Below are positions 1 to 64,000 of a stretch of 64,000 nucleotides of DNA, piece after piece (position 1 is the stretch's first letter; each line of letters begins with the position of its first letter). Source of the stretch: Schistosoma haematobium (taxonomy: Eukaryota; Platyhelminthes; Trematoda; Strigeidida; Schistosomatidae); the NCBI RefSeq assembly GCF_000699445.3, contig NC_067195.1, positions 57,764,465 through 57,828,464 of the forward strand, given 5' to 3'. The notes under the pieces are model-generated. The model was not told the DNA's origin, made no database searches, and worked only from the letters and a program-made list of their open reading frames with translations. Both the position numbers and the translations under genes were made by a program.

Positions 1-1334
1 TTCAAGTAAAACAATACCAAGTGAATCAAAATCCATTTAGTTTGAAAATAAATCCACTTAGAGTAGGCACTTCATAAAATCAAAATATTAAAGAAATTAT
101 TCTAAATTATATAACTTACTACTTTTGACGAATATCTTATTATTAGAAACATTTATTTTCAAAAATATCAGAATCCAAGTACGATCAAACATGTTTTCCC
201 GCATGAAATCAACCTTCTCAATACTTCAAGATTTTGGCTGAAATATCGAATATTAAACAGCTGATACAATGATATAACTCAACCCTCGTCCAGTACCGTT
301 TGCGATTGTCTTCATATTCAGCTCAATGGTTCCTCATAATTACAACACAAGAAAATCCATTTTCAGTTTATTCTGTTTTCGACTGAAAAACCGTAAAGGG
401 AAAATGAATTGTATTATTTAACTTTTACCAAAATGTTTAAACTTTTGAAAATAGTCAATCTTTCTATCCATTTATAATAAATCGATGCACAGTGTGCACC
501 ATACTACTTGTGTCGATGACTTAATTATGTCCTCCACTAGGGCAGCTCTTAAACTTTTATGACAAGATGATATTCAAACAATAACATTTTATAGCCATCA
601 CTTGTAGGAACATGAGAATAGTAGAGCAAGAACGTACAATCTGATAAAATTCAGTTTATACTTTCATCGTAAAATCATTTAAAGACTTAACATTCTCAGA
701 TAGGAGGACATTTTTCTCCAATATCCAACCCCACGTTGAGAACGCGAATTAATTCATTACACCATTGCTATAAATGAATGATATATAAATTCATTTGAAG
801 ATAATTCATATTAAGAGATGACATGATTTGAAGACGCATTAGAAACTACCTAGTTCGTTCAGTTACAGAAATTCTCGTGAGTGAGAACTCACATTCCTAC
901 ACGAGATATCACCCAAGACCCCCAGTTCTGATGGCTAACATTAGCGCCCTTAGACCAACTAGTTGAGATTCGGATGTCTGATTGTTTCAATTTTTATCAG
1001 TTTGTAGTTTAGAGGAAATTACATCAAATGGCATCAGTGGATTATCATTTTTCACAGTTTGAGATGAAAATTACATTTAGGTTGATAGGAATCTCCACAA
1101 AATTCCTATTATTAGACTTCATACTAACTAGCTGCATTAAAGTTTAGTGTAACCAAAAATTGATGCCTTGAAAACACTATATTGTTGATGCTAAAGCCAA
1201 ATACAGTCTATGTTCCGCAATGTCTTCACCTATAGTCTGGCCTACGATAAAACTATCAAATCAAATCTTAAAGCATCTGGAAAATAGTTGTCATATTTCT
1301 TTCTACAGATTTTGTATCACTTCTTTTATTTTAG
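1..1334. other. intron or flank, no feature recognised
   Basis: This AT-rich stretch precedes the first visible perlecan-like exon. I see no exon with splice support and no repeat I can name. It is most likely intron sequence, because exon 1335 needs an upstream exon. Confidence 0.5.
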
Positions 1335-1554
1335 CTGTAAACATCAGAGTGACACCAGGTTCGATTCGTGTAGTCCCATATCAACGTTTTCAATTCGAAT
1401 GTTCAACGTCAATCCCAGGCGTATCTCCTCAAGTAACGTTTGACGAGCGTTCAGTAGAAAGAGATAATCGTTTTGTTGTTACTCGTCCAAGTCTTCAAAC
1501 TATAGTAGTGACAGCGCCAACTGGTTTATCAGAAATTGGTGCACACAGATTTAA
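1335..1554 (+). CDS. perlecan-like exon: Ig domain, first part (module A)
   Basis: The acceptor is tttattttag before 1335 and the donor is gtaaga after 1554. The 220-nt exon enters in phase 1 and leaves in phase 2. It encodes a beta-strand-rich segment with the Ig B-strand Cys in FQFECS and the shared motif [10 protein letters not shown]. The open frame begins further 5', at 1220, but the acceptor and agreement with the sister exons at 14679 and 21162 place the exon start here. Confidence 0.75.
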
Positions 1555-4500
1555 GTAAGAATTAAATCTAATCCATTAATTATAATTTTCTAGTAGTAAA
1601 CACTATTCATTTTAAAAGGTTTATAGCGTATATTAAGCATAAAATTATGGATTTTTCAAACAGCAGTAAATTCTCACCTATCAGTAGAGTTTATAGTTTG
1701 CTTAATCTACACACTAGCCTCTGCATCAGTAGGCCTCAACATACACCAAGGAAAAAGCGAGATCCTCGAATACAACACGGAGAACATCAACCCAATCACA
1801 CTTGATGGCGAAACTCTGGAAAATGTGCAATCCTTCACGTACCTGGGAAGCATCATCGACGAACAAGAAGGATCGGATGTAGACGTAAAGACGAGGATTG
1901 GCAAAGTAAGGGCCGCATTCCTACAATCCAAGAACATATAGAACTCAAAACAACTCTCAACCAATATCAAGGTCACAATCTTCAATAGAAATGTCAACAC
2001 AGTTCTACTATACGGAGCTGAAACTTGGAGAACTATTACGACCATGATCAAGAAGGTACAAGTATTTACAAATAGTTGTTTACGCAAGATACTCAATATT
2101 CATTGGCTGGATACCATCAGCAACAGCCTACTGTGGAGGAGAACAAACCAGTTTCCAAATAAAGAAGAAATTAAAAAACGATGTTGGAAGTAGATAGGAC
2201 ATACATTTCGGAAATCATCAAACTGCACCACGAGACAAGTGATAACTTTGAACCCTGAAGGGAAGCGGGAAAGTGGAAGGTCAAAGGGCACTCTGCCTTG
2301 AGAATTGGAAGCAGACATGAGAAGGATGAATAGCAACTTGAAAGGACTGCTAAGGACAGAGTTAGATGGAGAGTGCTTGTGAGCGGCTTATGCTCCTTCA
2401 CGAGGAGTAACAGACGTAAGCAATTAAGTAATCTATACACTATTAATAATTATTCAAAATACGTTAATTTGGTCAAGATGGAGAATTTTCCAGTTGTCTA
2501 CTGAAATTATATAGATTTACTTGAAAAGAAAGATAGAACTGAACTAATCTCATTATCAAAGATGAGATGTTTTTAAAAAAATTAATGATATACATACAGA
2601 AGTCATTGTTGTAGTGTAGTTATAAAGTCAATCAAGAAGTGTAAACCAGTTAAATTTAGTATAGTGAATGTAAATGATACAAAATATTTCATCAAAAGAA
2701 TATTGTTCTATTTATAAGTTATAATACCTAGAATAGAGTCGTTCATAATTAGAAGTATTTAATGTTAAGTGATAAATTATTGTGAGTATTATAAACTCAT
2801 CATTTGAAACAAGAATTAATAAACAATGAATGGTGTTTACTTCCATGTCGTACTGCGAAAATGCTGGTTAAAAACTTTACAGACAGAGCCTTCGTCTGTT
2901 CTATATTTGGCATGAAAAATAGATTATCAGTAAATATTATTCTAACTTACAATAAATTAACGTGTTACATTTTCATTTAGTTTAATGGAAACAATAACCG
3001 ATATATCCAAATAAAGCTTTATTAAGATCCTACATTACATTTAGACGTTTATGAGAATGATCATGAATCAACAGTATAGAAACAATATTGTTTCGACCGT
3101 AATATGTTAATTATAAGCAGAAACTATGGAAATTATTGATTTGATGGGAATATAATTTAAATGAGTTGTATCGTTTATATTACTGTTTACTAATGATCAA
3201 TAACCAACCAAATCTTTTAGAAGTCGAATTCACGAGCCAATCTAAGCTAGACCACTATTTAAAACCTAGAAGCATTGAACAGGAGTCTTGTCCTAGTATG
3301 GGACTCCTCAAAATTGTTCATCCACAATCTCGCACTCCGTAATCGAACACAGCAATTTCGGTATCGCGCTATAGATCACTCAGTCAGTATCCAATGTTAT
3401 TAATGTTTGACTTCAATCACCCCAGGATTTTGCATAACCTTTCATCTTTTGTCTGAGGTGGATAACTCTTTCACACTTGACACGGACTGGACTCCGTTGG
3501 TCATGGTTCCTCAACAAACTCCAGGAGTTACATCTTGAACCTAGTCACTAGCGAGCACACGATCATGATCGTGGATGCGCACTGCTGAGTCCCATACTAG
3601 GACGAAACGGCCATCTAGTGCTTCCAGGTTCTCAATTATGGTCTAGTTTAGATTAACTCGTGAATTCAACTAGTAAAATGCTCCAATCTCCACAAATTCT
3701 CCTAATGGTAACTGAATTTTTGCCAAATTTTAGGTTAAGCAAACTAAATCAGTATATTTAATATGACCACTATAAATGTAGATTAAGAAAAGGTTTCTTT
3801 ACAGGAAAAGTTATCGTTAACGGTAACTGATTCGACTAAGTGAATATTCGAATATTACTTCTATGACAATAGAAAATGTCAATCTATAGTAAATTATTTT
3901 AGTGTTGAAACTTTAATTGATCATTTAAACTCAATGGCTAGTGAGAATTTCAACATTTATAGTTATAAGCGAATTAAAATGAAATTTTACCTATTATTTA
4001 ATTTTCTTAGATGTATTGTATCAGTAAATATTGTTAAAGAAGTTGATGTAGAAATCATAAGTGAATGTCCACCTGGGCAATTAAAATGTAGATCTGGTGA
4101 ATGCTTGCCAAGAGCAGTGTTTTGTGATGGGAAGTATGATTGCCCAGATAGATCAGATGAAGATCCAAGATCATGTGGTAAGATTCTCTGTTTACTGAAA
4201 TAATGATAATTCATCTTACTTTTCAATCATTAATATTCGTTCAAGCGATAGATTTGGTCGATTCCAATCACTAAAGTATGAGGTTTATCTAAACGATAGT
4301 AATAATATCTTTTTTTGCAAGTTTTCTTTTTGTATGTTTATCTGAAGGACTTTGATGGAGTTCTGTTCTCTGAGCTGGATGGTTTGGTCGTGGAGCTTTC
4401 ATCCTTCTTCTGAACGACATCATCAGCAAAAACTTCAGATAGAAGTGAAGTGTTCGAATTTCTTCATATACGTTTCACAGCTTATTCTGTACACCTCGAC

Positions 4501-7500
4501 GTTGATTGGTCCTTATTGACCTTAAATTTGTCATTGTTTACTCCTTCGTTTTGGTTGTGTCTTCCAGTGGTTTGATTTTTGTTCCCATATTTGTGCATAA
4601 TTTTCCTGATTGGTTGATAAATTGGATCGATTACAATGTGCTTGTTGATTGCTGATTGACCTGAGTGCCAGGCTTCTAAAAATTCTCTAGTGTTTTTGGA
4701 ATTTCCTCTGTCCAATATTTCCACATTTTTCCAATCGAACGAGTGTCCGCAGTTGTCCATATTTATTTATATAAGTGAGGAAGTATAATATAATGGTTTT
4801 ACAATTGATTGATCACTGGGTGGTGATCAATCTCATGCTTGTCTAGTCCTTATTAGTGCAGATCGAATGCTATCGATCATGTTGCAATGTGGCCACCAGT
4901 CTAGGTGACTCGACACTGCGGGCACTATGTATTGAGATTAGATGGTGGTTGGAGGTAGTCAACAGGAAACCCTGGACCCGGGTTTCGTGCTACTTGGCAC
5001 TCGTCAGCAAGGTGTACCTGTAATCTTGAGGGAACTGGTGCTCCCTGGCGGATTCGATCTCGTGTCACCCAGCTTCACAGTCAGAGACGTTACCACTGAG
5101 CTATCCGAGCCGTGACTAACCTCCTGTAGGACTGAGATGTAATCACAATTGATTGATCACTGGGTGGTGATCAATCTCATGCTTGTCTAGTCCTTATTAG
5201 TGCAGATCGAATGCTATCGATCATGTTGCAATGTGGCCACCAGTCTAGGTGACTCGACACTGCGGGCACTATGTATTGAGATTAGATGGTGGTTGGAGGT
5301 AGTCAACAGGAAACCCTGGACCCGGGTTTCGTGCTACTTGGCACTCGTCAGCAAGGTGTACCTGTAATCTTGAGGGAACTGGTGCTCCCTGGCGGATTCG
5401 ATCTCGTGTCACCCAGCTTCACAGTCAGAGACGTTACCACTGAGCTATCCGAGCCGTGACTAACCTCCTGTAGGACTGAGATGTAATCACAATTGATTGA
5501 TCACTGGGTGGTGATCAATCTCATGCTTGTCTAGTCCTTATTAGTGCAGATCGAATGCTATCGATCATGTTGCAATGTGGCCACCAGTCTAGGTGACTCG
5601 ACACTGCGGGCACTATGTATTGAGATTAGATGGTGGTTGGAGGTAGTCAACAGGAAACCCTGGACCCGGGTTTCGTGCTACTTGGCACTCGTCAGCAAGG
5701 TGTACCTGTAATCTTGAGGGAACTGGTGCTCCCTGGCGGATTCGATCTCGTGTCACCCAGCTTCACAGTCAGAGACGTTACCACTGAGCTATCCGAGCCG
5801 TGACTAACCTCCTGTAGGACTGAGATGTAATCACAATTGATTGATCACTGGGTGGTGATCAATCTCATGCTTGTCTAGTCCTTATTAGTGCAGATCGAAT
5901 GCTATCGATCATGTTGCAATGTGGCCACCAGTCTAGGTGACTCGACACTGCGGGCACTATGTATTGAGATTAGATGGTGGTTGGAGGTAGTCAACAGGAA
6001 ACCCTGGACCCGGGTTTCGTGCTACTTGGCACTCGTCAGCAAGGTGTACCTGTAATCTTGAGGGAACTGGTGCTCCCTGGCGGATTCGATCTCGTGTCAC
6101 CCAGCTTCACAGTCAGAGACGTTACCACTGAGCTATCCGAGCCGTGACTAACCTCCTGTAGGACTGAGATGTAATCACAATTGATTGATCACTGGGTGGT
6201 GATCAATCTCATGCTTGTCTAGTCCTTATTAGTGCAGATCGAATGCTATCGATCATGTTGCAATGTGGCCACCAGTCTAGGTGACTCGACACTGCGGGCA
6301 CTATGTATTGAGATTAGATGGTGGTTGGAGGTAGTCAACAGGAAACCCTGGACCCGGGTTTCGTGCTACTTGGCACTCGTCAGCAAGGTGTACCTGTAAT
6401 CTTGAGGGAACTGGTGCTCCCTGGCGGATTCGATCTCGTGTCACCCAGCTTCACAGTCAGAGACGTTACCACTGAGCTATCCGAGCCGTGACTAACCTCC
6501 TGTAGGACTGAGATGTAATCACAATTGATTGATCACTGGGTGGTGATCAATCTCATGCTTGTCTAGTCCTTATTAGTGCAGATCGAATGCTATCGATCAT
6601 GTTGCAATGTGGCCACCAGTCTAGGTGACTCGACACTGCGGGCACTATGTATTGAGATTAGATGGTGGTTGGAGGTAGTCAACAGGAAACCCTGGACCCG
6701 GGTTTCGTGCTACTTGGCACTCGTCAGCAAGGTGTACCTGTAATCTTGAGGGAACTGGTGCTCCCTGGCGGATTCGATCTCGTGTCACCCAGCTTCACAG
6801 TCAGAGACGTTACCACTGAGCTATCCGAGCCGTGACTAACCTCCTGTAGGACTGAGATGTAATCACAATTGATTGATCACTGGGTGGTGATCAATCTCAT
6901 GCTTGTCTAGTCCTTATTAGTGCAGATCGAATGCTATCGATCATGTTGCAATGTGGCCACCAGTCTAGGTGACTCGACACTGCGGGCACTATGTATTGAG
7001 ATTAGATGGTGGTTGGAGGTAGTCAACAGGAAACCCTGGACCCGGGTTTCGTGCTACTTGGCACTCGTCAGCAAGGTGTACCTGTAATCTTGAGGGAACT
7101 GGTGCTCCCTGGCGGATTCGATCTCGTGTCACCCAGCTTCACAGTCAGAGACGTTACCACTGAGCTATCCGAGCCGTGACTAACCTCCTGTAGGACTGAG
7201 ATGTAATCACAATTGATTGATCACTGGGTGGTGATCAATCTCATGCTTGTCTAGTCCTTATTAGTGCAGATCGAATGCTATCGATCATGTTGCAATGTGG
7301 CCACCAGTCTAGGTGACTCGACACTGCGGGCACTATGTATTGAGATTAGATGGTGGTTGGAGGTAGTCAACAGGAAACCCTGGACCCGGGTTTCGTGCTA
7401 CTTGGCACTCGTCAGCAAGGTGTACCTGTAATCTTGAGGGAACTGGTGCTCCCTGGCGGATTCGATCTCGTGTCACCCAGCTTCACAGTCAGAGACGTTA

Positions 7501-10500
7501 CCACTGAGCTATCCGAGCCGTGACTAACCTCCTGTAGGACTGAGATGTAATCACAATTGATTGATCACTGGGTGGTGATCAATCTCATGCTTGTCTAGTC
7601 CTTATTAGTGCAGATCGAATGCTATCGATCATGTTGCAATGTGGCCACCAGTCTAGGTGACTCGACACTGCGGGCACTATGTATTGAGATTAGATGGTGG
7701 TTGGAGGTAGTCAACAGGAAACCCTGGACCCGGGTTTCGTGCTACTTGGCACTCGTCAGCAAGGTGTACCTGTAATCTTGAGGGAACTGGTGCTCCCTGG
7801 CGGATTCGATCTCGTGTCACCCAGCTTCACAGTCAGAGACGTTACCACTGAGCTATCCGAGCCGTGACTAACCTCCTGTAGGACTGAGATGTAATCACAA
7901 TTGATTGATCACTGGGTGGTGATCAATCTCATGCTTGTCTAGTCCTTATTAGTGCAGATCGAATGCTATCGATCATGTTGCAATGTGGCCACCAGTCTAG
8001 GTGACTCGACACTGCGGGCACTATGTATTGAGATTAGATGGTGGTTGGAGGTAGTCAACAGGAAACCCTGGACCCGGGTTTCGTGCTACTTGGCACTCGT
8101 CAGCAAGGTGTACCTGTAATCTTGAGGGAACTGGTGCTCCCTGGCGGATTCGATCTCGTGTCACCCAGCTTCACAGTCAGAGACGTTACCACTGAGCTAT
8201 CCGAGCCGTGACTAACCTCCTGTAGGACTGAGATGTAATCACAATTGATTGATCACTGGGTGGTGATCAATCTCATGCTTGTCTAGTCCTTATTAGTGCA
8301 GATCGAATGCTATCGATCATGTTGCAATGTGGCCACCAGTCTAGGTGACTCGACACTGCGGGCACTATGTATTGAGATTAGATGGTGGTTGGAGGTAGTC
8401 AACAGGAAACCCTGGACCCGGGTTTCGTGCTACTTGGCACTCGTCAGCAAGGTGTACCTGTAATCTTGAGGGAACTGGTGCTCCCTGGCGGATTCGATCT
8501 CGTGTCACCCAGCTTCACAGTCAGAGACGTTACCACTGAGCTATCCGAGCCGTGACTAACCTCCTGTAGGACTGAGATGTAATCACAATTGATTGATCAC
8601 TGGGTGGTGATCAATCTCATGCTTGTCTAGTCCTTATTAGTGCAGATCGAATGCTATCGATCATGTTGCAATGTGGCCACCAGTCTAGGTGACTCGACAC
8701 TGCGGGCACTATGTATTGAGATTAGATGGTGGTTGGAGGTAGTCAACAGGAAACCCTGGACCCGGGTTTCGTGCTACTTGGCACTCGTCAGCAAGGTGTA
8801 CCTGTAATCTTGAGGGAACTGGTGCTCCCTGGCGGATTCGATCTCGTGTCACCCAGCTTCACAGTCAGAGACGTTACCACTGAGCTATCCGAGCCGTGAC
8901 TAACCTCCTGTAGGACTGAGATGTAATCACAATTGATTGATCACTGGGTGGTGATCAATCTCATGCTTGTCTAGTCCTTATTAGTGCAGATCGAATGCTA
9001 TCGATCATGTTGCAATGTGGCCACCAGTCTAGGTGACTCGACACTGCGGGCACTATGTATTGAGATTAGATGGTGGTTGGAGGTAGTCAACAGGAAACCC
9101 TGGACCCGGGTTTCGTGCTACTTGGCACTCGTCAGCAAGGTGTACCTGTAATCTTGAGGGAACTGGTGCTCCCTGGCGGATTCGATCTCGTGTCACCCAG
9201 CTTCACAGTCAGAGACGTTACCACTGAGCTATCACGGCTCGGATAGCTCAGTGGTAACGTCTCCTGACTGTGAAGCTGGGTGACACGAGATCGAATCCGC
9301 CATTGATTGCACCAGTTCCCTCAAGATTACAGGTATCACCTTGCTGACGAGTGCCAAGTAGCACGAAACCCGGGTCCAGGGTTTCCTGTTGACTACCTCC
9401 AACCACCATCTAATCTCAATACATAGTGCCCGCAGTGTCGAGTCACCTAGACTGGTGGCCACATTGCAACATGATCGATAGCATTCGATCTGCACTAATA
9501 AGGACTAGACAAGCATGAGATTGATCACCACCCAGTGATCAATCAATTGTGATTACATCTCAGTCCTACAGGAGGTTAGTCACGGCTCGGATAGCTCAGT
9601 GGTAACGTCTCTGACTGTGAAGCTGGGTGACACGAGATCGAATCCGCCAGGGAGCACCAGTTCCCTCAAGATTACAGGTACACCTTGCTGACGAGTGCCA
9701 AGTAGCACGAAACCCGGGTCCAGGGTTTCCTGTTGACTACCTCCAACCACCATCTAATCTCAATACATAGTGCCCGCAGTGTCGAGTCACCTAGACTGGT
9801 GGCCACATTGCAACATGATCGATAGCATTCGATCTGCACTAATAAGGACTAGACAAGCATGAGATTGATCACCACCCAGTGATCAATCAATTGTGATTAC
9901 ATCTCAGTCCTACAGGAGGTTAGTCACGGCTCGGATAGCTCAGTGGTAACGTCTCTGACTGTGAAGCTGGGTGACACGAGATCGAATCCGCCAGGGAGCA
10001 CCAGTTCCCTCAAGATTACAGGTACACCTTGCTGACGAGTGCCAAGTAGCACGAAACCCGGGTCCAGGGTTTCCTGTTGACTACCTCCAACCACCATCTA
10101 ATCTCAATACATAGTGCCCGCAGTGTCGAGTCACCTAGACTGGTGGCCACATTGCAACATGATCGATAGCATTCGATCTGCACTAATAAGGACTAGACAA
10201 GCATGAGATTGATCACCACCCAGTGATCAATCAATTGTGATTACATCTCAGTCCTACAGGAGGTTAGTCACGGCTCGGATAGCTCAGTGGTAACGTCTCT
10301 GACTGTGAAGCTGGGTGACACGAGATCGAATCCGCCAGGGAGCACCAGTTCCCTCAAGATTACAGGTACACCTTGCTGACGAGTGCCAAGTAGCACGAAA
10401 CCCGGGTCCAGGGTTTCCTGTTGACTACCTCCAACCACCATCTAATCTCAATACATAGTGCCCGCAGTGTCGAGTCACCTAGACTGGTGGCCACATTGCA

Positions 10501-13500
10501 ACATGATCGATAGCATTCGATCTGCACTAATAAGGACTAGACAAGCATGAGATTGATCACCACCCAGTGATCAATCAATTGTGATTACATCTCAGTCCTA
10601 CAGGAGGTTAGTCACGGCTCGGATAGCTCAGTGGTAACGTCTCTGACTGTGAAGCTGGGTGACACGAGATCGAATCCGCCAGGGAGCACCAGTTCCCTCA
10701 AGATTACAGGTACACCTTGCTGACGAGTGCCAAGTAGCACGAAACCCGGGTCCAGGGTTTCCTGTTGACTACCTCCAACCACCATCTAATCTCAATACAT
10801 AGTGCCCGCAGTGTCGAGTCACCTAGACTGGTGGCCACATTGCAACATGATCGATAGCATTCGATCTGCACTAATAAGGACTAGACAAGCATGAGATTGA
10901 TCACCACCCAGTGATCAATCAATTGTGATTACATCTCAGTCCTACAGGAGGTTAGTCACGGCTCGGATAGCTCAGTGGTAACGTCTCTGACTGTGAAGCT
11001 GGGTGACACGAGATCGAATCCGCCAGGGAGCACCAGTTCCCTCAAGATTACAGGTACACCTTGCTGACGAGTGCCAAGTAGCACGAAACCCGGGTCCAGG
11101 GTTTCCTGTTGACTACCTCCAACCACCATCTAATCTCAATACATAGTGCCCGCAGTGTCGAGTCACCTAGACTGGTGGCCACATTGCAACATGATCGATA
11201 GCATTCGATCTGCACTAATAAGGACTAGACAAGCATGAGATTGATCACCACCCAGTGATCAATCAATTGTGATTACATCTCAGTCCTACAGGAGGTTAGT
11301 CACGGCTCGGATAGCTCAGTGGTAACGTCTCTGACTGTGAAGCTGGGTGACACGAGATCGAATCCGCCAGGGAGCACCAGTTCCCTCAAGATTACAGGTA
11401 CACCTTGCTGACGAGTGCCAAGTAGCACGAAACCCGGGTCCAGGGTTTCCTGTTGACTACCTCCAACCACCATCTAATCTCAATACATAGTGCCCGCAGT
11501 GTCGAGTCACCTAGACTGGTGGCCACATTGCAACATGATCGATAGCATTCGATCTGCACTAATAAGGACTAGACAAGCATGAGATTGATCACCACCCAGT
11601 GATCAATCAATTGTGATTACATCTCAGTCCTACAGGAGGTTAGTCACGGCTCGGATAGCTCAGTGGTAACGTCTCTGACTGTGAAGCTGGGTGACACGAG
11701 ATCGAATCCGCCAGGGAGCACCAGTTCCCTCAAGATTACAGGTACACCTTGCTGACGAGTGCCAAGTAGCACGAAACCCGGGTCCAGGGTTTCCTGTTGA
11801 CTACCTCCAACCACCATCTAATCTCAATACATAGTGCCCGCAGTGTCGAGTCACCTAGACTGGTGGCCACATTGCAACATGATCGATAGCATTCGATCTG
11901 CACTAATAAGGACTAGACAAGCATGAGATTGATCACCACCCAGTGATCAATCAATTGTGATTACATCTCAGTCCTACAGGAGGTTAGTCACGGCTCGGAT
12001 AGCTCAGTGGTAACGTCTCTGACTGTGAAGCTGGGTGACACGAGATCGAATCCGCCAGGGAGCACCAGTTCCCTCAAGATTACAGGTACACCTTGCTGAC
12101 GAGTGCCAAGTAGCACGAAACCCGGGTCCAGGGTTTCCTGTTGACTACCTCCAACCACCATCTAATCTCAATACATAGTGCCCGCAGTGTCGAGTCACCT
12201 AGACTGGTGGCCACATTGCAACATGATCGATAGCATTCGATCTGCACTAATAAGGACTAGACAAGCATGAGATTGATCACCACCCAGTGATCAATCAATT
12301 GTGATTACATCTCAGTCCTACAGGAGGTTAGTCACGGCTCGGATAGCTCAGTGGTAACGTCTCTGACTGTGAAGCTGGGTGACACGAGATCGAATCCGCC
12401 AGGGAGCACCAGTTCCCTCAAGATTACAGGTACACCTTGCTGACGAGTGCCAAGTAGCACGAAACCCGGGTCCAGGGTTTCCTGTTGACTACCTCCAACC
12501 ACCATCTAATCTCAATACATAGTGCCCGCAGTGTCGAGTCACCTAGACTGGTGGCCACATTGCAACATGATCGATAGCATTCGATCTGCACTAATAAGGA
12601 CTAGACAAGCATGAGATTGATCACCACCCAGTGATCAATCAATTGTGATTACATCTCAGTCCTACAGGAGGTTAGTCACGGCTCGGATAGCTCAGTGGTA
12701 ACGTCTCTGACTGTGAAGCTGGGTGACACGAGATCGAATCCGCCAGGGAGCACCAGTTCCCTCAAGATTACAGGTACACCTTGCTGACGAGTGCCAAGTA
12801 GCACGAAACCCGGGTCCAGGGTTTCCTGTTGACTACCTCCAACCACCATCTAATCTCAATACATAGTGCCCGCAGTGTCGAGTCACCTAGACTGGTGGCC
12901 ACATTGCAACATGATCGATAGCATTCGATCTGCACTAATAAGGACTAGACAAGCATGAGATTGATCACCACCCAGTGATCAATCAATTGTGATTACATCT
13001 CAGTCCTACAGGAGGTTAGTCACGGCTCGGATAGCTCAGTGGTAACGTCTCTGACTGTGAAGCTGGGTGACACGAGATCGAATCCGCCAGGGAGCACCAG
13101 TTCCCTCAAGATTACAGGTACACCTTGCTGACGAGTGCCAAGTAGCACGAAACCCGGGTCCAGGGTTTCCTGTTGACTACCTCCAACCACCATCTAATCT
13201 CAATACATAGTGCCCGCAGTGTCGAGTCACCTAGACTGGTGGCCACATTGCAACATGATCGATAGCATTCGATCTGCACTAATAAGGACTAGACAAGCAT
13301 GAGATTGATCACCACCCAGTGATCAATCAATTGTGATTACATCTCAGTCCTACAGGAGGTTAGTCACGGCTCGGATAGCTCAGTGGTAACGTCTCTGACT
13401 GTGAAGCTGGGTGACACGAGATCGAATCCGCCAGGGAGCACCAGTTCCCTCAAGATTACAGGTACACCTTGCTGACGAGTGCCAAGTAGCACGAAACCCG

Positions 13501-16500
13501 GGTCCAGGGTTTCCTGTTGACTACCTCCAACCACCATCTAATATAATGGTTTTAGTTTGAAAAATTAGCCACATATATTCAACATGTGATCTTCTGATAG
13601 GCTAAGACAATATGAAATGTAGCATCGAAACAAATTATCTCACGTAACTCTCATGTTGAAAACTCTGGATTGTTATGATGGGATAATCATTCGGTAAAAT
13701 ACCAGTATGACTGACTAAACCGTAAAGATTATTTGTTTGGGAATAGTACCGTTGAATTCTAACCAATTATTTTTCACCAGAAAAACCAGTTAACTGTTAT
13801 TTATAAACAAAATATCAGATATCAAATACTTAGCGTGGATTAATAGTGAAAATGACTATCACAAAAAGAATTGAGAGAGCCACCGTTTCATCTATAGTAC
13901 AAAAGAGTAGTGATGAAATAGACTGGTTTAATGAATAATAATACCAAACAAATGTTTGAGAAATCCAAACAGTATAAAGAAAGAACAAATCGAGACTGCT
14001 AGTGATATTTTGTACTGGTAACATTGAAAACAATAAATCATATTATATTCAAACATCCTAGACCCTATTCCAGGTTATTTTTGACAGGACAATGATAAGT
14101 TGCAGTAGCTAAAAAGCACGTTGATAAGTCTGTCTAATTTAAAACGGGCTCAATAAATTATTCTCATATTTCATCCGTCAAGCACATCCTAAACTATCTA
14201 ATGTCAGAATCACTACATACCGTTTCAGTGATTAAGATTCCTACACGAAACACACTTTTGTAACCTGTGTACATAGCATTTTTTAAAATTTTCTAGATGA
14301 TTCACTTATTCAATCTAGTATTATCCTTAGTGCTTCTGTATGACTTTCATCTTGTTTCAGACATAGATATTAGAGTACCCTAATAATGAATATTCTCTTT
14401 GCAATTCATAACTGAGTTGAAACATTTCAAAATTATTTTTCATGATTTACAAGAAATAGCTTAATTATGTGATAAATAAGGACGCTTCTTCCATATGAAT
14501 AGAAATAATCATGTGTGCTTCACAAACTCCGTTTTCATTAGATTAGAGTTTGAAAATATCAGACGTCTGAAGTAGTAGATAATTAACAATGTTGTTGAAA
14601 TGAATAAAAATATTTAATATCACTGTTTAAATGCTAAGCATTTTCTTTTTATTCTCATTTTCATTTTACTGACATCAGTTCCTACAATTATTATTACTCC
14701 AACAACAATTTTAACAAGACCACATGAATCTTTCCAATTTGAATGTAAATCAGTTATGCCAGGTGGTGAACCAAAAATTACACTTGAAGGTTATCCAGTT
14801 GAAAATGATCCCAGATTTACAATTGTACGTCCAAGCCGTGAACATGTTATTGTTCGAGCAGAAAGTGGTATTGCTGATCCTGGAAAATATTCTTTCACGT
14901 ATGAAAACATAGTATACAATTAAAAATTCTTAACAATCACATTTATTATACAACGATAAAATTCCTATCCTAAAATATATTTTATTATTGTTTACCTGCA
15001 TAAAGATAGAAATCAAGTACTAGTTGTGAGATTTGATAATGCTAACTATTTCTCACTTTAAAGTGTACTTTGAAAGGAAACGTTACTGGTTAATTTTGAA
15101 AAACAAACCCTTCTTTCAGTGTATCATATCAGATATAGTCTAATTTATAAATTCATAAGTTCTAGAATTTAGTAATTAAAAAGTGTACTTATGAAGATTT
15201 AAATTTAAGATTTTACGGTCAAGTGAAAGTTTATAAAATAGGGTATATGCAATATCACAGATTGAAATTATGAGTCAGTTGAATCTAGACCAACATGGAA
15301 AACGTGGAAGCAGTGGACGGCCGTTTCGTCCTAGTACGGGACTCCTCAGCAGTGCGCATTCACGATCCCACACCCCGAGAGATTCGAACCCAGGACCTAT
15401 CAGTCTCGCGCCAAGCGCCTAACCAACTGGACCACTGAGCCGGCATCCAATGGTGTTAACGTCTAACTTCAACCAATCCACGAGGTTGCGCCACCGTATG
15501 CCATTGTCTTCAGTGAGCTGATATCTCACGGGGTGTGGGATCATGTGTGCGCACTGCCGAGGAGTCCCCTACTAGGACGAAACGGCCGTCCACTGCTTCC
15601 AGGTTTTCCATGGTGGTCTAGCTTCAATTGACTCATAATTTCAATCTGTGAAATTTCTAAAATCTCCACAAACCCCTTCTGATATATGCAATATGTTTAC
15701 AAAAGTTAACTACATAGCCGTTCAAATCAAAATACACTGATCGAAATAAATAAATAAATAAAATAAAGTGAGTGGTCTACTGAGCTACCTTGTTAAAACA
15801 TTTTGCTAAAGCACAATTCTCTGAAATTCCTCAACATTATTACTTATGTGATAAGTGATTATACTGTCTCTTATTTTGTCAGAATTTGAAGATTCACTAA
15901 TTTGACACCATTTGTATTCAGTGATAACAGTTTCTTTTGTATTTATGTAATTTCGAGTGAGTTACCTGAGACCTATCTTATATTTTAATAAAAATTCCAT
16001 TTGTTGTGATATGGGGAGTGTTATAATTTTTTATTCCATCACATTAAGCATGTTATTCTTACCATGGTTTTCTAAAAAAAATATCCATGGTCTAGTAATT
16101 CCCATATAGTGTAATCTACCTAAGACACAGTGTGCATTTCAAATTATTATAAGAATTCAACAATAACTACTGTTTCATTAATCCAATACAACTTTGATTT
16201 ATTATAAACATATGAAACGATATGTATCTCTCATCTTATTTTATACATTCATTAGGTGATGTGATTATTTTTATGCTGTATATTCTTGATTAACTTGGTG
16301 GTATCACTGATTCTTAAATAAACTAAAGTTGATGAAGTGAGATTTCACTTGGTCACTAATTAGTTGAAAACCAAAAGCTTCGACTGCTAAAAACTACTAT
16401 TCTATATTCGTTAAAACATAGATATGAAATCTTTTAGTTCATTTAAATGAAATTTCTATTTCTTATCAAACAGACTGGTGAAATGATATTTATGAAATAA

Positions 16501-19500
16501 CATTTCTGTTAGCACATAATTCCCGATGTTCATAACGTGATCTGCCTAATGTCAAGTGTTCTTAACGTAGAAAAGACTTAATCAACATGACTTTTATTCT
16601 GTAACACTAACATATTGGTAGAGTTTCAGACAAATAAGCTTTTTTTTCAATGTATAGCTGATGTAAAGTAAAAAAAATTATAAGTAGTGTCCATAACACT
16701 AAACTATCAGTTTAAAGAAAGTAATTCAATAAAATGACTTAGATTCCTACTTAGTTTTTCTTTAGAAATCAAACTTGTTTTATTAAGCTCTTGCACTTTT
16801 GATCTGCACACTTGATATCATGAAGCGATTAAATTTCAGAAATAATTCCACTTATATATATATATTATTTTAAATACAGTTGCACCGTAGTAAGTGCAGC
16901 TAGTAAGACAATCGTGGTACAAGTTGAATCAGTATGTCCATCTGGTTATTCTAAGTGTAAAGATGGAATGTGTATCCTGGACAACCAGTTTTGTGATGGG
17001 ATAATTCATTGTCGAGATGGCTCAGATGAAGACAAGTTACGGTGCCGTGAGTTGAACATATTTATACATTGATATTTAATTGTTAAATAAAATATTAGGA
17101 AAACTAAATGCTATGAATAATATCTTATCCACTAAACAAAAGTTTAAAACAGCATTTTAAATAAGTTATAACGTTAGAATATATATTATGTCACTCTCCA
17201 TTTTCACGAAGATGTTAAAGAACTCAAACGAGAGCTTGAACAAACATACAAAATATTGGTTACCCTGCAAGATACAATTTAATACGACTGAATGAATACG
17301 AAATAAGTTTATTAGAACTACAGATGAACACGTCAAGTGATAAGTCATACTGTGGTGCGTGCTACTTATATTGATATAAGTAGTATATGATGCGAGTTAA
17401 AGAACGTAATGTCTGGCAGCAGAAGATGGGGAAGATCAAGAAAGGAAAAGCGAGAACACAATGGAATTTGTAAGAAGTTACATGAACAATGAAATATGAG
17501 ACAATGGATTGATGTTTGCTACGGCAACAGTCCAGTTTGATATGATGGAATGATATTTTGCAAATTAACGATTTACTATTTGGTTTTTCTATTTTATAAA
17601 GTAACTCTGTAATTTGTACAAAATACAATTCGGTTATCCTCGCGTGTGGTCTCCTTCACTACGTTTGGTGTCACTGCCAACCAGGAGTAGAGGGGGGTGC
17701 TGTTCTGCGGACGCCGTTACGACCTTGGGGCTGGGGTGGTGGTCGCAGCAGTCTGGTGCGGAGGGGTGGCGATGGCTGTAGGGGGTGTTGGCCACAGAGG
17801 GGAGCTGTGGGACGTACGGCTGCTGGGTGGACATCGGATGTAGGTGGCTCAGTAGGCCGGTGGAGTACAGGTGTTAGGCGTCCCAGGTGCCGGGTGGGTG
17901 TCGGATGTTGTTGCCTCGGCAGGTCGACGGAGCTATGGAAGTCAGCTCTTCGCAGACTTGACATTTTGAAGGAGAGCGTGGCACAGACTGCAGAGACGAA
18001 TAATGTTGCACGGCGGGCATGAACCACCTCAAGAACGACTGCTTTAAAGTGGGGGACGAATGTGGTTCGTGCTAGTTATATTGATATAAGTAGTATATTA
18101 TGCGAGTCAGGAATGTAATGTCTGGCAGCGGAAGATGAGGGAAGATCAAGAAAGCAAGAGCGGGAATAAAATGCAATTTGTATGAAAATGTAAGAACAAT
18201 GAAGTCTGAGGCATTTTGAGACAACTGGTGTACATTTTGCAAATTAACGATATAATATATAGTTCTCAGATTTTATTGAGATGTTCTGTAACTTTTGTGT
18301 CAAGTACGTTCGATTGTCCCCACCCGTGTTCTGTTTACTACAATACTACTGAAAAGCACACAAACATTTATTTATTCACAAATTTAAGTTGTAACAGTTC
18401 TTCAATTGGCTGAAAATAACTAAGTTATATGAATTTAAATGATTGTTCAATCAATCATATAAAACGTTATGTCTTTCAATGATTTTTCACTTGAAGGTGG
18501 CATAAAATCTTACTTGCGCCTGTTACTCCCATTGTAGCATAGGCCGCCGACCAGCATTCTCCAACCCACTCTGTCCTGGGCATTCTTTTCTAGTTCTATC
18601 CAATTGTTGTTCATTCTTCTCATATCTATTTCCATTTTTCGGCGTAATAGGTTCTTTGGTCTTCTTCTGATTTGGCCCTGAGGGTTCCGTGTGAGGGCTT
18701 GCATTGTGACGCAGTTGGGTGCTTTCCTCAATGTGTGTCCTATCCACTTCCAGCGCTTCTTCCTGATTTCTTCCTCCTCTGGGGTCTGGTTTGTTCTCTC
18801 CTACAGTAAGTTGTTACTAATAGTGTCTGGCCAACAGATCCGAAGTATTTTGTTCAGACAACTGTTGATAAACACTTGTATCTTCTGGATGATGACTTTC
18901 GTAGTTTTCCAAGTTTCCGCCCCATACAGTAGAACTGTCTTGACATTTGTACTGAAAATCCTGACCTCGATGTTGGTTGACAGTTACTTTGAGTTCCAGA
19001 TGTTCTTCAGTTGTAAATATGCTGCTCTTGCCTTGCCGATCCGCGCCCTCACATTTGCATCAGATCCACTATATTCATCGATTATGCTGCCCAGATATGT
19101 AAAGGTTTTTACACCCTCCAAAGCTTCTGCGTCAAGTGTGATTTTATTGATGCATGTTGCGTTGTATCACAGAATCTTGCTTTTCGTTTTGTGTATATTG
19201 AGACCTACTGCTGCTGAGGCTGCTGCTACACTGGTCGTCTTCTCCTGCACTTGTTGTTGCGTGTGCGATAAAAGAGCCGGATCATCTGCGAAGTTTAGAT
19301 CGTCCAGTTGCATCCTAACTATCCACTGTATCCCGTGCTTCCCCCCTCCCAAGATGTTGACGTCCTCGTAATCCAGTCGATCACCAGGAGAAAGAGAAAG
19401 GGTGAGAGTAAGCAACCTTGCTTGACACCGGTCTTTACTTCTAACGAATCTGTGAGCTGTCCTCCATGCACGATTTTGCAGTTTAATCCATCATAATGAA

Positions 19501-22500
19501 AATCTAAATTATTTCAGATTTTGTTATTCAATTCTAATGTGCAAAGGAAATATGTTTTCACTCACGAGAGTGGGTTTTTTTCATATCTTGTTAACGATAA
19601 ACTATTTGAGTTAGACTGATATCATAACATTTTCTCTTGTGCTTAATAAATTTAATTGGTGACACAAAAAATATCACAGCACTCAAAACCATTCGAAAAT
19701 CTAAGCACATTTTGAAATCTCTACTCCCAGAGATTGAAGACTTCTAAAAATCCACTTGTTTTTTAATAAATGTTCTGATTTGAATGTCACATAGAGTAGA
19801 AATTTCATTCATCACACAAAAACTTAAACTCACTGGATACTCATTAACAGTGAGATACTATTTTATACCAATTAGCTAGTAATTACTTAATCATTATTCG
19901 TTTCTGATAGTTGACGTATAACGGTTTGTAAGACGTCACGAAAATACAAGTTACGAATGAATATGGAAGTTATATAATTTTAGATAGGTTATCTATAAGG
20001 TTTTATTAGTAGTAGATTTATCGTTCCATTATATTGTCCGTTGTTAACCTCATAATGACTGAACGATATTAACTCAGTGATTGTATAAAGCATTGAAGTT
20101 TAATAATACACTGACTCGGAAAATAATGTTACCCAAGTTTTTTAAGTCATACAGGAAGAAGATAAAAGCACTTGGTATTGTTTTACTTGAATCTTCCTAT
20201 TGATGTTTTAGGACTGAAATTGATCAGTCTCTTATTTGCATATGTGCATACTGTACGTATGCATCGATATTGCCTTAATTTACAAGCATTATAAGCAAAG
20301 ATGGATAGTGGCTAGCAGTGGAATCCAGGACGCGCGTTTCGTCTTGTTTGGGACTCGCTTTGAGGTGAACGGTACTGAGTTCGAGTTCCAGAGTGAACAT
20401 CAACTCCGAGATGCAGGTACATCCAGCTGACGAGTCCCAAACAGGACGAAACGCGCGTCCTGGATTCCACTGCTAGCCACTATCCATCTTTGCTTATAAT
20501 GCTTGTAAATTAAGAAGATAAACGCATTGTAACACTATACACATGTATAAAATATGATCAAAGTTACACGTGAGTAATTGACAGAGACAAATATACGGGT
20601 GACAGATTAAGTGGAAAGATTAGTATAATTCCTCTGTCCAAATATTAAAATAAATCACGTGGGCGTGTGACAATACCGAGCACCAAAGATTTAGCAAACA
20701 GACAAGGAAACTTACCACATTCAAATTTATTATCACTGAGAATACTAAGACCTATCGTCCATGCTGTAACTTAGTAACCGTTGCTAAATGATTCGTAAAA
20801 GGCTATGACACTTCATGCATTCAACATCTCCTTATTACGATCTGAAAGTATCTCACTATCAAAGGTTTTTATATATTTGAATATAGTTTTCACTAACTGA
20901 CAAAGAATAGTTTGTTCTCGAAAACGCAAAACCCCTGTAATAGTATGATCATTTCTTGAAAATAGAATTAGAAAGCTAATTCATAATAATGAATAGATTA
21001 TGATGCGTTTGTCAACAGTCATCTCTATAAAATGGTGAATACTAGCTTAGACCATAAAAACTAAATGAATTTAAATCTTCTATAATAGTCTTACTCAAAT
21101 TATTCTACCTCAATAATTTGAATATTAGTGATTAGTAGTTATGTTGTAACTCTGTTATTAGCTGAAGTGGCTGTTGATGTACGAGTTCACTTTACTCCTG
21201 GTGAATTACGAATTCAACCTGGTCGAGCATTCCGTTTGGAATGTGTGACGGATAAACCGGGCACATCTCCAGTTTTACAGTTTCTTGATGGGAGACCAAT
21301 AACAAGTGACCCAAGATTTGTGGTTTCTAGGCCATCAACTGAACGTGCCATCATAGACGTTCCTGGAGGCCTTGATGCTAGAGACAGACAGATCATAATC
21401 GAGTAAGCTTAAATTTATTGACAATACTCATTCACATATTTTAATTATGTCATTACTAATTTCTGCTAGTTGTAGACTTATTGTAAATATTACTACAATT
21501 CAGGTTAAAATAGATAGTCTGTTTGTACGTAAACAGATAAATTAATCGGAAAAACTGAAAAGAATTCAATGAATAACCACTTTTTTAAAGAACAAAACTA
21601 AAAGTAACCGGATTCATATTTCACAAATATTTCATTGTAGGTTTCTTAGTTTACTTTTTCTAAATTAAATTTAGGCATTTAATGTTTATAAAAATCTACA
21701 AATTAAATATTGTCATAGTTAAAATCACTAATCGACCATAGCTAGACTACTAATGGAAACCTGAAAGCGCAAGACGGCAGTTTCATCCTAGTTATGAACT
21801 CCCCAGCAGTGTTCATCCCTTCTTAAGATGAGGGAATCAAACTCAGGACCTTCGGTCTTGCACACGAACCCTTAACCGCTAGACTCCATACCATTAATAA
21901 CCATGTGTCTACTAATGACTAGCTTCAAGATGTAACTCCTGGAGTTTTATTGAGGAACCATGACCAACGGAGTCCAGTCCGTGTCAAGTGTGAAAGAGTT
22001 ATCCACCTCAGACAAAAAATAAAGGGTTGTGCAAGATCATGGGGTGATTGAAGTCAAACATTAATAACATTGGATACTGACTGAGTGATCTATAGCGCGA
22101 TACCGAAATTGCTGTGCTCGATTACGGAGTGTGAAATTGTGGATGAACACTTTTGAGGAGTCCCACACTGGGATAAGACGCCTATCCAATGCTTCTAGGT
22201 TTTAAATAGTGGTCTAGCTTAGATCAAATCGTGATTTCAACCTTGAAAATACTACAACCTCGACAACCCCCCATACCAATGAATTAAATATTTATCGTGT
22301 ATTATAGTTGTATGATCTTACTTGATTAAGAAATTAAAAGAACCTCAACCACTCTCTTATTAAGTTCTGTAACCTGGATTTTCAAGCACTTCGATGAAAC
22401 AGACTATTTTTTAATGAACATTTTTAAAAAACTGGGCTTACATGATTATGTGAGTTATCTCAGCCGGTAAACGAAACGGCCGTCCAGTGCTTCCAGGTTT

Positions 22501-25500
22501 TCAATTGTAGTGGTCAAACATCAATCGGTTCATGATCTCAATCAAAAAAGAAAATCTGTTGGTTATGCCTTGGCAACTAACTCATTGATCGATTCGTATG
22601 TATAGTCTTCTGCTAGGTTTGAAGCTATTACGAGTTCACTTAGTATGCGAACGGAACAAAGACTTGTGACCGTAGACCACTAAGCTAGCTATTTTAAGCG
22701 TCCCAGCTCCGCTAACTAGAGGAAGAAGTCAAAGCTTGGAACGGGGAAGCATATTCCGTAAGCCAGAAGCACGAGTGAATAATAACAGACACAAATTAAA
22801 CGTATACATACAGCATAAAACTGTCCTTGAGAAGTGTAGCAAAAATAGCATACTAAAAATACACAACGGACCAATAGCGTTAAAGATTCTCCCAAGTGGG
22901 AAATACGAAATGAAGGTGAAAAGTGCGCTGTTGGCGCGAAAACAATGAAATTTAAATTTCCAAAATAAAATTATGAAATTAAGGCATTTACCATGTGAGT
23001 TCTGGGGATCTAACATCCCCAACACCTTCTAAGCGGTGAAGCAAACGAGGATTACAAAACTTAAATTAATACAGGAGTGAACAATAAATGAGTACTAACA
23101 GGTATATAACCAAGATGTTCATTTTTCAGATCGTCGCAGGAAACAAATGTAACCGTTATCCAATTACTTATTGCAGTCTTTTACAAATTAAAATGTTTGC
23201 CAAATGACATGTTAGTTTACATCTTTAATGTCTCCAATGTTATAACTTACCAGATTCAATAGAAGATCTAACAGCCAAAGAAGATAAATTTAAATTTTCT
23301 TAGTATTTTGTTGAGTAAATTAGCCGTACTTATAGTTCAAGTCTAACTGTAGTATATTAAAATCAAAATAGGATTTACTATATTGTATCAAATTGAATGT
23401 TTACTCCGAAATAAAACATATATTCTAAATGCCAATCTTGCTAATTGATAACTTAAACTAATTCCAATTCATTATCAAAACATGGAAGTAGATTAACCCC
23501 AGTTGCTTACTGACTTTTTAAATTTCAGATGTGTATCTCCCAGTGGTGAAAGAAAAACATCAACCATCTTCATCGAACTAGGTTGTCAACCAGGACAAAG
23601 ACGATGTCCCAGTGGGCAGTGTATATTTGTGGGTCAATTCTGTGATGGGAAACCTGATTGCGATGATGGATTTGATGAGAAACCTGAAAACTGTGGTATA
23701 TTTTTCATATTCTGCATATTATATATCCTGATTACTTATTCCCGAATTTCTGCTGTCAGTAGATACTTACTTTTTTACTTAAGCCTGTTATCACCTATGG
23801 AGCTTAGGCTGCCTAGCAGGATCTTCTAACCAACCTTGTCATCAGACAATCAGTAAAAAAGCTCCCATAAGTCATAATTTGAGTCACATTATGACAACTG
23901 TCAAACCTGTATTTCAGTGTGTTTTGAAATTTTTTAAATAAACAAAAGTTTAGAAAATATACGGATTTGCGAAAATATATCATCACTTATTAAGTAGGGT
24001 AGAAGGAAAATAACGTAGAATGGTCTAATCAGCAGAAACCATCTCCGGTTATAACCAGATCAAGGGTGACACTATATAACCCTCGATAGTACTTACATAT
24101 TATTAGGTTGTAATATTAACAGAAAGCAAACAAATGCTTTCTCACCGATGACTTTTCAAAGACAAGGAACCTTTTGAATAAACAATGTCAACAGATAAAA
24201 TATGAACTGCATTCAGATGTCGTTCTCCGCCAAGACAGGTTTGCGTTATGCTCTGATGTCCAATCGTTATTTGTCTGACGACCATTTGTCACAAATTCTA
24301 AATCTGTTCAAATTGACGTCCTGCCGAAAGGAATAGCATCATATTATTATACACAACTCTGGAGTTAACGTTGAACATAAATGTTATTCACTGGGTGTAT
24401 GATGAAACTTAACTTATTTTTATTATTTTGAATAGAATAGAGCTAACAGTTTTCTAATTCCTATGATTACAGAGTATTGTGAACCAATAACAAAACCATG
24501 CGAAGTTGTGAATGGTAAACCACCTAAAGAAAAAACCTATGAACTACATTGGAGGTGTGATGGCGAAGATGATTGTGGAAATCGGTTTGATGAACAAAAT
24601 TGTCTAAATGGTAAGTATTTGTTTGAATAATGAAACTCAGAATATACATGTACAGAATGAGATAACATTTGTTGAATGACTTTAGTTCATTTTACAAATA
24701 ACATGTTAGTAAAAGTTAAATTATTATTATCGAAATACCATTAATTTTCACTATGTAAATGTTTTCAGTTGTAATTTCTTAGGAAATGATGATACGAATT
24801 TTTATGTGGACGTTAGTGATAAAATGGTAAAACACAAATATCAAACTGTTAAAATATGTTATCGAATTGACGATAATTAATTTGTAACGAACCAAATATC
24901 ATTATTTTTTCTGGTTAGCGTTTTTTTCAGCAAGTTATTTTTCTACGGGATGGGGTCGCTAACCCTATACCCAACACTACTCCTTTATCCGGGCTTGGGA
25001 CCGGTAGTAGCTCCAGGGGGACTTCAGGCGGAGTTCAAATATCAGATGACTGTTATCATTTCTCGTACATATTCACTAACGATATTACTTATTAGTGATC
25101 TAATTGCAGTTTTACTTAAACAGCAATTTCATTTACAACTTATACTTTACTTTCAGACACTCGTGTACCAGATAACGAGTGTGGTGCTACTCATTTCAGA
25201 TGTGGTACTGAACCATATCAGTATATACCGTTTGCATACTGGTGTGATGGAGGTCGTGATTGTCGAGGTGGTGAAGATGAAGCTGATTGTTGTAAGGAAA
25301 TAACTTCAACTTTTCAGTATTTTATTTTTTATTTTACTTATCATCAGATGAAAATAGTTTTGTATATAGATGTTATATTTAGAAAAGAACTAACATAGAC
25401 TAAGGTGTAATTTCAGTGGTTGAGATCATGAATCAATTAAAGCTAGGTCACCATGGAAAACCTGGAAGCACTGGATGGCCGTTTCGTCCTAGTATGGGAC

Positions 25501-27370
25501 TCCTCAGCAGTGCGCACCTACGATCTCGCCTCGCAATATTCCAACCAAGGACCTATCAGTCTCGCGCGTGAGCGCTTAACCTCTAGACCACTGAGCCGAC
25601 ATTCAACGGTGTTAACGTCCAACTTCAACCAATTCACGAAGTTGCGCTACCGTCTACCATTGTCACCAGTGAGTTACTATCTCACAGCAGGTTTTCCATG
25701 GTGGTCTAGCTTCAGTTAACTCATGATTTCAACTAATGAATTGCTATAATATCCAAAAAACCTCTCTCTACTTATATATTTCTCAAGGTATTTACAAGTA
25801 AAACTAAAGTTTGATTAAACATAAAATGATAGTTCCAAATAAAACAGAGCCAAAAAATCAATATGAATTGGAGAGAACATTAAATTATCACATCAGCTTA
25901 GGTTGTAAAATGGTTTACAAATGACACATTTTCAACTAATTAAAATAGCTTTCGAATACTGGCTTTAAAAAAACAATAATAGTACATCTGTGGTGTGTGC
26001 TACTTATATTGATATAAGTAGTATATGATGCGAGTTAAAGAACGTAATGTCTGGCAGCAGAAGATGGGGAAGATCAAGAAAGGAAAAGCGAGAACACAAT
26101 GGAATTTGTAAGAAGTTACATGAACAATGAAATATGAGACAATGGATTGATGTTTGCTACGGCAACAGTCCAGTTTGATATGATGGAATGATATTTTGCA
26201 AATTAACGATTTACTATTTGGTTTTTCTATTTTATAAAGTAACTCTGTAATTTTGTGGTAAATACAATCCGATTGTCCCCACCCTTGTTCTGTTCACTAC
26301 GTATCTTTTAAAATCTCTCGAGAGATTATAAGTAATGAACTGCAAACTGCACTGCAGCTATAGCAAACAGATTATCGATTAAAGTGTGGAAACACTTGTC
26401 TATTTATGAATGAAGTATTTTATACATAAAAGTGTTGAATACAATTCTGCGAGAATTTTATCGCTTCTATACGCAATAACTACATTTTTTTGTAATTCAA
26501 ATATCTTAAGTGAGTATTACATTTGTAAAACTAGTGATGAAAACTGTTTATTGGTTAATCTTCATTAACTTAATAACAAAAGTCCTACCTAATTACAAGT
26601 ATGTTTCAACACTTTAAATAAATTTATTTCACTTATCCACAACTATTTCAACAATTTGAGTTAAGATATAAAATAGCAATAATCCTGTAAAAACACTGAA
26701 GAAATTCATCTTCGTTACATGAAAACACATCAAAATGTGTTCATTTCTGTTTTATTCTTTATAAAACCTACGATATGCTATCAATAAATTGTTAACTGTG
26801 ATTGACAGTGGTAAATATTGACTTGGATTGTGTGTTCAAATGATTGTAAGTGCAATAATACAACTACTGAAGGAGATTTTTGTGCATCTATAAAAGGTTT
26901 CAAAGTAAATATCACTTATTGTAGTGTTCATCATCAGCATAGTGCACGTCAATGTTTTAGCTGATACGTTTTTTGTTTAAAATCATTTTTATCATACTCA
27001 AATAATAATCAAAATAGTTTTTGAAATTGATTGCCAGTGTTTCAATCCCCTTTCAGCCCCACCTACCATAATTCAAACTCAACGTCAAGAAACTCATAGA
27101 GTTCGTCCTGGTGGTAGACTGATTTTAGAATGTGAAGCATCCGGTGTTCCACCACCTATGATTATTTGGCGTTTCAATTGGAGATGCCTTCGTGATGAAA
27201 CACGAATGAGGACCCAAGCTGTGCCAAGTTCGCTTGGATGTAAGGGTTCAAAGAGTCGTCTAACAATCGAAAACTTCAGGGAAGGTGACGATGGGATTTA
27301 TAATTGTGAAGCACTGACATCGAAAGAAAGAGCTATGTCCCAGGATATATTTGTTTTTCTATCTCCTTAG
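1335..27370 (+). CDS. perlecan-like basement membrane proteoglycan gene, 3' part (multi-exon)
   Basis: This is the 3' portion of a secreted modular matrix protein of the perlecan/UNC-52 type, expected in the extracellular basement membrane. I assembled nine coding exons from splice sites and reading phase: 1335-1554, 4011-4177, 14679-14898, 16880-17046, 21162-21402, 23529-23695, 24473-24610, 25157-25291 and 27057-27370. Three times, an exon with the first part of an Ig domain (phase 1 in, phase 2 out) is followed by a 167-nt exon with the Ig F-strand Cys and an LDLa repeat (phase 2 in, phase 1 out). Two LDLa exons and one Ig exon ending in TAG follow. LDLa motifs such as [13 protein letters not shown] and [13 protein letters not shown] are visible. 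The 5' exons lie outside the window. Alternating LDLa and Ig is typical of perlecan. The stop right after an Ig domain means a shorter protein than vertebrate perlecan, or one isoform. Domain assignment is firm; the orthologue name is an inference. Confidence 0.8.
1690..2420 (+). mobile_element. RTE-like non-LTR retrotransposon, 5'-truncated 3' end
   Basis: Plus-strand translation, interrupted by several stops, gives the C-terminal part of an RTE reverse transcriptase. Landmarks are [33 protein letters not shown] and [10 protein letters not shown]. It lies in the intron between 1554 and 4011 in gene sense. The same family recurs at 18490-19495 and 33370-33570. The open frames on the opposite strand are shadows. 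It is a dead 5'-truncated copy. Confidence 0.75.
2425..3220. other. intron sequence, nothing recognised
   Basis: AT-rich intronic sequence without exon signals or a repeat I recognise. Confidence 0.4.
3225..3690 (+). mobile_element. Sm-alpha-like SINE with terminal hammerhead arms (decayed)
   Basis: The element belongs to the family at 21739-22270, which lies in the opposite orientation. Near 3581-3630 it has a hammerhead-like end (gtcccatactaggacgaaac), but three bases of the CUGANGA core are missing and the cleavage triplet is altered. The left end carries a decayed copy on the other strand. It is not expected to cleave. Confidence 0.6.
4011..4177 (+). CDS. perlecan-like exon: end of Ig plus LDLa repeat (module A)
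   Basis: The acceptor attttcttag precedes 4011 and the donor gtaaga follows 4177. Spliced to 1554 it continues in frame through HRFKC, giving the second Ig Cys. It then encodes an LDLa repeat with six Cys and the acidic calcium-binding segment [13 protein letters not shown]. The exon is 167 nt, as are its two homologues downstream. Confidence 0.82.
4320..4765 (-). mobile_element. Penelope-like element, 3' fragment with GIY-YIG endonuclease end
   Basis: Minus-strand translation from 4760 to 4482 shows [19 protein letters not shown] and then REFLEAWHS, typical of the C-terminal GIY-YIG endonuclease of Penelope-like elements; the Glu in FLEAW corresponds to the metal-binding Glu. The N-terminal RT and most of the endonuclease are missing. 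The following 3' region (4320-4480) is homologous, in opposite orientation, to 29690-29872. The fragment stops about 20 bp from the direct repeat bordering the 344-bp array. Confidence 0.65.
4482..4760 (-). pseudogene. Penelope-like GIY-YIG endonuclease C-terminal fragment
   Basis: This 92-codon open frame is the surviving coding part of the Penelope-like fragment. The first Met is internal to the family, since the frame is interrupted just upstream where homology ends. The tail is lysine/asparagine-rich. It is not expected to be functional. Confidence 0.6.
4786..4801. repeat. left copy of 16-bp direct repeat flanking the array (TSD-like)
   Basis: taatataatggtttta occurs here and again at 13539-13554, immediately outside the two ends of the 344-bp array. 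Its first bases at the right end may overlap repeat sequence (ccatctaat), so the duplication proper could be about 12-16 bp. Confidence 0.65.
4801..9233 (-). repeat. 344-bp hammerhead satellite array, left arm (about 12.9 units, minus orientation)
   Basis: The phrase acaattgattgatcactggg recurs at 4801, 5145, 5489, 5833, 6177, 6521, 6865, 7209, 7553, 7897, 8241, 8585 and 8929, an exact period of 344. Units look identical by eye. On the minus strand each reads: tRNA-like head with A box (tagctcagtggt) and B box (gatcgaatcc), then a hammerhead ribozyme, then about 190 nt of unique body. The thirteenth unit is cut at the palindrome centre. No unit has TTTT on either strand. It resembles Sm-alpha satellite or metazoan retrozyme repeats; the exact family is unknown to me. 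Confidence 0.9.
4962..5021 (-). ncRNA. type I hammerhead ribozyme (first left-arm unit; repeated every 344 bp)
   Basis: On the minus strand: stem I acag/ctgt and accttg/cagggt, core ctgacga, stem II gtgc/gcac with loop caagta, core gaaa, short stem III acccgggt, cleavage triplet gtc. Predicted cleavage lies between 4975 and 4974. Equivalent copies occur every 344 bp through the left arm. Confidence 0.85.
9221..9254. repeat. centre of the 8.7-kb palindrome
   Basis: The arms meet as ccactgagctatc, an 8-nt loop acggctcg, then gatagctcagtgg. A dinucleotide tc is shared by both possible breakpoints. Outward from here the arms stay complementary for more than 4 kb, except for small differences in the first plus-oriented unit. 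Confidence 0.85.
9584..9650 (+). promoter_or_regulatory. tRNA-like internal Pol III promoter (A and B boxes) of the 344-bp unit
   Basis: The A box tagctcagtggt is at 9592-9603 and the B box gatcgaatcc at 9636-9645. Their 32-nt spacing is right for a type 2 RNA polymerase III promoter. The B box has one change from ggttcgaatcc. The head resembles a tRNA but does not fold into a full cloverleaf by eye, so it is tRNA-derived and not a tRNA gene. It recurs in every unit. Confidence 0.7.
9674..9733 (+). ncRNA. type I hammerhead ribozyme (first intact right-arm unit; repeated every 344 bp)
   Basis: Stem I has a distal pair acag (9674-9677)/ctgt (9730-9733) and a proximal pair accttg (9682-9687)/cagggt (9721-9726). 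Core ctgacga is 9688-9694. Stem II gtgc/gcac closes loop caagta, gaaa follows at 9709-9712, and short stem III acccgggt precedes triplet gtc. Cleavage is predicted after 9720. The layout matches the Sm-alpha hammerhead, including the gtac internal loop opposite ttc. Repeats follow every 344 bp to the array end. Confidence 0.87.
13539..13554. repeat. right copy of 16-bp direct repeat flanking the array (TSD-like)
   Basis: taatataatggtttta is identical to 4786-4801. It contains the first TTTT met by plus-strand transcripts leaving the right arm. Confidence 0.65.
13555..14678. other. intron sequence, nothing recognised
   Basis: AT-rich intron between the array and the exon at 14679. The minus-strand 67-codon frame at 13830-14033 has no splice or homology support. 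Confidence 0.45.
14679..14898 (+). CDS. perlecan-like exon: Ig domain, first part (module B)
   Basis: The acceptor gacatcag precedes 14679 and the donor gtatga follows 14898. The 220-nt length equals that of the module A exon. The protein frame gives [12 protein letters not shown], then [11 protein letters not shown] and KYSFT, matching its sister exons. The correct frame differs from the longest open frame here, so an ATG-based ORF search misses it. Confidence 0.8.
14899..15270. other. intron sequence, nothing recognised
   Basis: AT-rich intron between module B Ig exon and the hammerhead SINE at 15271. Confidence 0.4.
15271..15660 (-). mobile_element. Sm-alpha-like SINE with two outward-facing hammerhead ends
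   Basis: The element is a tRNA-like SINE on the minus strand: ccggctcagtggtcc (A box) and gggttcgaatctc (B box). The first about 95 bases are the near reverse complement of the last about 95, so both ends carry a hammerhead on opposite strands. The minus-strand hammerhead (about 15307-15356) keeps ctgaggag, stem II, gaaac and gtc. The plus-strand one (about 15548-15602) has ccga in place of ctga and should be impaired. Confidence 0.75.
15307..15356 (-). ncRNA. hammerhead ribozyme, near-intact (SINE-borne)
   Basis: On the minus strand the sequence reads gcgcactg ctgaggag tcccgtactagga cgaaac ggccgtc and then cactgc. The catalytic core and cleavage triplet are complete; stem I has one mismatch. 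Activity is plausible but untested. Confidence 0.6.
15665..16879. other. intron sequence, nothing recognised
   Basis: AT-rich intron with short taaa and tata runs. No exon or repeat is recognised. Confidence 0.4.
16880..17046 (+). CDS. perlecan-like exon: end of Ig plus LDLa repeat (module B)
   Basis: The acceptor taaatacag precedes 16880 and the canonical donor gtgagt follows 17046. The exon is exactly 167 nt. Joined to 14898 it reads KYSFTCTVV and then an LDLa repeat, [14 protein letters not shown]. It contains no long ATG-initiated ORF. Confidence 0.83.
17351..17663 (+). repeat. 5' LTR of the compact LTR element
   Basis: It starts tgtggtgcgtgctacttatattg and ends ctccttcactacg. It is highly similar over its length to 25989-26301 (same 313-bp length) and to the 3' LTR at 18061. 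Confidence 0.8.
18061..18342 (+). repeat. 3' LTR of the compact LTR element
   Basis: It starts tgtggttcgtgctagttat directly after the polypurine tract and ends ctgtttactaca before the atac duplication. It differs from the 5' LTR by substitutions and about 30 bp of deletion, so the insertion is not recent. Confidence 0.8.
18490..19495 (-). mobile_element. RTE-like non-LTR retrotransposon, 5'-truncated 3' end
   Basis: Minus-strand translation with some stops gives the end of the RT palm/thumb and C-terminus: [74 protein letters not shown] and finally [10 protein letters not shown] before a stop. The family is that of 1690-2420 but this copy is longer and better kept. The long plus-strand frame at 18691-19371 is its shadow. 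It lies antisense to the host gene. Confidence 0.82.
18510..19415 (-). pseudogene. RTE reverse transcriptase fragment (broken frame)
   Basis: Fragments of one reverse transcriptase frame run from about 19415 to 18510 with in-frame stops and at least one shift. The RT catalytic motif appears as FADD. The endonuclease and the finger region are absent, as expected of a 5'-truncated copy. Confidence 0.7.
19500..20273. other. intron sequence, nothing recognised
   Basis: AT-rich intronic sequence without recognised features. Confidence 0.4.
20274..20514 (+). mobile_element. Sm-alpha-type hammerhead element with 84-bp inverted arms
   Basis: Arms 20274-20357 and 20431-20514 are reverse complements over 84 bp with one visible mismatch, around a 73-nt centre. 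The right arm plus the end of the centre form a complete hammerhead; the left arm, read on the minus strand, has the gaaac side but its ctga core is replaced. The centre has a gagttcgagttcc B-box-like stretch. The sequence strongly resembles the published Sm-alpha hammerhead region of Schistosoma mansoni (established knowledge, recalled). Confidence 0.8.
20413..20473 (+). ncRNA. Sm-alpha type I hammerhead ribozyme, intact
   Basis: Stem I distal gcag/ctgc and proximal atccag/ctggat; core ctgacga; stem II gtcc/ggac with loop caaaca; core gaaa; stem III acgcgcgt; cleavage triplet gtc with the break predicted after 20459. All core bases are present. The same architecture is found in the 344-bp units with compensatory base pairs. 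Confidence 0.88.
20515..21161. other. intron sequence, nothing recognised
   Basis: AT-rich intron up to the module C Ig exon. Confidence 0.4.
21162..21402 (+). CDS. perlecan-like exon: Ig domain, first part (module C)
   Basis: The acceptor tctgttattag precedes 21162 and the donor gtaagc follows 21402. The 241-nt exon enters in phase 1 and leaves in phase 2 like its sisters. It encodes [11 protein letters not shown] and [11 protein letters not shown], aligning with modules A and B. It is 21 nt longer than they are; a slightly different acceptor cannot be excluded. Confidence 0.78.
21739..22270 (-). mobile_element. Sm-alpha-like SINE, decayed hammerhead ends
   Basis: Reverse-complement relative of 3225-3690: they share long stretches, such as the block around gaccaacggagtccagtccgtg and the one around ctatagcgcgataccgaaattgc. 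Both end hammerheads have lost core bases (ctgg for ctga at the left end on the minus strand; ttgagg and gggataaga at the right end). Confidence 0.6.
22440..22550 (+). mobile_element. fragment of Sm-alpha-like hammerhead SINE end
   Basis: Only the 3' half remains: gtaaacgaaacggccgtccagtgcttccaggttttc, followed by the usual end. The ctga half of the ribozyme is absent. Confidence 0.5.
22551..23528. other. intron sequence, nothing recognised
   Basis: Intron with overlapping open frames on both strands around 22729-23025, neither with splice or homology support. Confidence 0.4.
23529..23695 (+). CDS. perlecan-like exon: end of Ig plus LDLa repeat (module C)
   Basis: The acceptor aatttcag precedes 23529 and the donor gtatat follows 23695. 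The exon is again 167 nt. It supplies the second Ig Cys (IIECVSPSG) and an LDLa repeat with [13 protein letters not shown]. Confidence 0.82.
23700..24472. other. intron sequence with a small RTE 3'-end scrap
   Basis: A short match to the RTE 3' end (minus, about 23775-23830, around ttatcacctatggagcttaggctgcc) is the only recognisable piece. Confidence 0.35.
24473..24610 (+). CDS. perlecan-like exon: LDLa repeat
   Basis: The acceptor gattacag precedes 24473 and the donor gtaagt follows 24610. The 138-nt exon is symmetric (phase 1 to 1) and encodes one LDLa repeat with [18 protein letters not shown] symmetric LDLa exon could be skipped without changing frame. Confidence 0.82.
24611..25156 (-). 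mobile_element. intron with GC-rich RTE 5'-leader fragment (about 24945-25044)
   Basis: The block gggatggggtcgctaaccctatacccaac to gcggagttc is homologous to 41663-41766 (opposite orientation) and to the leader of the RTE copy at 28741-28829. The rest is AT-rich intron. The 117-codon plus frame starting here runs out of this block across the next exon in the wrong frame. Confidence 0.55.
25157..25291 (+). CDS. perlecan-like exon: LDLa repeat
   Basis: The acceptor tactttcag precedes 25157 and the donor gtaagg follows 25291. The 135-nt symmetric exon encodes an LDLa repeat with [17 protein letters not shown]. The longer overlapping ATG ORF in another frame is spurious. Confidence 0.82.
25420..25745 (-). 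mobile_element. Sm-alpha-like SINE with intact minus-strand hammerhead
   Basis: tRNA-like head on the minus strand (gctcagtggtctagaggttaagcgctc). The left end holds a hammerhead on the minus strand. The right end retains only the outer stem sequence without a ribozyme core, unlike 15271-15660. Confidence 0.68.
25460..25517 (-). ncRNA. hammerhead ribozyme (SINE-borne), core intact
   Basis: On the minus strand: gcactg ctgagga gtcc(catacta)ggac gaaac ggcc atc cagtgc. Core and stems I and II are perfect. The cleavage triplet is ATC in place of GTC, which still fits the NUH rule. Confidence 0.65.
25989..26301 (+). repeat. solo LTR related to the compact LTR element
   Basis: The 313-bp sequence starts tgtggtgtgtgctacttatattg and ends ctgttcactacg. 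It is nearly identical to the 5' LTR at 17351-17663 over most of its length. The flanks are catc and tatc, a possible TSD with one change. No internal region is attached. Confidence 0.75.
26302..27056. other. intron sequence, nothing recognised
   Basis: AT-rich intron before the terminal Ig exon. Confidence 0.4.
27057..27370 (+). CDS. perlecan-like terminal coding exon: C2-type Ig domain and stop
   Basis: The acceptor cccctttcag precedes 27057. The exon continues in frame from 25291 and ends with TAG at 27368-27370. It encodes an Ig domain with LILECEASG and the F-strand DDGIYNCEA, plus the C-strand IIWRF, and stops about 20 residues later. No obvious AATAAA lies in the next 300 bases. Laminin G or EGF domains, which end vertebrate perlecan, are absent. 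Confidence 0.8.
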
Positions 27371-27689
27371 TTATGTTTTCATTTTCACGTGATATTATGG
27401 AATATCAAGTTGGATGAATAGTTATATTATCATTTTATCATATATTTTTAAAATTAATTTAATTCTTTGTGTCAAAATAGCAATGTTCTGAATTTCAAAA
27501 TAGTATATCTTTCAATCATCTTACAAACAATGTATTAATTTTGCCGTTTGAAATTCTAATTCCCAAGTTATACATTATTCTGTTATATGAAATTTAAAAT
27601 ATAATGCTTATTTGAAGAGATACTAACTTTTAGTACACCATTTACATAGTTTTAAGCTCAAAGATCAAAGTTTACTTATTTAATTACTT
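27371..27689. other. probable 3' UTR of the perlecan-like gene
   Basis: AT-rich sequence directly after the stop codon. No clear AATAAA is seen before the next repeat at 27690, so the mRNA end is unknown. Confidence 0.4.
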
Positions 27690-28830
27690 ATGCTTGTTAT
27701 CCGTCAAGTGGGAGCATAAGCCACATAGTTGTTTCACATTTCCATCTCTTACAGATTTGTGTGCTGTCGTTGCTAGGTCTTCCACGAATTTCTGTTTGTC
27801 AGCTCTAATGCTCCTGTAAGGCTTGGAACTTGTTGTCGAGAGTTATCTTGAATTCGTTGATTTTCTCAGTATGTCAAAGGAAGGCTGTATTAAACCTTTG
27901 TAATGCTGCTTCTCCCGTTGTCCATTAGTTCCGTAGCTTCAGTTTCGTCTTGACAACCACCAGCTGGTGCTGATTTGAAGCTATGTCAAGTCCTCTCCTG
28001 TTTCTCAGTTTTTCCATCGACCTGAATTCTTCAGTGGTACAGATATGATCGATCTGATTCTCTGTAGTTTGATCCGATGAGACCCATATAGCTCTGTGTA
28101 TGCGTCTGTGAGGAAATTTAAAGCCATCTATAACGAGTTTGTCAAATGTACCTAAATTTCTTAACCTGTCACCATTCTCATTCGTTTTTCCCAGTCAATC
28201 CATATCGTTCAATGAAATCTGCATAGCCGGTGTCCTCCATTCTGACTTTGGCGTTTAGATCTCCTATTAGGATTGTCAGGTCCTTTGTTGAGCATTTTGC
28301 CATGATCGATTGCAGCCTCTCATAGAACTGATCTCTATCGTCGTCGTTGCTATCATAAGTGGGTACATAACACTGGATAATATTCATTTGTTTTCCTTCT
28401 TCTTTGTTTTGAAGGATGCTTTGATGATTCTAGATCCGTGAGTCTCATCCTATAAGTGCTTCACATGGTTCTTTGTTCAACATCAGAGAAACTGCCTGAG
28501 TGTGTAGAGAATATTCCTCTCTGTGACCGGAGTACAATAGCATTTCTCCCGTACCTAACTTTTGATGTCCAGCTTTGGTCCAATGTGTTTCACTCTTTTC
28601 GAACACCATCAAGTTGCATCTCCTCATTTCCATAGTTATTAGGCTGGTACTCCCGGTCTCTCACATTGTCCGGACATGCCATGTACCTATATTAGTTGTT
28701 GCTCTGGTTGTTAGGTGCAAGGGTTGTTTTCTACTGGTTGGAGTTGCTGACACCACACCTAGCCCCCTCTACCCGGTCTTGGAACCGGCAGTAACCCTAG
28801 AAATGCTACAGGCAGAATTCAGGGATTAAA
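27690..28830 (-). mobile_element. internally deleted RTE-like element (endonuclease half plus 3' end)
   Basis: On the minus strand a GC-rich leader (28741-28829) is followed by endonuclease fragments: IGTWHVRTM, IIQCYVPTYDSNDDDRDQFY, LTILIGDLNAKV and QIDHICTTEEFRS. After about 27735 the sequence jumps to the family's extreme 3' end (tggcttatgctcccacttgacgg). Most of the RT is therefore deleted while both ends are kept. It lies between the convergent perlecan-like and ZMYND12 genes. Confidence 0.72.
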
Positions 28831-29689
28831 AGAATCTGAAATATTTCCAAGGATCTAATACATATAATGTTGAATATGACCAAAACAACAATTGAGACGG
28901 AATAATATGAATCTATTATATTTCGTGGTTTCCGCTCAACTGCCTAAGACCATGTATGTATTAATATGCAGCACTGATATACGATACAATGTAAAGCAAT
29001 TGACAATCATGATAAAAAGGACCAGAATGACAAATATCAGTAATTACTATAGGTTTGTATATTTAATGTGTGGTAGCGGAAGCAAAATATGACTAGTATG
29101 ATATAATGTGGTCCAGTCTATGTACAGCCTTTCGAATGGGCATTCAGTCTAGTTGTACTATGAACTCGATCCCCAGCCCTATTATCGTATTATAGTAGTG
29201 TTGAGGAGAACCAGAAAACTCCTTTAAAAAAGCCGAAAAATGCTCTGAGAACGTTGAGAAGCATCTTATCCAATCAGCATTCAATAGACGTTTTGCCATG
29301 AACATATAGAAAGTGAAAAGTCACATGTCGTGTTTCTGACTGAATGATTACCCATACTGTTACTATGTTTAGGAACGTTCCAGAGATTTCCGAAAGCTCT
29401 ACGTCATCTAAAATACTATAAATACCTTAGATTTTCTGTACATAAACAGAACCTTTGGAATAAAGCGCTTCTTCCGTATTTCGCGCCTTTTCTCTCGTGT
29501 TCAAGTCACTGTGAAGATTTAGCCTGGGGGTTAACAGAAGTGCTTAGGAACTGAATCCAGAGTTACATTCAAAGACTTATCAAGTAGTATCCTGCGAGAA
29601 AAATCTGATCTGGTTATCAATTTTTGCTCCCATTCTGGGAGTGATGCCATAATCTTTTGCCGCAAACTATCAACAACATAATCAGTACA
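28831..29689. other. intergenic sequence, nothing recognised
   Basis: No exon, RNA gene or named repeat is visible. The plus frame at 28892-29092 has no support. Confidence 0.4.
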
Positions 29690-29872
29690 AACTTCAAGTA
29701 GAAATGACAGAACAAGCTGTGAGTCATATGTGGAGAAATTCTAACACTTCACTTGTACCTGAAGTTTGTGTTAATGTTCTTCAGAAGAACAATCAAAGCC
29801 GTACGACCAAACCATCTAGCTCAGACAACAAAACTTCACCTAAATTATTCACCTGAGTTACAAATATCCACA
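29690..29872 (+). mobile_element. Penelope-like element 3'-end fragment
   Basis: The block acttcacttgtacctgaagtttgtg, then ttcttcagaagaac and gaccaaaccatctagctcagac, is the diverged reverse complement of 4330-4480, downstream of the GIY-YIG frame there. No coding sequence remains. Confidence 0.5.
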
Positions 29873-29974
29873 ATCTCAAAGTATCATTTTATTTCGTGAA
29901 TTTTGCTGACGTTTAAATTACATTATTTATTGATTTTAAGCAGTGTAGAAAAAATAGGAAGAGAAAAATATCCT

Positions 29975-29980
29975 TTTATT
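29975..29980 (-). terminator. candidate poly(A) signal of ZMYND12 homologue
   Basis: The plus strand tttatt gives AATAAA on the minus strand, about 60 nt past the stop codon at 30041. Confidence 0.4.
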
Positions 29981-30040
29981 TCTTTCCATAAAATTAAGCA
30001 TGAAAAGAAGAAGGAACAGCAATTATGTCTGAAATAATTT

Positions 30041-30166
30041 TTATGCAACTTGTTGAATTATTTTATCACTGAAGGCACGTTCCATCAATTTGATATTCAC
30101 AGTGATTTTTGGATGTTGTACCATAAATTCAGCTGCAACTTTGGCTTTGATTAAATATTGTATAGA
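30041..30166 (-). CDS. ZMYND12: ZMYND12 homologue last exon and stop
   Basis: Acceptor ctttacttacaag before 30166 puts SIQYLIKAKVAAEFMVQHPK in phase with the previous exon, and the frame ends QQVA then TAA. The alternative acceptor 14-20 nt further in would be out of phase. Confidence 0.75.
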   Translation of the reverse strand, partial: SIQYLIKAKVAAEFMVQHPKITVNIKLMERAFSDKIIQQVA

Positions 30167-33100
30167 CTTGTAAGTAAAGAAATAAAATACGCAAGACCAA
30201 TAATAAATACAATAGTAATGCGAGAAATTATGTGACAATGCTTTTTTGGTAGTTTCACTTATATAGCTTTGTTTCGTCAAAAATTCAAATGCATATTTAG
30301 TAGGATTTTGAAGATATCCATTGAACATCCCAAGTTTGGATACTTTATAAGTAGTTTGGCAATGTATAGAAATCATGAACCGATCAATGTTAGACCACCA
30401 TTGAAGACCTGGAAGCATTATGCGGCCGTTTGGGATTCCTTAGCAGTGCGCATTCACGATCACGCAAGCTAGATTTGAACACGGAAACTTCGGTCTCGCG
30501 CAAACGTGAAATTCAACAACCTCCGCACCCCATACTGAAAATTACTATGTGCTCACTGGTGACTAGCTTTGAGAGATAATTCTCGGAGTTCTAGTGAGAA
30601 GCTGTGATCAGTGAAGTTTAACCGTATCGGGTATGAGACAGCCACCCACTGAAAACAATGGAAGGTGGTTGCGGGGTCGTGAGTGCGCACTGCTGAGGAG
30701 TCCCATACTAGAATCAAACGGTCGTCTAGTGCTTTTAGGTCTTGAACGGTCTAAAATTGATTGGTTAATGATTTCAATAAAATCGAAAAATTTCCATAAC
30801 TCTATACTAAAATTTTGACATTGTTCTATTTTTTTGTTAATGTGTAGACAAGCTAACTTACATACGTCACTTCTAAGATTTAATTAACGTGTTTCAATAT
30901 ATCTTCATTCAAACGAAATAAAGGGTTCCAGTAACATTATTTCTACATACGTCAGATATGAATAGGCTACATTAACTGGTGGAGAAGTACATTAATAAGA
31001 ACCTTTATAGAAAACGTTAAAATTGGATTCTTTTTTCGAAACTCATAAATGCTTACTTCTTGCTTTCTTTCTAAAATATAGTTTAGCATTGACAAAGTCA
31101 AATACAATTGAACTTTTGGATCTGGCTTGGCTGGATTACAAGTACTTGCATTAAGCTCATTTTCACTGATACGCTGATTATGATATTTCTCGATTGCATA
31201 CAGCATTTTTTCAGCTTCAGCTTTTTGTGCATCATCTGTTAATTATAATCAGTATATTTTGTTTATTCAAAGATACAATAATAAGATGTCTTATTAGTTG
31301 GGTACATACAAAAAAATTAATTCTAGTCTTAAATACTTACTCGACTCAAATCACATAGCTCTTCTAGAAGTAGCTTTCAGAACTATTTGAAAGGTATGAC
31401 AGTTTAACTACAAAAGAATACGAGTACTAAAATCACCATCCTAAGTTTGATGCTTGCAGTCCCTTATTTTACCTTGATCTTAGAAAACGGCATACAATCA
31501 AAACAACTTTCTAATTTCATAAGTTATTACTTCACTTTTTCCTTATTCACTTTTGTCTGATATTTATGAAGTAGACAGTTATCATTCATGAATGATCTGT
31601 TTATAATTTACTGTTTTGGATTATCATTTAAACTATCAAGCAACTTATCTAATCAATGTAAAACATTTTCAGTTACCTTTTTACTAATCCAATATCGTTC
31701 TATTTTATTAAACTTATTTATGATATGAAACTATAAATACAATTATACCGTTTCAGTGAATGATTTTTTCGCAGTACAGTATATCTATCATTTCATGTTT
31801 AAAGGTAATTTATAACAAAGTTGTACGAAAACATATTTGCTATATTGTGCTTATTAGTGAAGAATATTGAGAACCTTGAAGAATCTGATGTTTTCTAAGA
31901 TATTCTAGTTACATATGACCAAGTAGTTGAAAACAACATTACGGGACTAAATAGATCACGGCTAACTACATTAAAGGACTGAAATAGGTAAAGTAATCAT
32001 ACAGTGAGTAGTAAATAACATCATATTTAGTAGTTAACGTTGTAATTAATTTTGTTGTGAAAACAGTCGCAAAGATATCATGTTAACAATAATTCTCTTT
32101 ATTAGTTATCCAATAAATGAGGCGAGAAAAATGGATGCTACAATACTACAAGACAAGTTCGACAATGACATTCCTTCATTATGTCAATAAGTAAAACTGA
32201 TAATTTATGGAGTTTCAAAAGAAAAGGGGGAAAGACAGAGAAGTAACCACTATTAAATGTTCTGTACTCTACTGCTAAGTACACAGGGAAAAAATAATAA
32301 TAGACTAAACATTGAATGGTAGTTTTTTAAAAAAACTAGTTAACATCATGTCTACTATGTTTTATTTAAAACCTTTTATCGAGTTGACAGTCATTAAGGT
32401 GATATAATACAAACTATCAAACAAACGTAGAATATAAGACAAGACATCAACCATGATTAGTAAATTCGAAGTAACTCGTCGGAATGTCAACTCATTTTTA
32501 GGCAAAAAAAACTGCGAAGCACTATGGGTTATAAGTTGTGAAAAAATACACTGTTAATTCGTGTGAATGAGTCTCTAGAACATGTAGACTACATAATATT
32601 GTTATTTCACCCCTTAAAGTTTTGTACGATAGTAAGTTTGTCCCGATAAAAAGTCCATTATATTCTTGACTTTACTAATTTATTCCATATGACAGAATCT
32701 ATAATATAACTAAATTTGTTTATTTAATCGTAACAAAGTGGATTCGACTACTAGGATAGCCAATTATGATTAACAGGTTCTCAAAGCCCAATACAGACCA
32801 AAGGGTTGAGGCAAAATACATAGAGAACATTAAGACAATAACATACTTACAAAAATTGTACACATCTCCAGAGGAATGTGATTTGATGGAAATAATAGGG
32901 AAAATGCAGAAACCTGTTGCCAGTGGAAAGTAATAAACTTCCAGATTAATTGTGGACAGATCATCAGTTCGAAATGGCAACAACAGCAACAGTTTGCGCT
33001 CTTGATGCTTTATGACATCAGCTTAACCATAATAATACACTTTTAAGTCATTTTCGAGTAATTTCCTAGGTTCACTACAATGGAGTTCATTTAAAACTCA

Positions 33101-36100
33101 AAACCTACATATAAAATACTCCAGATGTAGAAAATAGCAAGTCCTCGAATTTTGTAGAAACTTTCTGTACAGTAGGCCTTACAATCTGAAACACTGAACA
33201 AAAGTTAGTTTTGATATTAGAACTAAGTACGTGTGATATTTGTACTAACTAATTATTCCTCTGTACTAGATTGTGTGCTTCTTACGAATTCTAGATACGT
33301 CCAGTTGTGCTCATCTAGTTCTACCTGCCTTAAATTGCACTATTTCGGGAATTTTTATTTGGCAAATCAACTTGGAATCCTGAAGGAAAATGGAAGAGCG
33401 GAAGGTCAAATAACACATTGGATCGGGAACTGGAAGCAGACATCAAAAGGATGAACAGCAACTAAAAACAACCAGAATAGTTTATCTAAGACAGAGGTCG
33501 ATGGAGAATGCTGGTGGGTGGCCTATGCTGCTCCATGAAGAGTAACAGGAGTAAGTAAGTAGTTAGCAAATCAACCTGAATGCTTCTAATGATCATAGTA
33601 AGGTATTGTTTAACATGTCATTACCTAGGGTTTGTTTAGCTTTTTGATTAGTCTCCACCATAATAGCACCAACGTCTTCAGAGAACACAGGTTTGAATAA
33701 CAAGCTTTCTACTAATTCCCTTAAGTATCTGGCCCATATATTAACTACACGTGTATACAAATTTTCAACTACTTGAGCTTTTGATGAAGGCGGTTGAATG
33801 CAAAACTCTGAGTTTGTTGAAAGACTGTTGTTTGGTTTCGTTTTCCTTTCATAAATCAATGAACCGTGAGACTTATTTTGTTTATTTATTTCTGAAATCT
33901 CCGGCGTAACCGAAGGATATACAAATTCAGTTGACTTTTCTGGAAAGTTTTGATCAAGAGAACCTATGTTGCCATTGGCTTTATACATTGCATAAAACAC
34001 TTCAGCCATATGAAAATAACCACCGGCTGTGCAAATATGTTCGGTGCCATATTCGAGGGATGCATAAAATATCTACAAATAAGATATAATAATGTTAAAC
34101 GCAATATTGAAGAATGAGTAGATACCAAATAAAGTTATAGGACATAAAATATGAGGAACATACCGAGTAAATCAGTAAAGTATGATTCTAGATAGTGGTT
34201 ATCATGAAATGAAAACAATTTGTTACTGTTTGTAGTTCGCAAATTTTGGCGGAGTCAATGACTAGCGTTCATTGTACCATAAGTTTTCTTCTAACTGGGT
34301 CCAGAATTGATAATCAACTTGATTATCAACTCATCTCATTATTTTAACTTTGACTTCCCATAACTCGTCGCATTAGTTTAAAATGTATTTAGAGGCATAC
34401 CTACACATATATTCGACAGTACTGAAATATTCATTAATTTTAAGAAAGAATAAAGATCTTAGTAGACTCACATCTTTCGCCAAACTCGCCAATGCTAGTT
34501 CATAATTCCCTTTAGCAGCATATAACAAACCAAGTTTACGATGTAACTGTGATTGTATACTATCTGTGCATCCATGTTGTGCTTTAAGTACTATCCACTG
34601 AGCTTGTGCAAGGTAAGTCTCAGCTTGATTCAGTTTCCCAAGACCTAGATGGTAAAAATAGTAATCAAGCTAATACGCACATTATTTATTATTTCTCATG
34701 ATCTCTCGATCATCACGTTTTGCAGTCATTATTTCTTTGAACTTACTCAAAAGACTGATCTAAAACACAACAAGTGCTAGAACGTGTATAGCCATTAGAA
34801 ATAGACAGTTGATAAACAATTAAAACAGAAAACTAGGAACAAAAACACCTATACTATTTATGTTGAAGTGACGAAGGGAAATTTTGTAATGACTCATGTG
34901 GCTGTGTTTAGGGGAAACATTTCCCTTAGAAGTGAAACTAAAGGTTTCTACAGATATTCTTTGCATTCACCAGTTCTGTAAGATATTTATATAGAAATTA
35001 TATGTAATCGTATTCTTAGAGAATGACCTACTACTTAAAGGCCTTCAAAACATTTGGAGTACAGATGAAAGGTCAGAGGCTCTGTGGATATAAAAATCCT
35101 TATCAGATCTAAAGATCTGATTTAAAGATCTGTATTAGTGATTCTTAACTTACCAAATGTAGGTTGCTGCTTCAGAACCAGTCACCAAAATTGTTTGATT
35201 ATAGAAAGTGGGATGGTTGAGTAAGGTTGTCATCCTACCTGTGTGCGGAGAACCATCAATCCTGATTAGCAACAAAATTCTGGGAGTGATAGGTCTTTCT
35301 TAGCAGTAACCAAATCTCATCACCTGTAGCCTCACTTTGATTCCTGAAAGCTCGTCAAAGAGCAAACACAACGCTAAGTAGTAGTACGAGGTAGCATCTA
35401 AGGCTGCCAGCAATTTCTTGACCCTTTCATGAAAATATAGGACGAATTTTAAAGAAGATCCAGATGTGTAACCATCTGACTGTGTTTATAGGCAAACACC
35501 GAAATGCTAGAGATTTAATAAAAAAGTGTACACTGAAAACACATTCAAGAATTTAGAGCACAATAATCTTTCATATCTTTTTGGGAAGTATTTTACCAAT
35601 GGCTTAACTACTTACCAATACATGATTCTGCAAGAACTAGATAGGGTGATACTAATTCAACACAAGCTATTCCATATGCACGCACTGCAAACCTCAAACA
35701 CTGTAAAGCAGCAGGTAGGGCTTTCTCTGATTTTCCTTTAAACAAAAGTTTTCGACTCTCCAGATGAGTGAGCCGGACCAGATCAAGCTGAATAAATTAA
35801 ATAACACGAAAACCTTGAACCAATAAACTATGTTTTGAATCTCATTCTAAATTTAAGACGACATAATTCAATATATTTGAGTTACAATAGTACAATTAAA
35901 TAACTACTCACACGATTCACCAATGTATGACTTAAGGAAACTCCTAATCCCGACTACTTAAGCAAACGCTTCAAACGATTTTTGAAGTAAATCTACTTGA
36001 AAAAAACTTTCAATGGCTTACAACTATGAAGAAGTGTCATTCAAAGTGAAATTTCAACGAGCCAATGGAAAGATAATTGCGGAAGTAAAGCGGAATCAAG

Positions 36101-36831
36101 GTTCTTTTTTGAGAACTCAGCTAGGTATTGGTTGAACTTCACAAGTTATAGACTAGCCACTTACAATATATGTTTAGTAATTTGTGTTGGACTCAATGAC
36201 TGGGACGTCCCACCAAAACATGCGACTTAAGTCCAATTAGTGAACACTTGTAAGAGGAAATTGGATTTTCCATGGAAAATATAACACGAGGATTAACACA
36301 GGTTAACCGACCTACTATCTTTATTATTGCAGGCTAAATGTGCAACAAAGCTAATGAACTCACTATGCACCCAGTGAGTTCTGGATAGACAACTGCTATG
36401 GAATATGTACCTCATAATAATTGTCTATTTAGAGTCACCATCATAAAAAATGATTCTAGGTTCAAATATCATGACAACATTGTCTCAATAGGCAAGCGAC
36501 CAACTGCGCACTATCTGAGTATATTGAAATATAATACTAATTATTAAAAAAAAAACAAAGTACATTTCGTACTCGAATCCACTACCAAAATGTTTTACAT
36601 TGGTACCCATATCGCCTATCCCCATGTACCACAAGTATGATAGAGGCTTCTCACCAAAAATAATTGTACATGTGCAATGTAGATGCACTTACATTTTTGT
36701 TTTGAAGTTCTTCGCTTTTCTTCTGACGCTTGTCCTTTGATACAAATCCTTTAGATTCTCGAAATGTTATTAAATCCAGACATATCTTTTTATGAATTCC
36801 TACCCAATCAATTTTTTGATGCTCTATTCCA
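30041..36831 (-). CDS. ZMYND12: ZMYND12 homologue (MYND zinc finger and TPR axonemal protein), 5' exon missing
   Basis: Exons from 5' to 3' on the minus strand: 36831-36693, 35787-35616, 34644-34472, 34072-33625, 31235-31057 and 30166-30041. All junctions are GT/AG and the phases agree (2-0, 0-1, 1-0, 0-1, 1-0, 0-stop). The first visible exon encodes the end of the MYND finger (HQKIDWVGIHKKIC); later ones encode TPR-like helices. They match vertebrate ZMYND12 as I remember it: LFKGKSEKALPAALQCLRF, LGKLNQAETYLAQAQWIVLK and LHRKLGLLYAAKGNYE. About 412 codons are visible. The exon with the first MYND Cys pairs lies upstream and was not located. ZMYND12 proteins are linked to sperm-flagellum axonemes and TTC29, so a ciliary or flagellar role is expected. 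A loop of about 60 residues is inserted in exon 33625-34072. Confidence 0.85.
30372..30790 (+). mobile_element. Sm-alpha-like SINE, decayed hammerhead
   Basis: Both terminal arms are visible. The right-end hammerhead (about 30680-30740) keeps ctgaggag and stem I but has gaatcaaac where ggacgaaac is needed. It sits in the last intron of the ZMYND12 homologue. Confidence 0.6.
31057..31235 (-). CDS. ZMYND12: ZMYND12 homologue exon: C-terminal helices
   Basis: Acceptor aattaacag, donor gtaagc. It begins DDAQKAEAEKMLYAIEKYHN and ends LSMLNYILERKQE. The reading frame continues past the donor as intron. Confidence 0.82.
31236..33369. other. ZMYND12 intron, nothing recognised
   Basis: A 2.1-kb AT-rich intron stretch. 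The small open frames at 32720-32989 (minus) and 33233-33454 (plus) have no supporting features except that the latter runs into an RTE scrap. Confidence 0.4.
33370..33570 (+). mobile_element. RTE-like 3'-end scrap
   Basis: atcctgaaggaaaatggaagagcggaaggtc to ggtggcctatgctgctcc matches the last coding codons of the RTE family at 18490 and 1690. It is heavily 5'-truncated. Confidence 0.6.
33625..34072 (-). CDS. ZMYND12: ZMYND12 homologue exon: TPR region with lineage-specific insertion
   Basis: Acceptor ttatttgtag, donor gtaatg. The conserved start IFYASLEYGTEHICTAGGYF and conserved end ENLYTRVVNIWARYLRELVE flank about 68 residues rich in Ser, Asn, Lys and Pro, where vertebrate proteins have only a few. 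The insertion is in frame and probably disordered. Confidence 0.82.
34472..34644 (-). CDS. ZMYND12: ZMYND12 homologue exon: TPR region
   Basis: Acceptor ccatctag, donor gtgagt. It encodes GLGKLNQAETYLAQAQWIV and RKLGLLYAAKGNYELALAS, two TPR-like helical hairpins. It has no ATG-initiated ORF of note. Confidence 0.85.
34645..35615. other. ZMYND12 intron, nothing recognised
   Basis: AT-rich intron between two TPR exons. Confidence 0.4.
35616..35787 (-). CDS. ZMYND12: ZMYND12 homologue exon: TPR region
   Basis: Acceptor ttattcag, donor gtaagt. It starts LDLVRLTHLESRKL and contains KALPAALQCLRFAVRAYG and VELVSPYLVLAES, a helix pair closely matching the family. Confidence 0.85.
35788..36692. other. 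ZMYND12 intron, nothing recognised
   Basis: AT-rich intron between the MYND-end exon and the first TPR exon. Confidence 0.4.
36693..36831 (-). CDS. ZMYND12: ZMYND12 homologue exon: end of MYND finger and linker
   Basis: Acceptor tatttctag before 36831, donor gtaagt at 36692-36691. It encodes GIEHQKIDWVGIHKKICLDL and a Lys/Glu/Gln-rich linker. The His and Cys here are the last MYND zinc ligands; the others must come from the preceding exon. Confidence 0.82.
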
Positions 36832-39800
36832 CTAGAAATATAATGCATTCATATGTTAATGGTCAAACCAATAATACGTGATCCGGCATACCCCACATTG
36901 TAAGCATGCTGGTTTAGAGCATACTTCACAGCCATGCTCTTCGCCTTTTGGGTTTGCAAGGGGATAAAGTGAAAGAGCTGATGGGGGATTTTTCATAATT
37001 GCATGTAACGTTCAGCCTTTGATAGGTCTGCGTCTAGCCTAAAGGTATCTTGTAGGCTGGAGAAGTGGGGGTAACAGTATGTAAGAGAATTTGAAAGAGA
37101 AAGAAACAAAAGAACAAGTGAGCTGACAAATCAGTAAGCGCAACACATTTCGGACAATCTGATCACATGTATACTTGTTAAGACATTTTTATATGAAAAT
37201 TAAAATGTCAACTAGATGGGTTAAAGGTAAGCCGTAATGAAGAAAAGAAGTATTAAACTACACAAAAAATGTAATTACCACTCTGGATAATAAATCAGTA
37301 TTACCAGGGTAGGTTAAGTATAAGGACAAATTGTTTTTAAACGCATAAAGAGGGTTTCAATTTCCTTATAGCCAAGGCTTCAACAAACCTTAGTATACGT
37401 CCTTGAAGGTTTTTGTATAACATTACAAATGTTGACTCGATGTCAACCTTATGACCAGTCTCAATCAGTCAAGTAACACATATTACTTCTGGGTGGCCTA
37501 TGCTCTATTGGGAGTAACAGGCGTGAGCAAGTACTTAAGTACTGTTACCTCTGAGGCGACTATAAACGCAAGATTAATACAAGTCGCTACTAGAATCAAG
37601 GGGTTGAAAGTGTAAGGCTTTGGATGCTTTACGACGTAACGCATATAGCGGATTGTGTTTTAGCCAGGATCTACTTTGTGTACTAGGGGAGCATGGTGAA
37701 TACATTAAAGGAAGATGGAGAAAAGAACAAAAGATAAGGTGGGTCGACGATCCAGAAAGAATACAAAATGCATTCACGTTTAATAAGAAAAGCAATAGGA
37801 AACAATCAGCAACGATATAGGCCACAAGTTAAGACAATTTTGAAATCAAAACTGCGAGTAGGTTATTTGACCCGCTAGAATGAGTCAATTTTAAAAACCT
37901 GCCGCGAGGTGTCATAGCTACGACCTGGATACCTGCCCAAGTTCTAATTTTTCCCTATTTCACCTCATTAATTATGTTTTTAATCCTATGACATGTTCAG
38001 GAGCGTACTTACAAAGTTTGCGACATGTATTGGTTAATAAATCTCCAAAACTAAAAGTTTTGTAATTCTCCAACAGTGACGCTGATCCTATCTGTTTTAC
38101 TGGACACACAACAAATGAAGGCGCGTGATCACCCATCCGCACCAGACTATGAATGGATACATTGTTCTACACATCCATTGCAACTACTAGCCAGCTTAGA
38201 CCAAACGATTCTCGACATATCTATAACCGGCTAAATCCATTTTCGAACTCCTTCATATCTGACTTCTTATTTGTCTGCATTGTCATACTTCAATTAAAAC
38301 GGCCTTACGTTTAAAGGCGTTATCGAACTGCGGATACCTGTGGCATCTTTAATGGTGAGCCTGGTGTGACTTGGTACACAAAACGATTAATTGTGATTTT
38401 ATTCCTTGTCGTGACATTACGTCCTTTTTAGAGTTTTACATATTGTGATATTACTTTCGTATTCTCGTACTCTTGTTTTTCTCGACTACCTGCATATATT
38501 CACAGTGCTGAGAAAGACACCAAAACTATTGACTTTTGAGTCTTATGCTACCCCTCCCACCTTTCAGTTTATATCACTCTGGTCTGATAATATCGAACCC
38601 TGATTCTGCTTCGCAAGTAGTCCAGGAGCACGTCGTGGTAGATGCGCGTGCGTGATCCCCCGCTGTAGTGAAGGCATTTCCGCTAAAGCTTAACCACTAT
38701 GTTATGCCCGGTGATGTTCCAGAACCTTATGGTACCTTAAAAAGCGCGATCTATAAACAGGGAGACCTAACCGACCGTTAAAGTTCAGATAAGCTCTTCC
38801 ACAACATAGAATTGAAACACAGTTCAGAAACAGAAATTTCGCTGTGTGTGCGCAAGGTTATTGGTCAGTGAATCTTCAAAGAGGGTTTCTTTAGATTAGT
38901 CTTCCTATTTAGGTTTCCACAACGGATGCAGGCGGTTCTCATCTCTCTTCAAAATAATGCCGTAGACAAATTGAGGCATCTGCCAATCGGATTCTGGGGT
39001 TCACCGTAACTTCTAACACCGATGTTTTCACTGTTAAGGAAAGGCCTCGAATGGCACGAGAATTCGTTGTGAATCACTGTAATAGTCTTACTCGTTATCT
39101 TCGTATTCATCATAACTGCAGACTCTCCGAAACTCCTCGAAGGGATTTGACACGGAAAAGATGTGTTCTAGGCCATGAGAAACAAATAATACTGATTGGT
39201 TATGGAAGTATGACAGGTATGATTAATTTTCATAGAAATTGAAAGAAACACTGCGGTTTGTCCAACTCAAAACCTTTCATCACGACAAACCTTTCAGGAA
39301 ACTTCCCTGTAGGCACGTATTAATGGCAGTACTAGCCAATGAAAACAGCCATCTGTTACTAATCACTAATGTGGTGATAGAAGTTCATTGTTTCACCAAC
39401 ACTGACGCAGAAATAAGCGTTCTTCTCATGAATACCAATGACCGACTACAAGATCCGGTCTTCAGCCTGCAAATGGCATCCGAAAAACCGATTGCTTCAT
39501 GTGGTAAAGGATATGTTTATCGTAAAGTTGATTTATGAGAACCTATTCATTGAAGTTTTGTTGTGACAGACATTTCTATGCCAATCATTTGTATACACCT
39601 GCCTCAACTCTATGATCTACGCATGGACCCAAATAAATGTACGCTAGTGTATGTTTGTGGAACGGAATTTCGTAGTTGTAGGTTATACCCGATTACGGTT
39701 AGACGTATAATACACACTTTCAACGGACGCTCGACAAAAGCCACGAACTTTACAAAACTCGAGAAAAAATATTGTGCGTAGACAGAAATCACACACACCA

Positions 39801-41224
39801 CATCCTGATTATAGTACAAACTGTATTTGTCAAAACGTCAACTGGCAACCGAGAAACTTTGACTGGCTAAAGCTGAATTCGAGCACATGATAGGCTCGGA
39901 AATTATTCAGTCATCAAACAGCCTATGAGCATCTGTGCACATAGTCCCTAAAGAGGACTTCAGTGATTAGCGTCTAACCGGTAGTTATCGGCAACTGAAT
40001 ATGAAGATCACCCCTGATTGTTACTCTTTGCCGCACACCCACAATCTGACAGCTGCTTTGAAAGTTTGGAACAAACAGGATGATTAGTTAAGAGTTGATC
40101 TCAAACATCTAAATATATATCGAAACATTAGAGCTCAAGTACTCATTCACGTCCTTATTTTGTATAGGAACTACACTTTCTATTATCTTACATTTTGTGT
40201 TGAAAGGCCTTGTGTATTTGGACAGATAACCTCGCAATCCACTGTGTGCCAACCACGAGCTAAAATAAAGACTTGTTCACTACTAGTCTGGCTTCTTCTA
40301 CAAAACAGAACAAGGGTTCTCTACAGTCACGAAAATGGTGAGCTATGTGTTGAACACAAATTTAATTTCATCTAACTTTGAATATTATTTTTCTTACTTA
40401 GTCATGAAAGTAGACTTTCGGATTATCCATAACTAAAATTCCGCACATATGTTTACACGTAGTTTTTATCGCAAGTTATTCATGTTGTAGTCATTATTCT
40501 GATCAGTTCCTATTATATTATTTGTTTACTTCTTAAATAGATGTGAAATTCTAGTCGACACCAGGAAACGACGTTTGGCACTGCAAGAAACTTTGAATTT
40601 CACAAGGGGTAAAGCAAATCACTTCAGATCTCTAAATTTGATATAAACTCCGACAAAAATGACGGCGAAATTCCAGGATACATGCACAAGCTGTTTATTC
40701 CCAAACAATCAGCCGAGTAATATGAGTAAAAAAACATATCAAAAGGGGTGATTCACAAACAAACGAAGAACCTTCAACTGGGGTGGGTGATGTGAACAGG
40801 TTTTCCCTACCGAATTACCATTTCCCTAAATTTCACCACTAATATTATACTATGTGAAAGTTGGATAGAGACATCAGACAAATTCCTTATGAACACTTAT
40901 TATAAACCCAAACAATGAATCTTTTCAATAACGACAAGTTCCGAAAGCATTCCAAACTATTTTAATATTTTTCTGGATAATTTATTGTGATTTTGTACTC
41001 CTTAACTTATATATATATCATCTAGACTGGCCGTTAACATTTAATACTACTACTAATAATAATTTATTTTCAAATAACAGTTTGTTACATGAGGCATGCC
41101 AGTTTACAGGCAAGATCAAATTGTTACAAAAGATACAATTTTCACTGTAGTAAATTACTCAGTTGGGTTGATATTTTGTAAGAAATGAATGTAGATGGAT
41201 TAAATAAGACCTATGTTGTCAATG
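36832..41224. other. region upstream of ZMYND12 exons; decayed repeats, MYND exon not found
   Basis: This should contain, or be followed by, the 5' ZMYND12 exon, but I found no CxxC-type MYND exon with a phase-2 donor on the minus strand. A small RTE 3'-end scrap (ggtggcctatgctctattgggag) lies at 37485-37545. Several medium plus-strand frames between 39051 and 40375 may be remnants of an unidentified mobile element; none has a motif I trust. Confidence 0.35.
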
Positions 41225-41421
41225 TCACAGTTGAAGCGCTTTACGAAAGTTGCGTTGCGACGTGCAACCGATGGTCGTCAATAGATCCATGTGAAAATGA
41301 GAGACTCTAGAAACCCCAACCCTATATCCCTCTGGAATATCTGAGGCTTTTATGATGGTGCACGGCGAAGTCACCCGTTCCATATCTGTTTCCGGTGGCA
41401 TATCTCTAGTGGGCTGAAAGA
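41225..41421 (-). CDS. possible terminal exon of unknown minus-strand gene
   Basis: A good acceptor (ttacattctctttcag) is followed by about 65 codons beginning after the splice with PTRDMPPETD and ending RNFRKALQL with TGA. The segment has IIKASDIPEGYRVGVSRVSH. I do not recognise the family. It might be a last exon, a repeat-derived exon, or chance. Confidence 0.25.
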
Positions 41422-41662
41422 GAATGTAAGAAAAAGAAGGGACGAGAGCAGAGCAGACAATATTCATGGAGGGATACTTAAGGCATGACTACCTAGTCTA
41501 ATTCTCTTTTCGTATAAACGACTCCTCAAACCGTTTTTAGAATAAGATATGTTTAGTAGCCTTATGCGACCAATACAACCACTGTAAAGTGGTTGTTAGT
41601 CGAAGCATTTTAGGTCAAACAATGGCTAAATACTCGTAATTGGTTCATTTTTACATGCTTAT

Positions 41663-41766
41663 CAAGGTTATGCAACTCCGCCTGGAAGCCCTCCGAGGGC
41701 TGCTGCCGGTCCCAGGCCCGGATAGAGGAGGGTTGGGTATGGGGTTAGCGACCCCATCTCGTAGAA
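41663..41766 (+). mobile_element. GC-rich RTE 5'-leader fragment
   Basis: actccgcctggaagccctccgaggg to gcgaccccatctcg is the reverse complement of 24945-25044 and resembles the leader at 28741-28829. It stands out by base composition from its surroundings. Confidence 0.55.
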
Positions 41767-42249
41767 AACTAACTCGCAATAAAACTCAATCATATAAATC
41801 AGTTTCACTTGCATCACCCAATTTTTTTACCTTATTTTCAATTTCTGATGTTTCTGAACCAACGATCGTGACGGTGTTCTGTGCCATCGAAAATCTTAGA
41901 CATATAAAACAGCACTACCTAACTTATTTTCTATGGCTAATACTTAAATCAAAACCAAAAGTAGCTATCCATGAATGGTATCTTGCCATTGCTTTGTTAC
42001 GATTTGACAATCACGTAATATGGTCGATTTAAACAATTAAACTAAGATCTAAATCAGTCGATAACCTGACTGATAACTATTATTATTATTCACAAACATC
42101 TTATGGGTACATAAGTGTTGTAAAGAAATCATTTAGGGTTTCTTCAGAAATGCAATAATACACAAGTTTCAATAATGTTAGCATTATATTTGCCATATTT
42201 GAAAAAGAGAGTCAAAGAAAAAGGAAAATATAATAATGACAGTACAATA

Positions 42250-44460
42250 ATGATAAATCAGGTTCGGAATAATTGAAAAGAACATTGAGTTGACTTTAAA
42301 GAAGGAAAGGGAGAAAACAAAAGAGACGCGCAATACGTAAGTAGTTTAATAGGCGTGTTTTTGTGTGCATCGCCGAGTGAGTAACAAAAATAAAACGATA
42401 CAAAATAAATTTTAAAAATAACTAAAAAATAACTTATCAATGCAGTAAGACATGACTGTAGGATGAGTTTTTGTGCATTCATAATGTGGAGTGATGCTAT
42501 GGAAGTCTCAATTAATTGCAAAGGATAACCAAGTATTAGTATTGTAGGATCCATTTTGAATGTTTGGTGTGTGTGAGAATCCTTCCATGTACACACTTGC
42601 ACTTTATTCCTATTGATTTCCTTAGTTGTACATTGGTTGTCTTTTTATTACATTTGAATTTTTAATATTTGTATTTTACTGTAGTTTTTATTTTTCTTAC
42701 GCCTGCACTAAGTTTTTTGTTTCTTCTCGAATTGCATCTAATTTGTTTTATTTGACACTTGTTCTTGGCGACAGCCATACTGATTTGCTCCTCCTTTTGC
42801 GCGTGTTCTATCCAGTCAGGATAGAATAGCATTCATTTGTTGTGACTGCTAATTTTTCCCGCATCTTTTATCAACTTCTATATTTATTGTAATTTAAATT
42901 TGATTGATTGAACAATTATTGGTTGAATAGCCGGGTGGTAATATTTGTTTAGGTAACCAATTACATATAAATTTATGATGAATTATAGAACCGTCATTTA
43001 CCCGATTACTTGTTTTGATTTTGACAGACAAGGGCGTGTGTCTAACCTACTTGAACGGCTCTTCTTCAGTCCAAATCGTAGTTTGGATTCTACAAGTATA
43101 TATAAGTCATACATACACAGTGAAGATATAAAAAGTGTGAGAAGTTAGTTTAAGTGTGATGCAGGTTATTGTCTTAATCACAAGCTCCTAAATCCTAAGA
43201 AAAGTATTTATTTAGGAGGAAGAAAGTGAGAGAGAAAAGAAATGAACACTTAGTGAAAGGCTTTAACCATGATAATAAGAGTGTAATGAAAATCGACCTC
43301 TGAAGCAAACCACAAATTTTTTCAGTTTTTAGTGCATTCGGGTGAATACATGTAAATTTATGTAATAGAATAGAGTAAAACTTGATATTAGTATAAACAT
43401 TTGTGCAATAATAATTTGGAATGATGCTATGAAGGTCACAATTAATTGCAAAGGATAATCAAACATAAGTTTCTATGTGTTATATATATATATATGGTGA
43501 AGATTGTGGTGGATCCCAGCAAAAGAGCATATTCAAGATACATCAATACGCAAGGTTATTAATAATATACCGAAAGAGTTAATGGTAAAACCCTAGGTGT
43601 CTGTCTATGAGTAAAACCAAAAGTTAACAAATTACAGTTAGAATACAAGTGGTATATTAAACAACAAGATAATAACAGTTATTATGACATGGATGTTACT
43701 TGTAAGCCTCCCTCTGAGATATCAACCAAAAATGAGTTCGCTCGATTAACGAAGATACCTTTGCACGTGGTAGCACCAACGGCGTAATAAGAAAGATTGA
43801 ATCCAGTGGTATTATTTAATAACAATCCGCGCCAAAATCAAACGTAGTGTAGCAAGGCCTAAAAGGACTTTATAACACTATTATAGTCTTCAATCAAAGG
43901 CCGTGACCAATGAAGCAGAAGAACAGACGGCAGAGATAGCTTTTTATATTTTTTAACCAACGCGGTAGTATATTCGGATATAGATCCAAACAATTAAAAT
44001 ACTTTCTTAACAAGTGACACGGGAAAACAATAGATATTGAATAAAAATGTGGTTACATATAAAGTGTTACAAATTAGAGAAAAAAATGCAGTTTTTACTT
44101 TGTCGTTACAAAAATCACTGAATATACGTCAACATAAGATAAAATAAGTCTGAGAAGTTAACTTATCTAAGTGAAACATAAGATAATTTGTTTTTAATTA
44201 TATTCTTTGGATGTTCAGGACGAAAAGAAGAGACGAAAAGGATGTCTAATGTGTTGAGAAACCAATCATGATGATAATGGCAGTATTAATTATAAATATG
44301 AACATAAGCAGACTTCATATACTAAGATGAATAGGAAGGAAACGAAATACAATAAACGAGAAAGGTTTCAAAGGTTACATTCTGCTTTTCAGTCAATTAG
44401 ATGACGGATCTTGTTTATAGAAATGATATTTAAACATATTGATATTCAGTAGGTGAAACA
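42250..44460. other. AT-rich intergenic region with a diverged duplicate and a short (TA)n
   Basis: The block gatgctatggaagtctcaattaattgcaaaggata at about 42490-42530 recurs, diverged, at about 43420-43460, suggesting two copies of an unidentified repeat end. A (TA)n run sits at about 43479-43493. No exon is seen. Confidence 0.4.
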
Positions 44461-44462
44461 AT

Positions 44463-46600
44463 TCACTTTTCTGAAAGAAAACTACCAAGGAGACTTCTGA
44501 ACCTGGTTATAGTTCCGCTGCAACGGGTGTTCACTGGCAGTCTGTTCCAGATGGTTGGGTGGCGAATAACGAGAACGGTTTCCTTACTGCATAGTTTGTG
44601 GTATGATATCACAGAGTACGGAGGGATGGATGCCGAAGAATATGAAATATCGTTTATAAGCCGGTAGATAGGGACCAACTTTAGTTTGATACACTTGATC
44701 CAGATAGGTTCTGACTAGAATTGTTGTTGGAATACCCAAAAACAGCTTTGGTAAACCTTCTTTGAACACCTTCACTTTCAATCAGGTCATTATGCCTGCA
44801 ATTACTGTAAACTAAAATACTATATTCAAGAATGGGTAAGTTACATTTTCTGTATAATAGTAATAATAATAACCTCGACTCGACATTATAAAAGTTTATC
44901 ATTGTGAATTCAATGGGCTTTCTGAGTTTGGATACTTGAGATGCAATGTGCTCGGAAAAGTTCAAATTATCGCTATATTTCAAACGTAAGTCACGAACAG
45001 TGTTGAGAAGTTTCAGTGTATGTTTGTGTTTATCCAGATTTAGGTCAAGGCAGCGGCCAATGTGAATAAATCCACTTTTTTCAACATTAAGTGGTGGATT
45101 CCATGAAACATTCCATTCCTACAACTTGCTTATTTCTTCTTGGATTATCGCTGAAATATAGTTTTAATTGGTGGGAGGAGAGGACGAATAAACCACTGTT
45201 AGGTCATCGGCAAAAAGGGAAGGCATGTTGGATTATGATCTACTATGATATTAGTACCGCTCTAATAATAGACTTAATCCCTAAATTCTAGATTTGTCAT
45301 TATGTAACTGCCTGATCTATAAGATTGATGATGTCGCAGGTATTCAGTGTTTGACAACGCTTTTACCAGTAACACCTAATATATTTCGTTCCCACCCAGA
45401 GAAATCAAAAGACCGAATCGAGGAGATCGGAAGAGTATATTTGGCGATGACCAATATATCGGAATTCTCTGATCTAATCTGGCTAGCGATTGCGGTTGAT
45501 GTTGAGCACAGCGTTACCACACGTGATCTGGTGCGGATGCCTGACCGAGCGCCCTCAGCTAGATGAGTCCACTAGAACATATGGTCAGCATCCTGTTACG
45601 GGAGAACTGAAGACTTTTGACGGATTAAAACCTTTTATTGTATATTAGTAATTTACTGTGTTTTTTGGATGTAATTGTTTTACTTAACTTTTGAACTTGT
45701 TTGTTTATATCATTATTTCGGACATTTTGGTTTGTCTTTGGTTTGGTATTTTGGTGCTCTCTTTGTCTTTGGTTTGGTATTTGGTAGTTTTGCTCCGGAA
45801 ACCTACAAAATTGAAGGTTTGTTTTGTAATTGTTATAATTATTGTTGTTAGAACGACATTTGGTCGATTATTTGCGAATTACGAATAAATTTGGTATCTA
45901 AATTGGAAATTGGTTCTGTTGTTAATTTGGGTTTGTAATTTGCAAGTAGATCGATAGTCCGTACTTCAATAACTGGAACGAGCAAAACTTGGACGTAACA
46001 ATCCAGTGTCGAAAACTTAGTGCTATTTATTTTGGGGATTTATTTACCGCTACAAGATCTTACATGGATGTCACCTTAGTATCTACACCAACTCATCGCG
46101 TTGTAAAAATCGTCAATATATGATGAACACACTTAGGCTGGAGATAGAACAATATATTCAATGTGAATAAGAGATATGTGTTAACACTCAATAATGACCG
46201 CGCCTGGAAGGCCGAGCCATGTCAACCCATGGATTTGAACTAATTCAATTCATTGAACATCTATTTTCCTGTGTCTCCTGTTCAGCTTTGAGGATTGTGT
46301 GGTTAGGGCCAAGTGCCATTACAGGCTTACGATAATGAAAGAGGGAACACACATCATTGAATAAAAGGAGAAAGAATGATGGACCAATCACACTTCCTTG
46401 CTTAACCCCACTGGTTACATTTCACAGGTTTAGAGTAGCAAGATCCAAAGCGGACGATTTGGCTACGTTCTGATAAAAAAGATTTGAGCCAAGATAAGAG
46501 GGGATTCAGTATGCCAAATGAAGAACGTTTTAAAAGAAGAATTTTGTGTGAGGCACTGTCGAAAGCCTTGCTGAAATCGATGTACAGAACTATCACTGAC
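44463..46600 (-). mobile_element. older CR1/jockey-like reverse transcriptase remnant, interrupted
   Basis: Minus-strand RT motifs occur in order: VLYIDFSKAFDSASH (46596-46550), VTSGVKQGSVIGPSFF (about 46430-46360), then after a gap PSLFADDLTVVYSS (about 45235-45195), LRLKYSDNLNFSEHI (about 45000-44950) and LVIRHPTIWNRLPVN (about 44580-44530), ending FLSEK. Frameshifts and stops are frequent. About 1.1 kb of unrelated DNA (about 45240-46330) separates the two RT halves and itself holds a solo LTR. Confidence 0.72.
45594..46000. repeat. candidate solo LTR with 4-bp TSD
   Basis: A 407-bp segment starts tgttacg and ends cgtaaca, and is flanked by atcc on both sides (45590-45593 and 46001-46004). 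It contains T-rich sequence as LTRs often do. No PBS or PPT lies next to it and no second copy is in the window, so it would be a solo LTR of unknown family, orientation unresolved. Confidence 0.55.
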
Positions 46601-46655
46601 TGACCAGCATCTCTTCAGTCTTCAGTAATAAGGATAGTAGGTTGATGAACCTGTA

Positions 46656-49489
46656 TTAATCCTGACGCACTGCTTTCCAGTGAAGGTCCAGCCTCTCCTT
46701 GAAAATATTCACTGATGGGGCTGATACCACTTGTTCGGGTAAGGCGTTCCAATGATTGACTACTCGATGAGAAAAACGGAACCCCACTTTAAGTTTATTA
46801 GATCTTGATTTGTGAGCCTTCTTGCTATGACCGCGGAGATTATTAGTGCTGGAGGGAGCAAAAAGTTAAGACATATTAACACCCAAATCATAATTAAAGA
46901 TACGAAATGCCAGTATAAGGTCACCTCGTGTCCTACGATACGACAAGGGGAAAAGATTTAGGCGTTTTAAACGCTCATCGTAAGGGAGTCTAGAAAGACC
47001 CTTCACTAATTTCGTTCCCACACGCTGGACACGCTCAAGGTAGTTAGTATCCTTTACCAGACATGGGCTAGCTGCTTGGATACAGTACTCTAAGTGTGGT
47101 CTTACATAGGTGGGATATAAAATTCGAAACGTTTCCTCGTCAAAAGATTTGAACGCTCGGCGAAGTGACCATAACGCTCGAAAACCTTTGACAGCGGCTG
47201 CTTTGCAATGCGTAGTTGTTTTTAAATCATGACTTAATACTACTCCTAAGTCTTTATGCTCTTGAACGCATGGAAGAGGTTTACCCCCAATAGTATAACG
47301 ATAACTATTACCGTGACCGATGTGCAGTAGTACACTCTTCCTAGCATTGATTTCTAAGCCCCACTCTCGAGCCCATCAAACTAAATCGTCTAAGTCAGCT
47401 TGAAGATCCAGATGATCAGCCGCACTTTTTATTGTTCTCCAGATTTTTACATCATCCGCAAACAATAATGTCGACGACCTAAGTAACAGCGATAACTCAT
47501 TAACGTAGAGAAGAAAGAGCAGGGGGCCTAAGATGGTGCCTTGGGGTACACCACTTTTGACCGGCTTCCAATCGGATAGCGTTTCGTTAACCCTCACTCT
47601 CTGTCTGCGGTCACATAAGAAATTTCCTATCCACTCATGTACAGTACCTATTATTCCGAAGCTCGTGAGCTTCTGCATAAGACCTACGTGTGAAACCTTG
47701 TCAAACGCTTTGCTAAAATCTATGAATATCACATCGACAGACAGACCGTTATCTAGGGCTGCTGTCCAATCCTCTCTCGCAATAAGCAGGTTAGTCAAGC
47801 ATGAACGCTTGTTACGAAATCCGTGTTGCTCAGGAGCTAACAGATTGTGTAAATCTATGTGGCTTAGCAACCTAACCCGAATTATCTTTTCGAGTAACTT
47901 AACGACTATGCTAGTTAGACTGACAGGCCGGTAGTTAGATACTATCTGTCTCTGACCGTCCTTGAATATAGGACTGACTATAGCGTCCTTCCAATCTCTA
48001 GGGAGTTGAGCGAGTGAAAGGGACATGTTGAAGAGTTTCGCGAGCGGTTTGGAAATAATGTCCGCAAGAGATGACAGCAACCGTGGATGTAACCCGTCAG
48101 GGCCCGGTGTCTTACCAGGTTTGAGGTTAGTTATCAACGGAAGGGCAGTTTCCTCAGTCACCTGTACAGATTCCATGGTTGGTATCTCGATGTCAGTGGG
48201 ACAAGTATTTGTTACAATAAACGTAGAGAAGACTTCTCTAAAATAGTTTGAAAAAGTCTCAGCTTTTGCTCGATCTGATTCAGCTAGTAATTCTGAATTT
48301 TCGTCTAACAGTAACGGGTGAATACCATCACTACGTTTCGTCCGTCGTTTAACATACGAAAACAATCGTTTCGGACAAGTACGGCTGTCATATACTAACT
48401 GTCGTTCGTAAGTGATACGGGATTCGGCTATGGTTTTCTTACAGATATTGCGGAATTTCTGGTACTCACGCTTAAATGGTGCATGACCTGTCAACAAGAA
48501 TAAGTCCCAGAAATGTTTCCTACGCTTTAACAGCTTCCGGGTTTCCTTATTAATCCATGGAGGGCAGTGTGATAGCTTGGGTGCTGACCATGGGATAAAC
48601 GGCGACGTTACGGACTCGAATGTAGCCCTAAACTTCTTCCATTCATCTTCGATCAATCCATCCGCGTCGACCGACCAATCAGTCGAGATAGCACAGTTTC
48701 TGATAGCCGGAATATTGGCTATCCAGATATTGGGACGGGGTGGAGCAGATACGAATTGTATACCATGTGTCCTGAACTTAAAGTGGATTACAACGTGATC
48801 ACTGTTAACTAGTGGGGGAAGGTGCTGAGTATCAAAAACATCCTCACAGTGGTGGGTGAGGGCGACGTCCAGCAGTGACGGATCATGATTGAAATCAATA
48901 TGTGTCGGTTTTGTGATACATTGTACAAGTGCACACTGAATAACGGTAGATAAAAGGTCGCTATCGAAACCACTACCTGGAGCTGTAAGCTCTATCCAGT
49001 TGATATGCGGTGCGTTGAAGTCCCCAATGATGAGACAACATTCTGCCATACTCCAAGAACAGATGTGTCTTAGGATAAAGTCGTCAGCAAGACAAAACGG
49101 ACTACGGTATATTCCCCCTATAGTCACTAACCCACTTCTAGATTTAATCTTACAACATGCAACTTCACATGTGACACTGATATGAGCCTCCGATATGGTT
49201 GATTGTATACGAAAGTGATCCCTAACGTATAATATTATACCTCCCCTTTGCGACCTGAAACTCTACCACTTCTAATACAGATATGGCCTGCAATGAACGG
49301 AGAACAGTCTATATCTACTGTGAACCAAGTTTCTGTAACAACGATTATATCGGGACATAATTCTTCCACCATCAGACTTAGCTCGGACGTTTTATTTCTA
49401 AGACTACGAGCGTTCGTGTAGCATACACTTAAGGTGTTTTGGCAATCAATCGTTCTACCCATACACGCCTCGGAAGCATTGGCTTCCAA
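46656..49489 (-). pseudogene. CR1-like ORF2: endonuclease-reverse transcriptase (mutated)
   Basis: Endonuclease motifs are TNARSLRNK, VVTETWF, IGDFNAPHINW and NSDHVVI. RT motifs are GPDGLHPRLL, IFIDFSKAFDKVSH, SGVPQGTILGPLLFLLY and the catalytic FADD. A 583-codon open piece covers 49127-47376. A frameshift near 49240, a TGA at about 47374 and a TAA at about 46850 break it; the C-terminus ends QWKAVRQD-like just before 46656. The catalytic residues look intact, so decay is by few lesions. Confidence 0.78.
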
Positions 49490-50780
49490 GACCTGACTAC
49501 CCGAAAACCCTTAATGGTAAGGTTATTTTCGCCATTTAACTTGCGAGTCCTCAACACCATAAGAGCATTCTTCCACTTGATTCGATCCTTAAGCGGCCAG
49601 TCTGATCGAATACGGATATTTGAGTAACGAGTTTTTGGTGCGTTTCAATAATATGTCTCTTTCTCCGAAACCCCCGAGAACCAGCTTCAGGATTCTTCTT
49701 GGTTGGGTCTCGCCTCCAACCCATTTACCAAGTCGTATTACTTTTGTAATATGTACCCCTGAAACCTCTTCAGGCAGTGCATTTCTTACCACAGACTCCA
49801 CTAGCTGCAGGTCATGTGCCTGTCTTCTAGCAGAGTCGTTATCTTTCGACTCCTCTAGATTCCAAATAATTAAACTAGGAAGGGGTTTAGCTTCCTTTGA
49901 AACTGTGTTAACAGCTTTCGACCGTGACGATAGATCCTGTATATTAACTACTGGTATCTTACGATTAGCTTTTATTGTAACAGAGTCCTGTGAGTGACTC
50001 ACAACAGTGTTAGACGAAGCTTTACTTTGGAGCTTTGGCGGATTGGTCTGAGAGTCCACCAAGGACTTATCAAGTAAACAGTCATTAGTTTTAGCTGTTA
50101 TTCGATTTTTCTTCTCAGTCACGCCAGGATGGGTTTCACTCTTACCATCAGATTTTGGTAGTGCAGTTTGTGACTCACAATGAGAGTCCATCAGTGAGTT
50201 ACTAACTACCTGTGTACTGCCTACAGATTTTTTCCTTTCGTTTTGTTTCCTACGTACCGTAGTCCATTTTTCATCCCTCAGGACATTGGGACTATTTGGA
50301 ACGGTGATGGTTTTTATCCAGTTCGTCGGTTTCCACTAAAGATGCATTGTTATCAATGTCAGTAACAGGTGGTATTACTCCCTTTGTTAATGTTAAAGGA
50401 GATCTCACTTTTGCGTCGGTTAGAGTCGGTTGTTTGAGTCGTCGCGTAACAGCAGATACTACACTGACACAATCGTCACTGTCAGTGCCGGTGTTGTCAG
50501 CGCATGTGTCATCGTTTTTCTTGCAGGCCAAAGCCAATAGGCCCATAGCCTCCTTAATTAGCACCTTTTTATCCGTACAGCAGAACATACAAAGCCAATG
50601 CGAGTTAGGCTTCGAGCATCTTTTGTATTCCATCGGACTTAGGTGTGTACACATTTTGTGGTACCACTTTTTACAGTCATCACATTGCATCCCCTCCTCA
50701 ACGGGGAACAAACAATTTGGTTGCCCACATTTATGAGTCTTACCAACCATTGTAATTAGATTTAAAAGGTTTAAAAACAC
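49429..50780 (-). pseudogene. CR1-like ORF1: PHD finger and RNA-binding protein (frameshifted)
   Basis: The N-terminus has a Cys4-His-Cys3 PHD-like finger: CGQPNCLFPVEEGMQCDDC, KWYHKMC, then HWLCMFC. Downstream are RILKLVLGGFGERDILL and WKNALMVLRTRKLNGE, a basic region like the C-terminal half of CR1 ORF1 proteins. At least two frameshifts (about 50310 and 49600) break the frame. Such proteins bind element RNA; this copy is unlikely to make a full protein. Confidence 0.7.
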
Positions 50781-51694
50781 AAAATGATCACAAAGTGAAC
50801 ACAGGTGTTAGTCAAGGACTTAAAAATGGTATTCGGGATAAAATTTAGCAAAAAATTTCAAACTTTAACCAAAGTACTTTTAGTTAAAGTAGACCAAGAA
50901 TGCTTTTTGGTGCAATAAGTACCCAAAGCAAGTATAATCACAACAAGTAATTTTATCACGAAAGTGCAGGTGCAATGTGAAGCATGGGCGTCTAGTCATA
51001 AACCCATGTTGGGATGAGCTAATCAGGCTAGCCAAAAGTAAAGATGATAATAGCTGTATGTGGATGACTTTTCCATGGTTTTTGATAGCACAGGTGTCAA
51101 ATTAATGGCATCCAAGTCGCTTGAATAATTTCTTCGTGACCATGGTGTTATGAGAGTTTTTAGATAGATCCTAGCCAGTTTACGACCATAAACCAACCAA
51201 AAGTCTGCACGTAAAATGGATAAAAACAGGTGGTACTAAATGTTAGGAAATGCTAAAACTAGCCTTGACGTTGAAAAGTGTTAAGAAACGAACAGCAGGC
51301 TGATGCAAAACCACAGCCAACTATTAACTTAGGTAAAACTCAAAGAAAAAAGTAATCTACCAGACATGAATCTCAAGAAATATTCTTTGGATCGAAAATG
51401 ATACTGTTGTTGAGTAAGAACACAGCAAAAGATAGAGATGCAAATCACTTTCAGTTCGTGAAGCTTTCGTTTAACATCACTAGAATTTATGCATTTCTTC
51501 ACGAATGTCGAATAAACTACCGTTTTTCTCCTAGATGACTTCATGTTCTTTCCAAACTTAAAGCGCACAAGGTCGTGTGAAGGAGAGCGCGATCCAGTTT
51601 GGAGGCCAATCACTTTTATTCCTTGTATCTCAGTCTTCCGGATCGTGTCAAACTTTCTTCCAGGATTTTGGCCAATTTCTCTGTCTGCTAGGAT
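50781..51694. other. 5' flank of the C9orf85 homologue; one unsupported divergent frame
   Basis: A minus-strand frame of 94 codons (51613-51329) starts 81 nt from the C9orf85 ATG and could be a first exon from a bidirectional promoter. I do not recognise it and see no strong donor. The rest may include the CR1 5' leader. Confidence 0.35.
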
Positions 51695-51903
51695 ATGAGT
51701 TCACAGAAAGGTAACACTCAGCGCACACGACCTCAGAAATATAAGAATACTAAGGCTTTTAAAAACAACTTGCATGATACGTCTAAAGAAGTCAAACGTC
51801 TCAACAATCTAACGTTCGACTTTTTGTGTCCTAGATGTACAGGTGTTGTGCAATGGAGAGTCAAATACAAAAAGTATCATCAATTAGCAAACCCTAGAGT
51901 TTG
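51695..51903 (+). CDS. C9orf85: C9orf85 homologue exon 1
   Basis: It starts at the conserved MSSQKGN Met and ends in phase 2 before gtaagt. It encodes the basic N-terminus, CPRC and QWRVKYKKYH. Confidence 0.9.
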
Positions 51904-54900
51904 GTAAGTTGGCTAACATTTTTATATATAAACGGTATATCGTTGCCTGATAACGCTGTTTATCAGAAGAAAAACTTCCAAAAAACCATCCTTTATATCA
52001 TGTCTCAAATAACTCGTTAAGTTACCCTGTTCATTATTGGGTATCAGGAAATGTTTCGTAATTCGTATTTGTAAATATGCTTACATGCAAACCGATTTTT
52101 GAAATTGTAACTTCAAAAACCGTTTCCCTTATGATAAAAACACTAGTATTATTTATCATTTGCCTCAGTTATTTATTCTCACTCATATCCTCGTTCACCG
52201 TCAAGGTTCATTTATTACGTACAATTACTTCTTTTGAGTCTGAATACTTACTCTGCAGGTAATGATTTGCTTTTCGTATTTTTATCTTAAATCTGAGAAG
52301 AGTATTTTTCACTTTGTTGCAAATGCTTTTCTACAGAACTTTATTCAGCCAACTGTTAAAAACGTTCATCAGATAGGATGTATCTGATAAAATTAGAACA
52401 GCTCAAAGCTTAGAAAGCTCATGACTCATTCAGATAGAATATCACTAATCAAAGTACGATGAAGTTTACATCTTACATACTGTCTTGTTTAAATGGTTCT
52501 CCAAATTCATCAAATGGAAAGATTAAGCAGGTACAGTTTAATTATAAATAATCGGTTGCTTCGGTTTTTTAGTGGATTGATATCTAGTTCTAGTGCGAAA
52601 GTTTTGTTTATAGTAGTAAGGTCAGTTATTTTCCCTAACTAGTTTTATTTCCAGTTTTGATGTACTCTATGCAGTTAGATTCTCTCATATAAAATGGGAT
52701 CTCTTAAGGCGTTATTTGGAATAGTTGGTGGTTCTTCAGATGAAAAATGCAGTTTTAAGTTACTTTCTGGTAAATTTGATTACTTTCATAGTAGCAACTT
52801 ATTAAGTGCGTCTCTCAAAACACAGCATTCTTTTAGGTCATTGACCTGATAAGACTCGTCAGGATATTTGAGGCACTGCCAATGAACCTATGAGTCAGGA
52901 GTTTCCGAAAAATCATGCTGTCTTGAGAAGTGTATAGTGATGGTTTATGAAGAGGAATTTGAGAATTTATGAGGAAAGCCATTCAGAAAATTTACTGTGA
53001 TTAATAGTGTGAAATTTGGTTTGACAATAAATTGTTTTGCACTGCTATAAGGCTTCATGAACAATAAAAGCAGATGGTGCCCTCAGATAAAAAATATGGA
53101 TATAGGTAAGTGCCTGTAACTACGCTTATTTCTTAGCAGGGGATTTATTAATACACCGATAACCCACATACGAAACCTGTCAACATTTCTAGTGTTCCGT
53201 GCCTGTTGACCTCAGGTATACCAATAGTAGAAGACTAAGCGCATATGTATCGTATGTTTTGCATTTCGTATCAGTACAACTAAAGGGAATACGTGGATCC
53301 AAAGATAATGTTATCTATAATTGTGAAGAACCAAAGGAAAATACCCTAAAACTACCCCTGTTTGTGGGTATCGACAACAATATCAGCTACCTCATTTGAT
53401 GAAAACTCATAATTTCTTGAACCAATTTACCCATTTATTGGATGTTCTACCTGACTCGGTGAATTATCAATAAACTAGCATTTTTTCTAGAGCATGTGCA
53501 AAACATTTCTGAATGCATTCGAGTACTTTGCCGCAGTTGTTTCACACCAGTTAGGTGATATGTAGGGGGCTGTTTTACTATTTGATACAATGACAGAAAT
53601 CTTATCTACTTTGCAAATAAACTAAGTAATCGTGCCAAGATTTTGTCAGCAGGCGAATCACCGAAATTTATGTGATTGAAATATGAATGGACTGTTATTT
53701 CCGCTTCGCTACTGTTTTTGAATTGGACACTGACGACTGCCGAGAAATGCATACCAGTCATTTTTTGAGCTGTTACACAAGATGGGTGGCTCATTGATTA
53801 CAACTTGGCTTTCGACTTTCAGGCTGCAAAGAAAATTCTAACCCTCTTATTTCGGTTCAGATAGTCGAATAGAATCACTGGCCCCTAAGCAAAGGATACA
53901 ACTTGAAGTAAAGACCATAAAACTACATACTTAGTTACGCAACTACTTGCTGTATTTACCGTCTTCCTCAGTCTAAACCACCTTGTACATTCTAGGTTGG
54001 TAAAATAATATTTTGGCAATCGGTCAATTCATGATGATTGTGTTACTTTTGGGAGCGTTTCCACAAAACAACTGAATAGAAATAAGAGAACGAATTAGTT
54101 CTAACGAGGGTTAACCAATGTTACTTTATGTGATGGTATAGATTTTTGATGTGGATGATTGTCGTATTTTATAAAATTAAATTTTAACTACACCGAAACT
54201 AACTTCGCCAAACTTCTCTGTTTGAAACCTATTGTTTGGATTGTTAATAGTCTTATTGTTGTTTTCAATAATGTAATTGCTTGATTAAATAACTGAAGAA
54301 AGCCGTCTTTATTCACCAAAAATTGGGAATTAGTTTCACTGTATCGTTATTTCTTTTCTATCCTGATAGTGTGAAGTGTAACGGTAAGACTGTAAAGCAA
54401 GCCTACCATACAATCTGTACAGATTGTTCAAGTGCTTTGAAAATCTGCTCTAAGTGTGGAAAATCGGATGGATCGATTACCTTCGGGTAAGTAGTTCCCT
54501 TAATTAAGCATAGTATTTATGATCACTGGTGGTTGAAAGTGATATGAATGTCCTCTGTAAGGAACAGTTCACCAAAATAATACTCTTATTACGGTTAACA
54601 AGTCCTCCTTACAGCGCTAAGCATAAGGTATCAAAAAAAGTGGTAAAAATTAGAAATAACACTGACTGCTGAACACGCTCAGCATCTTTAAAGTATTCAT
54701 TTACCATGATCATTTGCATGGGCCCTAATGTACTTGTATCTTGTTTTAAAAGACATGCAAAGAAAAAGTTTTTGACTATACTGAATAACTTATAATTGAT
54801 ACAAAAATGATAGGTAAATTCCAATTGTCTGCATACAACCATATTCGTTTTAGTTCGAAGGCTCAAAAATAACCTCAATAGCACCATCCAAGGTCACTAG

Positions 54901-57900
54901 TGACACAGCAGTTGCTTTTAAAATTCCGAGAAAGTACAGGAAAAGATTGCAGAAGTACACAAGTGATTTATAGGAATTGATAAATCTCGAAATTTAGTAC
55001 TCACCAATGCCTCTTGACAAAATAAATTAAGTAGGGAGTTTTTCTTAATGTCAGCAAAGTATAAGAAGACTAGGAGAAATAATAAATAAAGCTAACAATA
55101 GTAAATGTAAGTCTTTATAAAAGAGCCGTCTGGCTCTAGGACCTCTATCTCTTTTGTATCCAGGTCTCGAACATAACATTTTGACAGTTAAGGGGGTCGA
55201 CAGTCAGAATATTAAGAAGAAGCTATTGTTTCATGTATGCTGGAAACGTATTAATTTCAAAGCAATCATAACAGGAAGAACTTTGTACATACAATAAAAT
55301 CATACACGCATTTTACATGTGCTTTTAGTGAGAGGTGGCAAGTCATGTTATGCAGAACGTTTTAACCGTTACTGATAATAATTTGATAATTTCATATTGT
55401 TTTGCTTGTTCAGTGTGCGGACTTGAATCGATGTGTCTGGTTGTACGTTGCTTATGATGGACTGGCTTACAGAACTTGATGTTTCATCGCAGCAAGCTTG
55501 TTTGACAAGGTCTTAGAACAGGAGAAGTGTAGTCTAGAAAAGTGCATCGAACACACCTTCAAAACTAAGCAATAAATTGTTATGTAAGACAGATTCAGCG
55601 TTATAACTATTTTTCGCACGTTGTTTTAGTTACTGTTGATATTAGTGTAAATTCGATGTTTGTGTCAGGAGACAATGTCTTCGATGTCGGCAATACTTTA
55701 GTTATTTCGTATATGTGGCATAACATTCCTTAAGAGAGATTTATTAAAAATTAATGAGCTGTTAGTATAACCAATCAGCAAGGAACGTCAATTACAATAC
55801 GGCATAATCTGCAATAGGTAACTTATCCCTTTCCCTTTTTTAGTGCTACAGAAAATCAAGAAGATATTAACCAACAATTTATTGATGCTTTGAAAAATGT
55901 TCGTGAGAGAGAACGCCGTAAGTTATTTTTTAGATGTACCAGGACGTTCTTATTTGGGCGTTGGGTTTTATATGTGCTGCTCGTTACTAAATTCTTGCGA
56001 AAACGGTAATCGTAACAAAGCTTCCCAGTTAGTTCGTAAAAATGGGAAAACTGGAGCTAAAAAAATACCTATCACTATCGTATTACATTCCAGTCACCTT
56101 TTTAGTTTCCTACAACCTGCTTTTGGACCATGTGTTTTGTTTATAATAAAGTACAAGTAACAGATATTTATTCTCTAGAACCGGAAAAAGTGATTCCGGT
56201 GATTTTTGCGAACGATATACAATATCTTTACACTATATTCTCAAGAGTATCTAAACACGTGAATAGTCACTAGAACCATTTCCAAACAGCCTGAACGGAA
56301 CATCGAAATAGGCTCCCAACTCTTATTGAAATCCGAAAAGCTATAGCTAGTCTGAGACAAGAAAGAGCAGCTGATCCAGATGAATTATCTCCAGAAGTCT
56401 TTAGGCATGGTGGTACAGTTTAAGCGATTAGGTTGACTAGTATTTCAGTTAAAATCTGGGAACTGGACGTAATCCCATCCAACTAGTTGCAATCACTGAT
56501 CGTCCTAATGTATAAAAAAGGATCAAAATCATCTTGTGATAACCATAGAGGGATTAGCTTGACTAATATGGCATCTAAAATACTGGCCTCAATAATTATC
56601 GGACGTTTAACAAAGACTCATGAACTGTAAATACGCGAAAACCAGGTTGGCTTCAGACCTGGTAGTGGCTGCATCGACTACATATTCACTATTCGTCCGA
56701 CAGTGATGGTTTTTCTTGACTTAAAAGCAGCGTTTGACTCTGTTGGCTGGAAGATTCTATGGCAGTCTGTCATTGGAAGACATACCTCAGAAGTAAATAA
56801 ACCTCGTGAAGGCCCTTTACTCGAACACTACCAGTCGAGTCAGTGCTTATGGCGAAGTGTGTCATCTAATTTCGCAACCTCCAGCGGTATCTGGCAAGGC
56901 TTCTATTATTTCCATTTTCGGTCACTTTCATCATAGACCTACTGCTGGAAATAACGTTGTCGTCGACTGAATTTTCGGGAATTGATCTCCTACCAGAAGG
57001 TCCACTTATTGACTTAGGATACGCAGATGACGTAGTCCTGTTTGGTGAATACGCTGATAAAATGCAGAACCTTTTGATAGCATTGGGAAACAATGTCAGG
57101 GTGTTTAGGGTGCGTTTCTCCTCTTCTAAATGCAAATTCTTGCTTCAGGACTGGCCTGTGTCAACACCTGAACTAAGGATAGGGAGTGAAGTAGTCGAAT
57201 GCGTCGACAACTTCACTTATCTTGGAAGTTTGATCAACCCTAATGGGTTGGTGTCTGACGAAGTTTCTATACGGACTCGAAAAAATCGTTTGGCTTTTGC
57301 CAACTTACGTCACCTATGGCGAAGGCGAGATATCCGTCTATCAATTAAGAGACGAGTATACTACGCAGCAGTCTGTTCTGTTTTACTTAGCAGCTGCGAA
57401 ACAATGTCACTAAGGGTAAAGGATACTCGTAAGTTACTAGTAGTTCATTACATGTCTTGGAAATATTGCTTGCATCTGCTGGGATTACCAGGTAAGTAAT
57501 GGTCAGGTTAGACTCAGGGTATTAGGGAATGATGGTAAGTCAGTTAGTTAGGTTGTAAATCATCATCGACTGAGATGATTGGGCCACGTGTTACGTATGC
57601 CTGAACACTGATTACCACGACGCGTGTTGGAGGTGGTAGGAAGGAAGTTAGGAGCGGCCAAACCAGATTTTATTTATTTTTTTATTTGAACACATATATA
57701 TTGGCACAGGAGTGCGCTAAATATATATGCGCCACACAAAACAATGAGAATTTAAGAAGAAAAAGAAAAAAAGTGGGGAACGTACAAAAAAAAACAATAA
57801 CGAAGAGATTGGTGTAAGGTAGTGTAATAATAATAGTAATAGTAGGGGAACAGAAGGGTACAATCAGAAGAAATCTTTCAGTTAAGGAAGATACAACCAC

Positions 57901-60900
57901 GTTTTATGGAGAAAGTAAAAGAAGGTTACAGCATGATCGCCACTGGCTTCTATTCTGAGCCATATCTGATAACGTCTCTAGCCACTGTGTTGTACCATCT
58001 CTCGGACCCCAACCAGGGAGTCGTGAAGGACCGACAGAAGCCAGTCCTTTGCAACTTTCTTTCATACCACGACACCATGTCATGCACTGACCACCTCTCC
58101 GCTTCTTCCAACCAGTCCCAGAGTCGGCAAATAATGCACGACGTGGAATTCTCTGGGACGACATTCGGAGAACATGTCCAAGCCACCGAAGTCAGTGTTT
58201 CGAGATGGTGACATCGATTGCATTATCATCTCTGTGCCCGAACACACGATGCCGAACCTCTGCATTACTAACATGGTGTTGCCACTGGATGTCAGCAATC
58301 CTTCGGAGACAGCGATGATCGAACACAGAGAGTCGTCTAACGTCCTCAACTCGGAGAGACCAGGTTTCACAAGCATAGAGCAAAACTGCTCTCACCGACG
58401 CGTTGTAGATCCGACCTTTTACAGCCAGACTAACATCACGAAGGCGCCAAAGATGGCCCAGATTGGCATAAGCCGCTCTGGCTTTCACTATACGTGCATT
58501 GATCTCATCACTCACACCCCCACCAGCACTTATGCAGCTACCCAGATACACGAACTTCTCGACTACTATCTGCTCACCATCCAGGGTGAGCACAGGATTG
58601 GAATCCTGCCAGTCTTGTAGAAGTACTTTGCACTTCGAAGGTGCAAAGCACATACCATACCTACGGACACTGATTGCCAACTGATTAAGTGCGGATTGCA
58701 TGCCTTGGGCATTATCGCAGTGACACAATACCATCCGCATACTCAAGGTCGAGAAGTCTTTCTCCAGGCAATAGATCCACACCACCATTACTTACATCCG
58801 TCAGAGCTGTTTTCAGAATGTCATCGATGGCAAAGTTGAAGAGGAATGGTGAGATTGGGCAACCCTGTCTAACCCCACTGCTCGAATGGAACAATGGAGA
58901 GGTGGTTGTATGCCCTCACTCTGCCTGAGGTGTTTGTATATAGGGCCTTTAGGATGTTAATAAACTTCTCAGGCACACCCTTCTTCAATAGACAATCCCA
59001 GAGAACAGTCCTGTCCAAAGAATCGAAAGCAGCCCTGATGTCAAGAAACATTACGATTGTTGGCCTTTGAAAAGTATGGCGGTGTTCTAACATTTGGCGG
59101 AGGGTGAACATATGATCAATACATCCTCGACCAGAACGAAACCCAGCCTGCTTCTCGCGAGTCAATCTTTCTCGGGTTTTGAACAACCTACGAAGTATGA
59201 CGGAAGCCAATAGCTTGGACGCAATCGGAAGTAGACTTATCCCCCAATAGTTGTTACAGGAACGACGTGAACCCTTTCTAAAGATAGGGACAACTATCGA
59301 CTCATTCCATGACGTTGGTACACTCTCTAACTCCCACACCTTTGTAAACAACGTCGTCAATTCCTTAGTCAGAAAGTCACCACCATCTTTAAAAAGAACC
59401 GGAGGTAAGTCATCTGGGCCGGGTGATTTGTAGTGCTTCAAGAGTTGGAGTTCCTTGCGAACTTCCGCCTCATTTGGTGGGTCAGTCGTCACCGGCCATG
59501 GAGTGCAGGACAGTCTGACCGATGTTGCCGGAGCAACAGGCCAGTTGAACTGCCCTTCAAAAAATTCTGCCCATCGTCCAAGACGTCGATGGATGTTAGT
59601 GATTGGCATCCCATCATCCTCGCAGATTGTTTCGCTCACACCAGACTTCTTGCTGCCAGTGGCTCGGATGAGTTGGAAGAGCTTACGGTAATTACCAGAT
59701 GCAGCTGCTGCTTCCAGCTCATTAGCACGCTTCGACCACCAGGCTTCTCGGTCCTTACGCAAGCTTTGCCCAATTTTACTACGTAACAACCTTCGTTTGT
59801 GGTCAAACTCACGGTTACCCGGAGTAGACCGACGGGCTTCAATGAGTTGTAAGGAACCTGAAGAAACCCAGTGCTTATAAGCGGGACGTTTCGCGAACCC
59901 ACAACTGACTGTACCCGCCATTTTCATGGCGTCATGCAATTGCAACCAATGCTCATCTATACTTTTCGGTGGAGTGGTAGCTAGCCTAGAAACTAGCTCG
60001 TTTCGATACTTACTAGCAACAGAAGTTGCAGCCAGTTTGCTAACATCAATCCGTTGGTGGCGGTCACTTCGTTGTCCACTGAAAAGTAAGGTAAGATTGG
60101 CGCAGACCAAGGCATGGTCAGAGTCCAGATAGGTACTCTAAAAGGAGCGGCAGTCTTGTACACAACCACGCCAGCGGTAGCTGATCACGATGTGACCAAT
60201 CTGAGTCCAGGCTTGAGATGCAGAGGGAGGACGCCAGGTGGCACATCGGCGATGACTGTGCCGAAAGTTAGTGCTAGCCAGAAACAGGTTGTAGTCTGTG
60301 CACAGTTGCAGTAGACGGTCCCCGTTATCTGTCCTGCGACTAACAAGTCCCCATCGGCCACCTAAACGACTCTCTTCTGTGCCTAGACGTCCGACCTGAG
60401 CATTCAAGTCTCCGGCTAGTACTACAATATCTATCGAACGCACTTTCTGGAGAAGAACAGATAACTGGTGGTAAAACTCATCCTTGATTGCATCCGGGCT
60501 GCAATCTGTCGGGGCATAGGCGGAGATGACGAAAAGACATCGTTTCTCACGCCGATTTCTTCTCACTTTGATGGAACTCTCTAATCTAACAGCACATAAC
60601 CGACTGTTAATGGGGATCCAATCGATTAGTGCTGCCTCAGCTCTAGCGCTTAGTGCGACACCAACGCCAGCAAGACCAGACGAAGATGCCACAGGGTCCC
60701 CGGATAAGCGCACGTAAAACAAGCTTTCTGAAGCGACAGATGGAGATCGAATTTGTAGTACTTCGCCAGAGTCTTGAATACGGGTCTCGGATAGACAACA
60801 AACATCAATATTAAGACTTTCCAAAGACATAGCCAGCCCTATCTGTTGTCCGACCTGCATGAATGTGCGAACGTTGAAGGCAGCCAGTTTGAATGGTGCA

Positions 60901-62479
60901 CGTGGTTTCAGAAAAACTGCTTCAGTACTCATATTCAGTGGTAACATACAATTTTCAATCGGACAGTGACTCGAGAACGTTTAGATACAGTCGAATTTCC
61001 ACCATAGACGAGCTGCTGTATAAGTCGAAAAAAAAGTATAGACAGAGTAGGAGTAAAAGAGGGTGAATAATGACGTAGCAAATAATAATAATAATGATAA
61101 TAATAATAATAGCAATAATAATAATTGAATCATTTGAATGTTCGTCGAAGCAAGAGAATTAGTTTCCATGATCATAGACAGTTCAGTTCATTAGTTGCGT
61201 GTGGGCTACGATACTGACCGGGTGCCCAGACCGAAGCAGGTGGTTATCTTAGGGGGCCACTCCCCGAGCCTTTGACCTGAAGGTCTAACCCACAAGGCAG
61301 TGGAGCATCGTAAGGAGGTGCAGTCCCATGGTAGCCGCTGACCAACGATTGGTTCATACGCCATTTGTTCCCGCAGGATACTGGTGTCCATGTGCACCAT
61401 AGATTTGGAATCCGGTTAAGGCGCCGGACATTCGCTTTTCGTCCTCTCATTTTCGTAAACAACACCCCCGTCACGAGAAGGCAGTGAGTAGGACTTCCCT
61501 GGCAGAGGCTGTATACGCGCGGCCGTGTGAGAGTATTTTGAGAGGGAGGACGAACCCACCCCGCTCTCGGCCATACCAGGGCATTTGGGGGCCAAACCAG
61601 AACGTGATATCAGTCCATAAAGTCACTAACTTCTGGTCTGAGCCATGTTGTTAGATGCAGAGTACTTGGTTTGGGTCCATGCGATTATCGTAATCAGTGG
61701 TTGGAGACTGGGTGATATAGCTCAGAATGGATCACTATGGCGCAAGTGTATACACTCTTCGTTTTCCCTTAAAACGTGAGATTAATGAGGTATGGGAACT
61801 TGGACCGATGCATATACGTGCGTCGTCCTACGCTGTAGATGACTGACTGACACTAGCAAATACATCTGCAACCATGTGGAAATCCCCGGATTAAAACTTC
61901 ATCATGGAGCTGACGATAATTACTGGGTTTTGTGACTGACGTCATTTGTTACCTGCAACATAGTGGGTTTTTTAAGTAATCGAGGTAACATAAATTATTA
62001 TACATTTCATTATGTGCAGATTATAACAACAATTATTGCAGTCTATATTTTCTATCTCTAGTATTTTAATTTGCCTGAAGATATTTTAGAAGCTCATCCA
62101 ACCAATAAATCAGATCCACCACTTTAAAAATTTTAGGACAAATAATCCTACTTTTGGATAGGTGTGTCCCTCCCAACGAAATATGTCACAGATTTAATCT
62201 AATGACTGTTGAAATGCTTATCCGTCTGACGATTGTTCTTTACTAGTTACAGTATTTTCAACAGAATTAGGAGTAATTTATATTTTTGAAACATGTGAAC
62301 TTTCTCTAGGTGCTCTTCTCCGTTTGACGCAGTCCAATAAAAAACCAATTGAGTCAGGTAATATTAACGCTGACGAAGAATTTCATCTAAACAGTCTGAA
62401 TAAGTTAATTGTGAAGGAACTATCGGATATCAAATTTGATGAGGACAAATATGAATCAGATGATTATAAATACAGTTAG
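51695..62479 (+). CDS. C9orf85: C9orf85 homologue (small CxxC zinc-ribbon-like protein), complete
   Basis: Four exons join in phase: 51695-51903, 54370-54486, 55844-55917 and 62310-62479, all with GT/AG junctions. They encode 189 residues, close to the human protein (about 180). The N-terminus MSSQKGNTQRTRPQKYKN is nearly the family signature. Cys pairs follow: CPRC, then CVKCNGK, CTDC and CSKCG, which probably bind zinc. The C-terminal part is acidic and hydrophilic. The function of the family (DUF2039) is not established to my knowledge. Intron 3 (6.4 kb) holds two nested retrotransposons. Start, Cys spacing and length make the assignment strong. Confidence 0.9.
51904..54369. other. C9orf85 homologue intron 1
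   Basis: AT-rich intron. No repeat or nested exon is recognised; small open frames lack support. Confidence 0.5.
54370..54486 (+). CDS. C9orf85: C9orf85 homologue exon 2
   Basis: Acceptor tcctgatag, donor gtaagt. It encodes CVKCNGKTVKQAYHTICTDC and then LKICSKCGK, three CxxC knuckles conserved in the family. It contains no ATG ORF. Confidence 0.9.
54487..55843. other. C9orf85 homologue intron 2
   Basis: AT-rich intron, nothing recognised. Confidence 0.5.
55844..55917 (+). CDS. C9orf85: C9orf85 homologue exon 3
   Basis: Acceptor cctttttttag-like pyrimidine tract before 55844, donor gtaagt. The 74-nt exon encodes ATENQEDINQQFIDALKNVR and a charged end. Confidence 0.82.
56957..57499 (+). pseudogene. 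RTE reverse transcriptase fragment, YADD motif intact
   Basis: The best-kept piece of the older copy, 180 codons. It holds IDLGYADDVVLFGEY, KCKFLLQDW, VDNFTYLGSL, RLAFANLRHLWRRRDI and SSCETMSLRVKD. It is bounded by frameshifts. Confidence 0.72.
57656..57667. repeat. left copy of 12-bp TSD of the younger RTE element
   Basis: ggccaaaccaga occurs here and at 61590-61601. The flanking older RTE reads through from one copy to the other if the intervening 3,922 bp are removed. Confidence 0.82.
57668..61589 (-). mobile_element. younger full-length RTE element (SR2-like), inserted in the older RTE
   Basis: The element is 3,922 bp on the minus strand. The 5' leader is 61589-60948, a single endonuclease-RT frame runs from 60947 to about 57904, and the 3' UTR ends in an A-rich aaataaaaaaataaataaa tail at 57668. 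The length fits the SR2 family of S. mansoni (about 3.9 kb, recalled). The leader has an AT microsatellite of aat units at about 61081-61127 and is otherwise GC-rich. A 12-bp TSD flanks it. Lesions: a TAG inside the frame near 60130, frameshifts near 58890, 58725 and 58190, and YADG instead of YADD. Confidence 0.85.
57904..60947 (-). pseudogene. RTE endonuclease-reverse transcriptase, inactivated
   Basis: The endonuclease (60947-60138) shows FKLAAFNVRTFMQ, CLSETRIQDSG, VISAYAPTD and VLAGDLNAQVGR. The frame continues after a TAG stop, probably a mutated Trp codon, into the RT (60110-58869) with SPGPDDLPPVLFK, NNYWGISLLPIASKL, QAGFRSGRGCIDH and VMFLDIRAAFDSLDR. Next, in shifted frames, come GVRQGCPISPFLF, LLDLEYADGIV and KFVYLGSCISAGGGV. 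The C-terminal piece to 57904 has RRGGQCMTWCRGMK. The second Asp of the catalytic YADD is Gly, so the RT would be dead even without the frame breaks. Confidence 0.82.
61590..61860 (+). mobile_element. older RTE-like element, C-terminal remainder after the nested insertion
   Basis: The sequence resumes with the 12-bp duplication, then ISP-type RTE C-terminal coding: KSLTSGLSHVVRCRVLG, NQWLETG and similar, matching the corresponding C-terminus of the younger copy. Homology fades near 61860. Confidence 0.68.
62310..62479 (+). CDS. C9orf85: C9orf85 homologue exon 4 and stop
   Basis: Acceptor tttctctag before 62310. It encodes ALLRLTQSNKKPIES and an acidic tail ending DDYKYS, then TAG at 62477-62479. 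Confidence 0.83.
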
Positions 62480-64000
62480 CGGGATTGCATTAAAATATAC
62501 TTGTAAATTTCATAAAGCAGATTATTTCCAAACCATCTTTCTTTTTTTGAATGGTATTATAAGAAAACTGAGGTACTATACACATAGCTCACTTTATGTA
62601 ACCAACAGATTTTATAAGTCTGTTATAAAATTGAAAACATTCGACTCAACAGTTTGGTGCCATCGTAGAAGGGTCTACCTAATGCGTGAAATACCTGAAG
62701 GCTATAAGTTGCGTTTAAAATATATCGTGCCTCTAGTTATAAATAATTGTCACTTGGCATTAGAACTGCCTTTTACTTGGCGCAGTAAACTGAGTATATG
62801 GACTAAGGAATACCCACCAAAAATCTATGGAAATTACGAATGCATTATACAAAAACATTTTTGACGTCACACTTTTCTTCCATAGCACCAAGCTGCGTGG
62901 TCAGCACAAGTGTAGACATGGTCTTTTCGGGATCAATAGCATCCACTCAGTTGAAAGTCAGTGCCCACAGTTATAACACTTCCAACATTTTATCCATTAG
63001 CTCGATTCTTGAGATCCAAACCTGTTTGCATTCTCCCTTAATAGTATTGACTTGTCATAGGAAAGATATTCATTCTCCAAGCTGTAGTTCTGTTGTGCAG
63101 TTTTCATTATTTCTGGACAATGTCAAAACAAGCTTTATGAGAAGTGACTTATTACAATCTTTTCACGAGGGGACTAACGGCTCGTGCCGTTGACATACTT
63201 GACAGCACAGTCTGCATTTTCCAGATGGTCCTTCCCTATGGTTTGATTATTGATTGTATAGCTCTTCATAATTTAATTGGTTTGGATTGGGTCTGTGTTA
63301 GGGTATTTACTGATTTCTAGAAATCTTCCGACTCCGAAAATAAAGAGCATTAGAAGGCATCACCACGTACCGCCAGTCTTTTCCACCATCTCAAGAGTTT
63401 AACTAGTCAACAGCATTCTCACAAAAAAACACTTATACACAGGTTACGTTTGCACTAGTATCAATTTCAACAAGAGTTGCGTATTTACCCGTGCCTAACA
63501 TGCATATTTACGATTTTCTCTGCTGAAGAGAGAAATCTCGAGTTGTAGATCCTTTACGTTCTATGAAAGTGACAATATATTCGTATCTCTTAACAGTTGC
63601 TTTTGTGCAATTCACATAATCATATGATGATTATCTCCAGCCAGTGCTCTTCTTAAAAAACACCGTAGTTTGGAATCAATGAGACTAGATTTGCCAGGAA
63701 CCTAGTTTCCTAGAGACTTAAAACCTCAGAGTGAGCCGGAAATAACCAAGCGGCGCCAATATCATTTGGATTTATGTTAGGTTCTTGCTGAGGTGAAAAT
63801 GAACTCATTTGGTTCAACATAAGACTATATTCATCAGTTTGATCCCACCGGCAGTCGCCTAACAAAACTCAATGAAGAATGACTACTTCATAGCACTACG
63901 TGACAATACACAGGGTTTAAATGATTAAGGTTGTTTCAACTTTTGGATCATCACAGAGCTAAATACGAAATATTGTAATAAGTGATCAAGCAAGACGGGT
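62480..64000. other. 3' UTR and intergenic sequence, nothing recognised
   Basis: This follows the C9orf85 stop. Two plus-strand open frames (62436-62864, 62840-63193) have no homology or splice support; the first overlaps exon 4 in another frame. No clear poly(A) signal lies close to the stop. Confidence 0.4.

Follow-up and report, generated by a model that had tools for sequence, protein, structure and literature searches.

How could some 25 copies of a single 344-bp unit come to lie in two opposed arrays that together form an inverted structure of ~8.7 kb? The question is raised by a 64,000-nt stretch of the Schistosoma haematobium genome (NC_067195.1, positions 57,764,465-57,828,464; hereafter the window, numbered from its first nucleotide), in which two head-to-head arrays share this unit, one at 4801-9233 (antisense) and the other at 9232-13542 (sense).

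Both arms have a period of 344 according to TRF, with 12.9 copies at 100% match in the left arm (4801..9233, minus strand, running by exact unit match from unit position 315 at its outer end to 10 at its inner end) and 12.5 copies at 99% match in the right arm (9232-13542). The lag-344 autocorrelation is 1.000 in one half and 0.978 in the other, bearing out the period and the approximately 12.9 and 12.5 opposed copies recorded in the initial annotation. Each arm consists of 12 units and a partial 13th, with unit 5' ends towards the centre and 3' ends outward. Among 25 unit starts examined (13 on the plus strand and 12 on the minus strand), 22 begin complete units identical to the reference unit (9580..9923, plus strand, itself counted within the 22); the other three are a 348-bp variant, with which the right arm begins, and the outermost unit on each side, where the array passes into flanking sequence. 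A further unit, the innermost on the left, is missing its first 10 nt and was therefore not counted among the 25. This count agrees with the earlier impression that all units but the first after the turn are identical. The left arm is an exact copy of the tandem unit across all 4433 nt, and the right arm after the variant (9580..13542, plus strand) is exact over 3963 nt, comprising 11 complete identical units and part of a 13th that ends at unit position 175-179. When the arms are aligned to each other, 4295 of 4297 left-arm positions are identical and the right arm has 4 extra nt; the left arm reaches 136 unit-nt past the end point of the right. No open reading frame of at least 110 aa (standard code, stop to stop) was found in the array.

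The presence of a ribozyme in the units, also claimed initially, is confirmed by 26 matches to Hammerhead_1 (Rfam RF00163) in the arrays, 13 per strand and 46.4 bits each, all of type I; no non-standard pair is marked in the three array alignments printed, and the window as a whole has 30 hammerhead matches above gathering. From the box scan, Rfam and the predicted fold, the reference unit has a tRNA-like head with A and B boxes, a hammerhead (9682..9726, plus strand) and a 3' part with a stem-loop. Of the 13 hammerheads on the minus strand, the one farthest out in the left arm lies at 4969..5013. Cleavage presumably takes place just before unit position 141, by the hammerhead cleavage rule. 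The general A- and B-box consensus places an A box at unit position 12 and a B box at 56, and the 33-nt gap corresponds to the tRNA-like spacing of tRNA-derived SINEs; such pairs are rare, with 3 in the rest of the window (110,450 nt, counting both strands), 1 of them inside another hammerhead element. ARAGORN detected no tRNA, and the Rfam tRNA model gave no match up to E = 5. The unit has a GC content of 0.50, and a 344-nt circle formed from it would have a predicted folding energy of -117.2 kcal/mol versus -89.7 +/- 5.6 for 100 shuffles, with a predicted paired fraction (0.616 versus 0.597 +/- 0.026 in shuffles) that is not clearly higher. A 27-nt hammerhead pattern had no exact match in viral contigs.

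At its outer borders, the entire palindrome is enclosed by a 16-bp direct repeat, TAATATAATGGTTTTA, located at 4786-4801 and 13539-13554. This target-site duplication (TSD) was not noticed in the initial annotation and is new here. It is the longest string shared by both flanks (16 nt); the last A of the left copy is common to the array, as is TAAT of the right copy to the end of the right arm, and the duplication is 16 bp, or down to 11 if RNA supplied these overlaps. As a control for chance, 23 of 20000 random 38-bp flank pairs, with overlapping draws allowed, had at least 12 nt in common. The left arm is inverted all the way to the TSD. The two outer ends are in different unit phase, 315 on the left and 179 on the right, and neither is the ribozyme cut site at 141, which points to internal priming. 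The 25 nt before each outer end are AC-rich, as much being reached in 26 of 344 windows (14 with TAAT counted) and in 59 of 344; the resemblance to published start sites of Penelope-like elements (PLEs) is weak and was drawn post hoc.

The borders also bear on whether the arrays were simply mis-joined or wrongly polished. Assemblers struggle with long palindromes and with identical tandem units, and the sole odd complete unit sits at the centre; a mis-join, however, is not expected to give a direct repeat of 16 bp at precisely the two outer borders, and we think it very unlikely that the structure is an assembly artefact. Copy number and the variant unit could still be assembly errors despite the TSD.

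The centre reads ...CTGAGCTATC / ACGGCTCG / GATAGCTCAG..., and the 8-nt loop described previously, ACGGCTCG, is indeed found between the arms, at 9234..9241. The TC at 9232-9233 is common to both arms and constitutes a 2-bp microhomology. The left arm turns at unit position 10 and the right arm at 0, no more than 10 nt apart and beside the A box at 12. Some microRNA models also matched the centre, all below gathering, and these hits were taken to be the palindrome itself. When aligned to the unit, the variant (9232..9579, plus strand, 348 bp) displays three changes, two of +1 nt each and one of GGGA/TTGATT (+2 nt), none of which lies beyond its first ~105 nt. Four strings spanning these changes do not occur in the window outside the variant, which has no mirror counterpart in the left arm.

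This last observation is difficult to reconcile with a DNA fold-back, in which one array would have served as template for the other in the course of replication, break repair or cDNA snap-back, with the 8-nt loop as the turn. The palindrome is near-perfect, its loop is short and 2 bp could have formed a snap-back stem, all of which would suit such an event, and the authors of the rotifer Penelope work prefer self-priming for their palindromes (PMC3846280). Yet the variant would be the first unit copied and is missing from the left arm, the left arm is 136 unit-nt longer than the right-arm end allows, and the two outer flanks, each unique and unlike the other, adjoin one TSD. Barring a consensus error in the variant combined with a one-unit copying slip, the unmirrored variant and the TSD contradict a fold-back, which we consider highly improbable; the initial proposal of a fold-back during DNA replication is, on the same grounds, not supported.

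Visual inspection and the inverted-repeat list were used to describe five other hammerhead loci in the window: e15 (15251-15655), the SMalpha-like e20 (20274-20514), e25 (25409-25740, with an inverted arm of 53 nt and no hammerhead in it) and e30 (30366-30770, with an inverted arm of 40 nt at 85%) have head-to-head arms, and e22 (22125-22542) consists of two direct fragments. Head-to-head arms are thus present in four of the five, or five of six with the array. No flank string longer than 6 nt is shared at the borders chosen in the analysis, and e15 and e25 have a common centre and may therefore descend from one fold-back founder; for these reasons, and given the small inverted arms of e25 and e30, the loci were not counted as independent insertions. 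The similarity of the unit to e15 (68) did not exceed the highest of 200 shuffles (71). Inverted arms at other hammerhead elements could be taken to favour a direct tandem insertion that was half-inverted later, or a DNA transposon with long inverted repeats. The inversion, though, would require a breakpoint exactly at the left TSD border, and a terminal-inverted-repeat transposon or MITE would be expected to have matching ends, whereas those here are at unit positions 315 and 179. We give either origin almost no credence: the unmirrored variant, the longer left arm, the outer phases and the TSD disfavour fold-back, later inversion and transposon alike.

In our judgement, the palindrome probably arose when a hammerhead-SINE (retrozyme) RNA, circular or multimeric, underwent a single dual (twin) target-primed reverse transcription. 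As in dual-primed insertions, a single TSD surrounds an inverted and a direct copy whose 5' ends lie at the junction. From the observed array geometry, TSD and overlaps, together with the anatomy and identity of the units, we infer the following priming, copying and joining events. The mobile RNA would have been a tRNA-headed hammerhead SINE of the metazoan non-LTR retrozyme type. A staggered cut would have nicked the strands 11-16 bp apart, to judge from the TSD, and the 3' end of each cut strand would have primed reverse transcription inside the retrozyme RNA through a 1-4 nt overlap. Each cDNA would have extended through 12 units and part of another, ending no more than 10 nt from the unit 5' start, whereupon the two ends would have fused head-to-head via 2 bp (TC) and gap filling would have produced the TSD. 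The template may have been a 344-nt circle copied ~12 times per strand, or a linear multimer; the candidate enzyme would be that of a Penelope-like element first and of a LINE second. The earlier suggestion that a reverse transcriptase switched templates on a multimeric circular RNA comes near to this, but the geometry favours two primed cDNAs, each begun on a different strand at the cut, over a single cDNA turning round. More tentatively, this may have been bidirectional rolling-circle target-primed reverse transcription, in which both cut ends copied the 344-nt hammerhead circle ~12 times each and then fused.

Several properties of known systems are compatible with dual priming. In vitro, a Penelope-like enzyme cuts and extends both strands, with an internal start on the RNA and a preference for AT-rich targets (PMC11167929). 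TSDs of 8, 9 or 10 bp accompany A. vaga Penelope inserts whose pLTRs are inverted head-to-head (PMC3846280), and retrozymes are transcribed as circles that are the proposed source of tandem cDNA, with PLEs a strong candidate (PMC7229834). Other observations argue against the proposal, among them the lack of a shared flank string over 6 nt at the five other hammerhead loci. The in vitro Penelope start is the same on both strands and has no homology to the target (PMC11167929), unlike the array strands, which start at different unit positions with 1-4 nt overlap, and the main substrate in vitro was unprocessed, not cleaved, RNA (PMC11167929), a preference that argues against a circular template. 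A TSD is missing from some of the A. vaga Penelope inserts, and the authors of that study favour antisense-template self-priming (PMC3846280). Within the array, the equal unit number per arm is not accounted for by random stopping, and the variant would have to come from another RNA species or from a template jump late in copying; both points count against dual priming.

The equal arms are relevant to a further history, in which a short dual-primed insert (~1-2 units per arm, with the same TSD) had each arm later expanded by unequal exchange or replication slippage. The initial annotation noted that tandem hammerhead satellites are known in schistosomes, and these include arrays of similar unit length (PMC8490949, Table 1: W36.2, 332-335 bp, up to 450 copies); the central variant, moreover, is single, as if only its neighbours had multiplied. 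Against this, although not decisively, 22 complete units are without any difference, the left arm has no trace of the variant, and the similar copy number per arm would have to be a coincidence; we regard later expansion as unlikely. With dual priming as the preferred origin, 'satellite', the label first applied to the locus, is a poor fit for an apparent single insertion with one TSD.

Such an insertion would give the host pre-mRNA an intronic hairpin of ~4.3 kb, nearly perfect, along with 13 hammerheads in sense orientation. Its wider interest is that the retrozyme integration route has been proposed, not demonstrated (PMC7229834, PMC7761336): the circles 'would be the templates' for tandem cDNA (PMC7229834), and the metazoan repeats have no motif hinting at an autonomous partner, according to a review (PMC7761336). 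An 8.7-kb insertion with an intact TSD, two apparently primed arms and identical units would be a footprint able to test that proposal, its borders pointing to priming sites, its centre to the stopping point, and unit identity bearing on circle versus multimer. It suggests a possible one-step origin of satellite arrays and of a long dsRNA-forming locus within a gene. Were the bidirectional rolling-circle reading true, the locus would be a genomic relic of the step proposed to lead from retrozyme circle to tandem DNA, and would mark a direct path by which one insertion yields a complete inverted satellite.

Metazoan non-LTR retrozymes (Cervera and de la Pena, 2020, PMC7229834) resemble the array in that their units, a few hundred bp long and in tandem, contain one type I hammerhead each. 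Each array unit carries such a hammerhead, its length falls in the 150-450 bp range, and the TSD exceeds 4 bp, as do those of the class when present; no LTR, PBS or PPT is reported for the class, and tandem arrays reach 62-mers, in a coral (PMC7229834). The 344-nt monomer is within the RNA sizes of 170-400 nt, and its GC of 50% compares with <50% reported (PMC7229834). The array differs in being head-to-head; the word 'inverted' is absent from the main text of PMC7229834, and we found no comparable insertion described in a partial search of the literature. The SMalpha and W-element hammerhead satellites of Schistosoma likewise have hammerhead units, of 332-428 bp, and autosomal copies, with one reported TSD case among W elements (W25.2); the showcased W27.2 array is reported to be tandem and free of noticeable inversions, in contrast to the inverted array here (PMC8490949). 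Compared only with the SMalpha-like element at 20274-20514, the unit scored 86 with the hammerhead (200 shuffles, maximum 54) and 34 with the hammerhead masked (shuffle maximum 51).

In LINE-1 twin priming, an inverted 5' part and a direct 3' part lie within one TSD, with microhomology at the junction. The array is alike in these respects and unlike in having no poly(A) end and in that both arms are multimers; the 29-nt gap from the left outer end (315) to the right inner end (0) would suit classic single-RNA LINE-1 twin priming. Penelope-like elements encode a reverse transcriptase and a GIY-YIG endonuclease, whereas the array has no open reading frame of at least 110 aa and, unlike them, has 12 or more units per arm. 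They share with it a TSD in several inserts, inverted head-to-head and tandem copies and a hammerhead, as well as an internal start of reverse transcription and extension on both strands, the last two being features that the array's copying would have had (PMC3846280, PMC11167929).

Both arrays of the 344-bp unit, which the initial annotation had described as inverted relative to each other, were recovered by TRF at the same coordinates. The left arm (4801-9233) is antisense, with its inner end at unit position 10 and its outer end at position 315 of a 13th unit. The right arm (9232-13542) is sense and opens at the centre with the 348-bp variant unit, followed by 11 complete units and a 13th cut short at position 179. 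Each arm therefore contains 12 units and part of a 13th, the innermost left unit being 10 nt short, and only TC is common to both arms at the join. Exact copies of the reference unit (9580-9923, itself counted) were found at 22 of 25 examined unit starts, 11 per orientation; the exceptions are the variant unit and, at the outer end of each arm, a unit that continues into flanking sequence. An alignment of the arms that starts at the centre gives 4295 identities over 4297 left-arm positions, with 4 extra nt in the right arm. The array accounts for 26 of the window's 30 above-gathering Rfam matches; these are hammerheads, 13 per strand.

Both flanks share TAATATAATGGTTTTA (4786-4801 and 13539-13554). 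TAAT (4 nt) at the right border and A (1 nt) at the left may come from either the unit or the target, so the duplication measures 11-16 bp. Of 20000 pairs of 38-bp stretches drawn at random from the window flanks, 23 shared at least 12 nt (longest, 36), a rate that overstates chance because the draws were allowed to overlap. Since this direct repeat encloses the entire palindrome, a single insertion is the simplest reading of the sequence, and an assembly mis-join is unlikely to be its source. LDL-receptor class A matches lie on either side of the array (~4063-4176 and 23584-23694, both +), and there is an Ig match near 27060 (+). These point to an intron of a gene for which "perlecan-like" is our inferred name, relative to which the right-arm ribozymes would be in sense orientation. 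Two LINE-type elements also lie in the window, both on the minus strand: one (47379-49262) encodes a reverse transcriptase and endonuclease, and the other (58872-60980) a reverse transcriptase, with an endonuclease match under the curated cut-off. The product of the first shows 94% identity to a Schistosoma bovis protein (query coverage 97%) and 95% to an S. haematobium protein (coverage 51%), which places the window in the S. haematobium group or near it.

Counting from TCACGGCTCGG as position 0, the unit has an A box at position 12 and a B box at 56, with the 33-nt gap typical of tRNA-like promoters. Elsewhere in the window, there are only 3 such pairs in 110,450 nt (both strands counted), one of them in the hammerhead element at 15251-15655. 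Neither ARAGORN nor Rfam called a tRNA in the unit, so "tRNA-like" refers here solely to the boxes. The hammerhead lies 3' of the boxes, with cleavage predicted before position 141 by the usual hammerhead rule, and neither strand of the unit contains a run of four T. The predicted fold of a 344-nt circle has an energy of -117.2 kcal/mol versus -89.7 ± 5.6 for 100 shuffles, with a paired fraction that is not unusual.

The RNA reads outward in both arms, 5' side innermost and 3' side next to the border, as would be expected of two cDNAs for which the two strands of a staggered cut served as primers, one each. The borders fall at positions 179 and 315 of the unit, which differ from each other and from the ribozyme cut site at 141; priming would therefore have taken place at internal points of the RNA. 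The turning points of the two arms, which adjoin the A box, are no more than 10 nt apart and probably lie near the expected pol III start.

As for the template of such dual priming, we lean slightly towards a circle, consistent with the lack of any difference across both arms, the variant unit aside. Twin priming is a known process, and its classic form on a single, 25-unit transcript is possible, in keeping with the 29 nt that separate, in unit coordinates, the outer end of the left arm from the inner end of the right arm. A linear multimer is also a candidate. It would fit the equal unit number in both arms and the fact that each stops at the unit start or close to it, in the region where transcription is expected to begin (two random stops would fall within 10 nt of each other in ~6% of cases, 21/344); the Penelope-like element (PLE) enzyme of PMC11167929 also used chiefly unprocessed RNA. 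On a linear template, however, the variant unit (9232-9579) would have stood first in one source array, yet it is missing from the left arm. Its three changes (9263-9336) are grouped in the tRNA-like half and linker, and the inserted ATTGATTG can also be read from the unit's antisense strand; a template jump, a variant source unit and a consensus error are candidate sources.

The window holds other ribozyme elements. At 20274-20514 is an SMalpha-like hammerhead element with head-to-head 84-nt arms that are 99% complementary, hammerheads on both strands (71.7 and 34.4 bits) and, by eye, TTAA at each end; no longer duplication was found there. Three further fold-back hammerhead elements, at 15251-15655, 25409-25740 and 30366-30770, have less similar arms (92%, 83% and 85%). 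In the first, both strands carry a hammerhead (36.7 bits, and 33.0 bits for one that falls below gathering); each of the others has one on a single strand (41.2 and, below gathering, 29.1 bits). Because the first two have a common centre, they probably belong to one family in which the inverted arrangement is intrinsic; at ~400 bp, its length is close to that of the published W25-W27 units. With a lowered threshold applied to 13560-35000, Twister-P1-like matches were seen at 24971-25040 (-; 49.3 bits, E 2e-8) and 28758-28824 (-; 41.2 bits, E 4e-6), both below the gathering score of 67.2, and 41685-41784 is an inverted DNA relative of the 24971-25040 region.

Hammerhead satellites and SINEs are already known from schistosomes (PMC8490949); retrozymes and head-to-head Penelope inserts have also been described. 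In a limited search of parts of the retrozyme, Penelope and schistosome literature, we found no description of a retrozyme inserted as two long head-to-head arrays within a single target-site duplication, and the word "inverted" does not occur in the passages of PMC6155905 that were examined. Tandem cDNA synthesis from circles has been proposed for retrozymes, with PLEs as a strong candidate (PMC7229834), and a later review describes metazoan retrozyme units as having no motif that reveals an autonomous partner element (PMC7761336). Rotifer Penelope inserts include head-to-head forms, with duplications of 8, 9 or 10 bp or, in some cases, none; the authors favour self-priming on an antisense template, unlike the dual priming proposed here (PMC3846280). 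The PLE enzyme of PMC11167929 is reported to cut and extend both strands, start internally, prefer AT-rich DNA and not require ribozyme cleavage in vitro; there, however, the start of reverse transcription was alike on both strands and without target homology, whereas here the starts differ between strands, each with 1-4 nt in common with the flank.
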